Positions 1 through 46,360 of a stretch of DNA of 46,360 nt are shown piece by piece. The stretch covers positions 1 through 46,360 of the forward strand of contig JAICNB010000019.1 of NCBI GenBank assembly GCA_025928935.1, read 5' to 3'. Under the pieces are notes generated by a model, which did no database searches, was not told the origin of the DNA, and worked only from the letters and a program-made list of their open reading frames with translations. This stretch comes from Acidimicrobiia bacterium. GTDB taxonomy: Bacteria > Actinomycetota > Acidimicrobiia > Spongiisociales > ZC4RG35. The position numbers and the translations under genes were made by a program. Position 1 is the stretch's first letter, and every line of letters begins with the position of its first letter.

Positions 1-125
1 AGGCCGACCTCTTCGGCCTTCTTGGCGATCTCGATCGTCGCCTTGATCCGCTCGTGCTCCGTCGGCGTGGTGCCCGTGGTGGGGTCGGTGGTGACGTCGC
101 CGACGCTGAACACTCCGAACTGCAT
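1..125 (-). CDS. Luciferase-like monooxygenase, N-terminal fragment (cut by window edge)
   Basis: Only the first 41 codons are present; the gene continues past base 1. The start is the ATG read from base 125, and the peptide opens MQFGVFSVGDVTTDP and runs into an ERIKATIEIAKKAEEVGL-type helix. That pattern, a first beta strand followed by a substrate-loop segment and a helix ending in E-x-G, is typical of the TIM-barrel LLM flavin-dependent oxidoreductases. In actinobacteria many of these use coenzyme F420, but the cofactor cannot be told from this fragment. It is divergent from the dehydrogenase starting at 223, with about 97 bases between them. The family call is fairly secure; the substrate is unknown. 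Confidence 0.7.
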   Translation of the reverse strand, partial: MQFGVFSVGDVTTDPTTGTTPTEHERIKATIEIAKKAEEVG

Positions 126-222
126 GCGCGGCCCAAACTAGGGGCCAGCAGGCTATACCTCCGATGGCGGCCCGTCCACTCCCAGCCACGTCTTGTGGCG
201 CAATCGATTGCCGGGAGGACCC

Positions 223-1104
223 TTGAGAGTTGGCTTCATCGGCCTGGGTGACATGGGCCAGGGCATCGTGCCCCGTCTTGTCGACGCCGGGCATCACGTG
301 ACAGGATGGAACCGGTCACCGGAGAAGGCCCGTCCTCTGCTCGAGCTCGGTATGGAGTGGGCCGACACGCCGCGAGAAGTGGCCCGAGCCTCCGGGCTCG
401 TCCTGTCGATCGTGACCGACGCCAGGGCGGTGGAAGCGGTAGCCCTCGGTGACGACGGAGTCATCTCGGGTCTGGGCCTCGAGGCGGTGTATGCGGACAT
501 GAGCACCATCGACCCTGACGCGTCACGCCGGATCGGCGCCACATTCGCCGAAGCAGGTCGCATCATGCTCGACGCCCCCCTCTCCGGGAGCCCCATCTCG
601 CTGCAACAGGACAAGGCCTCGGTGATGGTCGGCGGCGATCGCGATGCCTTCGACCGGATCAGGCCGGTGCTGGAGGCGATCGGGCCCACCGTCACCTACA
701 TCGGGGCGAGCGGGATGGCCATGCAGATGAAGGTGGCGATCAACCTCTGTCTCATCGTCGAGATGGTCGCGTTCAGCGAGGCGGTCGCGCTCGCCGAGAA
801 GGGAGGGGTCGATCGTGCCGTGGCCGTGGACGCCATGCTGAAGAGCGTGGTCGCCTCTCCGGTGATGGGATACAGGGGGCCTTTCATCCTCGAGGGGGGC
901 ATGCCGGACAAGCCACTGGCCGACGTGACCCTGCAACAGAAGGACATGCTGCTCGCCCTGGACCTGGGGCGTCGACAGGGCAGCCCGGTGCCACTGGCCG
1001 CGGCCGCCAACGAGATGCTCAATGCCTGTCATGGCCTCGGTCTGAGCCACCGGGACTTCGTGACCGTCTTCGACGCATACCGGACACTGGGTGGGGTGGC
1101 ATGA
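223..1104 (+). CDS. NAD(P)-dependent oxidoreductase, 3-hydroxyisobutyrate dehydrogenase family
   Basis: This is a 293-residue beta-hydroxyacid dehydrogenase. The N-terminal Rossmann domain carries GLGDMG at residues 7-12, and the helical C-terminal domain contains Lys170 (MQMKVAIN), the position of the family's catalytic lysine. A substrate-loop DAPLSGSP segment sits between them. I chose the TTG at 223 because GGGAGGA lies three bases upstream; an in-frame TTG at 193 would add ten residues without a ribosome site. The family oxidises 3-hydroxy acids such as 3-hydroxyisobutyrate, tartronate semialdehyde or 6-phosphogluconate, and the actual substrate is not evident. It overlaps the cupin gene by ATGA, so the two are probably co-translated. 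Confidence 0.85.
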   Translation: MRVGFIGLGDMGQGIVPRLVDAGHHVTGWNRSPEKARPLLELGMEWADTPREVARASGLVLSIVTDARAVEAVALGDDGVISGLGLEAVYADMSTIDPDASRRIGATFAEAGRIMLDAPLSGSPISLQQDKASVMVGGDRDAFDRIRPVLEAIGPTVTYIGASGMAMQMKVAINLCLIVEMVAFSEAVALAEKGGVDRAVAVDAMLKSVVASPVMGYRGPFILEGGMPDKPLADVTLQQKDMLLALDLGRRQGSPVPLAAAANEMLNACHGLGLSHRDFVTVFDAYRTLGGVA

Positions 1105-1496
1105 GCGGCCGATTCCGGGTCAACAGACACGATGTCCCCATCGAAGCGGGGCTTCGCCGCGACGAAGGGTGGGTTGACATGCAGGTCCAGTTCCTCGTCG
1201 ATCAGGCTCACGCCGGTACCGATGACCTGCTCCTCGGCTGGACCGTCCTTCGCCCGGGCGCCCGACACGACCGCCACCGTCATCCCAACGCCGACGAGTT
1301 CTTCGTCGTGCTCTCTGGACAGGGAATGGTGTACACCGACGACGAGGACCAGCCGGCCCGAGAAGGCGATGTGCTGTTCACGAGACGCGGTCACTGGCAT
1401 GGCTTCAACAACACGGGCGACGTCGATGTGACCCTGGTGTGGGGATGGAGCGGGGCGGGCTCGCTGGAGACGGCCGGGTACGAGTTGCCCGAATGA
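1101..1496 (+). CDS. Single-domain cupin protein
   Basis: This is a 131-residue beta-barrel protein with both cupin motifs. Motif 1 spans residues 53-73 with His59, His61 and Glu66 as likely metal ligands. Motif 2 starts at Gly89 and contains His98 and His100. Small cupins of this kind are isomerases, dioxygenases or ligand sensors. The start ATG overlaps the preceding dehydrogenase stop (ATGA), and its own stop overlaps the next start in the same way, so the three genes form a translationally coupled set. The neighbours suggest a role in processing a keto or hydroxy acid, but this is inference; no specific reaction can be assigned. Confidence 0.8.
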   Translation: MSGRFRVNRHDVPIEAGLRRDEGWVDMQVQFLVDQAHAGTDDLLLGWTVLRPGARHDRHRHPNADEFFVVLSGQGMVYTDDEDQPAREGDVLFTRRGHWHGFNNTGDVDVTLVWGWSGAGSLETAGYELPE

Positions 1497-2188
1497 CCCA
1501 CTCCGCCGTGGCCCGGGGCCTGGAACGTCAGCTGGAGACACGAGCTGCTCTCCTCGCCGGCGGAGCCAAGCCGCTCGGCTGGAAGGCCGGGTTCGGCGCC
1601 CCGGACTGGCTGGAGACGTTCGGTCTGGAGGGACCGCTGGTCGGATTCCTCACCGATGCCTCGATCATCCCGGACGACGGCACGGTCGACGTGTCCTCGT
1701 GGGCACGGGCGGTGGCCGAGCCCGAGCTGGCCGTGGTCCTCGGGTCGGACCTCGTCCCACCGGTCGATGTGACCACGACGCGAGCCGCCATATCCTCGAT
1801 CGGACCTGCCATCGAACTTGCCGACATCGACCCGCCGCCCGAGCTGGTCGAGGAGATCCTGGCCGGCAACATCTTCCACCGCGGTGTCGTCCTCGGCCCG
1901 TCCGACCCGAGCCGAGCGGGAGCTGATCTCGCCGGGCTGGAGGCCAGGGTGCGGCTCGACGGTCGGGAGAATGGCCGGACCGACGCGTTGGAGGCATTGA
2001 CCGGAAGGGTGGTCGAAGTCGTCACCCACCTCGCTTCTCTGCTCGGCGGCCACGACGTGGTGATGAAGCGGGGCGAGGTAGTGATCTGCGGGTCGGTGGT
2101 GCCGCCGCTGGCCCTGACTCCGGGTTCTCGGGTGGAATTCGAGTTGCACCCGTCCTCCACCATCTCGGTGCAGACCGCCGCTGTCTAG
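1493..2188 (+). CDS. 2-keto-4-pentenoate hydratase / 4-oxalocrotonate decarboxylase family protein
   Basis: The 231-residue product resembles MhpD/DmpH-type enzymes of the fumarylacetoacetase superfamily, which hydrate 2-hydroxypenta-2,4-dienoate or decarboxylate 4-oxalocrotonate after meta-cleavage of catechols. Visible features are the GWKAGFGAP segment near residue 30, the EPELAVVLG strand supplying acidic metal ligands, and the AIELADID segment. The ATG at 1493 is preferred over one at 1439 because it forms ATGA with the cupin stop. A catechol 2,3-dioxygenase lies at 14474-15427, so this could serve the same meta pathway although it is in another operon. Its TAG stop lies in a CTAG that also provides the stop of the convergent ATPase gene. 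Confidence 0.8.
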   Translation: MTHSAVARGLERQLETRAALLAGGAKPLGWKAGFGAPDWLETFGLEGPLVGFLTDASIIPDDGTVDVSSWARAVAEPELAVVLGSDLVPPVDVTTTRAAISSIGPAIELADIDPPPELVEEILAGNIFHRGVVLGPSDPSRAGADLAGLEARVRLDGRENGRTDALEALTGRVVEVVTHLASLLGGHDVVMKRGEVVICGSVVPPLALTPGSRVEFELHPSSTISVQTAAV

Positions 2189-4980
2189 CGCTCCAGCCTG
2201 CGCAGCACCAGCTTCCTAATCTCGTCGAACCAGAGGACCAGTGAGGCCAGGGCGATGCAGATGAGCCAATCGGTCGATGACAACGGGGTGGTGTCGAACG
2301 CCCGATTGAGAAACGGAAGTTGCACCACCGCCACTTGGAGAACCACGGACAACGCGATCGCGGCCCAGAGCAGAGGGTTGGTGAACAGGTGACGGAAGGC
2401 GGAGTCCCGATCGGAACGGGCACAGAGACAGTTGAACAGTTGCGCGAGGACCAGCGTGGTGAAGGCCATGGTCCGCGCTTCGACGATGCCTCCCGAACCG
2501 GGGATGAGACCACCCTCCAGGCGTAGGTCGAGCGCGGCGAGAGTCACCAGTGTCATCAGCGAGCCAATCCAGAGGATCCCGATCCACATGCGTCGATCGA
2601 TGATGCGATCGGTGAAGCCTCGTGGCGGTCGCGACATGATGCCGGCCTGAGGGGGGTCGACACCGAGGGCGAGGGCCGGGCCCGTGTCGGTGAGCAGGTT
2701 GATCCAGAGGATCTGCGTGGCGAGGAGCGGCACCGCCAGTCCCTCGTCCGCCATATCGAGCCCGATGACACCGGCCAGCACCACGCCCAGGAACATCGTC
2801 ATGACCTCACCGATGTTCGATGAGAGCAAGAAGCGAAGGAACCGGCGAATGTTGCCGAAGATGGCACGCCCCTCCCGTACCGCAGCGATGATCGTCGCGA
2901 AGTTGTCGTCCGCCAGGACCATGTCGGCGGCTTCCTTGGTGACATCGGTCCCGGTGACGCCCATCGCCACCCCGATGTCAGCCGACTTGAGCGCGGGTGC
3001 GTCGTTGACCCCATCGCCTGTCATGGCGACGATCTGATGATCGGCCTGGAGGGCGTCGACGATGCGGAGCTTGTGCTCCGGCGCCACCCGGGCGTACACC
3101 GACACGTCTTTCACCACTTCCTCGATCCCCGCCTCATCGAGATCTTCGATCTCGAGGCCCGTCAAAACACGAGCCCCTTCCTCGACGATCCCCAACTCGG
3201 CTGCGATCTTCGCCGCGGTCCGGGGATGGTCCCCCGTGATCATCATGATGCGAATCCCGGCCGACGCCGCCTCCGCTATCGCCTCCTTCGCCTCCGGTCG
3301 GGGCGGGTCGATGATCCCCACCACTCCCAGGTAGACCAGGTCGCTCTCTGTGTCCTCCGTCTCGGGTGGCTTCTCCTTGTCAGGCAGGAGTCGATAGCCA
3401 ACGGCGAGGGTTCGAAGCGCCTGGTCGGCCAGATCGTCGACCGTCGACATGATCTCATCGCGTCTCGACGGGGTCAGCGCCCGCTCCTCTCCTGTCACCC
3501 GCTCCCGGGTGCAGAGTTCCAGCAGCACGTCGGGAGCACCCTTGGTCACGACGTCCACCCGGCCGTCGCGATCGGCGTCGACGGCGAGGGCGGTCATCAG
3601 TTTGCGCTCAGAGGTGAAGGGGATCTCGCCAATGCGGTCGAATCTGGCGTGACGTGAGTGAGCCATGCCCAGTTTGGCCTCCGCCACCAGGAAGGCGGCC
3701 TCGGTGGGGTCCCCCTGGACGGACCAGCCCTCGTCCTCTTCGCGAAGGACTGCGTCGTTGGCCAGGCTGCCCCCCATCAGCACGAGCGACACCTCGTCGA
3801 CCAGAGCCCGGTCCTCTACCGTCCTCCCGCCCCTGGTCAGCCCGCCTTCGGGCTCATAACCGCTCCCGGTGATCTCCACTCGACCCGATGGTGTCACCAC
3901 CGAGACGATGGTCATCTCGCTCTTGGTGAGGGTCCCGGTCTTGTCGGAGCAAACCACCGAAGCGGACCCGAGGGTCTCCACCGACGACAATCGCTTCACT
4001 ATCGCGTTCTGTTGAGCCATCCTCTGCACACCCAGGGCCAGGACCACCGACAGGATTGCGGGCAGGCCCTCGGGAACGGCCGCCACTGCGAGCGACACCC
4101 CGAGCAGCATGACGTCCACGACATCGGACGCCCCGGACACCCCACTCCTGATCACGATCGCCGCGACGACGATCACGGCGATCAGCAAAACAGCCCAACC
4201 CAGGGCCCGGCCGATCCCATCGACCTCGCGCTGCAGCGGGGTTCTCTCCTCCTCCGTCTCCCCGAGGAGCCTGGCGATCTGACCCATCTCGGAGCGCATA
4301 CCGGTTGCGGTGACCACTGCCGTGCCCCGGCCCCTGGCCACCGCCGTCCCGTCGAACACCATGTTGATCCTGTCGGCGAGACCAGCCGGCTCGGACAAGG
4401 CCGCCACTTGCTTGGTCACAGGCTCGCTCTCCCCGGTCAAGGGCGCCTCGGCCACCATGAGGGTTGCCGCCTCCAGGAGACGGGCGTCGGCGGCGACGGC
4501 ATCGCCCTCAGACAGCAGCAGCAAGTCCCCCGGCACGACGTCGGTGGCGGGAATCCGCTGCTCGCGACCATCCCTGAGGACTCCGGCGGTGGCAGCTGCC
4601 ATCCGCTGGAGAGCTGCCACCGCCTGCTCTGCCCGCGCCTCCTGCACATAGCCCAACAGCGCATTGAGGAACACGATCACTGCGATGACCACGACCTCGA
4701 AGGGGAACTCCTCGGCGCCCTCGACCAACCAGGCCACCAGCGAGACGACGATCGCACCCAGCAGGAGGTAGATCAGGGGATCCTGAAACTGGGAGAGGAA
4801 CCTCCGCCAGCCCGGAACCGGTGCCGCCGAGTCGAGACGGTTGGCCCCGTGTTGGGCAAGCCGCCTGGCGGCCTCTTCCGTCGTCAACCCCCGGGAAGGG
4901 TCCGTGGCGAGTGCATCGGCCACCTCGGCGGCTTCATTCCGCCACGGCTCATCGAGCGATGTCACCTTGGAAACCACCAT
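2185..4980 (-). CDS. P2A-type cation-transporting ATPase (Ca2+-ATPase/PacL-like)
   Basis: This is a 931-residue P-type ATPase that pumps a cation, probably Ca2+ (possibly Mn2+), across the cytoplasmic membrane. Visible in order are an N-terminal cation-ATPase domain (SRGLTTEEAARRLAQHG), first membrane pair near 70-110, actuator TGES at 182-185, transmembrane PEGLP at 303-307 (a calcium-site signature), phosphorylated Asp346 in CSDKTGT, nucleotide-domain KGAPD, and the hinge GDGVNDAP near 650, followed by six C-terminal membrane segments. Length is normal for the SERCA/PacL group. The ATG at 4980 has no clear ribosome site; a TAGCTT -10-like element nine bases upstream would give an almost leaderless mRNA. 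It ends tail-to-tail with the hydratase gene, sharing the CTAG. Confidence 0.92.
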   Translation of the reverse strand: MVVSKVTSLDEPWRNEAAEVADALATDPSRGLTTEEAARRLAQHGANRLDSAAPVPGWRRFLSQFQDPLIYLLLGAIVVSLVAWLVEGAEEFPFEVVVIAVIVFLNALLGYVQEARAEQAVAALQRMAAATAGVLRDGREQRIPATDVVPGDLLLLSEGDAVAADARLLEAATLMVAEAPLTGESEPVTKQVAALSEPAGLADRINMVFDGTAVARGRGTAVVTATGMRSEMGQIARLLGETEEERTPLQREVDGIGRALGWAVLLIAVIVVAAIVIRSGVSGASDVVDVMLLGVSLAVAAVPEGLPAILSVVLALGVQRMAQQNAIVKRLSSVETLGSASVVCSDKTGTLTKSEMTIVSVVTPSGRVEITGSGYEPEGGLTRGGRTVEDRALVDEVSLVLMGGSLANDAVLREEDEGWSVQGDPTEAAFLVAEAKLGMAHSRHARFDRIGEIPFTSERKLMTALAVDADRDGRVDVVTKGAPDVLLELCTRERVTGEERALTPSRRDEIMSTVDDLADQALRTLAVGYRLLPDKEKPPETEDTESDLVYLGVVGIIDPPRPEAKEAIAEAASAGIRIMMITGDHPRTAAKIAAELGIVEEGARVLTGLEIEDLDEAGIEEVVKDVSVYARVAPEHKLRIVDALQADHQIVAMTGDGVNDAPALKSADIGVAMGVTGTDVTKEAADMVLADDNFATIIAAVREGRAIFGNIRRFLRFLLSSNIGEVMTMFLGVVLAGVIGLDMADEGLAVPLLATQILWINLLTDTGPALALGVDPPQAGIMSRPPRGFTDRIIDRRMWIGILWIGSLMTLVTLAALDLRLEGGLIPGSGGIVEARTMAFTTLVLAQLFNCLCARSDRDSAFRHLFTNPLLWAAIALSVVLQVAVVQLPFLNRAFDTTPLSSTDWLICIALASLVLWFDEIRKLVLRRLER

Positions 4981-5076
4981 CCAAAGCTAGGTGTGACGGC
5001 CGGCATACCCCCTTTGCGACTGGTGTGGCTTCGCTGTCGAGACGCCAGACAGGGATCAGATCGAAGGATTTCTCTC

Positions 5077-6690
5077 CTAAGACTCGACGATCACCTTGGC
5101 CTGCATCCACGGGTGCGGGGTGCACACGTACTCGAACTCACCAGGATCCTCGAACGTGTAGCTGAAGGTGTCCCCGGTCTCCAGGAAGCCCGAATCGAAC
5201 GACCCGTCCGCAGCCGTGACCGTGTGCATCTGCCCTTCGTCGTCGTTGGTCCAGGTCACCGTGGTCCCGACCGTCACCGTGAGCACGTTGACCGAGTAAT
5301 CGGCCGGGTCCTCGGTCTCGGCGAACTCGTCGGGAGAATCCATGTCCTGGGGGCTCCAGGCGCCGGGGACGATGGAAACGCTCTCCCCGGCCCCACCAGC
5401 GACCGTGGAAGTGGTCATCTCATGCCCGCCCGTCGCAGGCTCTCCACTACCCGTGATGTCCTCGAAGATCTCGGCGTTCTCCGCACCCGAGATCACTATC
5501 TGGCCGATCGCGCCCTTGTCCACCGCGCGGGCCAGAGCGTGGTCGACCAGCACGATCGTGGAGGGAACCTGACCGATGAGCTCGACGACGGTCCCGCCAC
5601 CGGCCGGAACCAGCGTCGTCTGCGAGCCGCGGAGTGGGCTGTTGAGGAGTGCTGCCTCCTGATAGACCTTGTCCCAGTGCGAGCCGATGGGGTGGAAGTT
5701 GGAGTCGAGGTTCAGGCCGGCGTTGATGAAGAAGATCCTCGCTCGCTCGTTCACGGCCATCTGAAGTGCGTTGTCACCGGTCAACGCCCCGACCGCACCG
5801 TTGAAGACGACGTATTCAGGGCTCTCGTCGGTCACCGCCACCCGATCGAAAGCCACTTCTCCTGGCTCCCGACCATCGACGTAGTACTCGGACTGCACCA
5901 TGTACCACTCGTGGTCCACCTGGGGCAACGGTGTTTCCGGGTCGACCAGGATCCCACCGAACATCCCGTGCGAGATGTGCGCTGGAATGTCCCCGTAGGC
6001 ACAGTGATACATGAAGAATCCCGGATAGAGGAGACGGGCCTCGATCGTCTTGGTCTCCCCAGGGGCGACGGTGGTGGCTTCGGCCCCGCCCCCCTGACCG
6101 GTCACCGAGTGGAAGTCGACGTTGTGCGGGTTGTGACTGGTGGCGGGGTTCGTGATCGTGAATCTGAGGATGTCGCCGACCCTGGCCCGGATGACAGGCC
6201 CCGGGGTCCCGACCACCAGGCCGTCCGGCCCGTCGACCATCCGGTAACCCCAAGTCTCCGTCTCCACACCTGTGACCGGGTCGATGACCGAGATTCCTTC
6301 GACCACCTCGAAATGGACCTCGACGATCGCCTGGTCTGCGCGGTTCGACGGCGCGGGCATCTCGGGGGCGACAGCAACATTGACCTCGTCGGCGGGAACG
6401 GGCGAGAGCTCACCTTTGGGAACGAGAGCTGGCAGCACGTCATCGGGCAGTTCGGAGGCTGAACCAGCCGCGCCCGTGCCCAGATAGGTGTCGACCTTCT
6501 CGGCTACCAGGGCGTCGTCGACCGAGTTCCGGTTCGCTGTGATCATGAGAGAGGCGACACCGATGCCCACGGCGACCAGTGTGCCGACGATCCCCAGGGC
6601 GATCAGAGTCCCCAGCATGTAATGGGGATGTGGCGGCGGGTCCGATGCCCGATCGGGTTCGGTGAAGCGTCGGGTGCTGGTCTGCGTCAT
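5077..6690 (-). CDS. nirK: Membrane-anchored copper nitrite reductase (NirK) with fused C-terminal cupredoxin
   Basis: The 537-residue protein probably reduces nitrite to nitric oxide outside the membrane. A short N-terminus precedes one hydrophobic segment (about 25-50). Two NirK cupredoxin domains follow with a complete ligand set: type 1 copper His189, Cys230, His238, Met243; type 2 copper His194, His229, His384; catalytic Asp192 and His333. After a Gly/Thr-rich linker (about 412-440) there is a third cupredoxin with its own type 1 ligands His489, Cys523, His526, Met529, plausibly a built-in electron donor. The start at 6690 is chosen because GGAGGG lies eight bases upstream. That ribosome site sits in the loop of a 9-bp inverted repeat (6690-6721). 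A general multicopper oxidase is the alternative. Confidence 0.85.
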   Translation of the reverse strand: MTQTSTRRFTEPDRASDPPPHPHYMLGTLIALGIVGTLVAVGIGVASLMITANRNSVDDALVAEKVDTYLGTGAAGSASELPDDVLPALVPKGELSPVPADEVNVAVAPEMPAPSNRADQAIVEVHFEVVEGISVIDPVTGVETETWGYRMVDGPDGLVVGTPGPVIRARVGDILRFTITNPATSHNPHNVDFHSVTGQGGGAEATTVAPGETKTIEARLLYPGFFMYHCAYGDIPAHISHGMFGGILVDPETPLPQVDHEWYMVQSEYYVDGREPGEVAFDRVAVTDESPEYVVFNGAVGALTGDNALQMAVNERARIFFINAGLNLDSNFHPIGSHWDKVYQEAALLNSPLRGSQTTLVPAGGGTVVELIGQVPSTIVLVDHALARAVDKGAIGQIVISGAENAEIFEDITGSGEPATGGHEMTTSTVAGGAGESVSIVPGAWSPQDMDSPDEFAETEDPADYSVNVLTVTVGTTVTWTNDDEGQMHTVTAADGSFDSGFLETGDTFSYTFEDPGEFEYVCTPHPWMQAKVIVES

Positions 6691-6721
6691 GGTTTGATCC
6701 CTCCGCCATCGAATCAAACCA
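6690..6721 (-). promoter_or_regulatory. Inverted repeat enclosing the nirK ribosome-binding site
   Basis: TGGTTTGAT (6690-6698) and ATCAAACCA (6713-6721) are perfect 9-bp reverse complements separated by 14 bases. The spacer contains the GGAGGG ribosome site, and one arm touches the start codon. It could be an operator or an mRNA hairpin that presents or masks the ribosome site. Half-sites resemble TTGAT/ATCAA, but the 14-base spacing does not fit an FNR box. Confidence 0.5.
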
Positions 6722-6762
6722 ATCCACGGAGAATATCAATAGGGCCGAAAGTCCCGGGTGTG

Positions 6763-8199
6763 TCAGGCCCCGAGCGGCACGCCTTGACCCATTTCCGGGG
6801 GCCCCCAGGTGCCGGCGGTATAGCCCACCAACTTGGGAGGGAGCTCCAACAGGGGGTCGTACAGCTTCCACGAGGCCTCGACCTCGTCGGCCCGAACGAA
6901 CAACGTCTGCTCGCCCTCGAGGATGTCCAGGATCAATGTCTGATAGGCGTCGGGCAGCTTTCCGTAGACGTCCGAGTAGCGGAAGTGGAGCGACTGGGTG
7001 TCGATGGTCGTGTCCTCGGCCGGTGACTTGACGTTGAAGCGCAAGGAGAAGCCCTCGTCGGGCTCGAGGATGATGAGCAACACGTCGGGCTCGTGCACAC
7101 AGTCGTCACGTCGCCCGTGGAAGACACACAACGCCGGCTCCCGGAACGTGACGGTGATATGGGTTGATCGCTGCGGCAGCCTCTTGCCCGTCCTGAGCAG
7201 GAATGGGATGCCCTGCCACCGCCATGAGTCGACGTAGAGCCGGAGCCCCACGAACGTGGGCGTGGTCGAGTCGGGGCTGACGCCCGCCTCGTCGAGATAT
7301 CCCGGGACTCCCTGGCCGTTCCGTGTCCCGGCCTCATAGCGCCCGTAGACCACGTCGTCCGGGTCGATCGGGGCTACAGCTGTGATCACCTTGACCTTCT
7401 CATCCCGGATGTGATCGGCCTCGAAGAAGTTGGGCGGCTCCATCGCCACCAGGGCCAGGAGCTGGGTGAGATGGTTCTGCACCATGTCCCGCACCACCCC
7501 GGCCCGCTCGTAGTAGCCGGCCCGCCCGCCGATCCCGAGATCCTCGGCGACGGTGATCTCCACCCGGCTCACCCGATCTCGATTCCACAGACGCTCGAAC
7601 ATCGGGTTCGTGAACCTGAAGGTGAGCAGGTTCTGGACGGTGGCCTTGCCCAGATAATGGTCGATCCGGTAGATCTGGCTCTCGTCGAACTGGGAGAGGA
7701 GCAGGTCGTTGAGGGCACGCGCCGACTCGAGGTCGGTGCCGAAGGGCTTCTCCACCACCACCCTCGCCCAACCAGGGGCATGGTTCAGGCCGGCGGCTCC
7801 AAGTGCCTCGATGGTCGGTGTGAAGGCCCCCGGCGGGATGGCGAGATAGAAGACCCGATTGCCGGGTAGTCCCTGCTCGGCCTCGATCGACTCGATCCGC
7901 TTCCGAAGAGCCTCGAACCCGCCTGCATCCCCGGCCAGTGCCTGATGGTGCAGGTTGTCATCACACCACCGCTCCACACCCGGTTCGCCGAGTCCCGACT
8001 CGAGCAGGGCATTCTTTGCCCACTCGCGATACGCGGCGTCCCCCAGGTCCTGTCTCGACACCCCGAGCACCACACATCTGTCCCCCGCCTCCTCATCCCT
8101 GATCAGACGCACGAGCGACGGGAGCAGTTTCCGCTCGGCGAGGTCGCCCGTGCCGCCGAAGATCACGAATAGGTGGGAGTCGATGTTCACCTGAGCCAA
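6763..8199 (-). CDS. zwf: Glucose-6-phosphate 1-dehydrogenase
   Basis: The 478-residue protein oxidises glucose-6-phosphate to 6-phosphogluconolactone, producing NADPH. The nucleotide site GGTGDLAERK lies at residues 15-24, and the signature RIDHYLGK with the catalytic His is at 178-185, followed by the expected FRFTNPMFERLWNRD strand. Other landmarks are VVVEKPFGTDL and RTGKRLPQR, and length matches the family. It stands alone: no 6-phosphogluconolactonase, gnd or opcA flanks it, unlike many actinobacterial pentose-phosphate operons. NADPH or F420H2 supply for neighbouring oxygenases is a possible reason for its location, but that is speculation. It is upstream of and co-directional with nirK, about 70 bases apart. 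Confidence 0.97.
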   Translation of the reverse strand: MAQVNIDSHLFVIFGGTGDLAERKLLPSLVRLIRDEEAGDRCVVLGVSRQDLGDAAYREWAKNALLESGLGEPGVERWCDDNLHHQALAGDAGGFEALRKRIESIEAEQGLPGNRVFYLAIPPGAFTPTIEALGAAGLNHAPGWARVVVEKPFGTDLESARALNDLLLSQFDESQIYRIDHYLGKATVQNLLTFRFTNPMFERLWNRDRVSRVEITVAEDLGIGGRAGYYERAGVVRDMVQNHLTQLLALVAMEPPNFFEADHIRDEKVKVITAVAPIDPDDVVYGRYEAGTRNGQGVPGYLDEAGVSPDSTTPTFVGLRLYVDSWRWQGIPFLLRTGKRLPQRSTHITVTFREPALCVFHGRRDDCVHEPDVLLIILEPDEGFSLRFNVKSPAEDTTIDTQSLHFRYSDVYGKLPDAYQTLILDILEGEQTLFVRADEVEASWKLYDPLLELPPKLVGYTAGTWGPPEMGQGVPLGA

Positions 8200-8369
8200 G
8201 TTAACCCGGGCGGATCAGAGCTCGGCCACCGAGACCACGTCGCCGGCGGTGGTCTCCACGCCTCCCGGTCCGGAGAGATCGTTCCGCGCCATCGTCTGAA
8301 CCACTGCGAGGACACCCAGGACCAGTGCGCCAGTGCTGCCACGCCCAGGGCCGCCCGGCCGGGCCGACG

Positions 8370-8398
8370 GAGATCCCGGTGCTAGCCGCCGGGATCTC
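8370..8398 (-). terminator. Perfect 10-bp hairpin spanning the TetR stop codon
   Basis: GAGATCCCGG (8370-8379) and CCGGGATCTC (8389-8398) form a perfect stem around a 9-base loop that contains the TAG stop of the TetR gene. A second GC-rich palindrome (GCCCGGCCGGGC) follows just downstream in the minus direction. There is no T-run, so this is at best an atypical terminator or 3'-end stabiliser. The roughly 170 bases from here to zwf contain no convincing gene. Confidence 0.45.
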
Positions 8399-9002
8399 CC
8401 GCGCCCAGGGCTTTGAGCAGGATCTGACGGCACCACTCCCGATAGACACCGTGGTTGGTGCGCCAGTCGGAAGTCTGGACCCACTGGAGGAACATCCCCT
8501 CGATCACCCCCCGCATCTGGATGGCCCCCGCCGTCGGGTCCTCGACGCGCAGGACCCCCGCCTGGATCCCGGCGACGATCACCTCGCGGTAGTAGCTGTT
8601 CATGATCGAGGCCGCCTTGTCGGCGAACTCGTCGAACTCGGGGGAACGGGCCTGATGCTCCACCCCGTCCATGTAGAACCGGAAGAAGTCATGATTGGCC
8701 TCCGGCCCGACCCAGACGGCGTCGACCACGGTTGAGATCGCTTCTGCGGGGTCAGATGAACCGGCCAAACGTTCCCGGATCCGGGCCTCCGTCGTCTCCA
8801 GTACCCATTCCAGTGCCGCCAGGACCAGGCCGTCCTTGGTCTGGAAGTGGTAGATGAGAAGACCCTTCGAGACCCCGGCCTCGGCTGCGATCTGCTGGAG
8901 CGGGACCCGGTGCACACCGTCCCGGGCCATCACCCGGTAGGCGGCGCGGATGACTTCGGCGCGTCGGTCCTCGGTCTGGCCCCGCGATCTGGTCTGAGTC
9001 AT
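8382..9002 (-). CDS. TetR-family transcriptional regulator of the box genes
   Basis: The 206-residue protein has an N-terminal TetR helix-turn-helix (about residues 12-58: VIRAAYRVMARDG, then IAAEAGVSKGLLIYHF) and an alpha-helical ligand domain resembling those of BetI/AcrR-like members. The ATG at 9002 overlaps the boxB stop as ATGA, so the regulator is the last gene of boxC-boxB-tetR and is probably co-translated. Upstream earlier in-frame codons lie inside boxB and are not needed. A near-perfect palindrome of TetR-operator type lies in the boxC promoter at 12079-12092, suggesting autoregulation of the unit, perhaps relieved by benzoyl-CoA or benzoate. Classical box clusters use a BoxR-type regulator instead. 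Confidence 0.88.
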   Translation of the reverse strand: MTQTRSRGQTEDRRAEVIRAAYRVMARDGVHRVPLQQIAAEAGVSKGLLIYHFQTKDGLVLAALEWVLETTEARIRERLAGSSDPAEAISTVVDAVWVGPEANHDFFRFYMDGVEHQARSPEFDEFADKAASIMNSYYREVIVAGIQAGVLRVEDPTAGAIQMRGVIEGMFLQWVQTSDWRTNHGVYREWCRQILLKALGAGDPGG

Positions 9003-10441
9003 GGGAGCTTCACGTACTCGAAGTCGGTGGGCTTGCCTTGGATCCCCCTGGAGGGAGGGGCGATCCACCCGGCGAACTCGCCAGGAACCAGTTGCGGTTG
9101 CATCAGGCTCTCGATGTAGGCCTGGTCCTCGGTGGTGGGCAGCCAGTCTCCCCGGCCACCGTCGAAGTCCTCTCGGGCCACGATGCTTCCGTCGGGGGTG
9201 ACCGAGATGTCGCCGAACTCCCCGATGGCGCGGTTGAAGGCGACATGGGGCAGGGTGATCTCGAAGTCGATGCCATGCTCGGCGATCTCGTTGTTCCAGC
9301 GGGTGATCCCGGCCTGGCAGTCTTCGATGAAGTCATCCCTCAGCCGGGCATTCAGGGCGTTGAGCGCCGGCACCTCGACCTGGCGCAGATCACCGTCGAC
9401 CGTCCTCATCACCGGATAGGTGGAGTCGACCAGACGATGGTCGTCTTCGAGCCGATCCTCGTGGAATCGTCCTTTGACCCCCGCGTTGAAGAAGTTCGCC
9501 GCGTTGGTCGACTCCTCGGAGCCGAACAGGTCGAGGGTCAGCGAGAAGTGCAGGTTCGTCTTGCGTTGTATCGCAGGGAGATCGATCACCCCGAGACGCC
9601 GGATGGCCTCTGTGTCATAAGGGTCCTCGACTCCGCCGTCGGCCATGGCCTGTGCGGTGCGCTCCACGATTCTCTTCACCCCGGTGTAGCCCACGAACAT
9701 GTGATGAGCCTCCTCGGCGAGCATGAAGCGACAGGTGCGGGAGAGCGGGTCGAACCCCGATTGGGCCAGGGCCTCCAGCTGCATCTTCCCGTCGCGGTCG
9801 GTGAAGTAGGTGAACATGAAGAAGGAGAGCCAGTCGGGGGTTGCCTCGTTGAAGGCGCCGAGCATTCGTGGCTTGTCGGCGCTGCCCGACTGCCGTTCCA
9901 GCAGCTCTTGGGCCTCTTCGCGCCCGTCGCGCCCGAAGTACTTCTGCAGCAGGTAGACCATCGCCCACAGATGGCGGCCCTCCTCCACGTTGACCTGGAA
10001 CAGGTTGCGCATGTCGTAGATCGATGGGGCGGTGGAGCCGAGGAACCGCTGCTGCTCGACCGACGCCGGCTCGGTGTCCCCCTGGATGACGATGAGCCGT
10101 CTCAGCATGGCCCGATAGGCCCCCGGTACCTCGGTCCACACCGGCTCCCCGACGTGCTCGCCGCACGGGATGGTCCGATTCTCGACCTCGGGGGCGAGCA
10201 GTATCCCCCACCGGTACTCGGGCATCTTCACGTAGTCGAACTTGGCCCACCCCTCCTTCTCGACGCTGATGGCGGTCCGCAGCCACACGTCGGCCATCTG
10301 GAAACCGTCAGGCCCCATGGACATCCACCAGTCGATGTAGCCGGGATGCCACTGCTCGAGGGCGCGACGCAGCTTGGGATCGCCGGCCAAACCGACGTTG
10401 TTGGGGATCAAGAGGTCGTAGTCGACCGTCTCGGTGGTCAT
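8999..10441 (-). CDS. boxB: Benzoyl-CoA 2,3-epoxidase, oxygenase subunit BoxB
   Basis: The 480-residue diiron oxygenase inserts oxygen into benzoyl-CoA to give the 2,3-epoxide, with electrons from the BoxA reductase. Two ExxH elements typical of the BoxB diiron site are visible: EEGRH within FQVNVEEGRHLWAM, and EEAHH within FMLAEEAHHMFVG. The N-terminal IPNNVGLAGDPKLRRALE and the C-terminal GWIAPPSRGIQGKP segments are characteristic. I start at ATG 10441 (AGGAGG five bases upstream) rather than the adjacent GTG at 10444; the boxC stop overlaps as TGATG. No boxA lies anywhere in the window, so the reductase must be encoded elsewhere or be replaced. Confidence 0.93.
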   Translation of the reverse strand: MTTETVDYDLLIPNNVGLAGDPKLRRALEQWHPGYIDWWMSMGPDGFQMADVWLRTAISVEKEGWAKFDYVKMPEYRWGILLAPEVENRTIPCGEHVGEPVWTEVPGAYRAMLRRLIVIQGDTEPASVEQQRFLGSTAPSIYDMRNLFQVNVEEGRHLWAMVYLLQKYFGRDGREEAQELLERQSGSADKPRMLGAFNEATPDWLSFFMFTYFTDRDGKMQLEALAQSGFDPLSRTCRFMLAEEAHHMFVGYTGVKRIVERTAQAMADGGVEDPYDTEAIRRLGVIDLPAIQRKTNLHFSLTLDLFGSEESTNAANFFNAGVKGRFHEDRLEDDHRLVDSTYPVMRTVDGDLRQVEVPALNALNARLRDDFIEDCQAGITRWNNEIAEHGIDFEITLPHVAFNRAIGEFGDISVTPDGSIVAREDFDGGRGDWLPTTEDQAYIESLMQPQLVPGEFAGWIAPPSRGIQGKPTDFEYVKLP

Positions 10442-12063
10442 CACACCCTCCTCTGGTCGTAGTCGGGACGGAGCCCGGTCCCGTAGCGGCGGAGCGCCCC
10501 GGTCTCACCTGAGGCGTTGGGACGCTGGAAGACCCAGTTCTGCCAGGCGGTGAGCCGCCCGAAGATCTTGGTCTCCATGGTCTCCGGGCCCGGGAATCGC
10601 AAGTTGGCCTCCATCCCGGTCAGGCTGTCGGGAGAGAACCCAGCCCGCTCCTCGAGCATCACCCGCAACTCGTCATCCCAGTCGATCTCATCCATCACAT
10701 CGGTGACCAGGCCGGCGTCGTAGGCCGCAGCCGCATCGAGGTGCCGGCCGATCACACTCGTGGCCTTCTCGAGTCCGGCTGCGTCGCCCCAGAATCGGGT
10801 CTCGAGCCTGGTCAGGCCGTTGGCCATCGGAAGCGGCCCGGCGGAGGCCCCGGTGAGCGTGACCATGGCCTCATCGTCCCCGTCATCTCTCGTGCCCTCC
10901 AGCATGTAGCTCCGGTCGGCGGCCAGGATCAATTCGGCGAGGAACCCGAGGAAGCAACTCCCGGGCTCGACCAGGCAGATCGTGGTCCGGGAGGTCGCCT
11001 CGACCCGCTTGAGCAACCGTTTCCAGTAGAGGGCGACCTCCCGTCGGAACCAGTCGCCTTCCTGGTCGACCAGGAGCCGGTCGTAGCGCTCGACCAGGTT
11101 GGCATCTCCCTGGCTGCGCAAGATCAGTGTTCCGATCTCGAGCTCATTGACCCGGAGATGAAGGAGGGCGTCATCCAGCTCACGAGCGAGGCGGAGGGGC
11201 CAGAACCCGGCCCCTTCGGCGGGAGGGCCGTCAGGCCCGAGGACGACCACGGTGGCCGTGCGCCCCGCCCGGTCGATCTCGACCCGGAGCGAGCTGTAGG
11301 TGAGACCGGCGTCATCGATCACGCGCTGGAGTGGGCTCAGCTCCACACCGGGCGCGGTGGTCGGCCGATCGGTGGCCTCCGCCGCCTCCACCGCCCGGGC
11401 CCGCACGGTCTCCTCGAAAGTCGACGAGGGGACGAGCTCGTCGACGAGCCGCCACTCCAACGCGCGTTTGCCTTTGATCCCCTCCTCGACGGTACAGAAG
11501 ACATCGGCGCGGTCCCGGCGCACGTGCCGCTTGTCTACCAGCCGGGTCAGCCCCCCGGTCCCGGGGAGAACCCCGAGAAGGGGCACTTCGGGCAAGGCGA
11601 CCGAGGAGCTCCCGTCGTCCACCAGCATGATGTGGTCGGTGGCGAGGACGAGCTCGTATCCGCCTCCGGCGGCGTTGCCCTTGACCGCGGCGATATATCG
11701 CTGCCCGGAGTTGGCGCTGGCGTCTTCGATCGAGTTACGGGTCTCGTTGGTGAACTTGCAGAAGTTGACCTTGAGCGGGTGAGCCGCCAAAGCGAGCATG
11801 CCGATGTTGGCCCCGGCACAGAAGACTCGCTCGTTGAGAGAGCCGATGATCACCGCCCCCACCTCTGGATGCTCGAAGCGGAGTCGCTGCACCGCATCGG
11901 CCAGCTCGATGTCGACACCCAGGTCGTACGAGTTCAGCTTCATCTCGTACCCCTCGTGCAGCCCCCCGTCGGGGTCGACATCCATGTCCAGATAGGCGAT
12001 CGGCGGCTCGACGCGGAGACGCCAGTGGCGATATCGGGTCGGATCGGTCTGAAAGTCGATCAA
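10441..12063 (-). CDS. boxC: 2,3-epoxybenzoyl-CoA dihydrolase BoxC
   Basis: The 540-residue enzyme opens the benzoyl-CoA epoxide with two waters to yield 3,4-dehydroadipyl-CoA semialdehyde and formate. It has two crotonase-like halves: the first shows the oxyanion-type segments RVFCAGANIGML and KGNAAGGGYELVLATD, and the second a degenerate copy including CLVEPGSCFLGFLAELILAAD. Length matches known BoxC. The start is a TTG at 12063, supported by the conserved IDFQTDPTRYRHW opening; no better codon is near. The promoter -10 (TAGGAT) ends only ten bases upstream, so the mRNA may be nearly leaderless. Translation overlaps boxB. The released formate could feed one-carbon metabolism. Confidence 0.92.
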   Translation of the reverse strand: MIDFQTDPTRYRHWRLRVEPPIAYLDMDVDPDGGLHEGYEMKLNSYDLGVDIELADAVQRLRFEHPEVGAVIIGSLNERVFCAGANIGMLALAAHPLKVNFCKFTNETRNSIEDASANSGQRYIAAVKGNAAGGGYELVLATDHIMLVDDGSSSVALPEVPLLGVLPGTGGLTRLVDKRHVRRDRADVFCTVEEGIKGKRALEWRLVDELVPSSTFEETVRARAVEAAEATDRPTTAPGVELSPLQRVIDDAGLTYSSLRVEIDRAGRTATVVVLGPDGPPAEGAGFWPLRLARELDDALLHLRVNELEIGTLILRSQGDANLVERYDRLLVDQEGDWFRREVALYWKRLLKRVEATSRTTICLVEPGSCFLGFLAELILAADRSYMLEGTRDDGDDEAMVTLTGASAGPLPMANGLTRLETRFWGDAAGLEKATSVIGRHLDAAAAYDAGLVTDVMDEIDWDDELRVMLEERAGFSPDSLTGMEANLRFPGPETMETKIFGRLTAWQNWVFQRPNASGETGALRRYGTGLRPDYDQRRV

Positions 12064-12072
12064 TGCCGACCG

Positions 12073-12102
12073 ATCCTAACCGACCGGTCAGTCAGTCGTC
12101 AG
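12073..12102 (-). promoter_or_regulatory. Putative boxC promoter
   Basis: On the minus strand CTGACG (12102-12097) and TAGGAT (12078-12073) are separated by 18 bases, an acceptable sigma-70-type arrangement. The predicted start of transcription is within a few bases of the TTG start codon of boxC. The spacer is occupied by the palindrome at 12079-12092. Confidence 0.45.
12079..12092. promoter_or_regulatory. TetR-type operator in the boxC promoter
   Basis: ACCGACCGGTCAGT is a palindrome with one mismatched pair (core GACCGGTC), of the form often bound by TetR regulators of CoA-thioester catabolism. It fills the -35/-10 spacer of the putative boxC promoter, so binding would block transcription. 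The TetR gene is the last gene of the same operon. Confidence 0.5.
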
Positions 12103-12165
12103 CCTGGCCCGCTCACGAAATCCAGCGTCCGCGGTTCACCATCCGGGCGTCAATGGCCCCAGACG

Positions 12166-13281
12166 TCAATAACCCCAGACATCGCGGGCCACCTCGACGG
12201 TGCGGGCCAGCTTCCGCCACTGGTCGTCGTGGTCGAGCTTGTTGCCGTGTGCCGTCGACGAGAAGCCGCACTGATGGCTGAGGGCGAGTTGGTCCAGGGG
12301 CACGTATTGCGCCGCCTCGTCGATTCGCTTCTTGACCTCGTCGGCATCTTCGACATCGGGCACCTTCGAGCTCATCAACCCGAGCACGACCGTCTTGTCT
12401 GCGGGCATGAAACGGAGCGGGGCGAAGTCGCCGGAGCGCTCGTCGTCGTACTCGAGGAAGAAGGCGTCCACATCCATCTCGTTGAACAGGATCTCCGCCA
12501 CCGGCTCATACCCGCCCTTGGTCACCCAGGCGCTCTGGAAGTTGCCCCGGCAGAGATGGACCGCGGCCACCATGTCATCGGGGCGCCCGGCGAAGGCATC
12601 GGTGATCAGACGGCTGTAGAGCCGGGTCAGGTCGTCGGGGTCGTCGCCCCGGGCGGCGGTCCGCTCCCGCACCTCGGGGTCACAGAGATAGGCGAGGTTG
12701 GTGTCGTCCATCTGGATGTACCGGGCCCCACGCGAGGCCAGGTCGGCGATCTCGTCCCGATAGGCCGCGGTGAGGTCGTCGAAGAACTGGTCCAGGTCGG
12801 GGTAGACCTCCTCGCTGATCCCCTGACGTCCACCACGGAAATGCAGCATGGACGGGGCCGGGATCGACACCTTGGGGGTCCTGGTCACCTGCGATGCGAG
12901 GTAATCGAAATCCGCCCCTTGGATGGGCCGGGCATGACGGATCGGGCCGTCCACGCCCATGGTCGGTGGCGAGAACTCGATCTCGGACCCGTCGAGACGG
13001 TGGAATCTGGCCAGGAAATTGCCCTCCGTCACGGTCACACCGTCGAGCTGCTCGAGGAAGTCGACGTGGAACATGAAGCGGCGGAACTCGCCATCGGTGA
13101 TGCCCCTGAGCCCGACGTCCTCCTGCTGACGCACGACCTCGGCGATCGCCTCGTCCTCGACCTCTCTCAGCTCCTCCGGGCCGATGTCACCCTCGGCTCG
13201 CTGGGCCCGAGCGTCGACCACGGTCTTGGGCCGCAGGAAGCTGCCCACGTGGTCTGCCCGGAATGGTGGTCGATCGGTCAT
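12166..13281 (-). CDS. MetE C-terminal-domain-like methyltransferase (cobalamin-independent methionine synthase family)
   Basis: The 371-residue TIM-barrel protein belongs to the stand-alone MetE C-terminal family (YxjG/YxjH-like), which transfers methyl groups to thiols using zinc. Candidate zinc ligands are the His and Cys of VHLCRGNF and the Cys of SHQCGFSS near the C-terminus. The opening FRADHVGSFLRP and the MDDTNLAYLCDP segment are typical. The start at 13281 has AAGGAGA seven bases upstream. It lacks the N-terminal MetE half, so it may not use methyl-THF-polyglutamate as full MetE does. Its place inside an aromatic block, next to a SAM methyltransferase, suggests methyl transfer connected to aromatic or thiol substrates; the true acceptor is unknown. 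Confidence 0.82.
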   Translation of the reverse strand: MTDRPPFRADHVGSFLRPKTVVDARAQRAEGDIGPEELREVEDEAIAEVVRQQEDVGLRGITDGEFRRFMFHVDFLEQLDGVTVTEGNFLARFHRLDGSEIEFSPPTMGVDGPIRHARPIQGADFDYLASQVTRTPKVSIPAPSMLHFRGGRQGISEEVYPDLDQFFDDLTAAYRDEIADLASRGARYIQMDDTNLAYLCDPEVRERTAARGDDPDDLTRLYSRLITDAFAGRPDDMVAAVHLCRGNFQSAWVTKGGYEPVAEILFNEMDVDAFFLEYDDERSGDFAPLRFMPADKTVVLGLMSSKVPDVEDADEVKKRIDEAAQYVPLDQLALSHQCGFSSTAHGNKLDHDDQWRKLARTVEVARDVWGY

Positions 13282-13334
13282 GTGATCTCCTTTTTCAACG
13301 GCCATCCGCAGCGTAGGCCGACACGAGCGCCCGG

Positions 13335-14477
13335 TCAGGCCGGGGCTATCGGCGGGCCGGCACGCGTTATCACGAAGGCCTCGTCGTTGAACCACACCCC
13401 CTCGTACTGCTGGATGATCCTTCTCGTCGCCGGGACATACCGACCCGAGCTCAGGGCCTCCGAGAGTCGTTCTTCGTCGATCTGGGCGACATACGCCGCT
13501 GCATTCCATGCGGCGACGATGAGCGAGGTGCCGATGTGCTCCTGGACGTCGGACGGCATGGCGTGGAGCTGATAGCGGATGATGGCTTCCTCGTCGGTGA
13601 TGGGTTCGAAAGACAGCTCGTCGTCACCCGGTTCGACGAAGTGGTCCCGGGCCGCGTCGGCCAGGACATGTCGGTTGGTCTGGAACGGGTCTTCATCGGG
13701 CCACACGCCGCGAATGATCTCGAGACCCGGATCGTTCCCGTGGGAGTGGACCACGACCATCCGTCCCCTCGGGGCCAGGGCTCTGGCCAGGGGAGCCACG
13801 ACCGTGCTCATCTTCTGATCGACCGATGTCCGGGCGCGATAGGGCTGTGATGCGATGATCAGCTGGTAGCCCGAGCCGAGCGGCGTCTCTGGCTTGGGGA
13901 TGATGTCGCTCAGGATGAACTCCCGGTCCCTTCGGTAGAGGACCAAGACCGACGGTCGGACATAGACCGGGTTCCCGGTCTTCTCGCTGGTCCGAACCGC
14001 CCAGTCGTCGACGAGCGACGGATAGAGGTCCCTGATCTGGCGGGAGAAGTCGAAGGCCGTCGACCCCTCGAGAGGCACTGTGGTCCAGCTCAGCGCAGCT
14101 CTGGCCTCATCTCGCATGGGCACGAGGTGGGGCGCTTCCCGGTACGACATGTTGGTGACGACGAAGACCATCTCCGGGTGCTCGAGTAGCCGGTCGGCCA
14201 CCTTGTCCAGCGAGAGCCGCACGTCCTCGAGGCTGATCTCCTTGCCGACGATCAGCCACGGGATGTGGGTGAAGGCACGATGGAGACGGCGCATGAGCTC
14301 GGTGAGGACCGTCGCGTCCCCCATCCCCGCGTCGAGGACCTGGAGGGCCTTCTCGCCGGGTGCGATCTTGTCCAGCTCCTCCCCGATTCGACCTGCTACC
14401 ACCGGCTTCTCGTTGGTGGCCGTGCTGAAGAGCAGGTAGGCAGCGCGGGAGTCGAAGAAACGGCCGACCTGGGTCAC
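13335..14477 (-). CDS. SAM-dependent methyltransferase-like protein of unknown substrate
   Basis: The 380-residue protein has a class I methyltransferase-like core: motif I is VLDAGMGDATVL near residues 48-60, with following strands IVGKEIS and FVVTNMSYREAP. A second half with SDIIPKPETPLGSGYQLIIASQPY and RGRMVVVHSHGNDPG does not match a family I recognise. The GTG at 14477 overlaps the dioxygenase stop as GTGA, so it is translationally coupled to the catechol dioxygenase. The MetE-like gene is 53 bases downstream on the same strand. A role in methylating or demethylating an aromatic intermediate is conceivable but unproven; the fold call is moderate and the function open. Confidence 0.65.
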   Translation of the reverse strand: MTQVGRFFDSRAAYLLFSTATNEKPVVAGRIGEELDKIAPGEKALQVLDAGMGDATVLTELMRRLHRAFTHIPWLIVGKEISLEDVRLSLDKVADRLLEHPEMVFVVTNMSYREAPHLVPMRDEARAALSWTTVPLEGSTAFDFSRQIRDLYPSLVDDWAVRTSEKTGNPVYVRPSVLVLYRRDREFILSDIIPKPETPLGSGYQLIIASQPYRARTSVDQKMSTVVAPLARALAPRGRMVVVHSHGNDPGLEIIRGVWPDEDPFQTNRHVLADAARDHFVEPGDDELSFEPITDEEAIIRYQLHAMPSDVQEHIGTSLIVAAWNAAAYVAQIDEERLSEALSSGRYVPATRRIIQQYEGVWFNDEAFVITRAGPPIAPA

Positions 14478-15427
14478 GGCTCGGAGACCGGGGGTGTCCC
14501 GTGCGTGTGGAACGACTCGATCGTCTTCAGACCCCACGCCTGTCCTTTGGAGCGTTCGGCCTCGGTCCAGGTGATCAGCTCCCAGTCGGGCGTCAGGACG
14601 AGACGGGCGCCGGCGTTGACGATTTCGACCCGGTTCCCGCCCGGCTCCCAGACGTAGAGGAAGAAGGTCTGCTGGATGGCATGTTTGTGCGGCCCGGTCT
14701 CGATGAACACACCGTGCTCGAGGAAGGTGTCGGCGCCCCGGAGGATGTCCTCACGCTGGTCGACCGCGAACGCGACGTGGTGTAGGCGGCCGGTGGACCC
14801 GGTCCAGTCGTTGGTGTACACCACGTCGTAGCCCTTGTTGGAGAAGGTCATCCAGAGGGCGGCGATCGAGCCACTGTCGAGCTGGACCTGCTCGGTGGGC
14901 ATGGCGCCGAGGACCGGGACCACGAAGTCTCGATTGGCCTCGACATCGGCCGCGAGGAAGTTGACGTGGTCGAGGCGGCGCACCCCGATCCCGTGGCTGG
15001 GCCTTCGCTGGGCCTGGTTCTTGAGGGCGGGTCGCGAGGTCTCCGGTGCGAGGAACCGCTCCGACTCGAAATACATCTCCCAATCGTGACCGTCGGGGTC
15101 GGCGAATGCATAGGTCGCCCCGCGGCCCGGCTGGCCATCGACCCATCCCTTGCCCAGACCGGTGGCCTCGATCTCCTCCACCCGCCGCCGCAGAGCCGCT
15201 TCGTCGACCGCACGGACACCAATGCGCCCCAACCCTGCCTCGCGCCTGGCCGTGAGCCTGAGGCTGAACCGCTCGTAGTCGTCCCAGGTGCGGAGACAAA
15301 CGCTGTCACCGGAGGTTTCCACGGGGGTCATGGAGAGGACATCGGTGAAGAAACGGGTGCTCTCCTCGAAGGTCGGCGTGTAGAGCTCGACGTAGCCGAG
15401 CTGGGCGATGTCGCGGTTCGAGCGCAT
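14474..15427 (-). CDS. Catechol 2,3-dioxygenase (type I extradiol, VOC superfamily)
   Basis: The 317-residue protein has two vicinal-oxygen-chelate domains. The C-terminal, catalytic one shows all three iron(II) ligands in order: His in RRLDHVNFLAADV, His in GRLHHVAFAVD and Glu in GGNRVEIVNAG. The N-terminal domain (GYVELYTPTFEESTRFF) lacks them, as expected. It should cleave catechol or a substituted catechol next to one hydroxyl to a muconic semialdehyde. AAAGGAGGG lies close to the ATG at 15427. It follows livM by 16 bases and overlaps the methyltransferase, so it is transcribed with the transporter, which supports aromatic uptake as the transporter's job. Confidence 0.9.
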   Translation of the reverse strand: MRSNRDIAQLGYVELYTPTFEESTRFFTDVLSMTPVETSGDSVCLRTWDDYERFSLRLTARREAGLGRIGVRAVDEAALRRRVEEIEATGLGKGWVDGQPGRGATYAFADPDGHDWEMYFESERFLAPETSRPALKNQAQRRPSHGIGVRRLDHVNFLAADVEANRDFVVPVLGAMPTEQVQLDSGSIAALWMTFSNKGYDVVYTNDWTGSTGRLHHVAFAVDQREDILRGADTFLEHGVFIETGPHKHAIQQTFFLYVWEPGGNRVEIVNAGARLVLTPDWELITWTEAERSKGQAWGLKTIESFHTHGTPPVSEP

Positions 15428-15443
15428 CCGCCCTCCTTTCAGG

Positions 15444-16454
15444 TCATTCCTGTCGTCGTCGCATCAGGTCTCCCAGGGTGGGGATGATCCCCCGCGGCAC
15501 CCACAAGAAGAGGGCGATGATGAGCGCCCCGTAGACCAGCAGGCGGAGCTGGCCCAGACCCTGGATCAGCTCGTCGATGACGGTGAAGACGGCTGCGCCC
15601 AGGACGGGCCCGAAGAGACTGCCGATCCCGCCGAAGGCCAGCATGACCATGGTCTCCACGTCCACCTGGGCGAACCCGTACGTGGTGGGGCTGATGGTCC
15701 CCTCGGTGAATGCGAAGAGCGATCCGCTCAGTCCAAGCATTGCAGCGCCGATGACGGCGGCATAGACGCGGTAGCGAGACACATCGACCCCGGCCAGCTC
15801 GGCAGCGACCTCGTCGTCACGCAGGGCCCGAAAGGCCCAGCCGACATGAGACCGCCGCAACAGGCCGTGGGACAACACGAAGACGAGCAACAGGGCCAAC
15901 ATCAGGTAATAGGGCGGGATCGTCTGCCGCAGGAATGTGTCCGCTCCCGCCTGGATGTGAAAACCGCCGTCCCCCCCGGTGATGCCCGCCGCCCCGAGCA
16001 CGAGGTTGCCGAACACCAGCGAGAAGATCAGCGTGATGATCCCGGTGAATATCACGCCGAGTGACCGGCGCACCGCGATCCAGCTGAGCAGGCCACCAAT
16101 GAGACTGGATGCCAATGTCGCCAGCAGCATGCTGGCCAGAATCGGCAGCCCCACCTTGTCGGCGAAGATGGCCGATCCATATCCCCCTATCCCCGCCAGG
16201 GCGCCGACACAGAGGAACAGCTGCCCTGTGCTGCCGAAGATCAGGTTGAAGCCGACGGCGTAGCAGGCGAAGGTCAGCCCGAGCACGGCGACACCCATCA
16301 TCACCCGGGAGTCCCCGAGCCAGAGAGGGACGAGAGACAGCAACGCCCCGACCAGGGCGACCGGCCCGAGGAGCGCCACGAGCGAGCGCGAGGCCCGTCG
16401 CTCCGTACCCCCGACGACCGCGGTCCCGGTTCCCTCGGTGTAACCCTCGATCAT
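15444..16454 (-). CDS. livM: Branched-chain-type ABC transporter permease LivM
   Basis: The 336-residue integral membrane protein has an N-terminal soluble stretch followed by about nine hydrophobic segments. The family loop GWAFRALRDDEVAAELAGVDVSRYR, which contacts the ATPases, is clearly present, as is the C-terminal PRGIIPTLGDL. The ATG at 16454 overlaps the livH stop as ATGA. It is the second permease of a LivKHMGF-type importer. Proteins of this family import branched-chain amino acids, urea, short amides or aromatic acids; linkage to catechol and benzoyl-CoA genes favours an aromatic acid here. Confidence 0.93.
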   Translation of the reverse strand: MIEGYTEGTGTAVVGGTERRASRSLVALLGPVALVGALLSLVPLWLGDSRVMMGVAVLGLTFACYAVGFNLIFGSTGQLFLCVGALAGIGGYGSAIFADKVGLPILASMLLATLASSLIGGLLSWIAVRRSLGVIFTGIITLIFSLVFGNLVLGAAGITGGDGGFHIQAGADTFLRQTIPPYYLMLALLLVFVLSHGLLRRSHVGWAFRALRDDEVAAELAGVDVSRYRVYAAVIGAAMLGLSGSLFAFTEGTISPTTYGFAQVDVETMVMLAFGGIGSLFGPVLGAAVFTVIDELIQGLGQLRLLVYGALIIALFLWVPRGIIPTLGDLMRRRQE

Positions 16455-17308
16455 TCCTCGACTCCAAGGAGACCCGAAGGCCGGATGAGGATGGTCACAG
16501 CCGCTGCGACCAGCAGGATGATCAGCGAGAGAACGGTGCCGATGGAGGAGGCGGCGACGGTGCTGATCATCCCCAGGATGAGCCCGGCGAGGATGGCGCC
16601 GCCGACACTCCCCAGCCCGCCCACCACGGTCACGATCAGGGCCGACACCGTGAGCTCGAAGCCTGCCGTGACCGAGACCGGGGTCACCAGCGACCGGGTC
16701 ACCGCCACCAACGCGGCAAGGACGCCGGTGAGGATCAGGATGAGGCGAAGCATCCGCTGGGGATCGACGCCCACCAGGCGAGCTCCTTCCTCGTCCTCGA
16801 TCACCGATCTCACCGCACGACCGAGGGTGGTCTTGCGGAAGAAGAGAAGCAGCCCACCGAGGACCAGGATGGTTATGACCGAGGCCACCACCCCGCCCCT
16901 CACCATCCTCACTCCCAAGAGCTCCACCGGGCCACCCCCTATGCGGAGGGTGAGAGCCTTTGTGGGATATCGCCAGCTGAGGAATCCGTCGACCATGAAG
17001 GCCAGGCCCAGGGTAAGGAGAAGGCTGAGCAGGACCCTGGCCTCGCCGTGGAGCCGATAGACAGGACGCAGGATTGTCAGGTCGAGCAAGAGCCCCAGAA
17101 GTCCCCCCGCCACCAGACCGACCACCACGGCCGGGATCGGGCCCAGCCCCGCTTCCATCGAGAGCACGACGACCATTGCCGAGACCACCGCCATCTGCCC
17201 GTAGGCGAGGTTGAGCACGCCGCCCAGCCCGTAGACCATGGTCAGCCCACCGGCGAGCAGCCCGAACTGCAGGCCGAGGACGATGCCGTCGAGCAGGTTG
17301 GCGATCAC
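16451..17308 (-). CDS. livH: Branched-chain-type ABC transporter permease LivH
   Basis: The 285-residue membrane protein has about eight hydrophobic segments and the family hallmarks LNLAYGQMAVVSAM near the N-terminus and VGGLGSVGGAILAGLILG near the C-terminus. The cytoplasmic EEA-like loop is TTLGRAVRSVIEDEEGARLVGV. The GTG at 17308 overlaps the livF stop as GTGA. It forms the importer pore with LivM. Confidence 0.94.
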   Translation of the reverse strand: MIANLLDGIVLGLQFGLLAGGLTMVYGLGGVLNLAYGQMAVVSAMVVVLSMEAGLGPIPAVVVGLVAGGLLGLLLDLTILRPVYRLHGEARVLLSLLLTLGLAFMVDGFLSWRYPTKALTLRIGGGPVELLGVRMVRGGVVASVITILVLGGLLLFFRKTTLGRAVRSVIEDEEGARLVGVDPQRMLRLILILTGVLAALVAVTRSLVTPVSVTAGFELTVSALIVTVVGGLGSVGGAILAGLILGMISTVAASSIGTVLSLIILLVAAAVTILIRPSGLLGVEE

Positions 17309-18003
17309 ACGACCCCCAGGTAGGACCGGCGGACGTCTGGGTCATGGGTCAGTTCCGCCGACGTGCCTTCCTTGCGTATCACTCCGTTCTCCAGCACATA
17401 GCCCCGATCGCTGAGCGCCAACGCCAACGGGACCTGCTGTTCGGCCACCAGCACCGTCAATCCCCGCTGCTTGAGAATCCCCAGCGCCCGGTAGGCCTCG
17501 GCGGCCAGTTTCGGTGCCAGCCCCGTCGTCGGCTCGTCGAGGACGAGGAGCCGTGGCCGGGACATCAATGCCCTCCCCACCGCCAACATCTGCTGCTCGC
17601 CACCGCTCATCGTGCCTGCGCGTTGACCACGTCTCTCCGCGAGTCGGGGGAAGAGGTCGAACACCGACTGCACGTCGTCCGGGTCGGGCCGGTCCGGGTA
17701 GGCGCCCAGGGAGAGATTCTCCCGGACGGTCATCCGGGGGAAGAGATGGCGCTCGGCGGGCACGAAGCTGATGCCCAGACGGGCGATGCGTTGTGTCTGC
17801 TTCCCGGTGATGACCTCCTGCTGGAACTCGACCGTTCCCGATGACGGTCGGAGCAGACCCAGGACCGCCCGAAAGAGCGTGGTCTTCCCGGCGCCATTGG
17901 AGCCGATGATCATCACCGCTTCCCCCTCATCGACATGGAAACCGACGTCCCTGATGACGTCGCCACCCTGGTAGCCAGCAGTCAGGCCTCGTACCTCAAG
18001 CAT
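17305..18003 (-). CDS. livF: Branched-chain-type ABC transporter ATPase LivF
   Basis: The 232-residue ATP-binding subunit has Walker A GSNGAGKTT near residues 36-44, the ABC signature MSGGEQQMLAVGRAL and Walker B LLVLDEPTTGL, plus the LivF-specific FVPAERHLFPRMTVRENL. The ATG at 18003 lies inside the end of livG (8-base overlap), and a longer reading frame upstream is just livG in another frame. It energises import together with LivG. Confidence 0.94.
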   Translation of the reverse strand: MLEVRGLTAGYQGGDVIRDVGFHVDEGEAVMIIGSNGAGKTTLFRAVLGLLRPSSGTVEFQQEVITGKQTQRIARLGISFVPAERHLFPRMTVRENLSLGAYPDRPDPDDVQSVFDLFPRLAERRGQRAGTMSGGEQQMLAVGRALMSRPRLLVLDEPTTGLAPKLAAEAYRALGILKQRGLTVLVAEQQVPLALALSDRGYVLENGVIRKEGTSAELTHDPDVRRSYLGVV

Positions 18004-18739
18004 CGTCGACGCTCCTGGAACCGAGATAGGCCTCGACCACGGCCTCGTCACGCATGACCGTCTCGGCCGGCCCTTCGGCGAGGACACGACCGAAGTTGAG
18101 CACCACAACCCGCTCGGCGAGCTGCATGACCGCTTGCATCACATGCTCGACCCAAACGACGGTGATCCCGAACCGCTCACGGATGGTCCGGATCATGTCG
18201 ATGGAGGCGGTCAACTCGGACTCATTGAGCCCGGCCATCACCTCGTCGAGGAGCACCAGCTTGGGCTGCCCGGCCAACGCCCGGGCCAGCTCGAGGAAGC
18301 GTCGTTCGTGCAGATTCAGATTGCCCACTCTGTCGTGATGACGATCACCGAGACCGACGATGGTCAGCATCTCACCGCCGATGGCGAGCGCCTCACTCTC
18401 ATGGCGGTGACCCGCCGCAGACCCGAAGACGGCGCCAAGAGTGGCGTTCTCCAGGACGCTCATGCTGGGAAAGACCCGGGGTGTCTGCTGCACCATGGCG
18501 ATCCCCAGCCTGGAGACGCTGTGAGTCGGGTGACCGGCTATCTGCCGGCCATCGAATGTGATGGTCCCGCTGGTCGGGCGCTCAAGCCCAACTACCAACT
18601 TGAGCAATGTGCTCTTACCGGCGCCGTTGGGGCCGACGATGGCGAGGATCTCGCCATCGTCGACTCCAAGATTCACTCCGTCGACAGCCGGGAGGCCGCC
18701 AAACTGCTTCCCGACCTCCTCGAGCTCGAGAAGTGGCAC
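17996..18739 (-). CDS. livG: Branched-chain-type ABC transporter ATPase LivG
   Basis: The 247-residue ATP-binding subunit has Walker A GPNGAGKST at about 36-44 and Walker B LVLLDEVMAGLN. The usual LSxGQ signature is diverged to NLNLHERRFLELARAL, a kind of change seen in some LivG-like ATPases, so function is still expected. The start is a GTG at 18739. It lies seven bases after the binding-protein stop. Confidence 0.92.
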   Translation of the reverse strand: MPLLELEEVGKQFGGLPAVDGVNLGVDDGEILAIVGPNGAGKSTLLKLVVGLERPTSGTITFDGRQIAGHPTHSVSRLGIAMVQQTPRVFPSMSVLENATLGAVFGSAAGHRHESEALAIGGEMLTIVGLGDRHHDRVGNLNLHERRFLELARALAGQPKLVLLDEVMAGLNESELTASIDMIRTIRERFGITVVWVEHVMQAVMQLAERVVVLNFGRVLAEGPAETVMRDEAVVEAYLGSRSVDDA

Positions 18740-18746
18740 CTGTCGA

Positions 18747-20060
18747 TCAGGACGCCGGCACGTACGGCTCCAACGTCTCGGCCTGGGTCAACTTCACGAC
18801 CCACCAGACGCCCGCGTCGTTCAATCCCTCCGGGGCAGGGCCTTCGCTGATCGTGTTGACGGTCGGGGCCGAAGAAGCGAGCTCGCCCCACTCGGTCCAG
18901 CTCATCGGATGGGCATAGCCCTCCAACTCATAGGTCTGACCGTGGAGGTACTCGGAAATGGCCACCGGATCGTCCCCGGCGTTGGCGACCGCGTCGGCCA
19001 CCATTGTCACGATCCCGTGCCCGGCCACCGCGTCGTCGGACATCATCGCGTTCTCGGAGAACTCGAGATAACGGGCCGCCAGTGCCGCATAGCCCTCGCT
19101 GGTGTAATCGGCGCAGGCAAAGTCGGTGTAGCGACCTATGGCCAGATCGGCCAATCCTCCCACCGCCAGATCCGGCGGAATCCAAGCTCCCGTTACCGGC
19201 ACGTCGGCGAGCAGGTCAGCCGACAGAGTGGTGATTGGGGTGGCCCCTGGCGGATGACCGGTGGCGATGATCATCTCGGCGCCGGCGTCGGCCATGGCCC
19301 TCACGTAAGGGATGAAATCCGTGTCAGGGGGCACCGGAGCGACCTGGATCTCGCCGTATGAGACGCCGGCGGCATCCAACGCGGGCCCGACGGCCGCGGC
19401 AAAGGACTGACCCCACGGGTAGTCGGCAACGATGACCCCCACGTTGGTTAGACCCAGTTCCTGAACGTATTGCACAACGGGCCCAACGGTCATCGGTGCG
19501 GCGGGTAGACAGGTGCGGAACATGAAACGGCTATCCGCAGTGAGCGCTGCCTCCGTGCCGGACTTGACCAGGAAAGTGGGTATCTGCAGCTCCTCTGCCA
19601 GTGGAGAGATCGTGCCTCCCACGGTGCTGGAGATGATGCCGCCGATGGCGACCACCCCTGCCTCGGCCAGCCGCTCGTATCCTGAGGTCCCCGCATCGGC
19701 GTCGTTCGCCGAGTCCTCGACGACCAGTTCGATCATGCGACCGTCGACGCCGCCCTCTCCATTGATCTCCTCAGCGGCCAGCATCATCCCGTCACGGGCC
19801 TGGACTGCCCAGGGCGTGAATCCGGTCAGGTCGGTGAGCACCCCGATCCTGATCGGTTCCCCGGAGGCTGCGGTCGTCGATGGGGCCTCGGTGGTATCCG
19901 GAGCCTCGGTAGTCGCCGGAGCCTGGGTCGTGGCTGGGGCCTCGGTGGTCCCGGGCGCCTCGGTGGTGTCGCTGCTCTCGCCCCCGTCGCAGGCCGCCAG
20001 GATCAAAGCCAGCACGGCGACGAAGACGAGCGGCCTCCCTCTCGCGTGTTTGTTCCTCAT
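18747..20060 (-). CDS. ABC transporter substrate-binding lipoprotein (LivK-like)
   Basis: The 437-residue periplasmic-binding type I protein carries a lipoprotein signal: hydrophobic VFVAVLALILAAC with lipobox Cys24. A low-complexity linker follows at about residues 32-66, made of TTEAP-like five-residue units, probably spanning the cell wall. The ligand-binding body begins at IRIGVLTDLTGF and contains AAEEINGEGGVDGR, a standard LivK segment. ATG 20060 is chosen because AGGAGG lies nine bases upstream; the ATG at 20078 would place that ribosome site inside the gene. It heads the importer operon, and its ligand is inferred to be an aromatic acid from the downstream genes. Confidence 0.92.
   Translation of the reverse strand: MRNKHARGRPLVFVAVLALILAACDGGESSDTTEAPGTTEAPATTQAPATTEAPDTTEAPSTTAASGEPIRIGVLTDLTGFTPWAVQARDGMMLAAEEINGEGGVDGRMIELVVEDSANDADAGTSGYERLAEAGVVAIGGIISSTVGGTISPLAEELQIPTFLVKSGTEAALTADSRFMFRTCLPAAPMTVGPVVQYVQELGLTNVGVIVADYPWGQSFAAAVGPALDAAGVSYGEIQVAPVPPDTDFIPYVRAMADAGAEMIIATGHPPGATPITTLSADLLADVPVTGAWIPPDLAVGGLADLAIGRYTDFACADYTSEGYAALAARYLEFSENAMMSDDAVAGHGIVTMVADAVANAGDDPVAISEYLHGQTYELEGYAHPMSWTEWGELASSAPTVNTISEGPAPEGLNDAGVWWVVKLTQAETLEPYVPAS
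19863..19967 (-). repeat. Tandem TTEAP-coding repeat (lipoprotein linker)
   Basis: About seven imperfect 15-18-base units encode TTEAP, TTQAP and TTAAS pentapeptide-type repeats just after the lipobox of the binding protein. The DNA units (core CCTCGGTGGT on the plus strand) are similar enough to vary in number by slippage. Confidence 0.75.
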
Positions 20061-20126
20061 TCGATCGTTCCTCCTCATCGGCCACGATGCTTACCCGTGG
20101 GCTCGCCGGTCCGTCCCGCCAAGATC

Positions 20127-20141
20127 GCCACAGCCTGTGGC
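20127..20141. promoter_or_regulatory. Palindrome upstream of the transporter operon
   Basis: GCCACAG and CTGTGGC are perfect 7-bp arms around a single base, about 70 bases upstream of the binding-protein start. The size and symmetry suit a dimeric repressor. No regulator can be assigned. Confidence 0.35.
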
Positions 20142-20231
20142 ACGGGCGCCACCCTAATCCTCGGACCTGCTCCGGGCCGTCCGCCCTCCGTACGAGTGTG
20201 CGGTAGACGAACACCGGCGAGTGTAACAAGC

Positions 20232-20261
20232 GGCCCTATCGGCAGGCCGGCCGCCAGGGCC
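20232..20261 (-). terminator. GC-rich hairpin after galD
   Basis: GGCCCT (20232-20237) pairs with AGGGCC (20256-20261), with an inner GGC/GCC and the palindrome GGCCGGCC at the tip. It begins four bases after the galD stop on the minus strand. There is no T-run, so it is only a candidate terminator separating galD from the transporter operon. Confidence 0.4.
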
Positions 20262-20264
20262 AAC

Positions 20265-21344
20265 TCATCCGTACGACCTGGGAAAGACCACGCCATCCAT
20301 CAACTTGCGAGCAGTGCGCACGATCCCGGCCCCGCGGATCTCGAGCCCGGGACCGGGCCCGAGACGGACCGTGGCGTCGAATGATCCGGTCGGGTGCTCG
20401 AGACGCACGATGTCCGAGCCGGGGGCGACATCGGCAAGACTCGCCGCAGTCGTGCCAGGCAGGAGACAGGCGGTGGCGACGCTGACCGCACCCAGCACGC
20501 CGATCGCCTGATGACAGCGGTGCGGGATGAAGGTCCTGGTGCAGAGGGCACCCCCCTCCCGGGGTGGGGTGACCAGCGTCAGCTTGGGAACGGTCGCGTC
20601 GGTGACGTCGCCCAGGTTCATCATGGGGCCCGCCGTCATCCGGATGGCCTCGAGCTTCTCCCTGAGACCCTGGTTTGCCTCCAGTTCGCCACAGGTCTCG
20701 TACCCGGTCACCCCCAGGTCACTCGCCCGCATGACGATCACCGGCATCCCGTTGTCGATGAGGGTCACCTCTACCCCGTCGACCTGGTTGGACATATCGC
20801 CGGTGGGGAGCAATGACCCGGTGCTGGAGCCGGCGATGTCCTCGAACTCGATGATTATCCCGGCTGCGGAGCCCGGAACACCGGCGATCTCGGTGTCACC
20901 GGCGTAGACCGGCGCACCATCATCGACGGGGAAGGTGGACACGGCCACACGCCCGGTGTTCTGCATGAGGATCCGCACCGACGTCTTCCCATCGTCGGAG
21001 CCGATCAAACCACGCTCGACTGCGAACGGCCCCACTGCGGCCAGCATGTTCCCGCAGTTCTGCCTGTCGCTCACCTCGGGCCGATCCACCGACACCTGGA
21101 GAAACAGGTACTCGATGTCGACGTCCTCTCGTGGCGACATGCCGACCACTGCGACCTTGGTGGTGAGGGGGTGGGCGCCACCCACGCCGTCGATCTGCCT
21201 GGGGTCGGGTGAGCCCATGACCTGGAGCAGCAGCTCGTCACGCTCGCCCGGGTCGGGCGGGAGGTCTTCGGCCAGGAAGAAGGCTCCCTTCGACGTGCCG
21301 CCCCGCATCAACATGCAGCGAATTCCTGGGGGCTCGGTGCTCAT
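20265..21344 (-). CDS. galD: 4-oxalomesaconate tautomerase-like protein (PrpF family, GalD/LigU type)
   Basis: The 359-residue protein belongs to the PrpF isomerase family. The opening IRCMLMRGGTSKGAFF is diagnostic, and NCGNMLAAVGPFA and PHRCHQAIGVLGAVSVA match the two halves of the diaminopimelate-epimerase-like fold. GalD and LigU interconvert tautomers of 4-oxalomesaconate in gallate and protocatechuate 4,5-cleavage; PrpF itself isomerises 2-methylaconitate. The former is preferred because galB and galC homologues start 85 bases away on the other strand. The ATG at 21344 is the natural family start. The intergenic region holds a strong palindrome (21357-21409). Confidence 0.85.
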   Translation of the reverse strand: MSTEPPGIRCMLMRGGTSKGAFFLAEDLPPDPGERDELLLQVMGSPDPRQIDGVGGAHPLTTKVAVVGMSPREDVDIEYLFLQVSVDRPEVSDRQNCGNMLAAVGPFAVERGLIGSDDGKTSVRILMQNTGRVAVSTFPVDDGAPVYAGDTEIAGVPGSAAGIIIEFEDIAGSSTGSLLPTGDMSNQVDGVEVTLIDNGMPVIVMRASDLGVTGYETCGELEANQGLREKLEAIRMTAGPMMNLGDVTDATVPKLTLVTPPREGGALCTRTFIPHRCHQAIGVLGAVSVATACLLPGTTAASLADVAPGSDIVRLEHPTGSFDATVRLGPGPGLEIRGAGIVRTARKLMDGVVFPRSYG

Positions 21345-21356
21345 CGGTGAAACCCA

Positions 21357-21409
21357 TTCTTGCGCGCCGTTGTCGACCTCAACGTCGAGAACGGCGCGCG
21401 AAAACGGGT
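21357..21409. repeat. Dispersed 53-bp palindromic element, copy A (between galD and galB)
   Basis: GCGCGCCGTT (21362-21371) pairs perfectly with AACGGCGCGC (21390-21399); after one mismatch TCGAC pairs with GTCGA around a 6-base loop, giving 15 pairs. The whole 53 bases align without gaps to 42126-42178 with 42 identities, including GCGCGAAAACGGGT at the right end. It lies in the divergent promoter region of galD and galB. Confidence 0.7.
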
Positions 21410-21428
21410 CGTCGATATCGTTGTCGGG

Positions 21429-22157
21429 ATGAGTGACGACGCGCTCCTCGTGGTGAGCGCCCATGTCGGCGACTTCGTCTGGAGGGCCGGAGGTGCCATC
21501 GCCTTGCACTCGTCCCGGGGCCACCCCGTCACCGTGGTGTGCCTCGCCTACGGAGAACGCGGCGAGTCGGCCCGCTTCTGGCGACAGGGCATGGGTCTCG
21601 AGCAGGTGAAGGAGGCCCGCCATGCCGAGGCCGAGGCGGCTGCCAAGGTCCTTGGTGCCGACCTGCTCGCATTCGACGCCGACGACTATCCCCTCTTGGA
21701 GACCCGTGAGCTACTGGACCGGCTCGTCGGGGTGTACCGGGATGTCCGCCCCGCAGCTGTGATCACTCACACCGAGCGAGACCCGTGGAATCGCGATCAC
21801 GAGACGGCACACGCTATCGCGACCCAGGCCCGCATCCTGGCCCAGGCAGCCGGCGTCGACCCGGGCACCGAGGTGATCGGGGCGCCCTCGGTCTTCCTCT
21901 TCGAGCCCCACCAGACCGAGTACTCGAGGTTCATGCCCGACGTGCTGCTCGACATCAGCGAGGTGTGGGAACGGAAACTCGAGGCGATGCGATGCATGGA
22001 GGGCCAGGAGCACCTCTGGGACTACTACTCCGACGTGGCGACCCGGAGAGGGGTCCAGGCGATGCGAAACTCGGGGCCGAACCTCGGGTTGGTGACTGAT
22101 GCCAAGGCCGAGGCCTATCAGCGGGTCTTCCCCCAGGTCACTCGGGAACTCACCTGA
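21429..22157 (+). CDS. galB: 4-oxalomesaconate hydratase-like protein (PIG-L/LmbE family, GalB type)
   Basis: The 242-residue protein has the PIG-L fold, but its zinc motif is AHVGDF (residues 11-16) rather than the deacetylase AHPDDE. The run HVGDFVWRAGGAIALH is close to what I recall of GalB, the 4-oxalomesaconate hydratase of Pseudomonas gallate catabolism. His12 and Asp15 keep the metal-ligand positions, and DPWNRDHETAH supplies a further His. It is followed after one base by galC, and galD is divergent, so the trio fits conversion of 4-oxalomesaconate to pyruvate and oxaloacetate. A sugar-amide deacetylase is the less likely alternative. Confidence 0.83.
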   Translation: MSDDALLVVSAHVGDFVWRAGGAIALHSSRGHPVTVVCLAYGERGESARFWRQGMGLEQVKEARHAEAEAAAKVLGADLLAFDADDYPLLETRELLDRLVGVYRDVRPAAVITHTERDPWNRDHETAHAIATQARILAQAAGVDPGTEVIGAPSVFLFEPHQTEYSRFMPDVLLDISEVWERKLEAMRCMEGQEHLWDYYSDVATRRGVQAMRNSGPNLGLVTDAKAEAYQRVFPQVTRELT

Positions 22158-22158
22158 C

Positions 22159-22848
22159 ATGAACGAGGGCGTGGTGGTGCGACAGGTGCCCCGGGTTGCC
22201 TCGGCGATAGTCGGGGAGCTGGGCAAGGCCGGGGTGGCAACAGTCCATGAGGCGGGAGCCGGCGGGCTGCTCGACCCCGGGATCAGGCCGATCCAGGAGG
22301 GCGCCCGCATTGGCGGCAATGCAGTGACCGTCATCTGCGCCCCCGGCGACAACATCATGGTCCACGCCGCGGTCGAGCTCATCGAGCCCGGAGACGTCCT
22401 GGTCATCGGCACGACTTCTCCCGCCGACAATGGGATGTTCGGCGAGCTGCTGGCCACATCGGTGATGGGACGGGGCTGCGCCGGGGTGGTCGTCGACGGA
22501 GGGGTGCGTGACGTGTCCGATCTTCGCCGGATGGGCTTGCCCGTCTGGGCCAGGGTGATCCACGCCGCCGGGACCGTGAAGGCCAACCCCGGCTCGGTGA
22601 ACGTCCCCGTGCTGTGCGGAGGCGTCACGATCCAGCCGGGGGATGTGATGGTGGCCGACGACGACGGGGTAGTCGTCGTAGAGCGGGCGCAAGCCGCCGA
22701 GGTGCTCGAGGCGGTCCGGGCCCGTCTGACACGCGAAGACGACACGAGGTCTCGCCTCGCCTCGGGCGAGCTCGGTGTCGACCTCTACGGGTTCAGGGAG
22801 AAGCTCGAGGAGATGGGAGTGCGCTGGGTCGACACCCCCGAGCAGTGA
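22159..22848 (+). CDS. galC: 4-carboxy-4-hydroxy-2-oxoadipate aldolase (RraA-like; GalC/LigK type)
   Basis: The 229-residue protein has the RraA/HMG-CHA aldolase fold. The GELLATSVMGRGCAGVVVDGG segment with the following VRD holds the conserved Arg-Asp pair of the class II pyruvate aldolases of this family, and VTIQPGDVMVADDDGVVVV is the usual C-terminal block. The enzyme should split 4-carboxy-4-hydroxy-2-oxoadipate into pyruvate and oxaloacetate. ATG 22159 follows the galB stop by one base. Proteins of this fold also include RNase E inhibitors, but gene order favours the aldolase. Confidence 0.88.
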   Translation: MNEGVVVRQVPRVASAIVGELGKAGVATVHEAGAGGLLDPGIRPIQEGARIGGNAVTVICAPGDNIMVHAAVELIEPGDVLVIGTTSPADNGMFGELLATSVMGRGCAGVVVDGGVRDVSDLRRMGLPVWARVIHAAGTVKANPGSVNVPVLCGGVTIQPGDVMVADDDGVVVVERAQAAEVLEAVRARLTREDDTRSRLASGELGVDLYGFREKLEEMGVRWVDTPEQ

Positions 22849-22853
22849 CGCCA

Positions 22854-23642
22854 ATGCGGATCGCGGTCCTCGGCCTCGGTGAAGCGGGATCGCTCATCGC
22901 GTCCGACCTGGCCAGGGCAGGAGACGAAGTCCACGGCTACGACCGGGCCGAGGTGTCCACCCCCGAGGGTGTAATCGTCCATCCAGAACCGGCGGCCGCG
23001 ATGTCCGGCTGCGACCTGATCCTCGCCCTGACACCGGGGTCGGAGGCGAGGGGAGCACTCGCTGGGGTGCTCGACTCACTCGTGGGCCCGACCGTCTATG
23101 CCGACCTGTCCACCGCAGCCCCCACTCTGAAAGCTGACCTGGCCGGGATGGTGGCCGCGCGCGGCGCCCGCTTCGCCGACGTCGCCCTGATGTCACCGGT
23201 GCCGGGCAGAGGGCTGGCCACTCCCGCCCTTGTCTCGGGGGATGGGTCGGTGTGGTATGCCGCAGAGATCAACAGACGTGGCGGCAGCGTGGTGGTGGTC
23301 GGGCCCGAGGCCGGTGAGGCGGCGACCCGCAAGCTCCTCCGTAGCGTCGTCATGAAGGGCCTCGCCGCGATCCTCATCGAGGGAATGGAGGCAGCGGCCC
23401 GTGCCGACAAGGATGGGTGGTTCTGGGGCCACGTCGTCGACCAACTCACCGACCTCGACGAGCCGATGCTTCGACGGCTCCTCCTCGACACCGCCCCGCA
23501 TGCCAAGCGGCGCGTCGAAGAGATGGAGGCCGCCAGAGTCCTGCTCCTCGAACTGGGCGTCCCTCCCACCATGACCACCGCCACGGTGGCCAACCTGCGC
23601 CGTCTCTTGGAGGAGGGGATGCCCGATCTCTCGATCGGCTAG
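22854..23642 (+). CDS. 6-phosphogluconate dehydrogenase-like oxidoreductase with DUF1932 C-terminal domain
   Basis: The 262-residue protein starts with a Rossmann motif GLGEAGSLIASDLARAG at residues 7-23, then SPVPGRG and a C-terminal helical region (KGLAAILIEGMEAAARADKDG) of the DUF1932 type. It follows galC by five bases. Such proteins occur in 4,5-cleavage clusters, but their substrate there is not established; a hydroxy acid or hemiacetal arising from the pathway is plausible. It ends 13 bases from the convergent benzoate-CoA ligase stop. Confidence 0.8.
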   Translation: MRIAVLGLGEAGSLIASDLARAGDEVHGYDRAEVSTPEGVIVHPEPAAAMSGCDLILALTPGSEARGALAGVLDSLVGPTVYADLSTAAPTLKADLAGMVAARGARFADVALMSPVPGRGLATPALVSGDGSVWYAAEINRRGGSVVVVGPEAGEAATRKLLRSVVMKGLAAILIEGMEAAARADKDGWFWGHVVDQLTDLDEPMLRRLLLDTAPHAKRRVEEMEAARVLLLELGVPPTMTTATVANLRRLLEEGMPDLSIG

Positions 23643-23655
23643 ACGTTCTGCCCTG

Positions 23656-25182
23656 TCACCTGCGCAGCATGAAGCGTTGGATCTTCCCGGTGGCGGTGCG
23701 GGGGAAGTCGTCGACATACTCCACGATGTGGGGGTACTGGTAGCGCTGCAGCGACGCCTTGCACCACGCCTGGAGCTCAGGGACCAAGTTCCCGCCGTCG
23801 GACCAACCCTCGGTGAGGATCACGACGGCCTTGATCCGGGACCTGTGCTCGATGTCGACCGCGACCACAGCCGCCTCCCTGATCGCGGGATGCTCCATCA
23901 GACGGTTCTCGATCTCGATCGGGCTCACCCAGAGGCCGCCGACCTTCATCATGTCGTCGACACGCCCCTCGTACCAGTAGTACCCGTCCTCGTCCTGGCG
24001 GTACCTGTCACCGGTTAGGAACCACTCGCCCCGGATCTTGTCCCTGCTCCGCTCGGGCTGCTGCCAGTACATCGTCAGGGCACTGGGGCCCTTCACATGC
24101 ATCTCACCTGCCTCGCCGGGAGGGCAGAGGGCCCCCTCCGGGTCCCTGATCTCCACCTCGTACCCATCGACCGGGGTGCCCGAGGTCCCCGGTCGGACGT
24201 GACCGGCCCGGTTGGAGCAGTAGATGTGGAGCATCTCGGTGGAGCCGACACCGTCGAGGATCTCGATCCCGGTCCGGTCGTGGAACCGGCGCCAGATCTC
24301 GGGTGGCAACGGCTCGGCCGCCGAGACCCCGAGCCGCACCGACGACCAGTCCGTGTCGTCGAAGCCGGGGTGGGCCAGCACCGCGTTGTAGAGGGCGGGC
24401 ACCGAGAAATAGAGAGACGGCCCATGGGAGCCGACACGCTCGAAGAGGCGGTCGGGAGTGGGGCGTCCGGTCAGATACACCGAGGTGGCCCCGGACCACA
24501 TGGGGAAGGTGAGGTTGTTGCCCAGCCCATAGGCGTGGAACATCTTGGTGCTGGAGAACACCACGTCGTCGGGCCCGATGCCCAGCACAGGCACGGCATA
24601 CAGGTCACAAGTCGCCGCGATGTCGGCATGGCTGTGGACCACCCCCTTCGGCTTGCCGGTCGAACCCGAGCTGTAGAGCCAGAACGCCATGTCGTCGGGA
24701 CGGGTGTCGATCGGGGCGAGATCCTCACCAGGCTCGGCCATCCAAAGGTCCACCTCGTGGGCCCCTTCGGGGGCGGGACCGTTGGCGACCAGCAAGGTGA
24801 TCTCGGGTCTTGCCGACACCTGGGGACCCACCACGTCGAGGAACATGTGGTCGACGAGCGCAAAGCGGGCATGGGAGTCGTCGAGGAAATAGCCGAAGTC
24901 GTCGGGCCGGGCCAGGAAGTTGACCGGGACCGGGACAGCCCCGATCCTCATCGCTCCGAGAAAGACAGCCGGGAACACGGGGGTGTCGTCGACGACCAGC
25001 AGAATGCGGTCCTCCCGACCCATGCCCAGGTCGCGGAGCCGGGCCGCCACTGAATCGATCGCGCCACGGAGCCGGCCGGCCGGCCAGGGCTCGTCGTCGG
25101 CCGTGATCAGGATGACCTCGTCCTCGCCCCGCCTCTCGATCCACCCGTCGATGAGAGTGCCGGCATTTGGCCCCGTCTGCAT
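23656..25182 (-). CDS. bclA: Benzoate-CoA ligase
   Basis: The 508-residue adenylate-forming enzyme activates benzoate to benzoyl-CoA with ATP, the entry step for BoxB/BoxC. The P-loop YSSGSTGKPKGVVHSH lies at about 170-185, with later motifs GVGSTEMLHIYCSNR, WFLTGDRYRQDEDGYYWYEGR and the C-terminal lysine in PRTATGKIQR. The aromatic-binding region FHAYGLGNNLTFPM is as in benzoate-CoA ligases. ATG 25182 has AAGGGG eight bases upstream, and longer frames are unsupported. It is on the same strand as the box operon but separated by the gal and liv genes. Confidence 0.9.
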   Translation of the reverse strand: MQTGPNAGTLIDGWIERRGEDEVILITADDEPWPAGRLRGAIDSVAARLRDLGMGREDRILLVVDDTPVFPAVFLGAMRIGAVPVPVNFLARPDDFGYFLDDSHARFALVDHMFLDVVGPQVSARPEITLLVANGPAPEGAHEVDLWMAEPGEDLAPIDTRPDDMAFWLYSSGSTGKPKGVVHSHADIAATCDLYAVPVLGIGPDDVVFSSTKMFHAYGLGNNLTFPMWSGATSVYLTGRPTPDRLFERVGSHGPSLYFSVPALYNAVLAHPGFDDTDWSSVRLGVSAAEPLPPEIWRRFHDRTGIEILDGVGSTEMLHIYCSNRAGHVRPGTSGTPVDGYEVEIRDPEGALCPPGEAGEMHVKGPSALTMYWQQPERSRDKIRGEWFLTGDRYRQDEDGYYWYEGRVDDMMKVGGLWVSPIEIENRLMEHPAIREAAVVAVDIEHRSRIKAVVILTEGWSDGGNLVPELQAWCKASLQRYQYPHIVEYVDDFPRTATGKIQRFMLRR

Positions 25183-25250
25183 CGATTCCCCTTCCACGCC
25201 GCTGGCTGGAGAAAGGCACACTATCGGTCGTGCCACAGGCCCGTCGCCCC

Positions 25251-26018
25251 ATGGATCTGCTCGTCGCGGGTCAACGTGTCGAGGTCTGTGCAGTCAGTGG
25301 GGAGGAGCCTGCGCTGGTGTTCCTGCACGAAGGGTTGGGCAGCGCGGGTCTGTGGCGTGGGTTCGACGAGCTCGTTGCAGCCGCTACAGGCCATCGCGTC
25401 CTCGCCTACAGCCGCGCCGGCCACGGCTGGTCCGACCCGGCTGACCTCCCCCGCTCCCCCGACTTCATGCATCACGAGGCGCTGGTGGTGCTACCTGCTC
25501 TGCTCGGGGAGATGGAGCCGTCACGACCGCCGATCCTCGTCGGTCACTCCGACGGTGCCTCGATCGCATTGATCCACGCCGCGTCACACCCTGTATCGGC
25601 CCTGGTCCTCCTCGCCCCGCATGTGTTCGTGGAGCACGAGTCGATCGCGGAGATCGAAGCGGCCCGGGTCAGGTTCGAGACCACCGATCTGCCGGAGAGG
25701 ATGGCGAGACATCATCGCGATCCGGCTGCGACCTTCTACGGCTGGAACGACATCTGGCTCGATCCTGAATTCCGCAGGTGGAACATCGAAGACTGCCTTT
25801 CCGCCATCGACGCTCCCATGCTCCTGATCCAGGGCAGAGAGGACGAATACGGGACGTTGGCCCAGATCGATGCCATCGAGGCCGGGGCGTCGGGTCAGGT
25901 TCGGCGTTTGATCCTGGAGGACTGCGGCCACTCCCCTCATCTCGCCCAACAGAATCGGGTGCTGGAGGCCGTCACCCGATTCGTCGCCGAGAGCCAGGAG
26001 CGACAGCGCGAGGCTTGA
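25251..26018 (+). CDS. Alpha/beta hydrolase
   Basis: The 255-residue protein has an intact catalytic triad pattern: oxyanion segment FLHEGLGS (about 24-31), nucleophile Ser100 in GHSDGAS, acid in LIQGREDEYG and His in EDCGHSPH. Hydrolases of this group cleave esters, C-C bonds or CoA thioesters. It is divergent from benzoate-CoA ligase, and hydrolases often accompany box genes, possibly to rescue CoA or open a lactone; that role is inference. The ATG at 25251 gives the natural beta-strand start; an in-frame GTG at 25230 cannot be excluded. Neither has a good ribosome site. Confidence 0.82.
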   Translation: MDLLVAGQRVEVCAVSGEEPALVFLHEGLGSAGLWRGFDELVAAATGHRVLAYSRAGHGWSDPADLPRSPDFMHHEALVVLPALLGEMEPSRPPILVGHSDGASIALIHAASHPVSALVLLAPHVFVEHESIAEIEAARVRFETTDLPERMARHHRDPAATFYGWNDIWLDPEFRRWNIEDCLSAIDAPMLLIQGREDEYGTLAQIDAIEAGASGQVRRLILEDCGHSPHLAQQNRVLEAVTRFVAESQERQREA

Positions 26019-26021
26019 GAG

Positions 26022-27017
26022 TCACCCTGCGACGACGGCGGCGATATCCACCATTCGGGCCGAGTAGCCCCATTCATTGTCGTACCAGGCGACGATCTTG
26101 ATGACGTTGCCTTGAAGGAGCAGGGTGGACTCGGCGTCGACGATCGACGAGTGAGGATCGCCGATGATGTCCCGCGAGACCAGGGCCTCGTCGGTGAGGC
26201 GAAGGACTCCTTTCATCCTCCCCTCCGCCGCTTCGCTCAACGCGGCATGGACCTCCTCGACGGTCACCTCCCGGCGGAGAAGTGCCGTGATGTCGGTGAC
26301 GGACCCATCTTCGACCGGGACCCGGAAAGCCATGCCCTCCATTCGACCCGCCAGTTCGGGGATCACCAACGCCGTCGCCTTGGTGGCGCCGGTGGTGGTG
26401 GGGATGATCGACAGGGCCGCCGCCCGGCCCCGACGCCGCTTGCGGGTCGGTAGGTCCATCAACGACTGGCTGCTGGTGTAGGCGTGAATGGTCGACATCA
26501 TGAGGTGCTCCACCCCGAATGAGTCGGAGAGCACCTTGGCCACCGGTGCGAGGCAGTTGGTGGTGCAGGAGGCGTTGCTGACCACGAAATGGCGCTCCGG
26601 GTCGAACGTCTCGTCGTTGACGCCGCACACGAAGGTGGCATCGGCGTCGTCCGACGGGGCCGAGATGACCACCCGGGAGGCGCCGGCCTCGAGATGTCCG
26701 GCTGCGTCCTCCCTGGAGCGCATCGCCCCCGTCGATTCGATCACTACGTCGACCCCGAGCTCGCCCCAGGGGAGCTTGGTGGGGTCCCGCTCCTGGCTGA
26801 AGGAGATAGTGTTCTCGTCCACGACGATATGGCTGCCCGAGGTCGACACCTTGTGCGGGTACCAGCCGTGAACCGAGTCGTATTTGAGTAGGTAGGCGAG
26901 CTCATCCAGCTCGGCGAGGTCGTTGACCCCGACTACCTCGAAACGGTCGTCCTCGATGAACTGCTTGAAGCTGCAGCGGCCGATGCGCCCGAACCCGTTT
27001 ATGGCAATCCTCGTCAT
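26022..27017 (-). CDS. gap: Glyceraldehyde-3-phosphate dehydrogenase (type I)
   Basis: The 331-residue enzyme has the N-terminal Rossmann motif INGFGRIGR, catalytic Cys151 in SNASCTTNCLAP and the C-terminal WYDNEWGYS. It converts glyceraldehyde-3-phosphate to 1,3-bisphosphoglycerate. AGAAGGG lies near the ATG at 27017. It is not followed by pgk and tpiA, so it may be a second copy outside the glycolytic operon; Ser-Thr-Gly-Ala-Met at 95-99 departs from the usual STGxF. It ends three bases from the convergent hydrolase stop. Confidence 0.96.
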   Translation of the reverse strand: MTRIAINGFGRIGRCSFKQFIEDDRFEVVGVNDLAELDELAYLLKYDSVHGWYPHKVSTSGSHIVVDENTISFSQERDPTKLPWGELGVDVVIESTGAMRSREDAAGHLEAGASRVVISAPSDDADATFVCGVNDETFDPERHFVVSNASCTTNCLAPVAKVLSDSFGVEHLMMSTIHAYTSSQSLMDLPTRKRRRGRAAALSIIPTTTGATKATALVIPELAGRMEGMAFRVPVEDGSVTDITALLRREVTVEEVHAALSEAAEGRMKGVLRLTDEALVSRDIIGDPHSSIVDAESTLLLQGNVIKIVAWYDNEWGYSARMVDIAAVVAG

Positions 27018-27111
27018 TGGAGACCCTTCTCTCTGCCGCCAACCTACGCTCAGGAGCGGTCTTCCCTATGGCCACCCTTCTCGCTCTTCGGGAGACAAGC
27101 CCCCTCGTTCC

Positions 27112-29163
27112 TCACCAGGTGGGGCTGAGGTCGGCTCCGCGGAGGAACTGAGCGTTGATCGCCACCACGATCGTCGAGAGGCTCATCAGCACCGCGGCGG
27201 CCGCGGGAGGGAGCGACACCCCCGCCCAGGCCAGGGCGCCGGCGGCGAGCGGGATAGCGAGCACGTTGTAGCCGGTGGCCCAGGCCAGGTTCTGCAGCAT
27301 CTTGCGATAACCCGCCGCGGAGAGGCGACGGACCGAGACCACACCCCTCGGATCGTCCGAGACGAGCACGATCCCGGCCGACTCGATCGCCACATCGGTG
27401 CCGGCTCCGATCGCGATCCCCACGTCGGCCTGAGCCAGGGCCGGAGCGTCGTTCACCCCGTCTCCGACCATGGCCACCCGCCGGCCCCCTTCCTGCAGCG
27501 CGGCCACCCGAGAGTGCTTGTCCTCGGGAAGGACCTCCGCCATCACCTCGTCGATGCTCAGCTCGGCAGCGACCGAGTCGGCCACCTGCCGCGCGTCTCC
27601 GGTGATCATGGCCACCTCGACCCCGAGCCGGTGGAGCTGCTCGACCGCTTCTCTGGATTCGGGCCGGACCTCGTCTTCGAGCGACAGCGCCCCGACAATG
27701 TGACCGTCTCTGGCGACGTAGAGGACTGCAGCGCCGCGTTCCTGCCAGCTCTGAGCCCGGTCCTGCAGCGGGCCCGGCACCTCCAGGCCTCGCTCCCGGA
27801 GCAAGGCCGGGCCTCCGACCGCCACCTTCGAGCCTTCAACGGTGGCCTCGACGCCGCGTCCACTCATCGCGGTGAACCCGGTCGCCGGCGGGACTTGCGA
27901 GCGGCTCTTGGCGGCGGTGACGATGGCCGCGGCCAGAGGGTGCTCCGAATCGGACTCGACGGCCGCCGCCCACGCCAGCACCCGGTCGTCGTCGCCGTCC
28001 ACCGCGGCCACATCGCGCACGACGTGGCTGCCCCTGGTCAGTGTCCCGGTCTTGTCGAAGAGGACGACGTCGACGCTGCGCATCCCCTCCAGTGCCAGTC
28101 TGTCCTTGACCAGGATCCCGTTGCGCGCTGCCAGACCGGTGCTGATCGAGATGACCAGGGGGATCGCCAGGCCGAGGGCATGAGGGCAGGCGATGACCAG
28201 GACCGAAACGGTCCGGGAGACGGCGTCGTCACTCTGGCCCAATGCGAGCCAGACCACCAATGTGATCGCCGCGACGCCGACCGCCACGTAGAAGAGCAGG
28301 GCGGCGGCCCGGTCGGCGAGGACCTGGGCCCGGGACCTGGACTGCTGGGCGGCGGCGACAAGACGCTGGATCCCGGCCAGGGCGGTGTCGTCCCCGACCG
28401 CGGTGACCTCCACCCGGATCGCCGAGTCGGTGGCGACAGTGCCGGCCACCACCTCGGCATCGGGGCCTTTGGGCACCGGCTTCGACTCTCCGGTCACCAT
28501 CGACTCGTCCATCTCGGCCTCGCCCTCGATGATGCGGCCATCGGCCGGGACCCGGGCCCCGGGGCGGACCAGCACCAGGTCCCCGACTCGCAACTCCGAC
28601 ACCGGGACGGTCTCGGTGCCCCCATCTTCAATCCGCTCGGCCTGGTCGGGAAGCAGCTCGGCCAGGGCGTCCAGGGCGCCCCGGGCCTGCCCGATCGCTC
28701 TCATCTCCATCCAATGCCCGAGCAGCATGATGGTGATCAGAGCCGCCAGCTCCCACCAGAAGTCGAGGTCGAACCAGCCGAGAGTTGTGGCCGCCGAGGC
28801 GAGGAAGGCGACCGTGATCGCCATCCCGATCAGAAGCATCATCCCCGGGCGGCGGTCCCGGATCTCCTGCACCGCTCCCTTGAGGAACGGGGACCCCCCG
28901 TAGACGAAGACGATCGTGCCCAAGACGGGTGCCACCCAGTCGGAGCCGGGGAAGGACGGGGCGGTGAACCCGAACCATTCCTGGATCATCGGGCTGAAGA
29001 AGACGATGGGGAGCGTCAGCGCCAGTGAGAGCCAGAAACGGTCCCGGAACATGGCCACGCTGTGCCCGGCGTGCTGGTCGTGGCCGCCCTCATGACCGGC
29101 AGGCTGGTCGTGGCCTCCCGGGTGTTCTGCATGTCCGTGATGCTCGTGCACGGTGTGGGCCAT
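27112..29163 (-). CDS. copB: CopB-type heavy-metal P1B ATPase with His-rich N-terminus
   Basis: The 683-residue P1B ATPase probably exports copper or silver. The N-terminus (residues 4-34) is a histidine-rich run with no CxxC domain. The transmembrane metal motif is CPH in VIACPHALGLAIPL, which defines the CopB/P1B-3 group rather than CPC-type CopA. TGES occurs in ESMVTGESKPVPKG, the phosphorylated Asp in LFDKTGTLTRG, the HP motif in SEHPLA and the hinge in GDGVNDAPAL. The start at 29163 has only a distant AGGGG; Met39 is an alternative that would remove the His-rich region. With nirK it makes two copper-linked proteins in the window. Confidence 0.92.
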   Translation of the reverse strand: MAHTVHEHHGHAEHPGGHDQPAGHEGGHDQHAGHSVAMFRDRFWLSLALTLPIVFFSPMIQEWFGFTAPSFPGSDWVAPVLGTIVFVYGGSPFLKGAVQEIRDRRPGMMLLIGMAITVAFLASAATTLGWFDLDFWWELAALITIMLLGHWMEMRAIGQARGALDALAELLPDQAERIEDGGTETVPVSELRVGDLVLVRPGARVPADGRIIEGEAEMDESMVTGESKPVPKGPDAEVVAGTVATDSAIRVEVTAVGDDTALAGIQRLVAAAQQSRSRAQVLADRAAALLFYVAVGVAAITLVVWLALGQSDDAVSRTVSVLVIACPHALGLAIPLVISISTGLAARNGILVKDRLALEGMRSVDVVLFDKTGTLTRGSHVVRDVAAVDGDDDRVLAWAAAVESDSEHPLAAAIVTAAKSRSQVPPATGFTAMSGRGVEATVEGSKVAVGGPALLRERGLEVPGPLQDRAQSWQERGAAVLYVARDGHIVGALSLEDEVRPESREAVEQLHRLGVEVAMITGDARQVADSVAAELSIDEVMAEVLPEDKHSRVAALQEGGRRVAMVGDGVNDAPALAQADVGIAIGAGTDVAIESAGIVLVSDDPRGVVSVRRLSAAGYRKMLQNLAWATGYNVLAIPLAAGALAWAGVSLPPAAAAVLMSLSTIVVAINAQFLRGADLSPTW

Positions 29164-29239
29164 GACCGGACGGTACCCCTGCCTGATCGCTGTCCTGCTT
29201 CACGCGGTGAGCCGTTGGCATCTCCTACCGTTCACTCCC

Positions 29240-30484
29240 ATGCAGTCACGAGAGCCGGGCAGGAGCCGGCTCGGATCCCTCGGTCTTCTCCGCTTTCGAC
29301 GTTTCGAGCTGAGCCCGACCAAACGCCGACTGCGCAAAGGGGTCTCGGTCGCCGACCTGCGCGGGATTGCCCGCCGCCGCCTCCCCCGCGGCGTCTTCGA
29401 CTACATCGACGGTGGGGCCGAGGATGAGATCACGATGCGATTCAACACCCAGGCATACCGGAACGTCACGTTCAAGCCCAGGGTCCTGAGGGACATGAGC
29501 GAGGTCGACACGACGTCCACACTGCTGGGCAAGCCGATCCCCTTCCCCCTCGTGCTGGCCCCGACGGGGTTCACCCGCATCGCCGACCCCGCCGGTGAGC
29601 TGGCGGTGGCCCGGGCCGCCGGGCGGGCAGGGATCCCCTATTCGCTGTCCACCCTGGGCACCCGTTCCATCGAGGAGGTGGCCGCGGTCAGCTCCGGGCG
29701 TCTCTGGTACCAGCTGTATGTCTTCAAGGACCGGGGGATCGTCAACGAGATGATCGATCGCGCAGCCGCGGCGGGCTACGAGGCACTGTGCGTCACGGTC
29801 GACACCGCCATGCTGGGCAAGCGTGAGCGCGATGTCCGGCGTGGGTTCACCCTTCCCCCCAAGCTCGGGCTCTCGACCATCTTCGACGGAATCGTCCATC
29901 CCGTATGGACCTGGAAGTTCGTCACCTCGGAGCCGATCGTGTTCGCAAATCTGGCCGGGCAAGCGGTCGGGGACGGGACCGAGGCCATCTCACTGGCCGA
30001 GTACTTCTCCACCGGGCTGGACTCGGGGCTCGACTGGGATGACATCTCCTGGATCCGGGACCGATGGCCGGGTCCGATCGTGATCAAGGGCATCCAGAGC
30101 GTGGCGGACGCGGTCATCGCCGCCGACCGGGGAGTCGATGCCATCGCCCTCTCCAATCATGGAGGACGACAGCTCGATTCGGCACCGGCGCCATTCGACT
30201 TGCTTCCCGCGGTCGCAGACGCAGTGGCTGGTCGCATCGAGATCATCTGCGATGGCGGGGTGAGGAGGGGCAGTGACATCGTGAAGGCGCTGGCGCTGGG
30301 GGCAACGGCCTGCATGGCGGGCCGCGCCTATCTCTACGGGCTGGGGGCAGCGGGCGAGGCAGGCGTCGACCACGTCCTCGACATGCTGGGTTCCGACCTG
30401 AGGCGGACCATGGCCTTGATCGGGTGTGCTTCGGTCAAGGAGCTCGACCGCGAGTATGTCGACCTCGGACCCGGCCACTCCTGA
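29240..30484 (+). CDS. FMN-dependent alpha-hydroxyacid oxidase/dehydrogenase (LldD/MftD-like)
   Basis: The 414-residue TIM-barrel flavoprotein oxidises an L-2-hydroxy acid such as lactate, glycolate or mandelate. Landmarks are FDYIDGGAEDE near the N-terminus, the YQLYV strand, the catalytic His-Gly-Gly-Arg in LSNHGGRQLDSAPAPFD and the FMN-phosphate loop CDGGVRRGSDIVKALALGA. ATG 29240 is preferred because the extension to 29153 has no family similarity. It precedes the LacI gene by 28 bases and, with the dehydrogenase at 31635, could form a small hydroxyacid regulon. Mycobacterial LldD- and MftD-like enzymes look closest from memory. Confidence 0.88.
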   Translation: MQSREPGRSRLGSLGLLRFRRFELSPTKRRLRKGVSVADLRGIARRRLPRGVFDYIDGGAEDEITMRFNTQAYRNVTFKPRVLRDMSEVDTTSTLLGKPIPFPLVLAPTGFTRIADPAGELAVARAAGRAGIPYSLSTLGTRSIEEVAAVSSGRLWYQLYVFKDRGIVNEMIDRAAAAGYEALCVTVDTAMLGKRERDVRRGFTLPPKLGLSTIFDGIVHPVWTWKFVTSEPIVFANLAGQAVGDGTEAISLAEYFSTGLDSGLDWDDISWIRDRWPGPIVIKGIQSVADAVIAADRGVDAIALSNHGGRQLDSAPAPFDLLPAVADAVAGRIEIICDGGVRRGSDIVKALALGATACMAGRAYLYGLGAAGEAGVDHVLDMLGSDLRRTMALIGCASVKELDREYVDLGPGHS

Positions 30485-30490
30485 CGGGGG

Positions 30491-30502
30491 CACACGTTTG
30501 TA
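30491..30502. promoter_or_regulatory. Candidate LacI operator before the regulator gene
   Basis: CACACGTTTGTA sits ten bases upstream of the LacI start and shares CA..CGTTTG.A with the site at 31594-31609. It overlaps a TAGACT -10-like element, suggesting autoregulation. Confidence 0.4.
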
Positions 30503-30512
30503 GACTGGCCTC

Positions 30513-31544
30513 ATGCAGCGGGCGGTAACCCTGCGCGAAGTGGCCGACCAGGCCGGAGTGCACCCATCGACCGCTTCCCGCGCTCTCAACCCCGCCACCC
30601 GGGATCTGGTCAACGAGGGCACCACCGAGCGGGTGATGCAGGCAGCCAAGGACCTGGGCTATCGGCCCAATTCCCTGGCACGCGGTCTCAAGACGAACAA
30701 GACCTACTCGATCGGCATGCTGCTCCCCGATCTGACCAACCCACTGTTCCCACCGATCGTGCGCGGGGTCGAAGACGTGCTGGGGACGGCTGACTACACC
30801 CTGATCCTCGGCAACACCGACAACGACGCCGAGCGCGAGTCCCACTTGGTGACGTCGATGTTGAACCGACGAGTCGACGGGCTGATACTGGCCACCGCCC
30901 ATCGAAGGACTCCGGCCATCGACGACCTGGTCGAGTCGGGCCTGCCGCTGGTGCTGGTCAACAGGACTGTGGACGATCAGAACGTGCCGTCGGTGACGAC
31001 CGATGACCACGCCGGCGTTGGTCTGGCGGTACGTCATCTCGTGGAGCTCGGTCATACCCGGATCGCCCACGTCGGGGGCCCACAGCATCTGTCCACCGGG
31101 CTAGACCGTTATCAGGGCTTCGTCGCCTGGATGAAGATCATGGGCCTCGACGTGGACCCCCAGTTGGTCAGCTTCGCCGACTGGTATCACGAAGACCCTG
31201 GCGCCAAGGCATTCTGGTCCATCCTCGACCGGCGCGCCGACTTCACCGCAGTGATAGCGGCCAACGACCTGATCGCAATCGGGTGCTACGACGTGCTCGG
31301 CGACACGGGCCGCTCGATCGGAGGGGAGATCTCGGTGGTCGGATACAACGACATGCCCTTTGCCGACAAGCTGTCCCCACCTCTGACCACTGTCCAGATC
31401 CCCCATTATCAGATCGGGGTGAGGGCCGCCGACCTGATGATGGAACTGCTCGAGGGCGACGAAGACTCACGGCCGGTATCCATAAAGCTGACTCCCACGC
31501 TGGCCACGAGAGGCTCCACCGGCCCGGTCCCCAATAGTCCCTGA
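30513..31544 (+). CDS. LacI-family transcriptional regulator
   Basis: The 343-residue repressor has the LacI helix-turn-helix and hinge (TLREVADQAGVHPSTASRALN, then YRPNSLARGLKTNKT) and a periplasmic-binding-like effector domain with SIGMLLPDLTNPLFPPI, DGLILATA and SVVGYNDMPFADKLSPPLTTV. The ATG lies only about seven bases after TAGACT, so the mRNA may be almost leaderless. It sits between the hydroxyacid oxidase and a hydroxyisobutyrate-type dehydrogenase, and a LacI-like half-palindromic site lies in the promoter of the latter. The effector is probably a sugar or sugar acid, judging only by family. Confidence 0.93.
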   Translation: MQRAVTLREVADQAGVHPSTASRALNPATRDLVNEGTTERVMQAAKDLGYRPNSLARGLKTNKTYSIGMLLPDLTNPLFPPIVRGVEDVLGTADYTLILGNTDNDAERESHLVTSMLNRRVDGLILATAHRRTPAIDDLVESGLPLVLVNRTVDDQNVPSVTTDDHAGVGLAVRHLVELGHTRIAHVGGPQHLSTGLDRYQGFVAWMKIMGLDVDPQLVSFADWYHEDPGAKAFWSILDRRADFTAVIAANDLIAIGCYDVLGDTGRSIGGEISVVGYNDMPFADKLSPPLTTVQIPHYQIGVRAADLMMELLEGDEDSRPVSIKLTPTLATRGSTGPVPNSP

Positions 31545-31563
31545 CCTCCCCTGAAACAACGGG

Positions 31564-31609
31564 TTGAGTCCGCCGACATGAGCGGCCTAAAGTCACAATC
31601 GTTTGCACC
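31564..31609 (+). promoter_or_regulatory. Promoter and LacI-type operator of the downstream dehydrogenase
   Basis: TTGAGT (31564-31569) and TAAAGT (31588-31593) are 18 bases apart. Directly after lies CACAATCGTTTGCACC (31594-31609), which in reverse reads TGCAAACGATTG, centred on CG as LacI/CcpA-type operators are. A repressor bound there would cover the transcription start. Confidence 0.5.
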
Positions 31610-31634
31610 TCAATGACATCGGGGACACGCGACG

Positions 31635-32558
31635 ATGACTGACATGACGGTTGGCTGGATCGGTGCAGGCCGGATGGGCGCCGCCCTGTGTCACCGTCTC
31701 ATCGACCATGGGATCGATCTCACCGTGTACAACCGGACTCGGGAGAAGGTGGCCGGTCTGGCCGATCAGGGTGCGAAAGTGGTGGATACCCCGGCGAAGC
31801 TCGCCGACCGCGACCTGGTGTTCACCATGGTCTCCGACCCGGCCGCCTTCCGCCAGGTCACCGTGGGGCCCGAAGGGGTGTTCTCGGTCCCCGGGACCAG
31901 CCCCAAGATCCTCATCGACTCCTCGACGGTCAGCACCGACGCCTCGGAGGAGGTGAGAAGGGTCGCCTCCGAGCATGGCTGCGCCCTTCTCGCCGCCCCG
32001 GTCAGTGGCAACCCCAAAGTGGTCAAGGCGGGTCGTCTCACCGTGGTCGCCTCGGGCCCGGCAGACGCCTACGAGCAAGCGCTGCCCTACCTGGAGGTCT
32101 TTGGCGACGGTGTGTCCTATGTCGGCGACGGGGATGCGGCACGTCTGGTCAAGATCTGTCACAACCTGCTTCTCGGCATCGTCACCGAGACACTGGCCGA
32201 GACAGCAGTCCTGGCCGAGCGAGCCGGCATCACCCGGGCCGACTACATGAAGTTCATCAACATGAGTGTCATGGGCTCGACATTCACCAAGTACAAGACC
32301 CCCACGATCGTCAACCTCGACTTCACCCCGTCCTTCACCGGGCACCTCCTCCGCAAGGACTTCGAGCTGGGGCTCGAGGCAGGCAGGCAGCTCGACGTCC
32401 CGCTGCCCACCGCGGCGGCCGTCCATCAGATGATCGTGGCGATGATCGGCCGTGGCTACGGGGAGGAGGACTTCATGCGTCTCCTCACCATGGAGGCCGA
32501 ATCGGCCGGTCTCGCGATCCACCCGGAAGACGCCGACGTCGGCGACGGTCTGAGTTAG
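31635..32558 (+). CDS. NAD(P)-dependent oxidoreductase, 3-hydroxyisobutyrate dehydrogenase family (second copy)
   Basis: The 307-residue protein has GWIGAGRMGAALCHRL (about 7-22), the substrate loop APVSGNPKVV and the catalytic-lysine segment RLVKICHNLLLG. It resembles the enzyme at 223-1104 in fold but is clearly a different paralogue. A GGGGA precedes the ATG by about ten bases. The LacI gene is immediately upstream and probably represses it. Its stop is six bases from that of the convergent sigma-factor gene. Confidence 0.88.
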   Translation: MTDMTVGWIGAGRMGAALCHRLIDHGIDLTVYNRTREKVAGLADQGAKVVDTPAKLADRDLVFTMVSDPAAFRQVTVGPEGVFSVPGTSPKILIDSSTVSTDASEEVRRVASEHGCALLAAPVSGNPKVVKAGRLTVVASGPADAYEQALPYLEVFGDGVSYVGDGDAARLVKICHNLLLGIVTETLAETAVLAERAGITRADYMKFINMSVMGSTFTKYKTPTIVNLDFTPSFTGHLLRKDFELGLEAGRQLDVPLPTAAAVHQMIVAMIGRGYGEEDFMRLLTMEAESAGLAIHPEDADVGDGLS

Positions 32559-32564
32559 CCGTCC

Positions 32565-33785
32565 TCAGGTCGGAGCGACGCGCCGTTGCTCCAGAAAACG
32601 GCGCTCCACCTCGTTTCCGGTCATGGAGATGGCACGTTCATAGGCGAGGTCGGCCCCCTCGATGTCGCCCATCCGACGCAGCAGCTCGGCTCGGGTGGCG
32701 TGATAGAGGTGATATCGGTCCAGCCGGAGGTCCTCGAGCAAGGCGAGAGCTTGTGAGGGGCCTTCCAACTCGGCCACCGCCACCGCCCGATTCAGTGCGA
32801 CCACCGGGGTTGGGCTCAGAGTGAGCAACCTGTCGTACAAGAGGACGATCTGGCGCCAGTCGGTGTCTCCGGCATCGGCCGCATCGCTGTGGACCGCCGC
32901 GATGGCGGCCTGGACCTGGAAGGGCCCGGGTCGATTCCGGCGGAGACTCGCCCTGACCAGCGTCTGGCCTTCGTCGATCAACTCCCGGTCCCATAGATCC
33001 CGATCCTGGTCGGACAGCATCACCAGCGACCCGGCTCCGTCGGTGCGGGCGGCTCGGCGCGACTCGGTCAGGAGCAGGAGGGCAAGGAGGCCGATGACCT
33101 CCGGCTCGTCGGGCATCATCGCCCTGAGCAACCGGGCCAGCCTGATCGCCTCGCCACACAAGTCAGACCGCACCAGCTCGTCACCGGTGGATGCGGCGTA
33201 GCCCTCGTTGTAGATCAGGTAGACGACGGTGAGGACAGAGCCGAGCCGATCGGGGAGGTCGGCGTCTCTCGGGACGCGATAAGGGATGTTGGCAGCCTTG
33301 ATCTTGCGCTTTGCCCGCACCAGACGCTGTGCCATCGCCGACTCGGAAGTGAGGAAGGCACGGGCGATCTCCCCGGTCTGGAGCCCGCCGAGTAGACGCA
33401 GTGTGAGGGCTACCCGCGCCGAGGGCTCGAGTGCCGGGTGACAGCACGTGAAGATCAATCGGAGCCTGTCGTCGATCACCGGCCCCTCCACGGGGTCCGG
33501 CTCCGATTGAATCTGGAGCTCGAAGGCGCGCACATGGCGATCCTCCCTGCCCGACTCTCGTCTGAGCTCGTCGATCGCCCGATTCCGGGCCGTGGTGACG
33601 ATCCAACCGGCCGGGTTGGGCGGGAGCCCCTCGTCGGGCCATCTCTTGGTGGCCACCACGAAGGCGTCCTGCACCGCCTCCTCGGCGATGTCGATGTCAC
33701 CGAAGAGGCGGATCAGAGTGGCGACGGCTTTTCCCGCCTCACTCCGGAAGACCTCGTCGACTACGTCGAGCTCGACGCCGGGCAC
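32565..33785 (-). CDS. ECF42-type RNA polymerase sigma factor
   Basis: The 406-residue sigma factor has region 2 (LIRLFGDIDIAEEAVQDAFVVA, then PAGWIVTTARNRAIDELRR) and region 4 (ALTLRLLGGLQTGEIARAFL) in the first half. A long C-terminal extension follows, with TCCHPALEP, YLIYNEGYAAS and TPR-like helices (LNRAVAVAELEGPSQAL), the layout of the ECF42 group. The GTG at 33785 is chosen because it follows the DGPF-gene stop by eight bases; upstream frame is not sigma-like. These sigma factors have no anti-sigma gene and are thought to be controlled through the C-terminal extension. The upstream DGPF/YCII partner is also typical. Confidence 0.9.
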   Translation of the reverse strand: MPGVELDVVDEVFRSEAGKAVATLIRLFGDIDIAEEAVQDAFVVATKRWPDEGLPPNPAGWIVTTARNRAIDELRRESGREDRHVRAFELQIQSEPDPVEGPVIDDRLRLIFTCCHPALEPSARVALTLRLLGGLQTGEIARAFLTSESAMAQRLVRAKRKIKAANIPYRVPRDADLPDRLGSVLTVVYLIYNEGYAASTGDELVRSDLCGEAIRLARLLRAMMPDEPEVIGLLALLLLTESRRAARTDGAGSLVMLSDQDRDLWDRELIDEGQTLVRASLRRNRPGPFQVQAAIAAVHSDAADAGDTDWRQIVLLYDRLLTLSPTPVVALNRAVAVAELEGPSQALALLEDLRLDRYHLYHATRAELLRRMGDIEGADLAYERAISMTGNEVERRFLEQRRVAPT

Positions 33786-33793
33786 CGGTGAGG

Positions 33794-34150
33794 TCAGGTC
33801 TGGGGCTCGTCCTGGAATGGCCTCACCTCCACGGCGCCCTGGCAGGCCCGGGTGGCCTTGCCCGCCCAGTCGAGCGCCTCGTCGAGGTCCGCCGCCTCGA
33901 TGATCCAGAAGCCGCCGACGTGCTCCTTGGTCTCGGCATAGGGCCCGTCGGTGATGGTGATCTCCTCGCCGCTCATGTCCACCACTGTTGCCGTCTCCGC
34001 CGGGTGGAGCCCGCCACCGAAGACCCATTTTCCTGCCGCCATCAACTCCTGGTTGAAGGCATCGACATCGGCATAGATCTTCGCAATCTGGTCTTCCGGC
34101 AGGTCCTGCACACCCTCCGCGTCATAGACCGACATCATGTACTGAGTCAT
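33794..34150 (-). CDS. YCII/DGPF-domain protein, ECF42 partner
   Basis: The 118-residue protein is a YCII-related ferredoxin-like fold with the DGPF-type signature TDGPYAETKEHVGGFW and the N-terminal YMMSVYDAEG. The ATG at 34150 has AAAGGAG six bases upstream; the adjacent GTG at 34153 is too close. It is cotranscribed with the sigma factor. Proteins of this type are habitual targets and neighbours of ECF42 sigma factors, but their biochemical role is unknown. Confidence 0.9.
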   Translation of the reverse strand: MTQYMMSVYDAEGVQDLPEDQIAKIYADVDAFNQELMAAGKWVFGGGLHPAETATVVDMSGEEITITDGPYAETKEHVGGFWIIEAADLDEALDWAGKATRACQGAVEVRPFQDEPQT

Positions 34151-34213
34151 CACAATCTCCTTTCAGAGGGCATCACGTGGCTCTCAGGCATCTTGCCCTT
34201 CTCACATACCCAC

Positions 34214-34240
34214 TACGAACGCGCCGGCGTCCAATCGACA
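34214..34240 (-). promoter_or_regulatory. Candidate ECF42 promoter of the DGPF-sigma operon
   Basis: On the minus strand TGTCGA (34240-34235) and CGTA (34217-34214) are 17 bases apart, about 60 bases upstream of the DGPF gene start. TGTCGA is the -35 motif I recall for ECF42 promoters, with a CG-starting -10. It implies positive autoregulation. The rest of 34151-34296 shows nothing further. Confidence 0.5.
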
Positions 34241-34296
34241 CCTTGGCCAAGGAATCTGTGGGTGGCTCCCGAGGCGTTACCCGGCGTCTGACCCGG

Positions 34297-35739
34297 TCAA
34301 TCGCCGATATATGACATGACGTGCTTGATCCGGGTGTAATCGTGCAGGGCGTAGATGGAGAGATCCTTGCCGTACCCGGACTGCTTGAACCCACCGTGCG
34401 GCATCTCGGCCACCAGCGGGATGTGGGTGTTTATCCACACCGCCCCGTAGTCGAGGTACTTCGCCATGCGCATGGCGCGGCCGTGGTCCTTGGTCCATAC
34501 ACTCGAGGCCAGGCCGTACTTCACGCCGTTGGCCCATTCGAGCGCCTCCGCCTCGTCGTCGAAGCGCTGCACCGTGATGACCGGCCCGAAGATCTCCTCC
34601 TGGCTCATCTCGTCGTCCTGGGTGAGCCCGCTGAGCACGGTCGGCTCGAAGAACCAGCCCGAGCGATCCACACGGCTCCCGCCCACGACCACATCTACAT
34701 GGTCCGGGGCCCGCTCCAGGAGCCCTCTCACCCGCTCAAGTTGACTCGGGTTGTTGAGGGGCCCGTAATACGTCGCGTCGTCGTGGGGATCGCCGGTAGT
34801 CGTGTCCCTGGCTCGCTCGGCGAGGGCGGCGACGAAGTCATCGTGAACGTGGCTTCCGGCCAGCACCCGGGTGGCCGCCGTGCAGTCCTGACCGGCGTTG
34901 TAGTAGCCGGCGCCCGCGATGCCCTCGGCGGCCGCTTCGACGTCTGCATCGTCGAAGACGATCACCGGCGCCTTGCCACCGAGCTCGAGATGAACACGTT
35001 TCAGGTCCTCCGACGCGGCTGCCGCCACTTCTCTCCCGGCGCGAATGCTGCCGGTCACCGACACCAGGGCAGGTATCGGATGCGAGACCAGGGCGCGGCC
35101 GGTGTCACGATCTCCGGTGACGACATTGAGGACCCCGGGCGGCAGGTACTCGGCGGCGAGCTCGGCGAGCTTCAGGGTCGAGGCCGGAGTCGTGTCGGAC
35201 GGCTTGAGCACGACTGTGTTACCGGCCGCGAGAGCGGGTGCGAACTTCCAGACCGCCATCATGAGCGGATAGTTCCACGGCGCAACCTGGGCACAGACCC
35301 CCAGGGGCTCGCGTCGGATGATGGAGGTATGCTCGGCCAAGTATTCCCCCGCCGACAGCCCTTCCAGGTGACGGGCCGCTCCGGCGAAGAACCGGATCTG
35401 GTCCACGGCAGGGGGCAGCTCGTCGGACAACGCGAGCCCGTACGGCTTCCCGGTGTTCTCCACCTCGATCCGGGTCAACTCCTCGGCATTGGCTTCCAAT
35501 GCGTCGGCGATGCGAAGAAGGGCGAGGCTGCGCTCCGAAGGAGTGGCATCTCGCCAACCCGGGAATGCCTCGGCCGCCGCCCGGCAGGCGGCATCCACAT
35601 CCGCCGCGGTCGACAGTGGCGCCGTGGCGTATTCCGCCTCGGTGGCCGGGTCTACCACCGCCATCGTCTTGCCTTCGAGAGCCGGGCGGTGGTCGCCACC
35701 ATAGAAGTTGGCCAAGGTCCTCGTCGCGGTCTGGGTCAT
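34297..35739 (-). CDS. Aldehyde dehydrogenase, aminobutyraldehyde/betaine-aldehyde type
   Basis: The 480-residue NAD-dependent enzyme has [22 protein letters not shown], the catalytic Glu in HLELGGKAP and the catalytic Cys in [15 protein letters not shown], a variant typical of gamma-aminobutyraldehyde dehydrogenases (PatD/YdcW). C-terminal [14 protein letters not shown] is as expected. ATG 35739 has GGGAGA eight bases upstream. It might oxidise 4-aminobutanal or betaine aldehyde; the latter would connect it with the methylated-amine cluster at 37.7-46.4 kb, but this is only a suggestion. BoxD is unlikely because those enzymes are of another subgroup. Confidence 0.87.
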
Positions 35740-35750
35740 CACACATCTCC

Positions 35751-35783
35751 CGATCCGAGCGGCCCCGCCACGATACCGAGCGG
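35751..35783. promoter_or_regulatory. Direct repeat upstream of the aldehyde dehydrogenase gene
   Basis: CGATCCGAGCGG (35751-35762) and CGATACCGAGCGG (35771-35783) are near-identical and start 20 bases apart, about two helical turns. The second overlaps an imperfect dyad CCGA-N4-TCGG similar in style to the boxC operator. It is a candidate regulator-binding region. Confidence 0.35.
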
Positions 35784-35801
35784 TCGGATCGGCCGGGTGG
35801 G

Positions 35802-37133
35802 CTATGCCACCCGGAAGATCTCCCACTCCCCGGGAACCCCTTTGAGGACGTGACGGCCCAAGGGGTCGAATTCGAACCGAGAGCCGATGACCATGTCCCG
35901 AACGGTCTGGGACACGACGACCTGTCCCGGGGAGGCCAGGGCGGCGACACGGGCGCCGATGTGCACCGCCATGCCTACCACGTCGTTGGCCTCGAACACG
36001 ATCTCGCCACTGTGAAGGCCCACTCTCACCTCGAGACCTGCCTGGCGGCTGGCCTCACAAAGGGCCAGCGCACACTGGATGGCAGAAGTCGGGCCATCGA
36101 AGACGATCAGGAACCCGTCGCCTGCGGTGCTCATCTCCCGACCCCCGTACCGGGCGAGAAGACGACGCGCCTCGGCGCGGTGGGTCTCGAGGAGCCCACT
36201 CCACGCCCGATCGCCGACACTGGCCGCCCGCTCGGTCGACCCGACGACATCACTGAAGAGAACGGTGGCCACGCGGCGATCGACCGCCGCTCCGACCCGG
36301 GTACCCAGGAGGAACTCCTCCACCTCGTCCATCAGCCGGTCCACATCTCCCAGAAATCCGGGCGTCTCGTCCCCGGGCACCTCGACATATCTCGCCTGCT
36401 CCAGTTGGCCCGCCATCCAGCGCATTCCCTGGGCGGGGATCAAGGATGAGTCTTTGCGATGGAGGAGGAGGGTCGGAGCCGCCACCCTCGGCAGCAAGGG
36501 TCGGATGTCGATGGCCACACTCCTCCGAAGCAAGTTGGCTGCCATGCTCGGCGTGGCCGACATCCGCTCCAGCTTGCGCCACCAGCCGGCGATCCTCTCG
36601 TCATCGGCCACGGAAGGCGCGACCAGAGGCAGCAAGATCCCCTGGCCCCACAATCCATCCTCGATCACATCGGCGATCGCGCCTATCGGCACCGGGTCCA
36701 GGGCCCAGGGGTGTTCGTCATCGGCTGTCGAGCTTGCAAGGACCTCACCCAGAACGAGAGCGCTGACCCGATCGGGATGGCGGGCGGCCACGGTGACCGC
36801 AATCGCCGCCGCGTCTACCCATCCGACGATGGCAGCTCTCTCCATCCCCACTGCATCCATCACTGCCAGGGCGTCGGGGACCATCTCCTCGGTGTTCCCG
36901 ACATGCGGGGGGCGGTCGGAGAGGCCCAGGCCCCGCTTGTCGAACAAGGCCACCCGGCCCATGCCGGCGAGACGCTCGATGAAACGACGACACTCGGCCA
37001 GCTCCCAAAGGACTTCGAGATGTGAGACCCAGCCGATCATGGCGAGGATGTCGATTGGGCCCTCGCCGACCACCTGGTAAGCCAGGTCGACATCCCCGGA
37101 CCGGGTGAACCTGACCTCCGGCACGTTGGTCAC
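35802..37133 (-). CDS. Alpha/beta-hydrolase-like domain fused to class III adenylate/guanylate cyclase
   Basis: The 443-residue protein has an N-terminal alpha/beta-hydrolase-like domain (1-275) and a C-terminal class III cyclase (about 285-443), the arrangement of mycobacterial Rv1900c. The cyclase metal aspartates are Asp295 (FSDVVGST) and Asp339 ([11 protein letters not shown]); the VHIGAR segment at 390-395 has His where many cyclases have Asn. The hydrolase triad looks lost: GWVDA at 104-108 puts Val106 at the nucleophile, and the C-terminal PGDETPGF lacks the His. So the first domain is probably a ligand sensor controlling cyclic nucleotide synthesis. The start is a GTG at 37133. Confidence 0.88.
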
Positions 37134-37232
37134 GAGGGGCGAGGTTACTGCCGCCGTGTGATCCGACCGCTCGCCAGCAAGCGCTCGAATCGAGGACTTT
37201 GCGCGGGATAGGCTTGAGCGAAGGTTCGGTTC

Positions 37233-37715
37233 ATGTCCGTCACACTCTCATCGAGCGGCACTCGGGGGGTCACCATCCCCGGTTTCGCCAAACCACTCAT
37301 GGCTGTGGGGATGGGTATCAGCCATCTTGCCTTCGGGCTGCTCGGGGACCGCATGAAGATTCAGGGCCGGCCCCTTCTCGAGCTGACCACCGTAGGAGCC
37401 AGGACGGGCAAGAGACGGCGGGTCATCCTCGCCTGGTTCGACGATCCGGCAAACCCGGGAGCGCGGATCATCGTCGGGTCCAACGGAGGAGCGACCCGGC
37501 ACCCCGGATGGTGCCACAACCTGGCGCACAACCCGGATAAGGCCTGGATCGAGGTCGGTGGAGAGGAGATCAAGGTCAGGCCCGACTCGCTACACGACGG
37601 GGAGAGAGCGGCCCACTGGGCCCGGATCGTGGCGCTCGCTCCCGGATACGGCGGCTACACCGAGAAGACCGATCGGGAGATCCCCGTCATCCGGCTCACG
37701 CCGGTCGATGGCTAG
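37233..37715 (+). CDS. Deazaflavin (F420)-dependent nitroreductase/quinone reductase, DDN family
   Basis: The 160-residue split-barrel protein matches the DDN/DUF385 family. It contains GRPLLELTTVGARTGKRR, GSNGGATRHPGWCHNLAHNP and the C-terminal YTEKTDREIPVIRLTPV. Members use F420H2 to reduce quinones or nitro compounds and may protect membranes from oxidative stress. GAAGG lies eight bases before the ATG. It is divergent from the cyclase gene (about 100 bases) and ends in a CTAG shared with the convergent DmdA-like gene. It is one of the better hints of an actinobacterium. Confidence 0.9.
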   Translation: MSVTLSSSGTRGVTIPGFAKPLMAVGMGISHLAFGLLGDRMKIQGRPLLELTTVGARTGKRRRVILAWFDDPANPGARIIVGSNGGATRHPGWCHNLAHNPDKAWIEVGGEEIKVRPDSLHDGERAAHWARIVALAPGYGGYTEKTDREIPVIRLTPVDG

Positions 37716-38893
37716 GTCGCATTCAGGCTGCGAGCCGGCTCCTTCTTCTGGGGATCGACGAACGGGATCGAGGCGGCCACGGCGACGAGCTCCTCCCCGT
37801 CCTCGTTGATCACATCCACCCGCGATCCGGGCTCGGCCAGCTCTATGGGAACCCACATGTACCCGATGTTCTGCTCCATTCCGGGCGACCACACTGCGTC
37901 GGTTACCCGGCCCACCTCGCCGCCGCTCGACAGGACGGGCCACGGCTGCGAGAGCTCGGCCCTGAGCTGGTCACCCTCGATGACCATCCCCACCAGCTTG
38001 CGGTCGACGCCGGTTTCCCGAAGACGCTCCAGCGAGCCCTTGCCCAGGTAGTCCTGCTCCTGGGGCTCCACCAGGCGCTCCATCCCCGTGATGTGGAATG
38101 GCGTGTCGTCGAGTGTCATGTCCGACCCGTAGTTGAAGATGCCGGCTTCGATCCTCCGCGCCTCACAGGGTGCTATCGGCCGAATGTCGAACTCCTCCCC
38201 AGCTCGGGCCACCGCATCCCAGAGGGCGGCACCGTCACGTCGGTCGAGCACGTTGATCTCGAAGCCGGGGATGGCGGTCCAGCCCGTCCGGCTGATGACG
38301 ACTGGGATCCCATTGACCTCGAACTCACCCAGCCAGTAGTACTTGATGTCGTACACGGCGGGGCCGACCAGCTTCTCCAGGGTCTTCGCCGCCAGCGGGC
38401 CCTGTACCTGCATCGGGTGGACGTCGGGCAGGGTCACATCGACATCGAACCGTCCTGCAGCCACACCCAGGGCGTAGAGCCCGGCATCCGAGTCCGCCAG
38501 CTGCATCCACCACTTGTCGACGGCTACATGCAGGAGCACCGGGTCGTTGACGATCCCGCCGTCGGGTGCGATGACCGGCATGTACTTGCCCTGACCCACC
38601 GCACACTTGGTGAGGTCGCGACAGGTGATGAAATCGATGAGACGGTCGGCGTCCGGGCCGCTCACCTCGACGGTCCGCTCCACCCCCACGTCCCACATCG
38701 TCACCCCATTGACCAGGGCCCAGTATTCGACATCGGGGTCGTCGTAGTAGGCGGGCAGGTACATGTGGTTGTAGATGTCGTAGGAGGTGCATCCGGCCGC
38801 CAGGGTCGACTCGAAGAAGGGCGATCGCCGATACCACGGCCCGAAGTAGAGGGTGGTGCTCCTCTCCAGCATCTCGCTTCGCTCGTTGGCCAC
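37712..38893 (-). CDS. GcvT/DmdA-like tetrahydrofolate-dependent demethylase
   Basis: The 393-residue protein belongs to the glycine-cleavage T-protein family. Several segments recall DMSP demethylase DmdA more than GcvT: YDIYNHMYLPAYY, MWDVGVERTVEVSG, CRDLTKCAVGQGKYMPV and GGIVNDPVLL. The C-terminal beta-barrel domain is complete. The enzyme should move a methyl or aminomethyl group to tetrahydrofolate; the substrate may be DMSP, a methylated amine or a methoxy-aromatic acid (LigM and DesA are relatives). GTG 38893 is chosen because GGAGGAG lies six bases upstream. The MetF-like and corrinoid methyltransferase genes lie upstream on the same strand. Confidence 0.82.
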   Translation of the reverse strand: MANERSEMLERSTTLYFGPWYRRSPFFESTLAAGCTSYDIYNHMYLPAYYDDPDVEYWALVNGVTMWDVGVERTVEVSGPDADRLIDFITCRDLTKCAVGQGKYMPVIAPDGGIVNDPVLLHVAVDKWWMQLADSDAGLYALGVAAGRFDVDVTLPDVHPMQVQGPLAAKTLEKLVGPAVYDIKYYWLGEFEVNGIPVVISRTGWTAIPGFEINVLDRRDGAALWDAVARAGEEFDIRPIAPCEARRIEAGIFNYGSDMTLDDTPFHITGMERLVEPQEQDYLGKGSLERLRETGVDRKLVGMVIEGDQLRAELSQPWPVLSSGGEVGRVTDAVWSPGMEQNIGYMWVPIELAEPGSRVDVINEDGEELVAVAASIPFVDPQKKEPARSLNAT

Positions 38894-38914
38894 GACCGTC
38901 TCCTCCTCGTTTAC

Positions 38915-38928
38915 TGAACCGTCGTTCA
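38915..38928. promoter_or_regulatory. Palindrome upstream of the DmdA-like gene
   Basis: TGAAC and GTTCA are perfect arms around CGTC, just after a TAAAGT -10-like element on the minus strand. It fits an operator, perhaps for the IclR protein encoded upstream. Confidence 0.35.
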
Positions 38929-38966
38929 ACTTTAGGGCAACGGCGGTGGGGCAACGGGGTGGGGGC

Positions 38967-39713
38967 TCAGGCGGTCTCGGTGCGGGCGGAGAAACGGCCC
39001 GCGGCGTCCATCACCACCGAGGCGATGGCATCGGCTCGGTCTTTGGCGGGGAATCTATAGGCGGGGCCGTGGACATGGATGGCCCCGAGGGCTCCCCGCC
39101 CGTCGGCGAGGACGGGAGCAGCAACCGAGTTGATCCCCTCGGCGAACTCCTCGTGCACCCAACAATGGCCCTCCTCGCGGACCGTCTCCAACCGCGCCTC
39201 GATCCGCCCGGGGTCGACCAAGGTGTTGGAGGTGTAGGCCTCCAACGGGCGGCTCAGATAGCGCCCGACCTCCTCTTTGGGCCATTGCGCCATGACACAG
39301 AGGCCCGACGGCCCCACGTGCATCGGCACCATGAGACCGGTGTAGTCCCGGACTTGCACCGGATTGGGGCTCTCCACCTGGACCATGTACTGGATGACGT
39401 ATCCGGTGGGCACGCTGAACCCCGCAGCCTCGCCGAGCTGGTCGGAGAGCCAGACGAGATGAGGGCGGACGGCAGTGGCGAGGGCAGCCGTGGCGTCGAC
39501 CGCCCCGGCCAGCTCCACCAGGCCCATGCCAATCGAGTACACCGCACCGTCTTCGGCGCGGGCCACGGCCCCCTGCTCCTCCAGGCTGGAAAGCATGCGA
39601 GACACCGTCGACTTGGGAAGACCGACCCGTTGCGCCAGGTCGGTCACCCCGGACGGCTCGATCGCCAGGGCCTTGAGGACCTGGAAGGCGCGGTCGATCG
39701 ACTGAACAGTCAT
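38967..39713 (-). CDS. IclR-family transcriptional regulator
   Basis: The 248-residue protein has the IclR winged helix (SIDRAFQVLKALA, then TDLAQRVGLPKSTVSRMLSSLEEQG) and the effector domain with EEFAEGINSVAAPVLADGRGALGAIHVHGP. The ATG at 39713 overlaps the MetF-like stop as ATGA, so the regulator is made from the mttB-metF transcript. It is the natural candidate to bind the inverted repeat at the mttB promoter. IclR proteins usually sense small carboxylic or aromatic acids. Confidence 0.92.
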   Translation of the reverse strand: MTVQSIDRAFQVLKALAIEPSGVTDLAQRVGLPKSTVSRMLSSLEEQGAVARAEDGAVYSIGMGLVELAGAVDATAALATAVRPHLVWLSDQLGEAAGFSVPTGYVIQYMVQVESPNPVQVRDYTGLMVPMHVGPSGLCVMAQWPKEEVGRYLSRPLEAYTSNTLVDPGRIEARLETVREEGHCWVHEEFAEGINSVAAPVLADGRGALGAIHVHGPAYRFPAKDRADAIASVVMDAAGRFSARTETA

Positions 39714-40543
39714 AGTCCCGCTCTCTGCTTGGCCCGTCGGTGCCATTTCACGGTCGCCTCGACCTGGTTGAAGGTGAACAAGTGCATCCCCTCGAAGCCG
39801 AGGTCGCTGCCGATCCGAGCCAGCTTCCTGATCAACCGGTCCGGGTGATATCGGCCGGGCCTGACCAGGCGAAGGATCCCACCCCGGTTCTTGGCGAGAT
39901 AACGCATCGACTCGCCCACCCCGATCCGTGCCCCTATCGAGAGGAGACGGGTGGGTTCGACCGCGCCAGGCACGCCGACCCTAATCGGCAGGGCGACGCC
40001 ATTCGCCCTCAGCTCAGCGGCCCACCGGGCGATCGTCTCCGGCTCGAAGCACATCTGGGTGACGAGGTAGGTGGCGTGGGGTTGCTTGGCGAGCAGCGCT
40101 CGATGCAGGGTCTCTGCCGGTATAACGGGATGACCCTCCGGGTACCCCGCGATGCCGACTTCGAGGAAGGGATGGCCGACGCCCGCCATGTCCTCGATGA
40201 GTGAGAGAGCATCGTGATAGTCCCCATGTGGCGGCCCATCCCCCCCGACAACGAACACCTGACCCACACCGGCATCGTCCAAGCGCTTGATGATCGAGCT
40301 GAGCTCACGGCGGTCCTCGACCAGGCGCGCTGCGAGATGGGGGACGGTCCGGTAACCCTTCGCCTGCAGCTCGACGACGACGTCGATGGTGGGATCCATG
40401 CCCCGGGTCGGAGAGGCAGTCACCGAGACGGTCGCACCCACGGGGATGCCCTCCGCCTTCTCGACGACTCCGGGGAGAGGGATGACCTCGAAGTCGGCGA
40501 CGGTGAGGAGCCTTCTCTCCAGGGTGTCGGCGGGATCAGACAT
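39710..40543 (-). CDS. metF: Methylenetetrahydrofolate reductase-like protein
   Basis: The 277-residue TIM-barrel protein resembles MetF: VSVTASPTRGMDPTIDVVVELQAKGYRTVPHLAARLV, the VFVVGGDGPPHGDY flavin loop and the VTQMCFEPETIARW strand. In biosynthesis MetF makes methyl-THF, but in methylotrophic clusters it runs in the oxidative direction, methyl-THF to methylene-THF. It overlaps mttB by eight bases and iclR by ATGA, so all three are coupled. This strongly suggests the catabolic direction here, though that is inferred. Confidence 0.87.
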   Translation of the reverse strand: MSDPADTLERRLLTVADFEVIPLPGVVEKAEGIPVGATVSVTASPTRGMDPTIDVVVELQAKGYRTVPHLAARLVEDRRELSSIIKRLDDAGVGQVFVVGGDGPPHGDYHDALSLIEDMAGVGHPFLEVGIAGYPEGHPVIPAETLHRALLAKQPHATYLVTQMCFEPETIARWAAELRANGVALPIRVGVPGAVEPTRLLSIGARIGVGESMRYLAKNRGGILRLVRPGRYHPDRLIRKLARIGSDLGFEGMHLFTFNQVEATVKWHRRAKQRAGL

Positions 40544-42074
40544 CGGAATCGGGGAAGGAGGCCTTGCGCCGATCGACCCATTCGGTGAGCTCTGCGTCGA
40601 CGGCATCGACCAACGGCGGCGGCTCATACTCGGCCAAGGTGCGCTTCCACGAGTCGTGGGCCCGAGCGACTGACTCGTTGGAACCTGCCTCCTGCCACTG
40701 CTCGAAGCTGGAGTTGTCGGCCATCGAGCTGCGCCAGAAGGCGGTCTCGAAGTTGGCAAGGGTGTGAGCATTCCCAAGGAAGTGCTGGCCCGGGGGGTTG
40801 TCGAGAAGCGCGTCGAGGGCCTGACCGTTCTCAGTCAGATCTACACCGGAGAGCATCGGGCCGGCCATCGAGGCCTGATCGGCATCCAGCACGAACTTCT
40901 CGTATCCCATCACGAGGCCTCCCTCGAGCCATCCTGCGGTGTGAAGGACGAAATTCACCCCGGCGAGCAGGGTGGGGAAGAAGGTCGCCGCCGACTCGTA
41001 TGCAGACTGGAAGTCCGGGGTCTTCGCTGCCGTCAGGTTGCCACCGCTCCGGAAGGGGACTCCGAGACGACGGGCCAGGGCTGCCATCACGAAGAGCACC
41101 AGCGCAGGCTCGGGCGTCCCGAAGGTCGGCGCCCCCGACTGCATGGAAATGGACGAGGCGAAGGAGCCGAACACCACCGGGGCGCCGGGCCGGACCATCT
41201 GGCAGAACGCCATCCCCGCCATCGCCTCCGCCAGCGTCTGTGTGGCCGTGCCCGCCACGGTCACCGGCGCCATGGCCCCGGAGAGGATGAAGGGTGTGAT
41301 CAGACACGCCTGGTTGTTCTCGGCGTAGACCTTGGCCGAGCCGAGCATGTTCCGGTCCCAGCTCATCGGGCTGTTGGCGTTGCACAACGAGAGCAGCACG
41401 GTCTTGCCGGCGTCGATTTCGGGCCCGAACAGGACCCTGACCATGTCCACCGTGTCCTGGGCCCGCTCCGGAGCGGTCACCGATCCCATGAACGGCTTGT
41501 CGTGGAGCCGGATGTGGCTCATGACCATGTCGAAGTGCCGTTTGTTCACCGGCAGGTCGACCGGCTCGCACAGGGTGCCACCGCCGTGGTGGAGCGACGG
41601 GGTCATGTGGGTGAGACGGGCGAAGTTCTCGAAATCGGCGAGGGTGGCGTAGCGACGCCCGCCCTCGAGGTCGCGCACGAAGGGCGACCCGTAGGCCGGG
41701 GCGAAGACCACATTGGGGTCCCCGATCACCACGTCGTGAGCCGGGTTCCTGGCGTGCTGGGTGAAGGTCGCCGGCGCGCCGGCGATCAGGCTCCGGGCCA
41801 GGCCCTTGGGGAACCGCACCCTGGTCTCGGTGACGTCGCAACCCCCGTCCCGGAAGATGTCCAGCGCCTCGGGGAAGTCGATCACCTCCACACCGACCTG
41901 GTCCAACAGCGTGTCGGCATTGGCCTCGATCATTGACAGGCCTTCCTCCCCAAGCACCTCGACCGGCGCCAGGTTCCGGGTCAGGAACGGGACCGATTCG
42001 ATCGACCGTGCGGTCCGCGCCGCCTGCCGGGCAGCCCTCCCGCCGCCACGACGCCCGCTGCTGCTCTGTTCCAT
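40536..42074 (-). CDS. mttB: Non-pyrrolysine MttB-family corrinoid methyltransferase
   Basis: The 512-residue protein is a trimethylamine/betaine:corrinoid methyltransferase homologue. The N-terminus RRGGGRAARQAAR, the EANADTLLDQVGVEVIDFPEAL segment, HHGGGTLCEP and FGTPEPALVLFVMAALARRLGVPFRSGG are family-like. The frame is open throughout, so no amber codon for pyrrolysine is used; this subgroup demethylates betaines such as glycine betaine or carnitine. The ATG at 42074 is chosen over 42116 because the extra residues are not family-like; it has no ribosome site and lies in the right arm of a 13-bp inverted repeat. The substrate is unknown. Confidence 0.88.
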   Translation of the reverse strand: MEQSSSGRRGGGRAARQAARTARSIESVPFLTRNLAPVEVLGEEGLSMIEANADTLLDQVGVEVIDFPEALDIFRDGGCDVTETRVRFPKGLARSLIAGAPATFTQHARNPAHDVVIGDPNVVFAPAYGSPFVRDLEGGRRYATLADFENFARLTHMTPSLHHGGGTLCEPVDLPVNKRHFDMVMSHIRLHDKPFMGSVTAPERAQDTVDMVRVLFGPEIDAGKTVLLSLCNANSPMSWDRNMLGSAKVYAENNQACLITPFILSGAMAPVTVAGTATQTLAEAMAGMAFCQMVRPGAPVVFGSFASSISMQSGAPTFGTPEPALVLFVMAALARRLGVPFRSGGNLTAAKTPDFQSAYESAATFFPTLLAGVNFVLHTAGWLEGGLVMGYEKFVLDADQASMAGPMLSGVDLTENGQALDALLDNPPGQHFLGNAHTLANFETAFWRSSMADNSSFEQWQEAGSNESVARAHDSWKRTLAEYEPPPLVDAVDAELTEWVDRRKASFPDSDV

Positions 42075-42104
42075 GATGCGGTACCAGACTACATCATGGA
42101 ACAG
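42066..42104. promoter_or_regulatory. Perfect 13-bp inverted repeat at the mttB promoter and start codon
   Basis: CTGTTCCATGATG (42066-42078) and CATCATGGAACAG (42092-42104) are perfect reverse complements with a 13-base spacer. The arms overlap the putative -10 and the mttB start codon. It is either an operator, with the IclR protein of the operon as prime candidate, or an mRNA hairpin that hides the AUG. Confidence 0.75.
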
Positions 42105-42121
42105 GCGTCGGAGCATGGCAA
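42093..42121 (-). promoter_or_regulatory. Putative mttB promoter
   Basis: On the minus strand TTGCCA (42121-42116) and CATGAT (42098-42093) are 17 bases apart. The -10 lies in one arm of the inverted repeat, so a bound repressor would exclude polymerase. The leader would be about 12 bases. Confidence 0.4.
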
Positions 42122-42125
42122 TCGG

Positions 42126-42178
42126 TTCTTCCGCGCCGTCCTCGACCTATAGGGTGATATCGGTGCGCGAAAACGGGT
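42126..42178. repeat. Dispersed 53-bp palindromic element, copy B (upstream of mttB)
   Basis: This aligns gaplessly with 21357-21409 at 42 of 53 positions; both ends are nearly identical (TTCTT, CGCGCCGT and TCGACCT at left, GCGCGAAAACGGGT at right). In the same register CGCGCCG pairs with CGGTGCG (one G-T), and CCTATAGG forms the centre, so the dyad is kept although the middle bases changed. It lies between the activator gene and mttB. Confidence 0.65.
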
Positions 42179-42185
42179 GGATCAT
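42147..42185 (-). CDS. Possible 12-codon leader ORF between the activator gene and mttB
   Basis: The ATG at 42185 overlaps the activator stop as ATGA, and GGAGG lies eight bases upstream. The peptide would be MIHPFSRTDITL, ending in TAG. It overlaps copy B of the palindromic element. Size alone makes it doubtful; it could be a coupling or leader peptide, or chance. Confidence 0.2.
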   Translation of the reverse strand: MIHPFSRTDITL

Positions 42186-44131
42186 CCCCGTCGCCTCCGT
42201 CTCTGTCCTGTTTCGACGCGGGCGGGCATATCGACCACCTTGGACAGCTCGGGGTAGGGCTCGGTCTTGTGGGGGATGGCGAGGGCGGCGACGAAGTGCT
42301 CCTGGAAGCGGGGCTCGATCGCGGTCTCCACCTTCTCGATCCGTCCGGCTACGTCTTCGATCTCATTCCGCGCCTCGGCGGAGAGGAGGGCCATCATCGC
42401 TCCCACCCCGGCAGCGTTACCGGCGGCCGAGACATGCTCCAGATCGCAGTCCGGGATCATCCCGAGGACCATGGCGTACCTGGGGTCGATATGACTCCCG
42501 AAAGCGCCGGCCAGCCTGATCTCGTCGACATGCTCGACCCCGTAGTGATCCATGAGGAGACGGGCCCCGGCGTGAAGAGCCGCCTTGGCCAATTGCACCG
42601 CCCGCACATCGTTCTGGGTGATCTCGACCCTTGGCTCGACGGAGAGGACGTAGGAGAAGGTCCGCTCCGAGGGCACCACCCAGGGTGACCCGCCGGCCGG
42701 ATCCCGGATGACACCATCGCCATCGATCACTCCGGCCAAGAAGAGCTCGGCGATGGCCTCGATGATGCCCGAGCCGCAGATGCCGGTCACCGCCCCGAAG
42801 TCGAACCCGACGTCGTTCGACCAGCCTTCCTGGCCGATGACCGAGAAGCGTGGTTCCAGCGTCGACCGGTCGACACGAACCCGTTCGATGGCGCCCGGTG
42901 CCGCCCGCTGGCCAGATGAGATCTGCGCTCCCTCGAAAGCGGGGCCGGTAGGGCTGGAAGCAGCGAGCAGCCGCTCCCGATTGCCCAGCACCAGCTCTGC
43001 GTTGGTCCCCACGTCGACCAGGAGCTGGAGGGCGGCCCCTCGATGTGGGCCCTCCGAGAGCACCACACCGCAGGCGTCGGCCCCGACATGGCCGGCGATG
43101 GAGGGAAGCGAGTAGACGGTTGCCCCGGGATGGGCCCTCATACCCAGGTCGCGGGCGCGGGTGTCGAGGGCCGATGTTGTGACCAGCGCGAATGGAGCGG
43201 TGCCCAACTCGCGGGGGTCGAGCCCGAGGGCCAGGTGGTGCATGATCGGGTTCCCCACGAGCGACAGCTCGAGGATGTCCTCCCGCGCCACTCCGGCCTC
43301 GGCTGCCAATTCTCCGATCAGCCCGTCGAGCGCCCCCCGCACCACCCCGGTGAGCCGCTCGGCGCCGTCGTCGTTCATCATCACGTACGACACTCTGCTC
43401 ATCAGGTCCTCGCCAAACCCGATCTGCGGGTTCATCATCCCGGAAGTCGCCAGCACCTCGCCCGATGTAAGGTCACAAAGGTGCCCGGCGATGGTGGTGG
43501 ACCCGACATCGAAGGCGACGCCCAGGGCCACGTCGCGGAAGCCGGGCCAGATCCCGACCAGGTCCCGCTGGTGGCGGACCGCAGCCGTCACCGTCCAATC
43601 ACCCTGACGAAGGGCGCTCTGGAGACCGGAGAGCACCGGTGGGTCGACGAGCAGCCCTTCGAGCCCCCACTCCTTCTCGAGAGCCGCCAGCAACCGCTCC
43701 AGGTCACCCGTCGGGCTGGCCAGGTCGGGCTCAGCCACATCGACGTAATGGAGCCGCACCACCGGATCGACCGGCAGTGCGCTGACCCCCGCCCTCTTGC
43801 GCACGACCTGGCGATGGACCTGGCTCTCCGGAGGGACGTCGATGACGACGTCCTCGACGATCTCGGCGGCGCAGCCGAGCCGGTGGCCGGGGGCCAGCGG
43901 CCGGCGCGCCTGATAGTCGGTCTCGGTCGGGCCGGGCTCGGAGAGTCGGTCGGGGCGAGCCTCTATTCCGGGCCGGCTGCCGATCATCACCTGGCACCGC
44001 CCACAGATCCCGCGCCCACCACACACGGAGTCGAGATCGACACCCAGAGCCCGGGCGGCATCCAGCACGGTGGTCCCCTGGGCAAACGATCCACGGCGCC
44101 CTGACGGGCTGAACACCACCTGGCGAGTCAT
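42182..44131 (-). CDS. RACo-type reductive activator of corrinoid proteins (ASKHA ATPase with 2Fe-2S domain)
   Basis: The 649-residue protein has an N-terminal plant-type 2Fe-2S ferredoxin domain with Cys37, Cys43, Cys46 and Cys87, a linker and middle domain, then the ASKHA nucleotide-binding part: AFDVGSTTIAGHLCDL, SLVGNPIMHHLALG, LLVDVGTNAELVLGN and the C-terminal RLAGAFGSHIDPRYA. RACo proteins use ATP to reduce accidentally oxidised Co(II) corrinoid back to Co(I). It follows the methyl-THF methyltransferase by six bases. The Arg-rich C-terminus is probably lineage-specific. Confidence 0.92.
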   Translation of the reverse strand: MTRQVVFSPSGRRGSFAQGTTVLDAARALGVDLDSVCGGRGICGRCQVMIGSRPGIEARPDRLSEPGPTETDYQARRPLAPGHRLGCAAEIVEDVVIDVPPESQVHRQVVRKRAGVSALPVDPVVRLHYVDVAEPDLASPTGDLERLLAALEKEWGLEGLLVDPPVLSGLQSALRQGDWTVTAAVRHQRDLVGIWPGFRDVALGVAFDVGSTTIAGHLCDLTSGEVLATSGMMNPQIGFGEDLMSRVSYVMMNDDGAERLTGVVRGALDGLIGELAAEAGVAREDILELSLVGNPIMHHLALGLDPRELGTAPFALVTTSALDTRARDLGMRAHPGATVYSLPSIAGHVGADACGVVLSEGPHRGAALQLLVDVGTNAELVLGNRERLLAASSPTGPAFEGAQISSGQRAAPGAIERVRVDRSTLEPRFSVIGQEGWSNDVGFDFGAVTGICGSGIIEAIAELFLAGVIDGDGVIRDPAGGSPWVVPSERTFSYVLSVEPRVEITQNDVRAVQLAKAALHAGARLLMDHYGVEHVDEIRLAGAFGSHIDPRYAMVLGMIPDCDLEHVSAAGNAAGVGAMMALLSAEARNEIEDVAGRIEKVETAIEPRFQEHFVAALAIPHKTEPYPELSKVVDMPARVETGQRRRRRG

Positions 44132-44137
44132 GGCGCC

Positions 44138-45034
44138 TCAGCCGCGCCGGCGGCGATTCTCACGGCGACGACCCTCTTCCCCGGTGGCGGGAGGCTCCCG
44201 GTAGGTCTTGATCCAGGTGACACAGTTCGGGTCGCGGCCGTTGAGGACGTCCGATGCCAAGATCGCCTGGCGGATCTCTGGCTCGAGTGGGTTGGTGATG
44301 GCCGAGGTCATCCCGGCGGCCATGGCCATGGAGAGGAAGGCCGCGTTGATCCCGGCGCGGTTGGGCAGGCCGAAGCTGATGTTGGAGGCCCCACAGGTGG
44401 TGTTCACCCCGAGCTCATCGCGCAGCCGGCGGATCAGATGGAAGACCTGTCTCCCTGCGGTCCCCATGGCCCCGATCGGCATGACGAGCGGGTCGACCAC
44501 CACATCCGAAGCCGGGATGTCGTGATCGGCGGCCCGGCTCACGATCTTCTTCGCCACTTCGAAGCGGACGTCGGGGTCTTCGGAGATTCCCGTCTCGTCG
44601 TTGGATATCGCCACCACCGCAGCACCGTGTCTGGCCACCAAGGGGAGCACCTGCTCGAGACGTTCCTCTTCGCCTGTGACCGAGTTGACCAGGGCTTTGC
44701 CCTTGTAGACCGAGAGGCCTGCCTCCAGCGCGACGACGATGGAGGAATCGATCGAAAGCGGGACGTCGGTGAGTGACTGCACCAACTCGATGGCCTTGGC
44801 GAGCAGGGCAGGCTCGTCGGCGAGGGGGATGCCCGCGTTGACGTCGAGCATCTGTGCCCCTGCTCCGACCTGAGCCATCGCATCCTGTTGGACCCGGGAG
44901 AAGTCCCCACCTTTCATCTCCTCTGCGAGCAGCCGGCGGCCGGTCGGGTTGATCCGCTCCCCGATCAAGACGAAGGGCCGCTCGAACCCGATCACCACCT
45001 CCCGCGTCTCCGAGGAGACGACCGTGTCGGTCAT
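44138..45034 (-). CDS. Methyltetrahydrofolate:corrinoid methyltransferase (AcsE/MtvA-like, pterin-binding)
   Basis: The 298-residue TIM-barrel protein has the pterin-binding signature FVLIGERINPTGRR, the MLDVNAGIP segment, PLSIDSS, KALVNSVTGEE and TTCGASNISFGLPNR, all typical of methyl-THF:corrinoid protein methyltransferases such as AcsE and MtgA. It would transfer the methyl group from methyl-cobalamin to THF in the catabolic direction. The ATG at 45034 overlaps the upstream small gene as ATGA. The Arg-rich C-terminus resembles that of the activator next to it. Confidence 0.92.
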   Translation of the reverse strand: MTDTVVSSETREVVIGFERPFVLIGERINPTGRRLLAEEMKGGDFSRVQQDAMAQVGAGAQMLDVNAGIPLADEPALLAKAIELVQSLTDVPLSIDSSIVVALEAGLSVYKGKALVNSVTGEEERLEQVLPLVARHGAAVVAISNDETGISEDPDVRFEVAKKIVSRAADHDIPASDVVVDPLVMPIGAMGTAGRQVFHLIRRLRDELGVNTTCGASNISFGLPNRAGINAAFLSMAMAAGMTSAITNPLEPEIRQAILASDVLNGRDPNCVTWIKTYREPPATGEEGRRRENRRRRG

Positions 45035-45342
45035 CGCGACCCGCCGTTGGCGGCTACTTCGTTGAGCGTGTCCGGGTCGAACTCCGATTCGAGCCTCGAG
45101 GCCTCGGCCGACACCTCTGCCTCCAGGTCATCACCACAGACGCGGGTGTCGCGGGCCCACTCCGCCAGATACTCGTCGGTGCCGAACAGTCCTGCGTACA
45201 TCGCGGCACGGTCGATCGCAACCTGGAACCGGGCCGACAACTCGCGTTTGGCCGAATCGCCCCCGCTGCGGGCGATCACCTGTGCCGGGATGTCCCGCCA
45301 GCGGATGACGGTCAGCCGCGGCCCGGTGCTCCGAGGGCTCAT
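45031..45342 (-). CDS. Small 'virulence factor' domain protein (PF13769-like)
   Basis: The 103-residue protein starts at the ATG at 45342, overlapping the DUF1638 stop as ATGA. It contains LTVIRWRDIPAQVIARSG, ELSARFQVAIDRAAMYAGLFGTDEYLAEW, which match the pattern I remember for PF13769. The family name is misleading; no biochemical role is known to me. Its position, coupled on both sides to DUF1638 and the methyltransferase, suggests an accessory function in corrinoid-dependent methyl transfer. A longer reading frame upstream is DUF1638 in another frame. Confidence 0.75.
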   Translation of the reverse strand: MSPRSTGPRLTVIRWRDIPAQVIARSGGDSAKRELSARFQVAIDRAAMYAGLFGTDEYLAEWARDTRVCGDDLEAEVSAEASRLESEFDPDTLNEVAANGGSR

Positions 45343-45944
45343 GCCACCACTCCCTGCGTCACCTCGACCAGCGTCGTCGCCAGATCGCCGTAGCCGACGT
45401 GTCTGTGCTCGAACTCGAGGCCGAGCCGAGCCGACGCATCCCTCGCCACCTCGATCATGGCCTCCGATTCGACCTGGGATAGGTAGACGAGGCGCCGGTA
45501 GTTCCCGAAGTAGTCGTCGCGGAGCTCCGGCCAGCGGTCGAGGCCGAGACCGGACCAGACCAGTCGGTCGAAGTGACGGGTGAGGAAATCCGTCAGGTAG
45601 AAGGTCCCCGGCTCTCTCCCGTGGAGGGCGGCGAAGCGGGGACCGGTGGCATAGAACTCGTAGCAGTGCGCCCCGGGGAGACGCTGGATCCCCCGTTTCT
45701 CCAGCACCCGGTCGAGCAGTCCGCCCGTCCCGCAGTCCGCATATGCGACGAAGACCGATCGATAGCGCCCCTCGGCGGCATCGAGACGCCCCTCGACCGC
45801 GGCCGGGATCGAATCCGGCGTGTTGTGGAGGATGGCCGGGAGGCATTCGACGTCGACCCGGTCGAAGGCGCTCATGTCGATCACATCCCTGATCTCTCGG
45901 GCCAGCGCCCCACAGGCGATGACCAGGAGCCGGGATTCGGTCAT
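45339..45944 (-). CDS. DUF1638-domain protein
   Basis: The 201-residue protein opens with LLVIACGALAREI and carries VFVAYADCGTGGLLD and GAHCYEFYATGPRF, conserved Cys/His-containing features of DUF1638. The Cys and His residues could bind a metal or the corrinoid. It overlaps the corrinoid protein stop (ATGA) and the next small gene (ATGA). DUF1638 genes commonly sit beside MttB-type methyltransferases, but their function is unknown. Confidence 0.82.
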   Translation of the reverse strand: MTESRLLVIACGALAREIRDVIDMSAFDRVDVECLPAILHNTPDSIPAAVEGRLDAAEGRYRSVFVAYADCGTGGLLDRVLEKRGIQRLPGAHCYEFYATGPRFAALHGREPGTFYLTDFLTRHFDRLVWSGLGLDRWPELRDDYFGNYRRLVYLSQVESEAMIEVARDASARLGLEFEHRHVGYGDLATTLVEVTQGVVA

Positions 45945-46360
45945 GGCGCCTCGCCGGAGGTGAGACGGCGGGCCAGCACCAGGGCCTCGGCGGTCTCGGT
46001 GGCCACCGCCGCATCACGACAATATGCGTCGGCCCCGACCGCGACGCCGAACTCCTCGTTGAGCGGGGCGCCCCCGACCAGCACGATGTAGTCCTCCCGG
46101 ATCCCCTTCTCCTTCAGCGCCTCGATGACCACCTTCATGTAGGGCATGGTGGTCGTGAGCAGAGCGGACATCCCGAGGATGTCGGGTTTGTGCTCATCGA
46201 GGGCAGCGATGAACTCGTCGGCATCGGTGTTGATCCCGAGGTTCACCACCTCGAAACCGGCGCCCTCCAGCATCATCGCCACCAGGTTCTTGCCGATGTC
46301 GTGAATGTCGCCCTTGACGGTCCCGATCACCACCTTGCCGATGGTCTCGGCCCCGGTCTC
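45941..46360 (-). CDS. Corrinoid (methyl-carrier) protein, C-terminal part (cut by window edge)
   Basis: The visible 139 residues are the B12-binding Rossmann domain. It contains GDIHDIGKN (D-x-H-x-x-G, His as lower cobalt ligand), MSALLTTTM for the SxL motif and VLVGGAPLN for the GG motif. The N-terminal helical cap lies beyond base 46360. It should shuttle the methyl group between MttB, the methyl-THF methyltransferase and, when oxidised, the activator. Frame is open to the edge, so the true start is outside the window. Confidence 0.93.
   Translation of the reverse strand, partial: ETGAETIGKVVIGTVKGDIHDIGKNLVAMMLEGAGFEVVNLGINTDADEFIAALDEHKPDILGMSALLTTTMPYMKVVIEALKEKGIREDYIVLVGGAPLNEEFGVAVGADAYCRDAAVATETAEALVLARRLTSGEAP

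What the first reader, a model, noticed from the sequence alone, without database searches (positions are those of the whole stretch)
37712..46360. Corrinoid C1 cluster pairing an MttB-type methyltransferase with a DmdA-like demethylase and MetF
On one strand lie the corrinoid carrier, DUF1638, PF13769-like protein, methyl-THF:corrinoid methyltransferase, RACo activator, non-Pyl MttB, MetF-like, IclR and a DmdA/GcvT-like enzyme. The first seven catabolic genes are almost all joined by ATGA or short overlaps. The set is sufficient to take a methyl group to cobalamin, pass it to THF and oxidise it. Such systems are best known from anaerobes; here they sit in a genome with oxygen-dependent BoxB and an extradiol dioxygenase. 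Two independent THF-linked demethylases side by side is unusual and suggests a substrate with several methyl groups, removed by different chemistries.
Basis: partly seen in the sequence, partly recalled or inferred. Interest (0 to 1): 0.75.

Follow-up and report, generated by a model that had tools for sequence, protein, structure and literature searches.

The report
Aerobic glycine betaine demethylation operon
An uncultured, apparently actinobacterial genome carries a vitamin-B12-dependent operon that most likely strips methyl groups from the common salt-protectant glycine betaine, a known kind of pathway, with one extra demethylase-like gene beside it whose substrate is unknown.

Summary
The cluster is real. 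On the minus strand lie a corrinoid carrier (cut by the contig end), DUF1638, PF13769, a pterin methyltransferase, RACo, a non-pyrrolysine MttB, a MetF-like protein, IclR and a DmdA-like GcvT protein. Contig C35 of the same genome overlaps the window's right end and adds a dimethylglycine-dehydrogenase-like enzyme with ETF, a betaine/choline-type ABC transporter and a betaine-homocysteine-methyltransferase homologue; a close relative carries the junction in one piece. The substrate is therefore most likely glycine betaine, by the aerobic MtgBCD/MetF2 route published in 2025 for Ruegeria pomeroyi (PMC12478193). In 138 genomes of the order, 42 of 44 with this DMGDH also have the MttB orthologue; BoxB, a control, shows no association. 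'Several methyl groups, different chemistries' fits, but the best-supported second demethylase is DMGDH, outside the window. The DmdA-like protein is not DmdA proper: it lies outside the DMSP-demethylase clade and under the curated cut-off. It closes the operon in 3 of 3 genomes of this genus; all 17 genomes of the order with such a protein have the mttB orthologue, so it probably feeds the same C1 route. Its substrate is unknown. The main system is a new member of a known kind.

The parts
45941..46360 (-). corrinoid carrier protein (MtgC/MtbC type), 3' part; 5' part lies on contig C35 of the same genome
   Evidence: PF02310 104 bits; best NCBIfam NF047996 MtgC, 147 bits; DIHDIG, SALLT and GG motifs; overlap with C35
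45339..45944 (-). DUF1638 protein, probable corrinoid-reactivation partner
   Evidence: PF07796 92 bits; role proposed from fitness data in P. inhibens (PMC5764234, passages)
45031..45345 (-). PF13769 protein ('virulence factor' by name only), role unknown, conserved in the operon
   Evidence: 68 bits; found in 31 of 80 related loci
44138..45034 (-). methyl-corrinoid:THF methyltransferase (MtgD-like)
   Evidence: PF00809 95 bits; NF005719 364 bits, cut-off 259
42182..44131 (-). RACo/RamA-type corrinoid activator with [2Fe-2S] motif
   Evidence: PF14574 292 bits; CX5CX2C motif
40536..42116 (-). non-pyrrolysine MttB-superfamily methyltransferase, probable glycine betaine:corrinoid methyltransferase (MtgB)
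   Evidence: PF06253 706 bits, no stop inside; tree and pocket residues
39710..40543 (-). divergent MetF-like protein (MetF2 role, methyl-THF oxidation)
   Evidence: PF02219 47 bits; best PDB 7xg9 111 bits; a second, weaker MTHFR-like match lies beside MetH
38967..39746 (-). IclR-family regulator
   Evidence: PF01614 93 bits, PF09339 60 bits
37712..38929 (-). DmdA-like stand-alone GcvT-fold protein, substrate unknown; likely start GTG at 38893
   Evidence: PRK12486 312 bits, below cut-off 410; own clade outside DmdA; dN 0.04, dS 1.5 against L002

Best explanation
The operon and its continuation on contig C35 form an aerobic glycine betaine (GB) catabolic unit. A ProVWX-type transporter imports GB. 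MttB (=MtgB) moves one methyl to cob(I)alamin on the carrier (MtgC), leaving dimethylglycine. MtgD passes the methyl to THF. RACo, helped by DUF1638, re-reduces oxidised cobalamin. The MetF-like protein runs towards methylene-THF, which is oxidised to formate. The divergent DMGDH-like enzyme with its own ETF removes the next methyl (perhaps also that of sarcosine) as methylene-THF. The DmdA-like protein is probably a corrinoid-free demethylase of another osmolyte that feeds methyl-THF into the same MetF step. Shown: gene content, order, conservation, co-occurrence, pocket residues. Inferred: substrate, direction of flux, and the role of every protein, above all the DmdA-like one.
For: Domains and order. 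C35 continues the window: 218 bp overlap at 94%, and L002 spans the junction in one piece at about 90% nucleotide identity. C35 carries a DMGDH-like protein (best PDB N,N-dimethylglycine oxidase, 504 bits), ETF, a double permease (choline permease model 479 bits, cut-off 363; ProW 442, cut-off 439), ProV (350, cut-off 327) and a BHMT homologue (371, cut-off 338). Of 44 genomes of the order with the DMGDH orthologue, 42 have the MttB orthologue (base 44 of 138; genera 17 of 18, base 18 of 61); 33 of the 34 genomes with both on one contig have them within 15 kb; the BoxB control shows no association. Residues proposed for GB binding in D. hafniense MtgB (Y94, N199, R309, H345; PMC6855144) are kept in the window MttB and in 29 of 30 rows of its clade; 0 of 14 distinct rows outside it, MtgB itself apart, keep all four. 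In aerobic R. pomeroyi mtgC and mtgD are required for growth on GB, and MtgB homologues, MetF2, RamA and DUF1638 proteins rise on it (PMC12478193).
Against: No activity data. F353 of MtgB is G here and in 29 of 30 clade rows (A in one). Many genomes of the order carry several MttB-family genes (up to 6), so this family takes more than one substrate; this genome has one. The R. pomeroyi system usually replaces MetH, but this genome has a full MetH. A BHMT homologue on C35 could itself take methyl from GB: for P. inhibens Bmt one paper reports direct methionine formation from DMSP and betaine (PMC12366255, passages), the other argues against it (PMC12478193). The first 95 bp of C35 match neither the window nor L002 and the overlap is only 94%, so strain mixing or misassembly at the tip is possible. 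No separate sarcosine-demethylating GcvT fusion was found (4 GCV_T matches). PurU is below its cut-off; FTHFS is present.
Confidence: 0.83

Rival explanations
1. The MttB acts mainly on another betaine (carnitine, proline betaine, gamma-butyrobetaine or choline) and GB is secondary.
For: MttB-superfamily members differ in substrate (PMC12478193 lists several); F353 of MtgB is G here.
Against: DMGDH and ETF divergently next to the operon and a betaine/choline-type transporter; the four proposed GB residues are kept, while most paralogues lose Y94.
Confidence: 0.12
2. The DmdA-like protein is a DMSP (or other sulfonium osmolyte) demethylase, so the cluster handles an N-osmolyte and an S-osmolyte through one MetF.
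For: Best PDB match is DmdA 3tfh, 215 bits; W197, S126 and E204 of DmdA kept; relatives at about 41% sit in a dmdBCD-like operon (Marivivens) or with OsmC, enoyl-CoA hydratase and acyl-CoA synthetase.
Against: Outside the DmdA clade (100/99), on a long stem; Y206 is N, the SKQGG stretch is TAIPG; below the curated cut-off; none of the genes identified between 34297 and 46360 is an acyl-CoA ligase, acyl-CoA dehydrogenase or enoyl-CoA hydratase. The Marivivens protein falls in the DmdA-side clade, not with the window.
Confidence: 0.4
3. The DmdA-like protein is the THF-binding partner for sarcosine or another amine oxidised by a separate enzyme (GcvT-like role, methylene-THF product).
For: The third methyl of GB has no assigned enzyme here; GcvT-fold domains do this in DMGDH and sarcosine oxidase (established knowledge).
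Against: It resembles DmdA far more than GcvT or SoxA; no amine oxidase was identified beside it in the window.
Confidence: 0.2
4. The DmdA-like gene is a chance neighbour of the operon with an unrelated role.
For: It stands at the operon's end only in genus g1 among the 80 loci and 138 genomes examined; own probable start and ribosome-binding site; in G113, home of the nearest relative, 3 of the 12 other ORFs around it were Pfam-scanned and none is a C1 gene, nor did any match the C1 proteins used as BLAST queries.
Against: At the operon's end in 3 of 3 genus genomes, under purifying selection; 17 of 17 genomes of the order with such a protein have the MttB orthologue (p=3e-10; genera 12 of 12, p=1e-8), and 3 further genomes have both within 12-24 kb; L012 and L029 have one 4.5 and 3.6 kb from MttB.
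Confidence: 0.25

Closest known systems
Aerobic MtgBCD / MetF2 glycine betaine demethylation of Ruegeria pomeroyi (PMC12478193)
   Same: Separate MtgB, MtgC, MtgD, RamA-like, DUF1638, MetF2 and MtgE/Bhmt-like genes; aerobic lifestyle; DMG-demethylation genes
   Different: Here one operon in an apparently acidimicrobial genome (in R. pomeroyi the genes are scattered); MetH is present, so the module is probably catabolic only; DmdA-like gene appended
Sinorhizobium meliloti mtg cluster (4yyc is the best PDB match of MttB; its species is recalled, not from a call)
   Same: MttB in the same clade (653 bits); MetH and RamA-like/DUF1638 proteins both present (PMC5764234)
   Different: Other phylum; cobalamin biosynthesis genes in the cluster (PMC12478193); gene order there not examined by me
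Desulfitobacterium hafniense MtgB (2qne, 9yce)
   Same: Probable chemistry and four pocket residues
   Different: Anaerobe; about 390 bits; outside the window clade; F353 not kept; its THF methyltransferase MtgA was not compared
DmdA, DMSP demethylase (3tfh and plasmid-borne DmdA)
   Same: Fold family and length, W197/S126/E204; methyl-THF product if the mechanism is shared
   Different: Separate clade, Y206N, SKQGG lost; 35-36% identity to plasmid DmdA

Membership tests
MtgBCD-type aerobic glycine betaine demethylase | non-pyrrolysine PF06253 methyltransferase | tested here: met
   706 bits, frame open without stop
MtgBCD-type aerobic glycine betaine demethylase | GB pocket residues Y94, N199, R309, H345 | tested here: met
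   all four kept; F353 not kept. These residues come from docking (PMC6855144, passages)
MtgBCD-type aerobic glycine betaine demethylase | corrinoid carrier, pterin methyltransferase, RamA-like activator, DUF1638, MetF2 | tested here: met
   the MetF-like protein is divergent (47 bits)
MtgBCD-type aerobic glycine betaine demethylase | carrier passes NCBIfam MtgC cut-off (370 or 310 bits) | tested here: inconclusive
   gene split over two contigs; parts score 147 and 162 bits against the 370-bit model
MtgBCD-type aerobic glycine betaine demethylase | DMG demethylation genes and betaine uptake nearby (frequent, not universal) | tested here: met
   C35 and L002
MtgBCD-type aerobic glycine betaine demethylase | replaces MetH in methionine synthesis (typical, not universal) | tested here: not met
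   MetH with reactivation domain on C124; MtgE/Bhmt-like gene present on C35
MtgBCD-type aerobic glycine betaine demethylase | methyl transfer from GB to cob(I)alamin | not testable with these tools
   needs purified protein
Trimethylamine methyltransferase MttB (Pyl) | in-frame amber codon and TIGR02369 score over 525 | tested here: not met
   256 bits, no stop inside
DmdA DMSP demethylase | PRK12486 score over 410 bits | tested here: not met
   312 bits
DmdA DMSP demethylase | falls in the clade of known DmdA | tested here: not met
   13-row clade with DmdA (100/99) excludes it
DmdA DMSP demethylase | DMSP tryptophan W197 and folate residues (W171, E178, Y180 in PMC7487153 alignment numbers, mapped by me) | tested here: inconclusive
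   W197 and E204 kept, Y206 is N; three plasmid DmdA have Y at W197 themselves
DmdA DMSP demethylase | dmdB, dmdC, dmdD next to it (not in all DmdA holders) | tested here: not met
   neighbours are IclR and a deazaflavin-type reductase
LigM/DesA O-demethylase | NCBIfam LigM 580 or DesA 800 bits | tested here: not met
   44 and 49 bits
Glycine cleavage GcvT | PRK00389 score over 300 | tested here: not met
   142.5 bits; other GCV_T proteins exist in the genome

The most novel reading that the evidence does not exclude
The genus-specific DmdA-like protein founds a new class of corrinoid-free THF methyltransferases that take a methyl directly from a quaternary ammonium osmolyte (N-methyl, not S-methyl), giving the cell a B12-independent bypass of its own MtgB step in the same operon.
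Probability: 0.08. Interest if true: 0.7.

Novelty: new member of a known kind. Interest (0 to 1): 0.36.

Why it matters
It places the recently described aerobic B12-dependent glycine betaine route in an actinobacterial order, with uptake, two demethylation chemistries and methyl oxidation in one island, in a genome that keeps MetH and so does not need the module for methionine. It also points to an uncharacterised DmdA-like group that, in the order searched, occurs only in genomes with this route: a concrete target for assay.

Tried and rejected
AlphaFold model of the DmdA-like protein from a five-row alignment: mean pLDDT 55.9, discarded, no fold search run. BoxB as partner of the C1 cluster: rejected by the co-occurrence control. 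LigM/DesA-like O-demethylase: rejected. A paper search for MetF relatives of 7xg9 listed 8 of 167 papers, none of use by title and abstract. Loci L182 and L183 were fetched and not analysed.

Limits of the counts: the 80 loci are the best 80 of 110, found with patterns from the window's own MttB, and many are cut short; a gene counts as present at 25% identity or more. The GcvT tree (44 rows) left out L094 (frame broken at my ORF step), L031 and duplicates. For the MttB tree I named 29 of the 80 loci, 12 paralogue stretches and 2 plasmid loci; two of them (L023, L067) are missing from the rows, by my length filters, and one plasmid protein entered twice. That tree used the quick method with SH-aLRT only. 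For one search I transcribed the tables by hand. The cut-offs (MttB 60% identity or more; DMGDH about 67% or more; GcvT-like E up to 4.7e-71) were set after seeing gaps in those tables; some entries are fragments (G025, G032, G109, and G119 for BoxB). Related genomes are not independent; the genus-level counts only soften this. A more distant GcvT-like family (about 30-36%, L106-L118) was not counted; it too occurs mostly in MttB genomes.
Full report
OBSERVATION. The window is the whole of contig C53 of a 3.08 Mb, 144-contig genome, 98.5% complete. From right to left on the minus strand run a corrinoid carrier, DUF1638, PF13769, a pterin methyltransferase, RACo, MttB, a MetF-like protein, IclR and a GcvT-fold protein. 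Junctions are -4, -7, -4, +6, +65, -8, -37 and +37 nt. The carrier is cut by the contig end. The best relatives of MttB are MAGs labelled Acidimicrobiia or Actinobacteria.

THE MISSING HALF. A search of the own genome for GCV_T domains found an 864-codon frame at the start of contig C35. C35 96-595 holds the 5' part of the carrier gene; C35 96-313 overlaps the window's right end over 218 bp at 94%, and L002, a close relative (MttB 95%), carries both sides in one contig. The first 95 bp of C35 match neither. On C35 follow, divergent from the carrier, a DMGDH-like FAD/GcvT fusion (best PDB match N,N-dimethylglycine oxidase, 504 bits), ETF beta and alpha, then an SDR, an aldehyde-dehydrogenase-like protein (its orthologue in L166 is 43% identical to the window's aldehyde dehydrogenase; not scanned itself), a double ProW-type permease, ProV, a betaine/choline-type binding protein (weak, 52 bits) and a betaine-homocysteine methyltransferase homologue (371 bits, cut-off 338). 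This is a gene set for uptake and stepwise demethylation of glycine betaine.

CONSERVATION. In 80 loci related by MttB, the five other core genes are all present in 22 (on MttB's strand in 17) and a DMGDH relative in 37. Across 138 genomes of the order, 44 have the MttB orthologue (60% or more) and 44 the DMGDH orthologue; 42 are shared (genera 17 of 18). Of the 34 genomes with both on one contig, 33 have them within 15 kb. BoxB, used as a control for 'large versatile genome', is not associated (10 of 31, p=0.56). So the aromatic genes of this contig and the C1 operon are most likely independent.

SUBSTRATE. The window MttB falls in a 30-row clade with 4yyc (PDB, 653 bits), apart from paralogues at 24-42% identity in the same order. 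Y94, N199, R309 and H345, proposed from docking for D. hafniense MtgB (PMC6855144, passages), are kept in 29 of 30 clade rows; among 14 distinct other rows besides MtgB none keeps all four, and Y94 is the one usually lost in the nearer paralogues. F353 is G in 29 of 30 clade rows and A in one.

MECHANISM. In R. pomeroyi, mtgC and mtgD mutants lose growth on glycine betaine, and MtgB homologues, MetF2, RamA and DUF1638 proteins rise on it; homologues occur in Alpha-, Gamma- and Deltaproteobacteria, and 5% of ocean mtgC reads were assigned to Actinomycetota (PMC12478193, parts 1-4 of 6 read, plus passages). The operon here fits that scheme protein by protein. A difference: this genome has MetH with its reactivation domain, and a weak second MTHFR-like match beside it, so the module is probably catabolic; Sinorhizobium meliloti likewise has RamA-like and DUF1638 proteins along with MetH (PMC5764234, passages). 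Whether the BHMT homologue draws methyl from the carrier (PMC12478193) or straight from betaine or DMSP, as reported for P. inhibens Bmt (PMC12366255, passages), is open. FTHFS is present, PurU not over its cut-off. How sarcosine is handled is not settled: four GCV_T proteins were found, none a sarcosine-oxidase alpha chain by length.

THE DmdA-LIKE GENE. It scores 312 bits to the DMSP demethylase model, cut-off 410, and far less to LigM, DesA and GcvT. In a tree of 44 rows it and the two genus-mates form one clade (100/100) on a stem of 0.89; the clade with known DmdA (3tfh, Phaeobacter, Marinovum, Antarctobacter; 13 rows, 100/99) excludes it, and its nearest neighbour is L092 of the same family (93/88, long branches meet there). 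It keeps W197, S126 and E204 of 3tfh; Y206 is N and the SKQGG stretch is TAIPG (residue roles after PMC7487153, passages, numbering mapped by me). W197 is weak evidence, because the three plasmid DmdA have Y there. The gene lies about 3 kb from mttB, behind metF and iclR, in 3 of 3 genus genomes and is under purifying selection (dN 0.04, dS 1.5 against L002; the L003 estimate failed). In the order, 17 of 17 genomes with such a protein have the MttB orthologue (12 of 12 genera); both lie within 24 kb in 6 of 17, three of them in this genus. In L012 and L029 one lies 4.5 and 3.6 kb from MttB, and in Phaeobacter sp. G2 one lies 2.3 kb from an MttB-family gene of another clade. Neighbours of relatives include FTHFS and NADH/formate-dehydrogenase-like subunits (G088), BHMT homologues (G133, G112), a BCCT transporter (L029), an Lrp-OsmC-hydratase-synthetase operon in Phaeobacter and Loktanella plasmids, a MTHFR/PurU/FolD group in Lichenihabitans, and a dmdBCD-like operon in Marivivens, the last within the DmdA-side clade. 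Against: in G113, home of the nearest relative, no C1 gene was seen beside it (3 of 12 other ORFs Pfam-scanned, all 12 compared with C1 query proteins). The most likely reading is a methyl-THF-forming osmolyte demethylase sharing the MetF step; which osmolyte is open.

NOVELTY. Searches for the system in Acidimicrobiia or Actinomycetota listed 12 of 77 and 12 of 106 papers. Among those listed, PMC12478193 is the close match. PMC10805028 (passages) reports expression of corrinoid methyltransferase genes of the mtxB kind by Actinobacteriota in a peatland, treated as anaerobic methylotrophy; PMC9999580 (passages) notes non-pyrrolysine mttB transcripts in a sponge microbiome. In what I saw, nothing described this operon in this order or a DmdA-like gene attached to it; unlisted papers and most subscription journals were not seen. 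Verdict: a new member of a known kind, with one uncharacterised addition.

Noticed in passing
window 12166-13509, minus: A short MetE-like methionine synthase (NF005085, 441 bits, cut-off 313) lies between boxC and the catechol dioxygenase genes, although the genome has MetH.
   Followed up: no
window 5077-6717, minus: Copper nitrite reductase-like protein with a C-terminal amicyanin-like domain, just under the NirK cut-off (282 against 296 bits).
   Followed up: no
window 45031-45345 and relatives: The PF13769 protein, named virulence factor, is a frequent member of the MtgBCD operon (31 of 80 loci); the word 'virulence' does not occur in the main text of two key papers, and I saw no role for it.
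   Followed up: partly
window 34297-37715: Deazaflavin-type reductase, LipJ-like cyclase and an aminobutyraldehyde-type dehydrogenase keep their order beside the DmdA-like gene in L003.
   Followed up: no
L149 9013-13111, L151 8980-13127, L159 5016-9102: Phaeobacter and Loktanella plasmids carry a GcvT-like/OsmC/enoyl-CoA hydratase/acyl-CoA synthetase operon outside the DmdA clade, perhaps a variant sulfonium route.
   Followed up: partly
L088 1-95: The tip of contig C35 matches neither the window nor L002; probably a chimeric or strain-variant end.
   Followed up: partly
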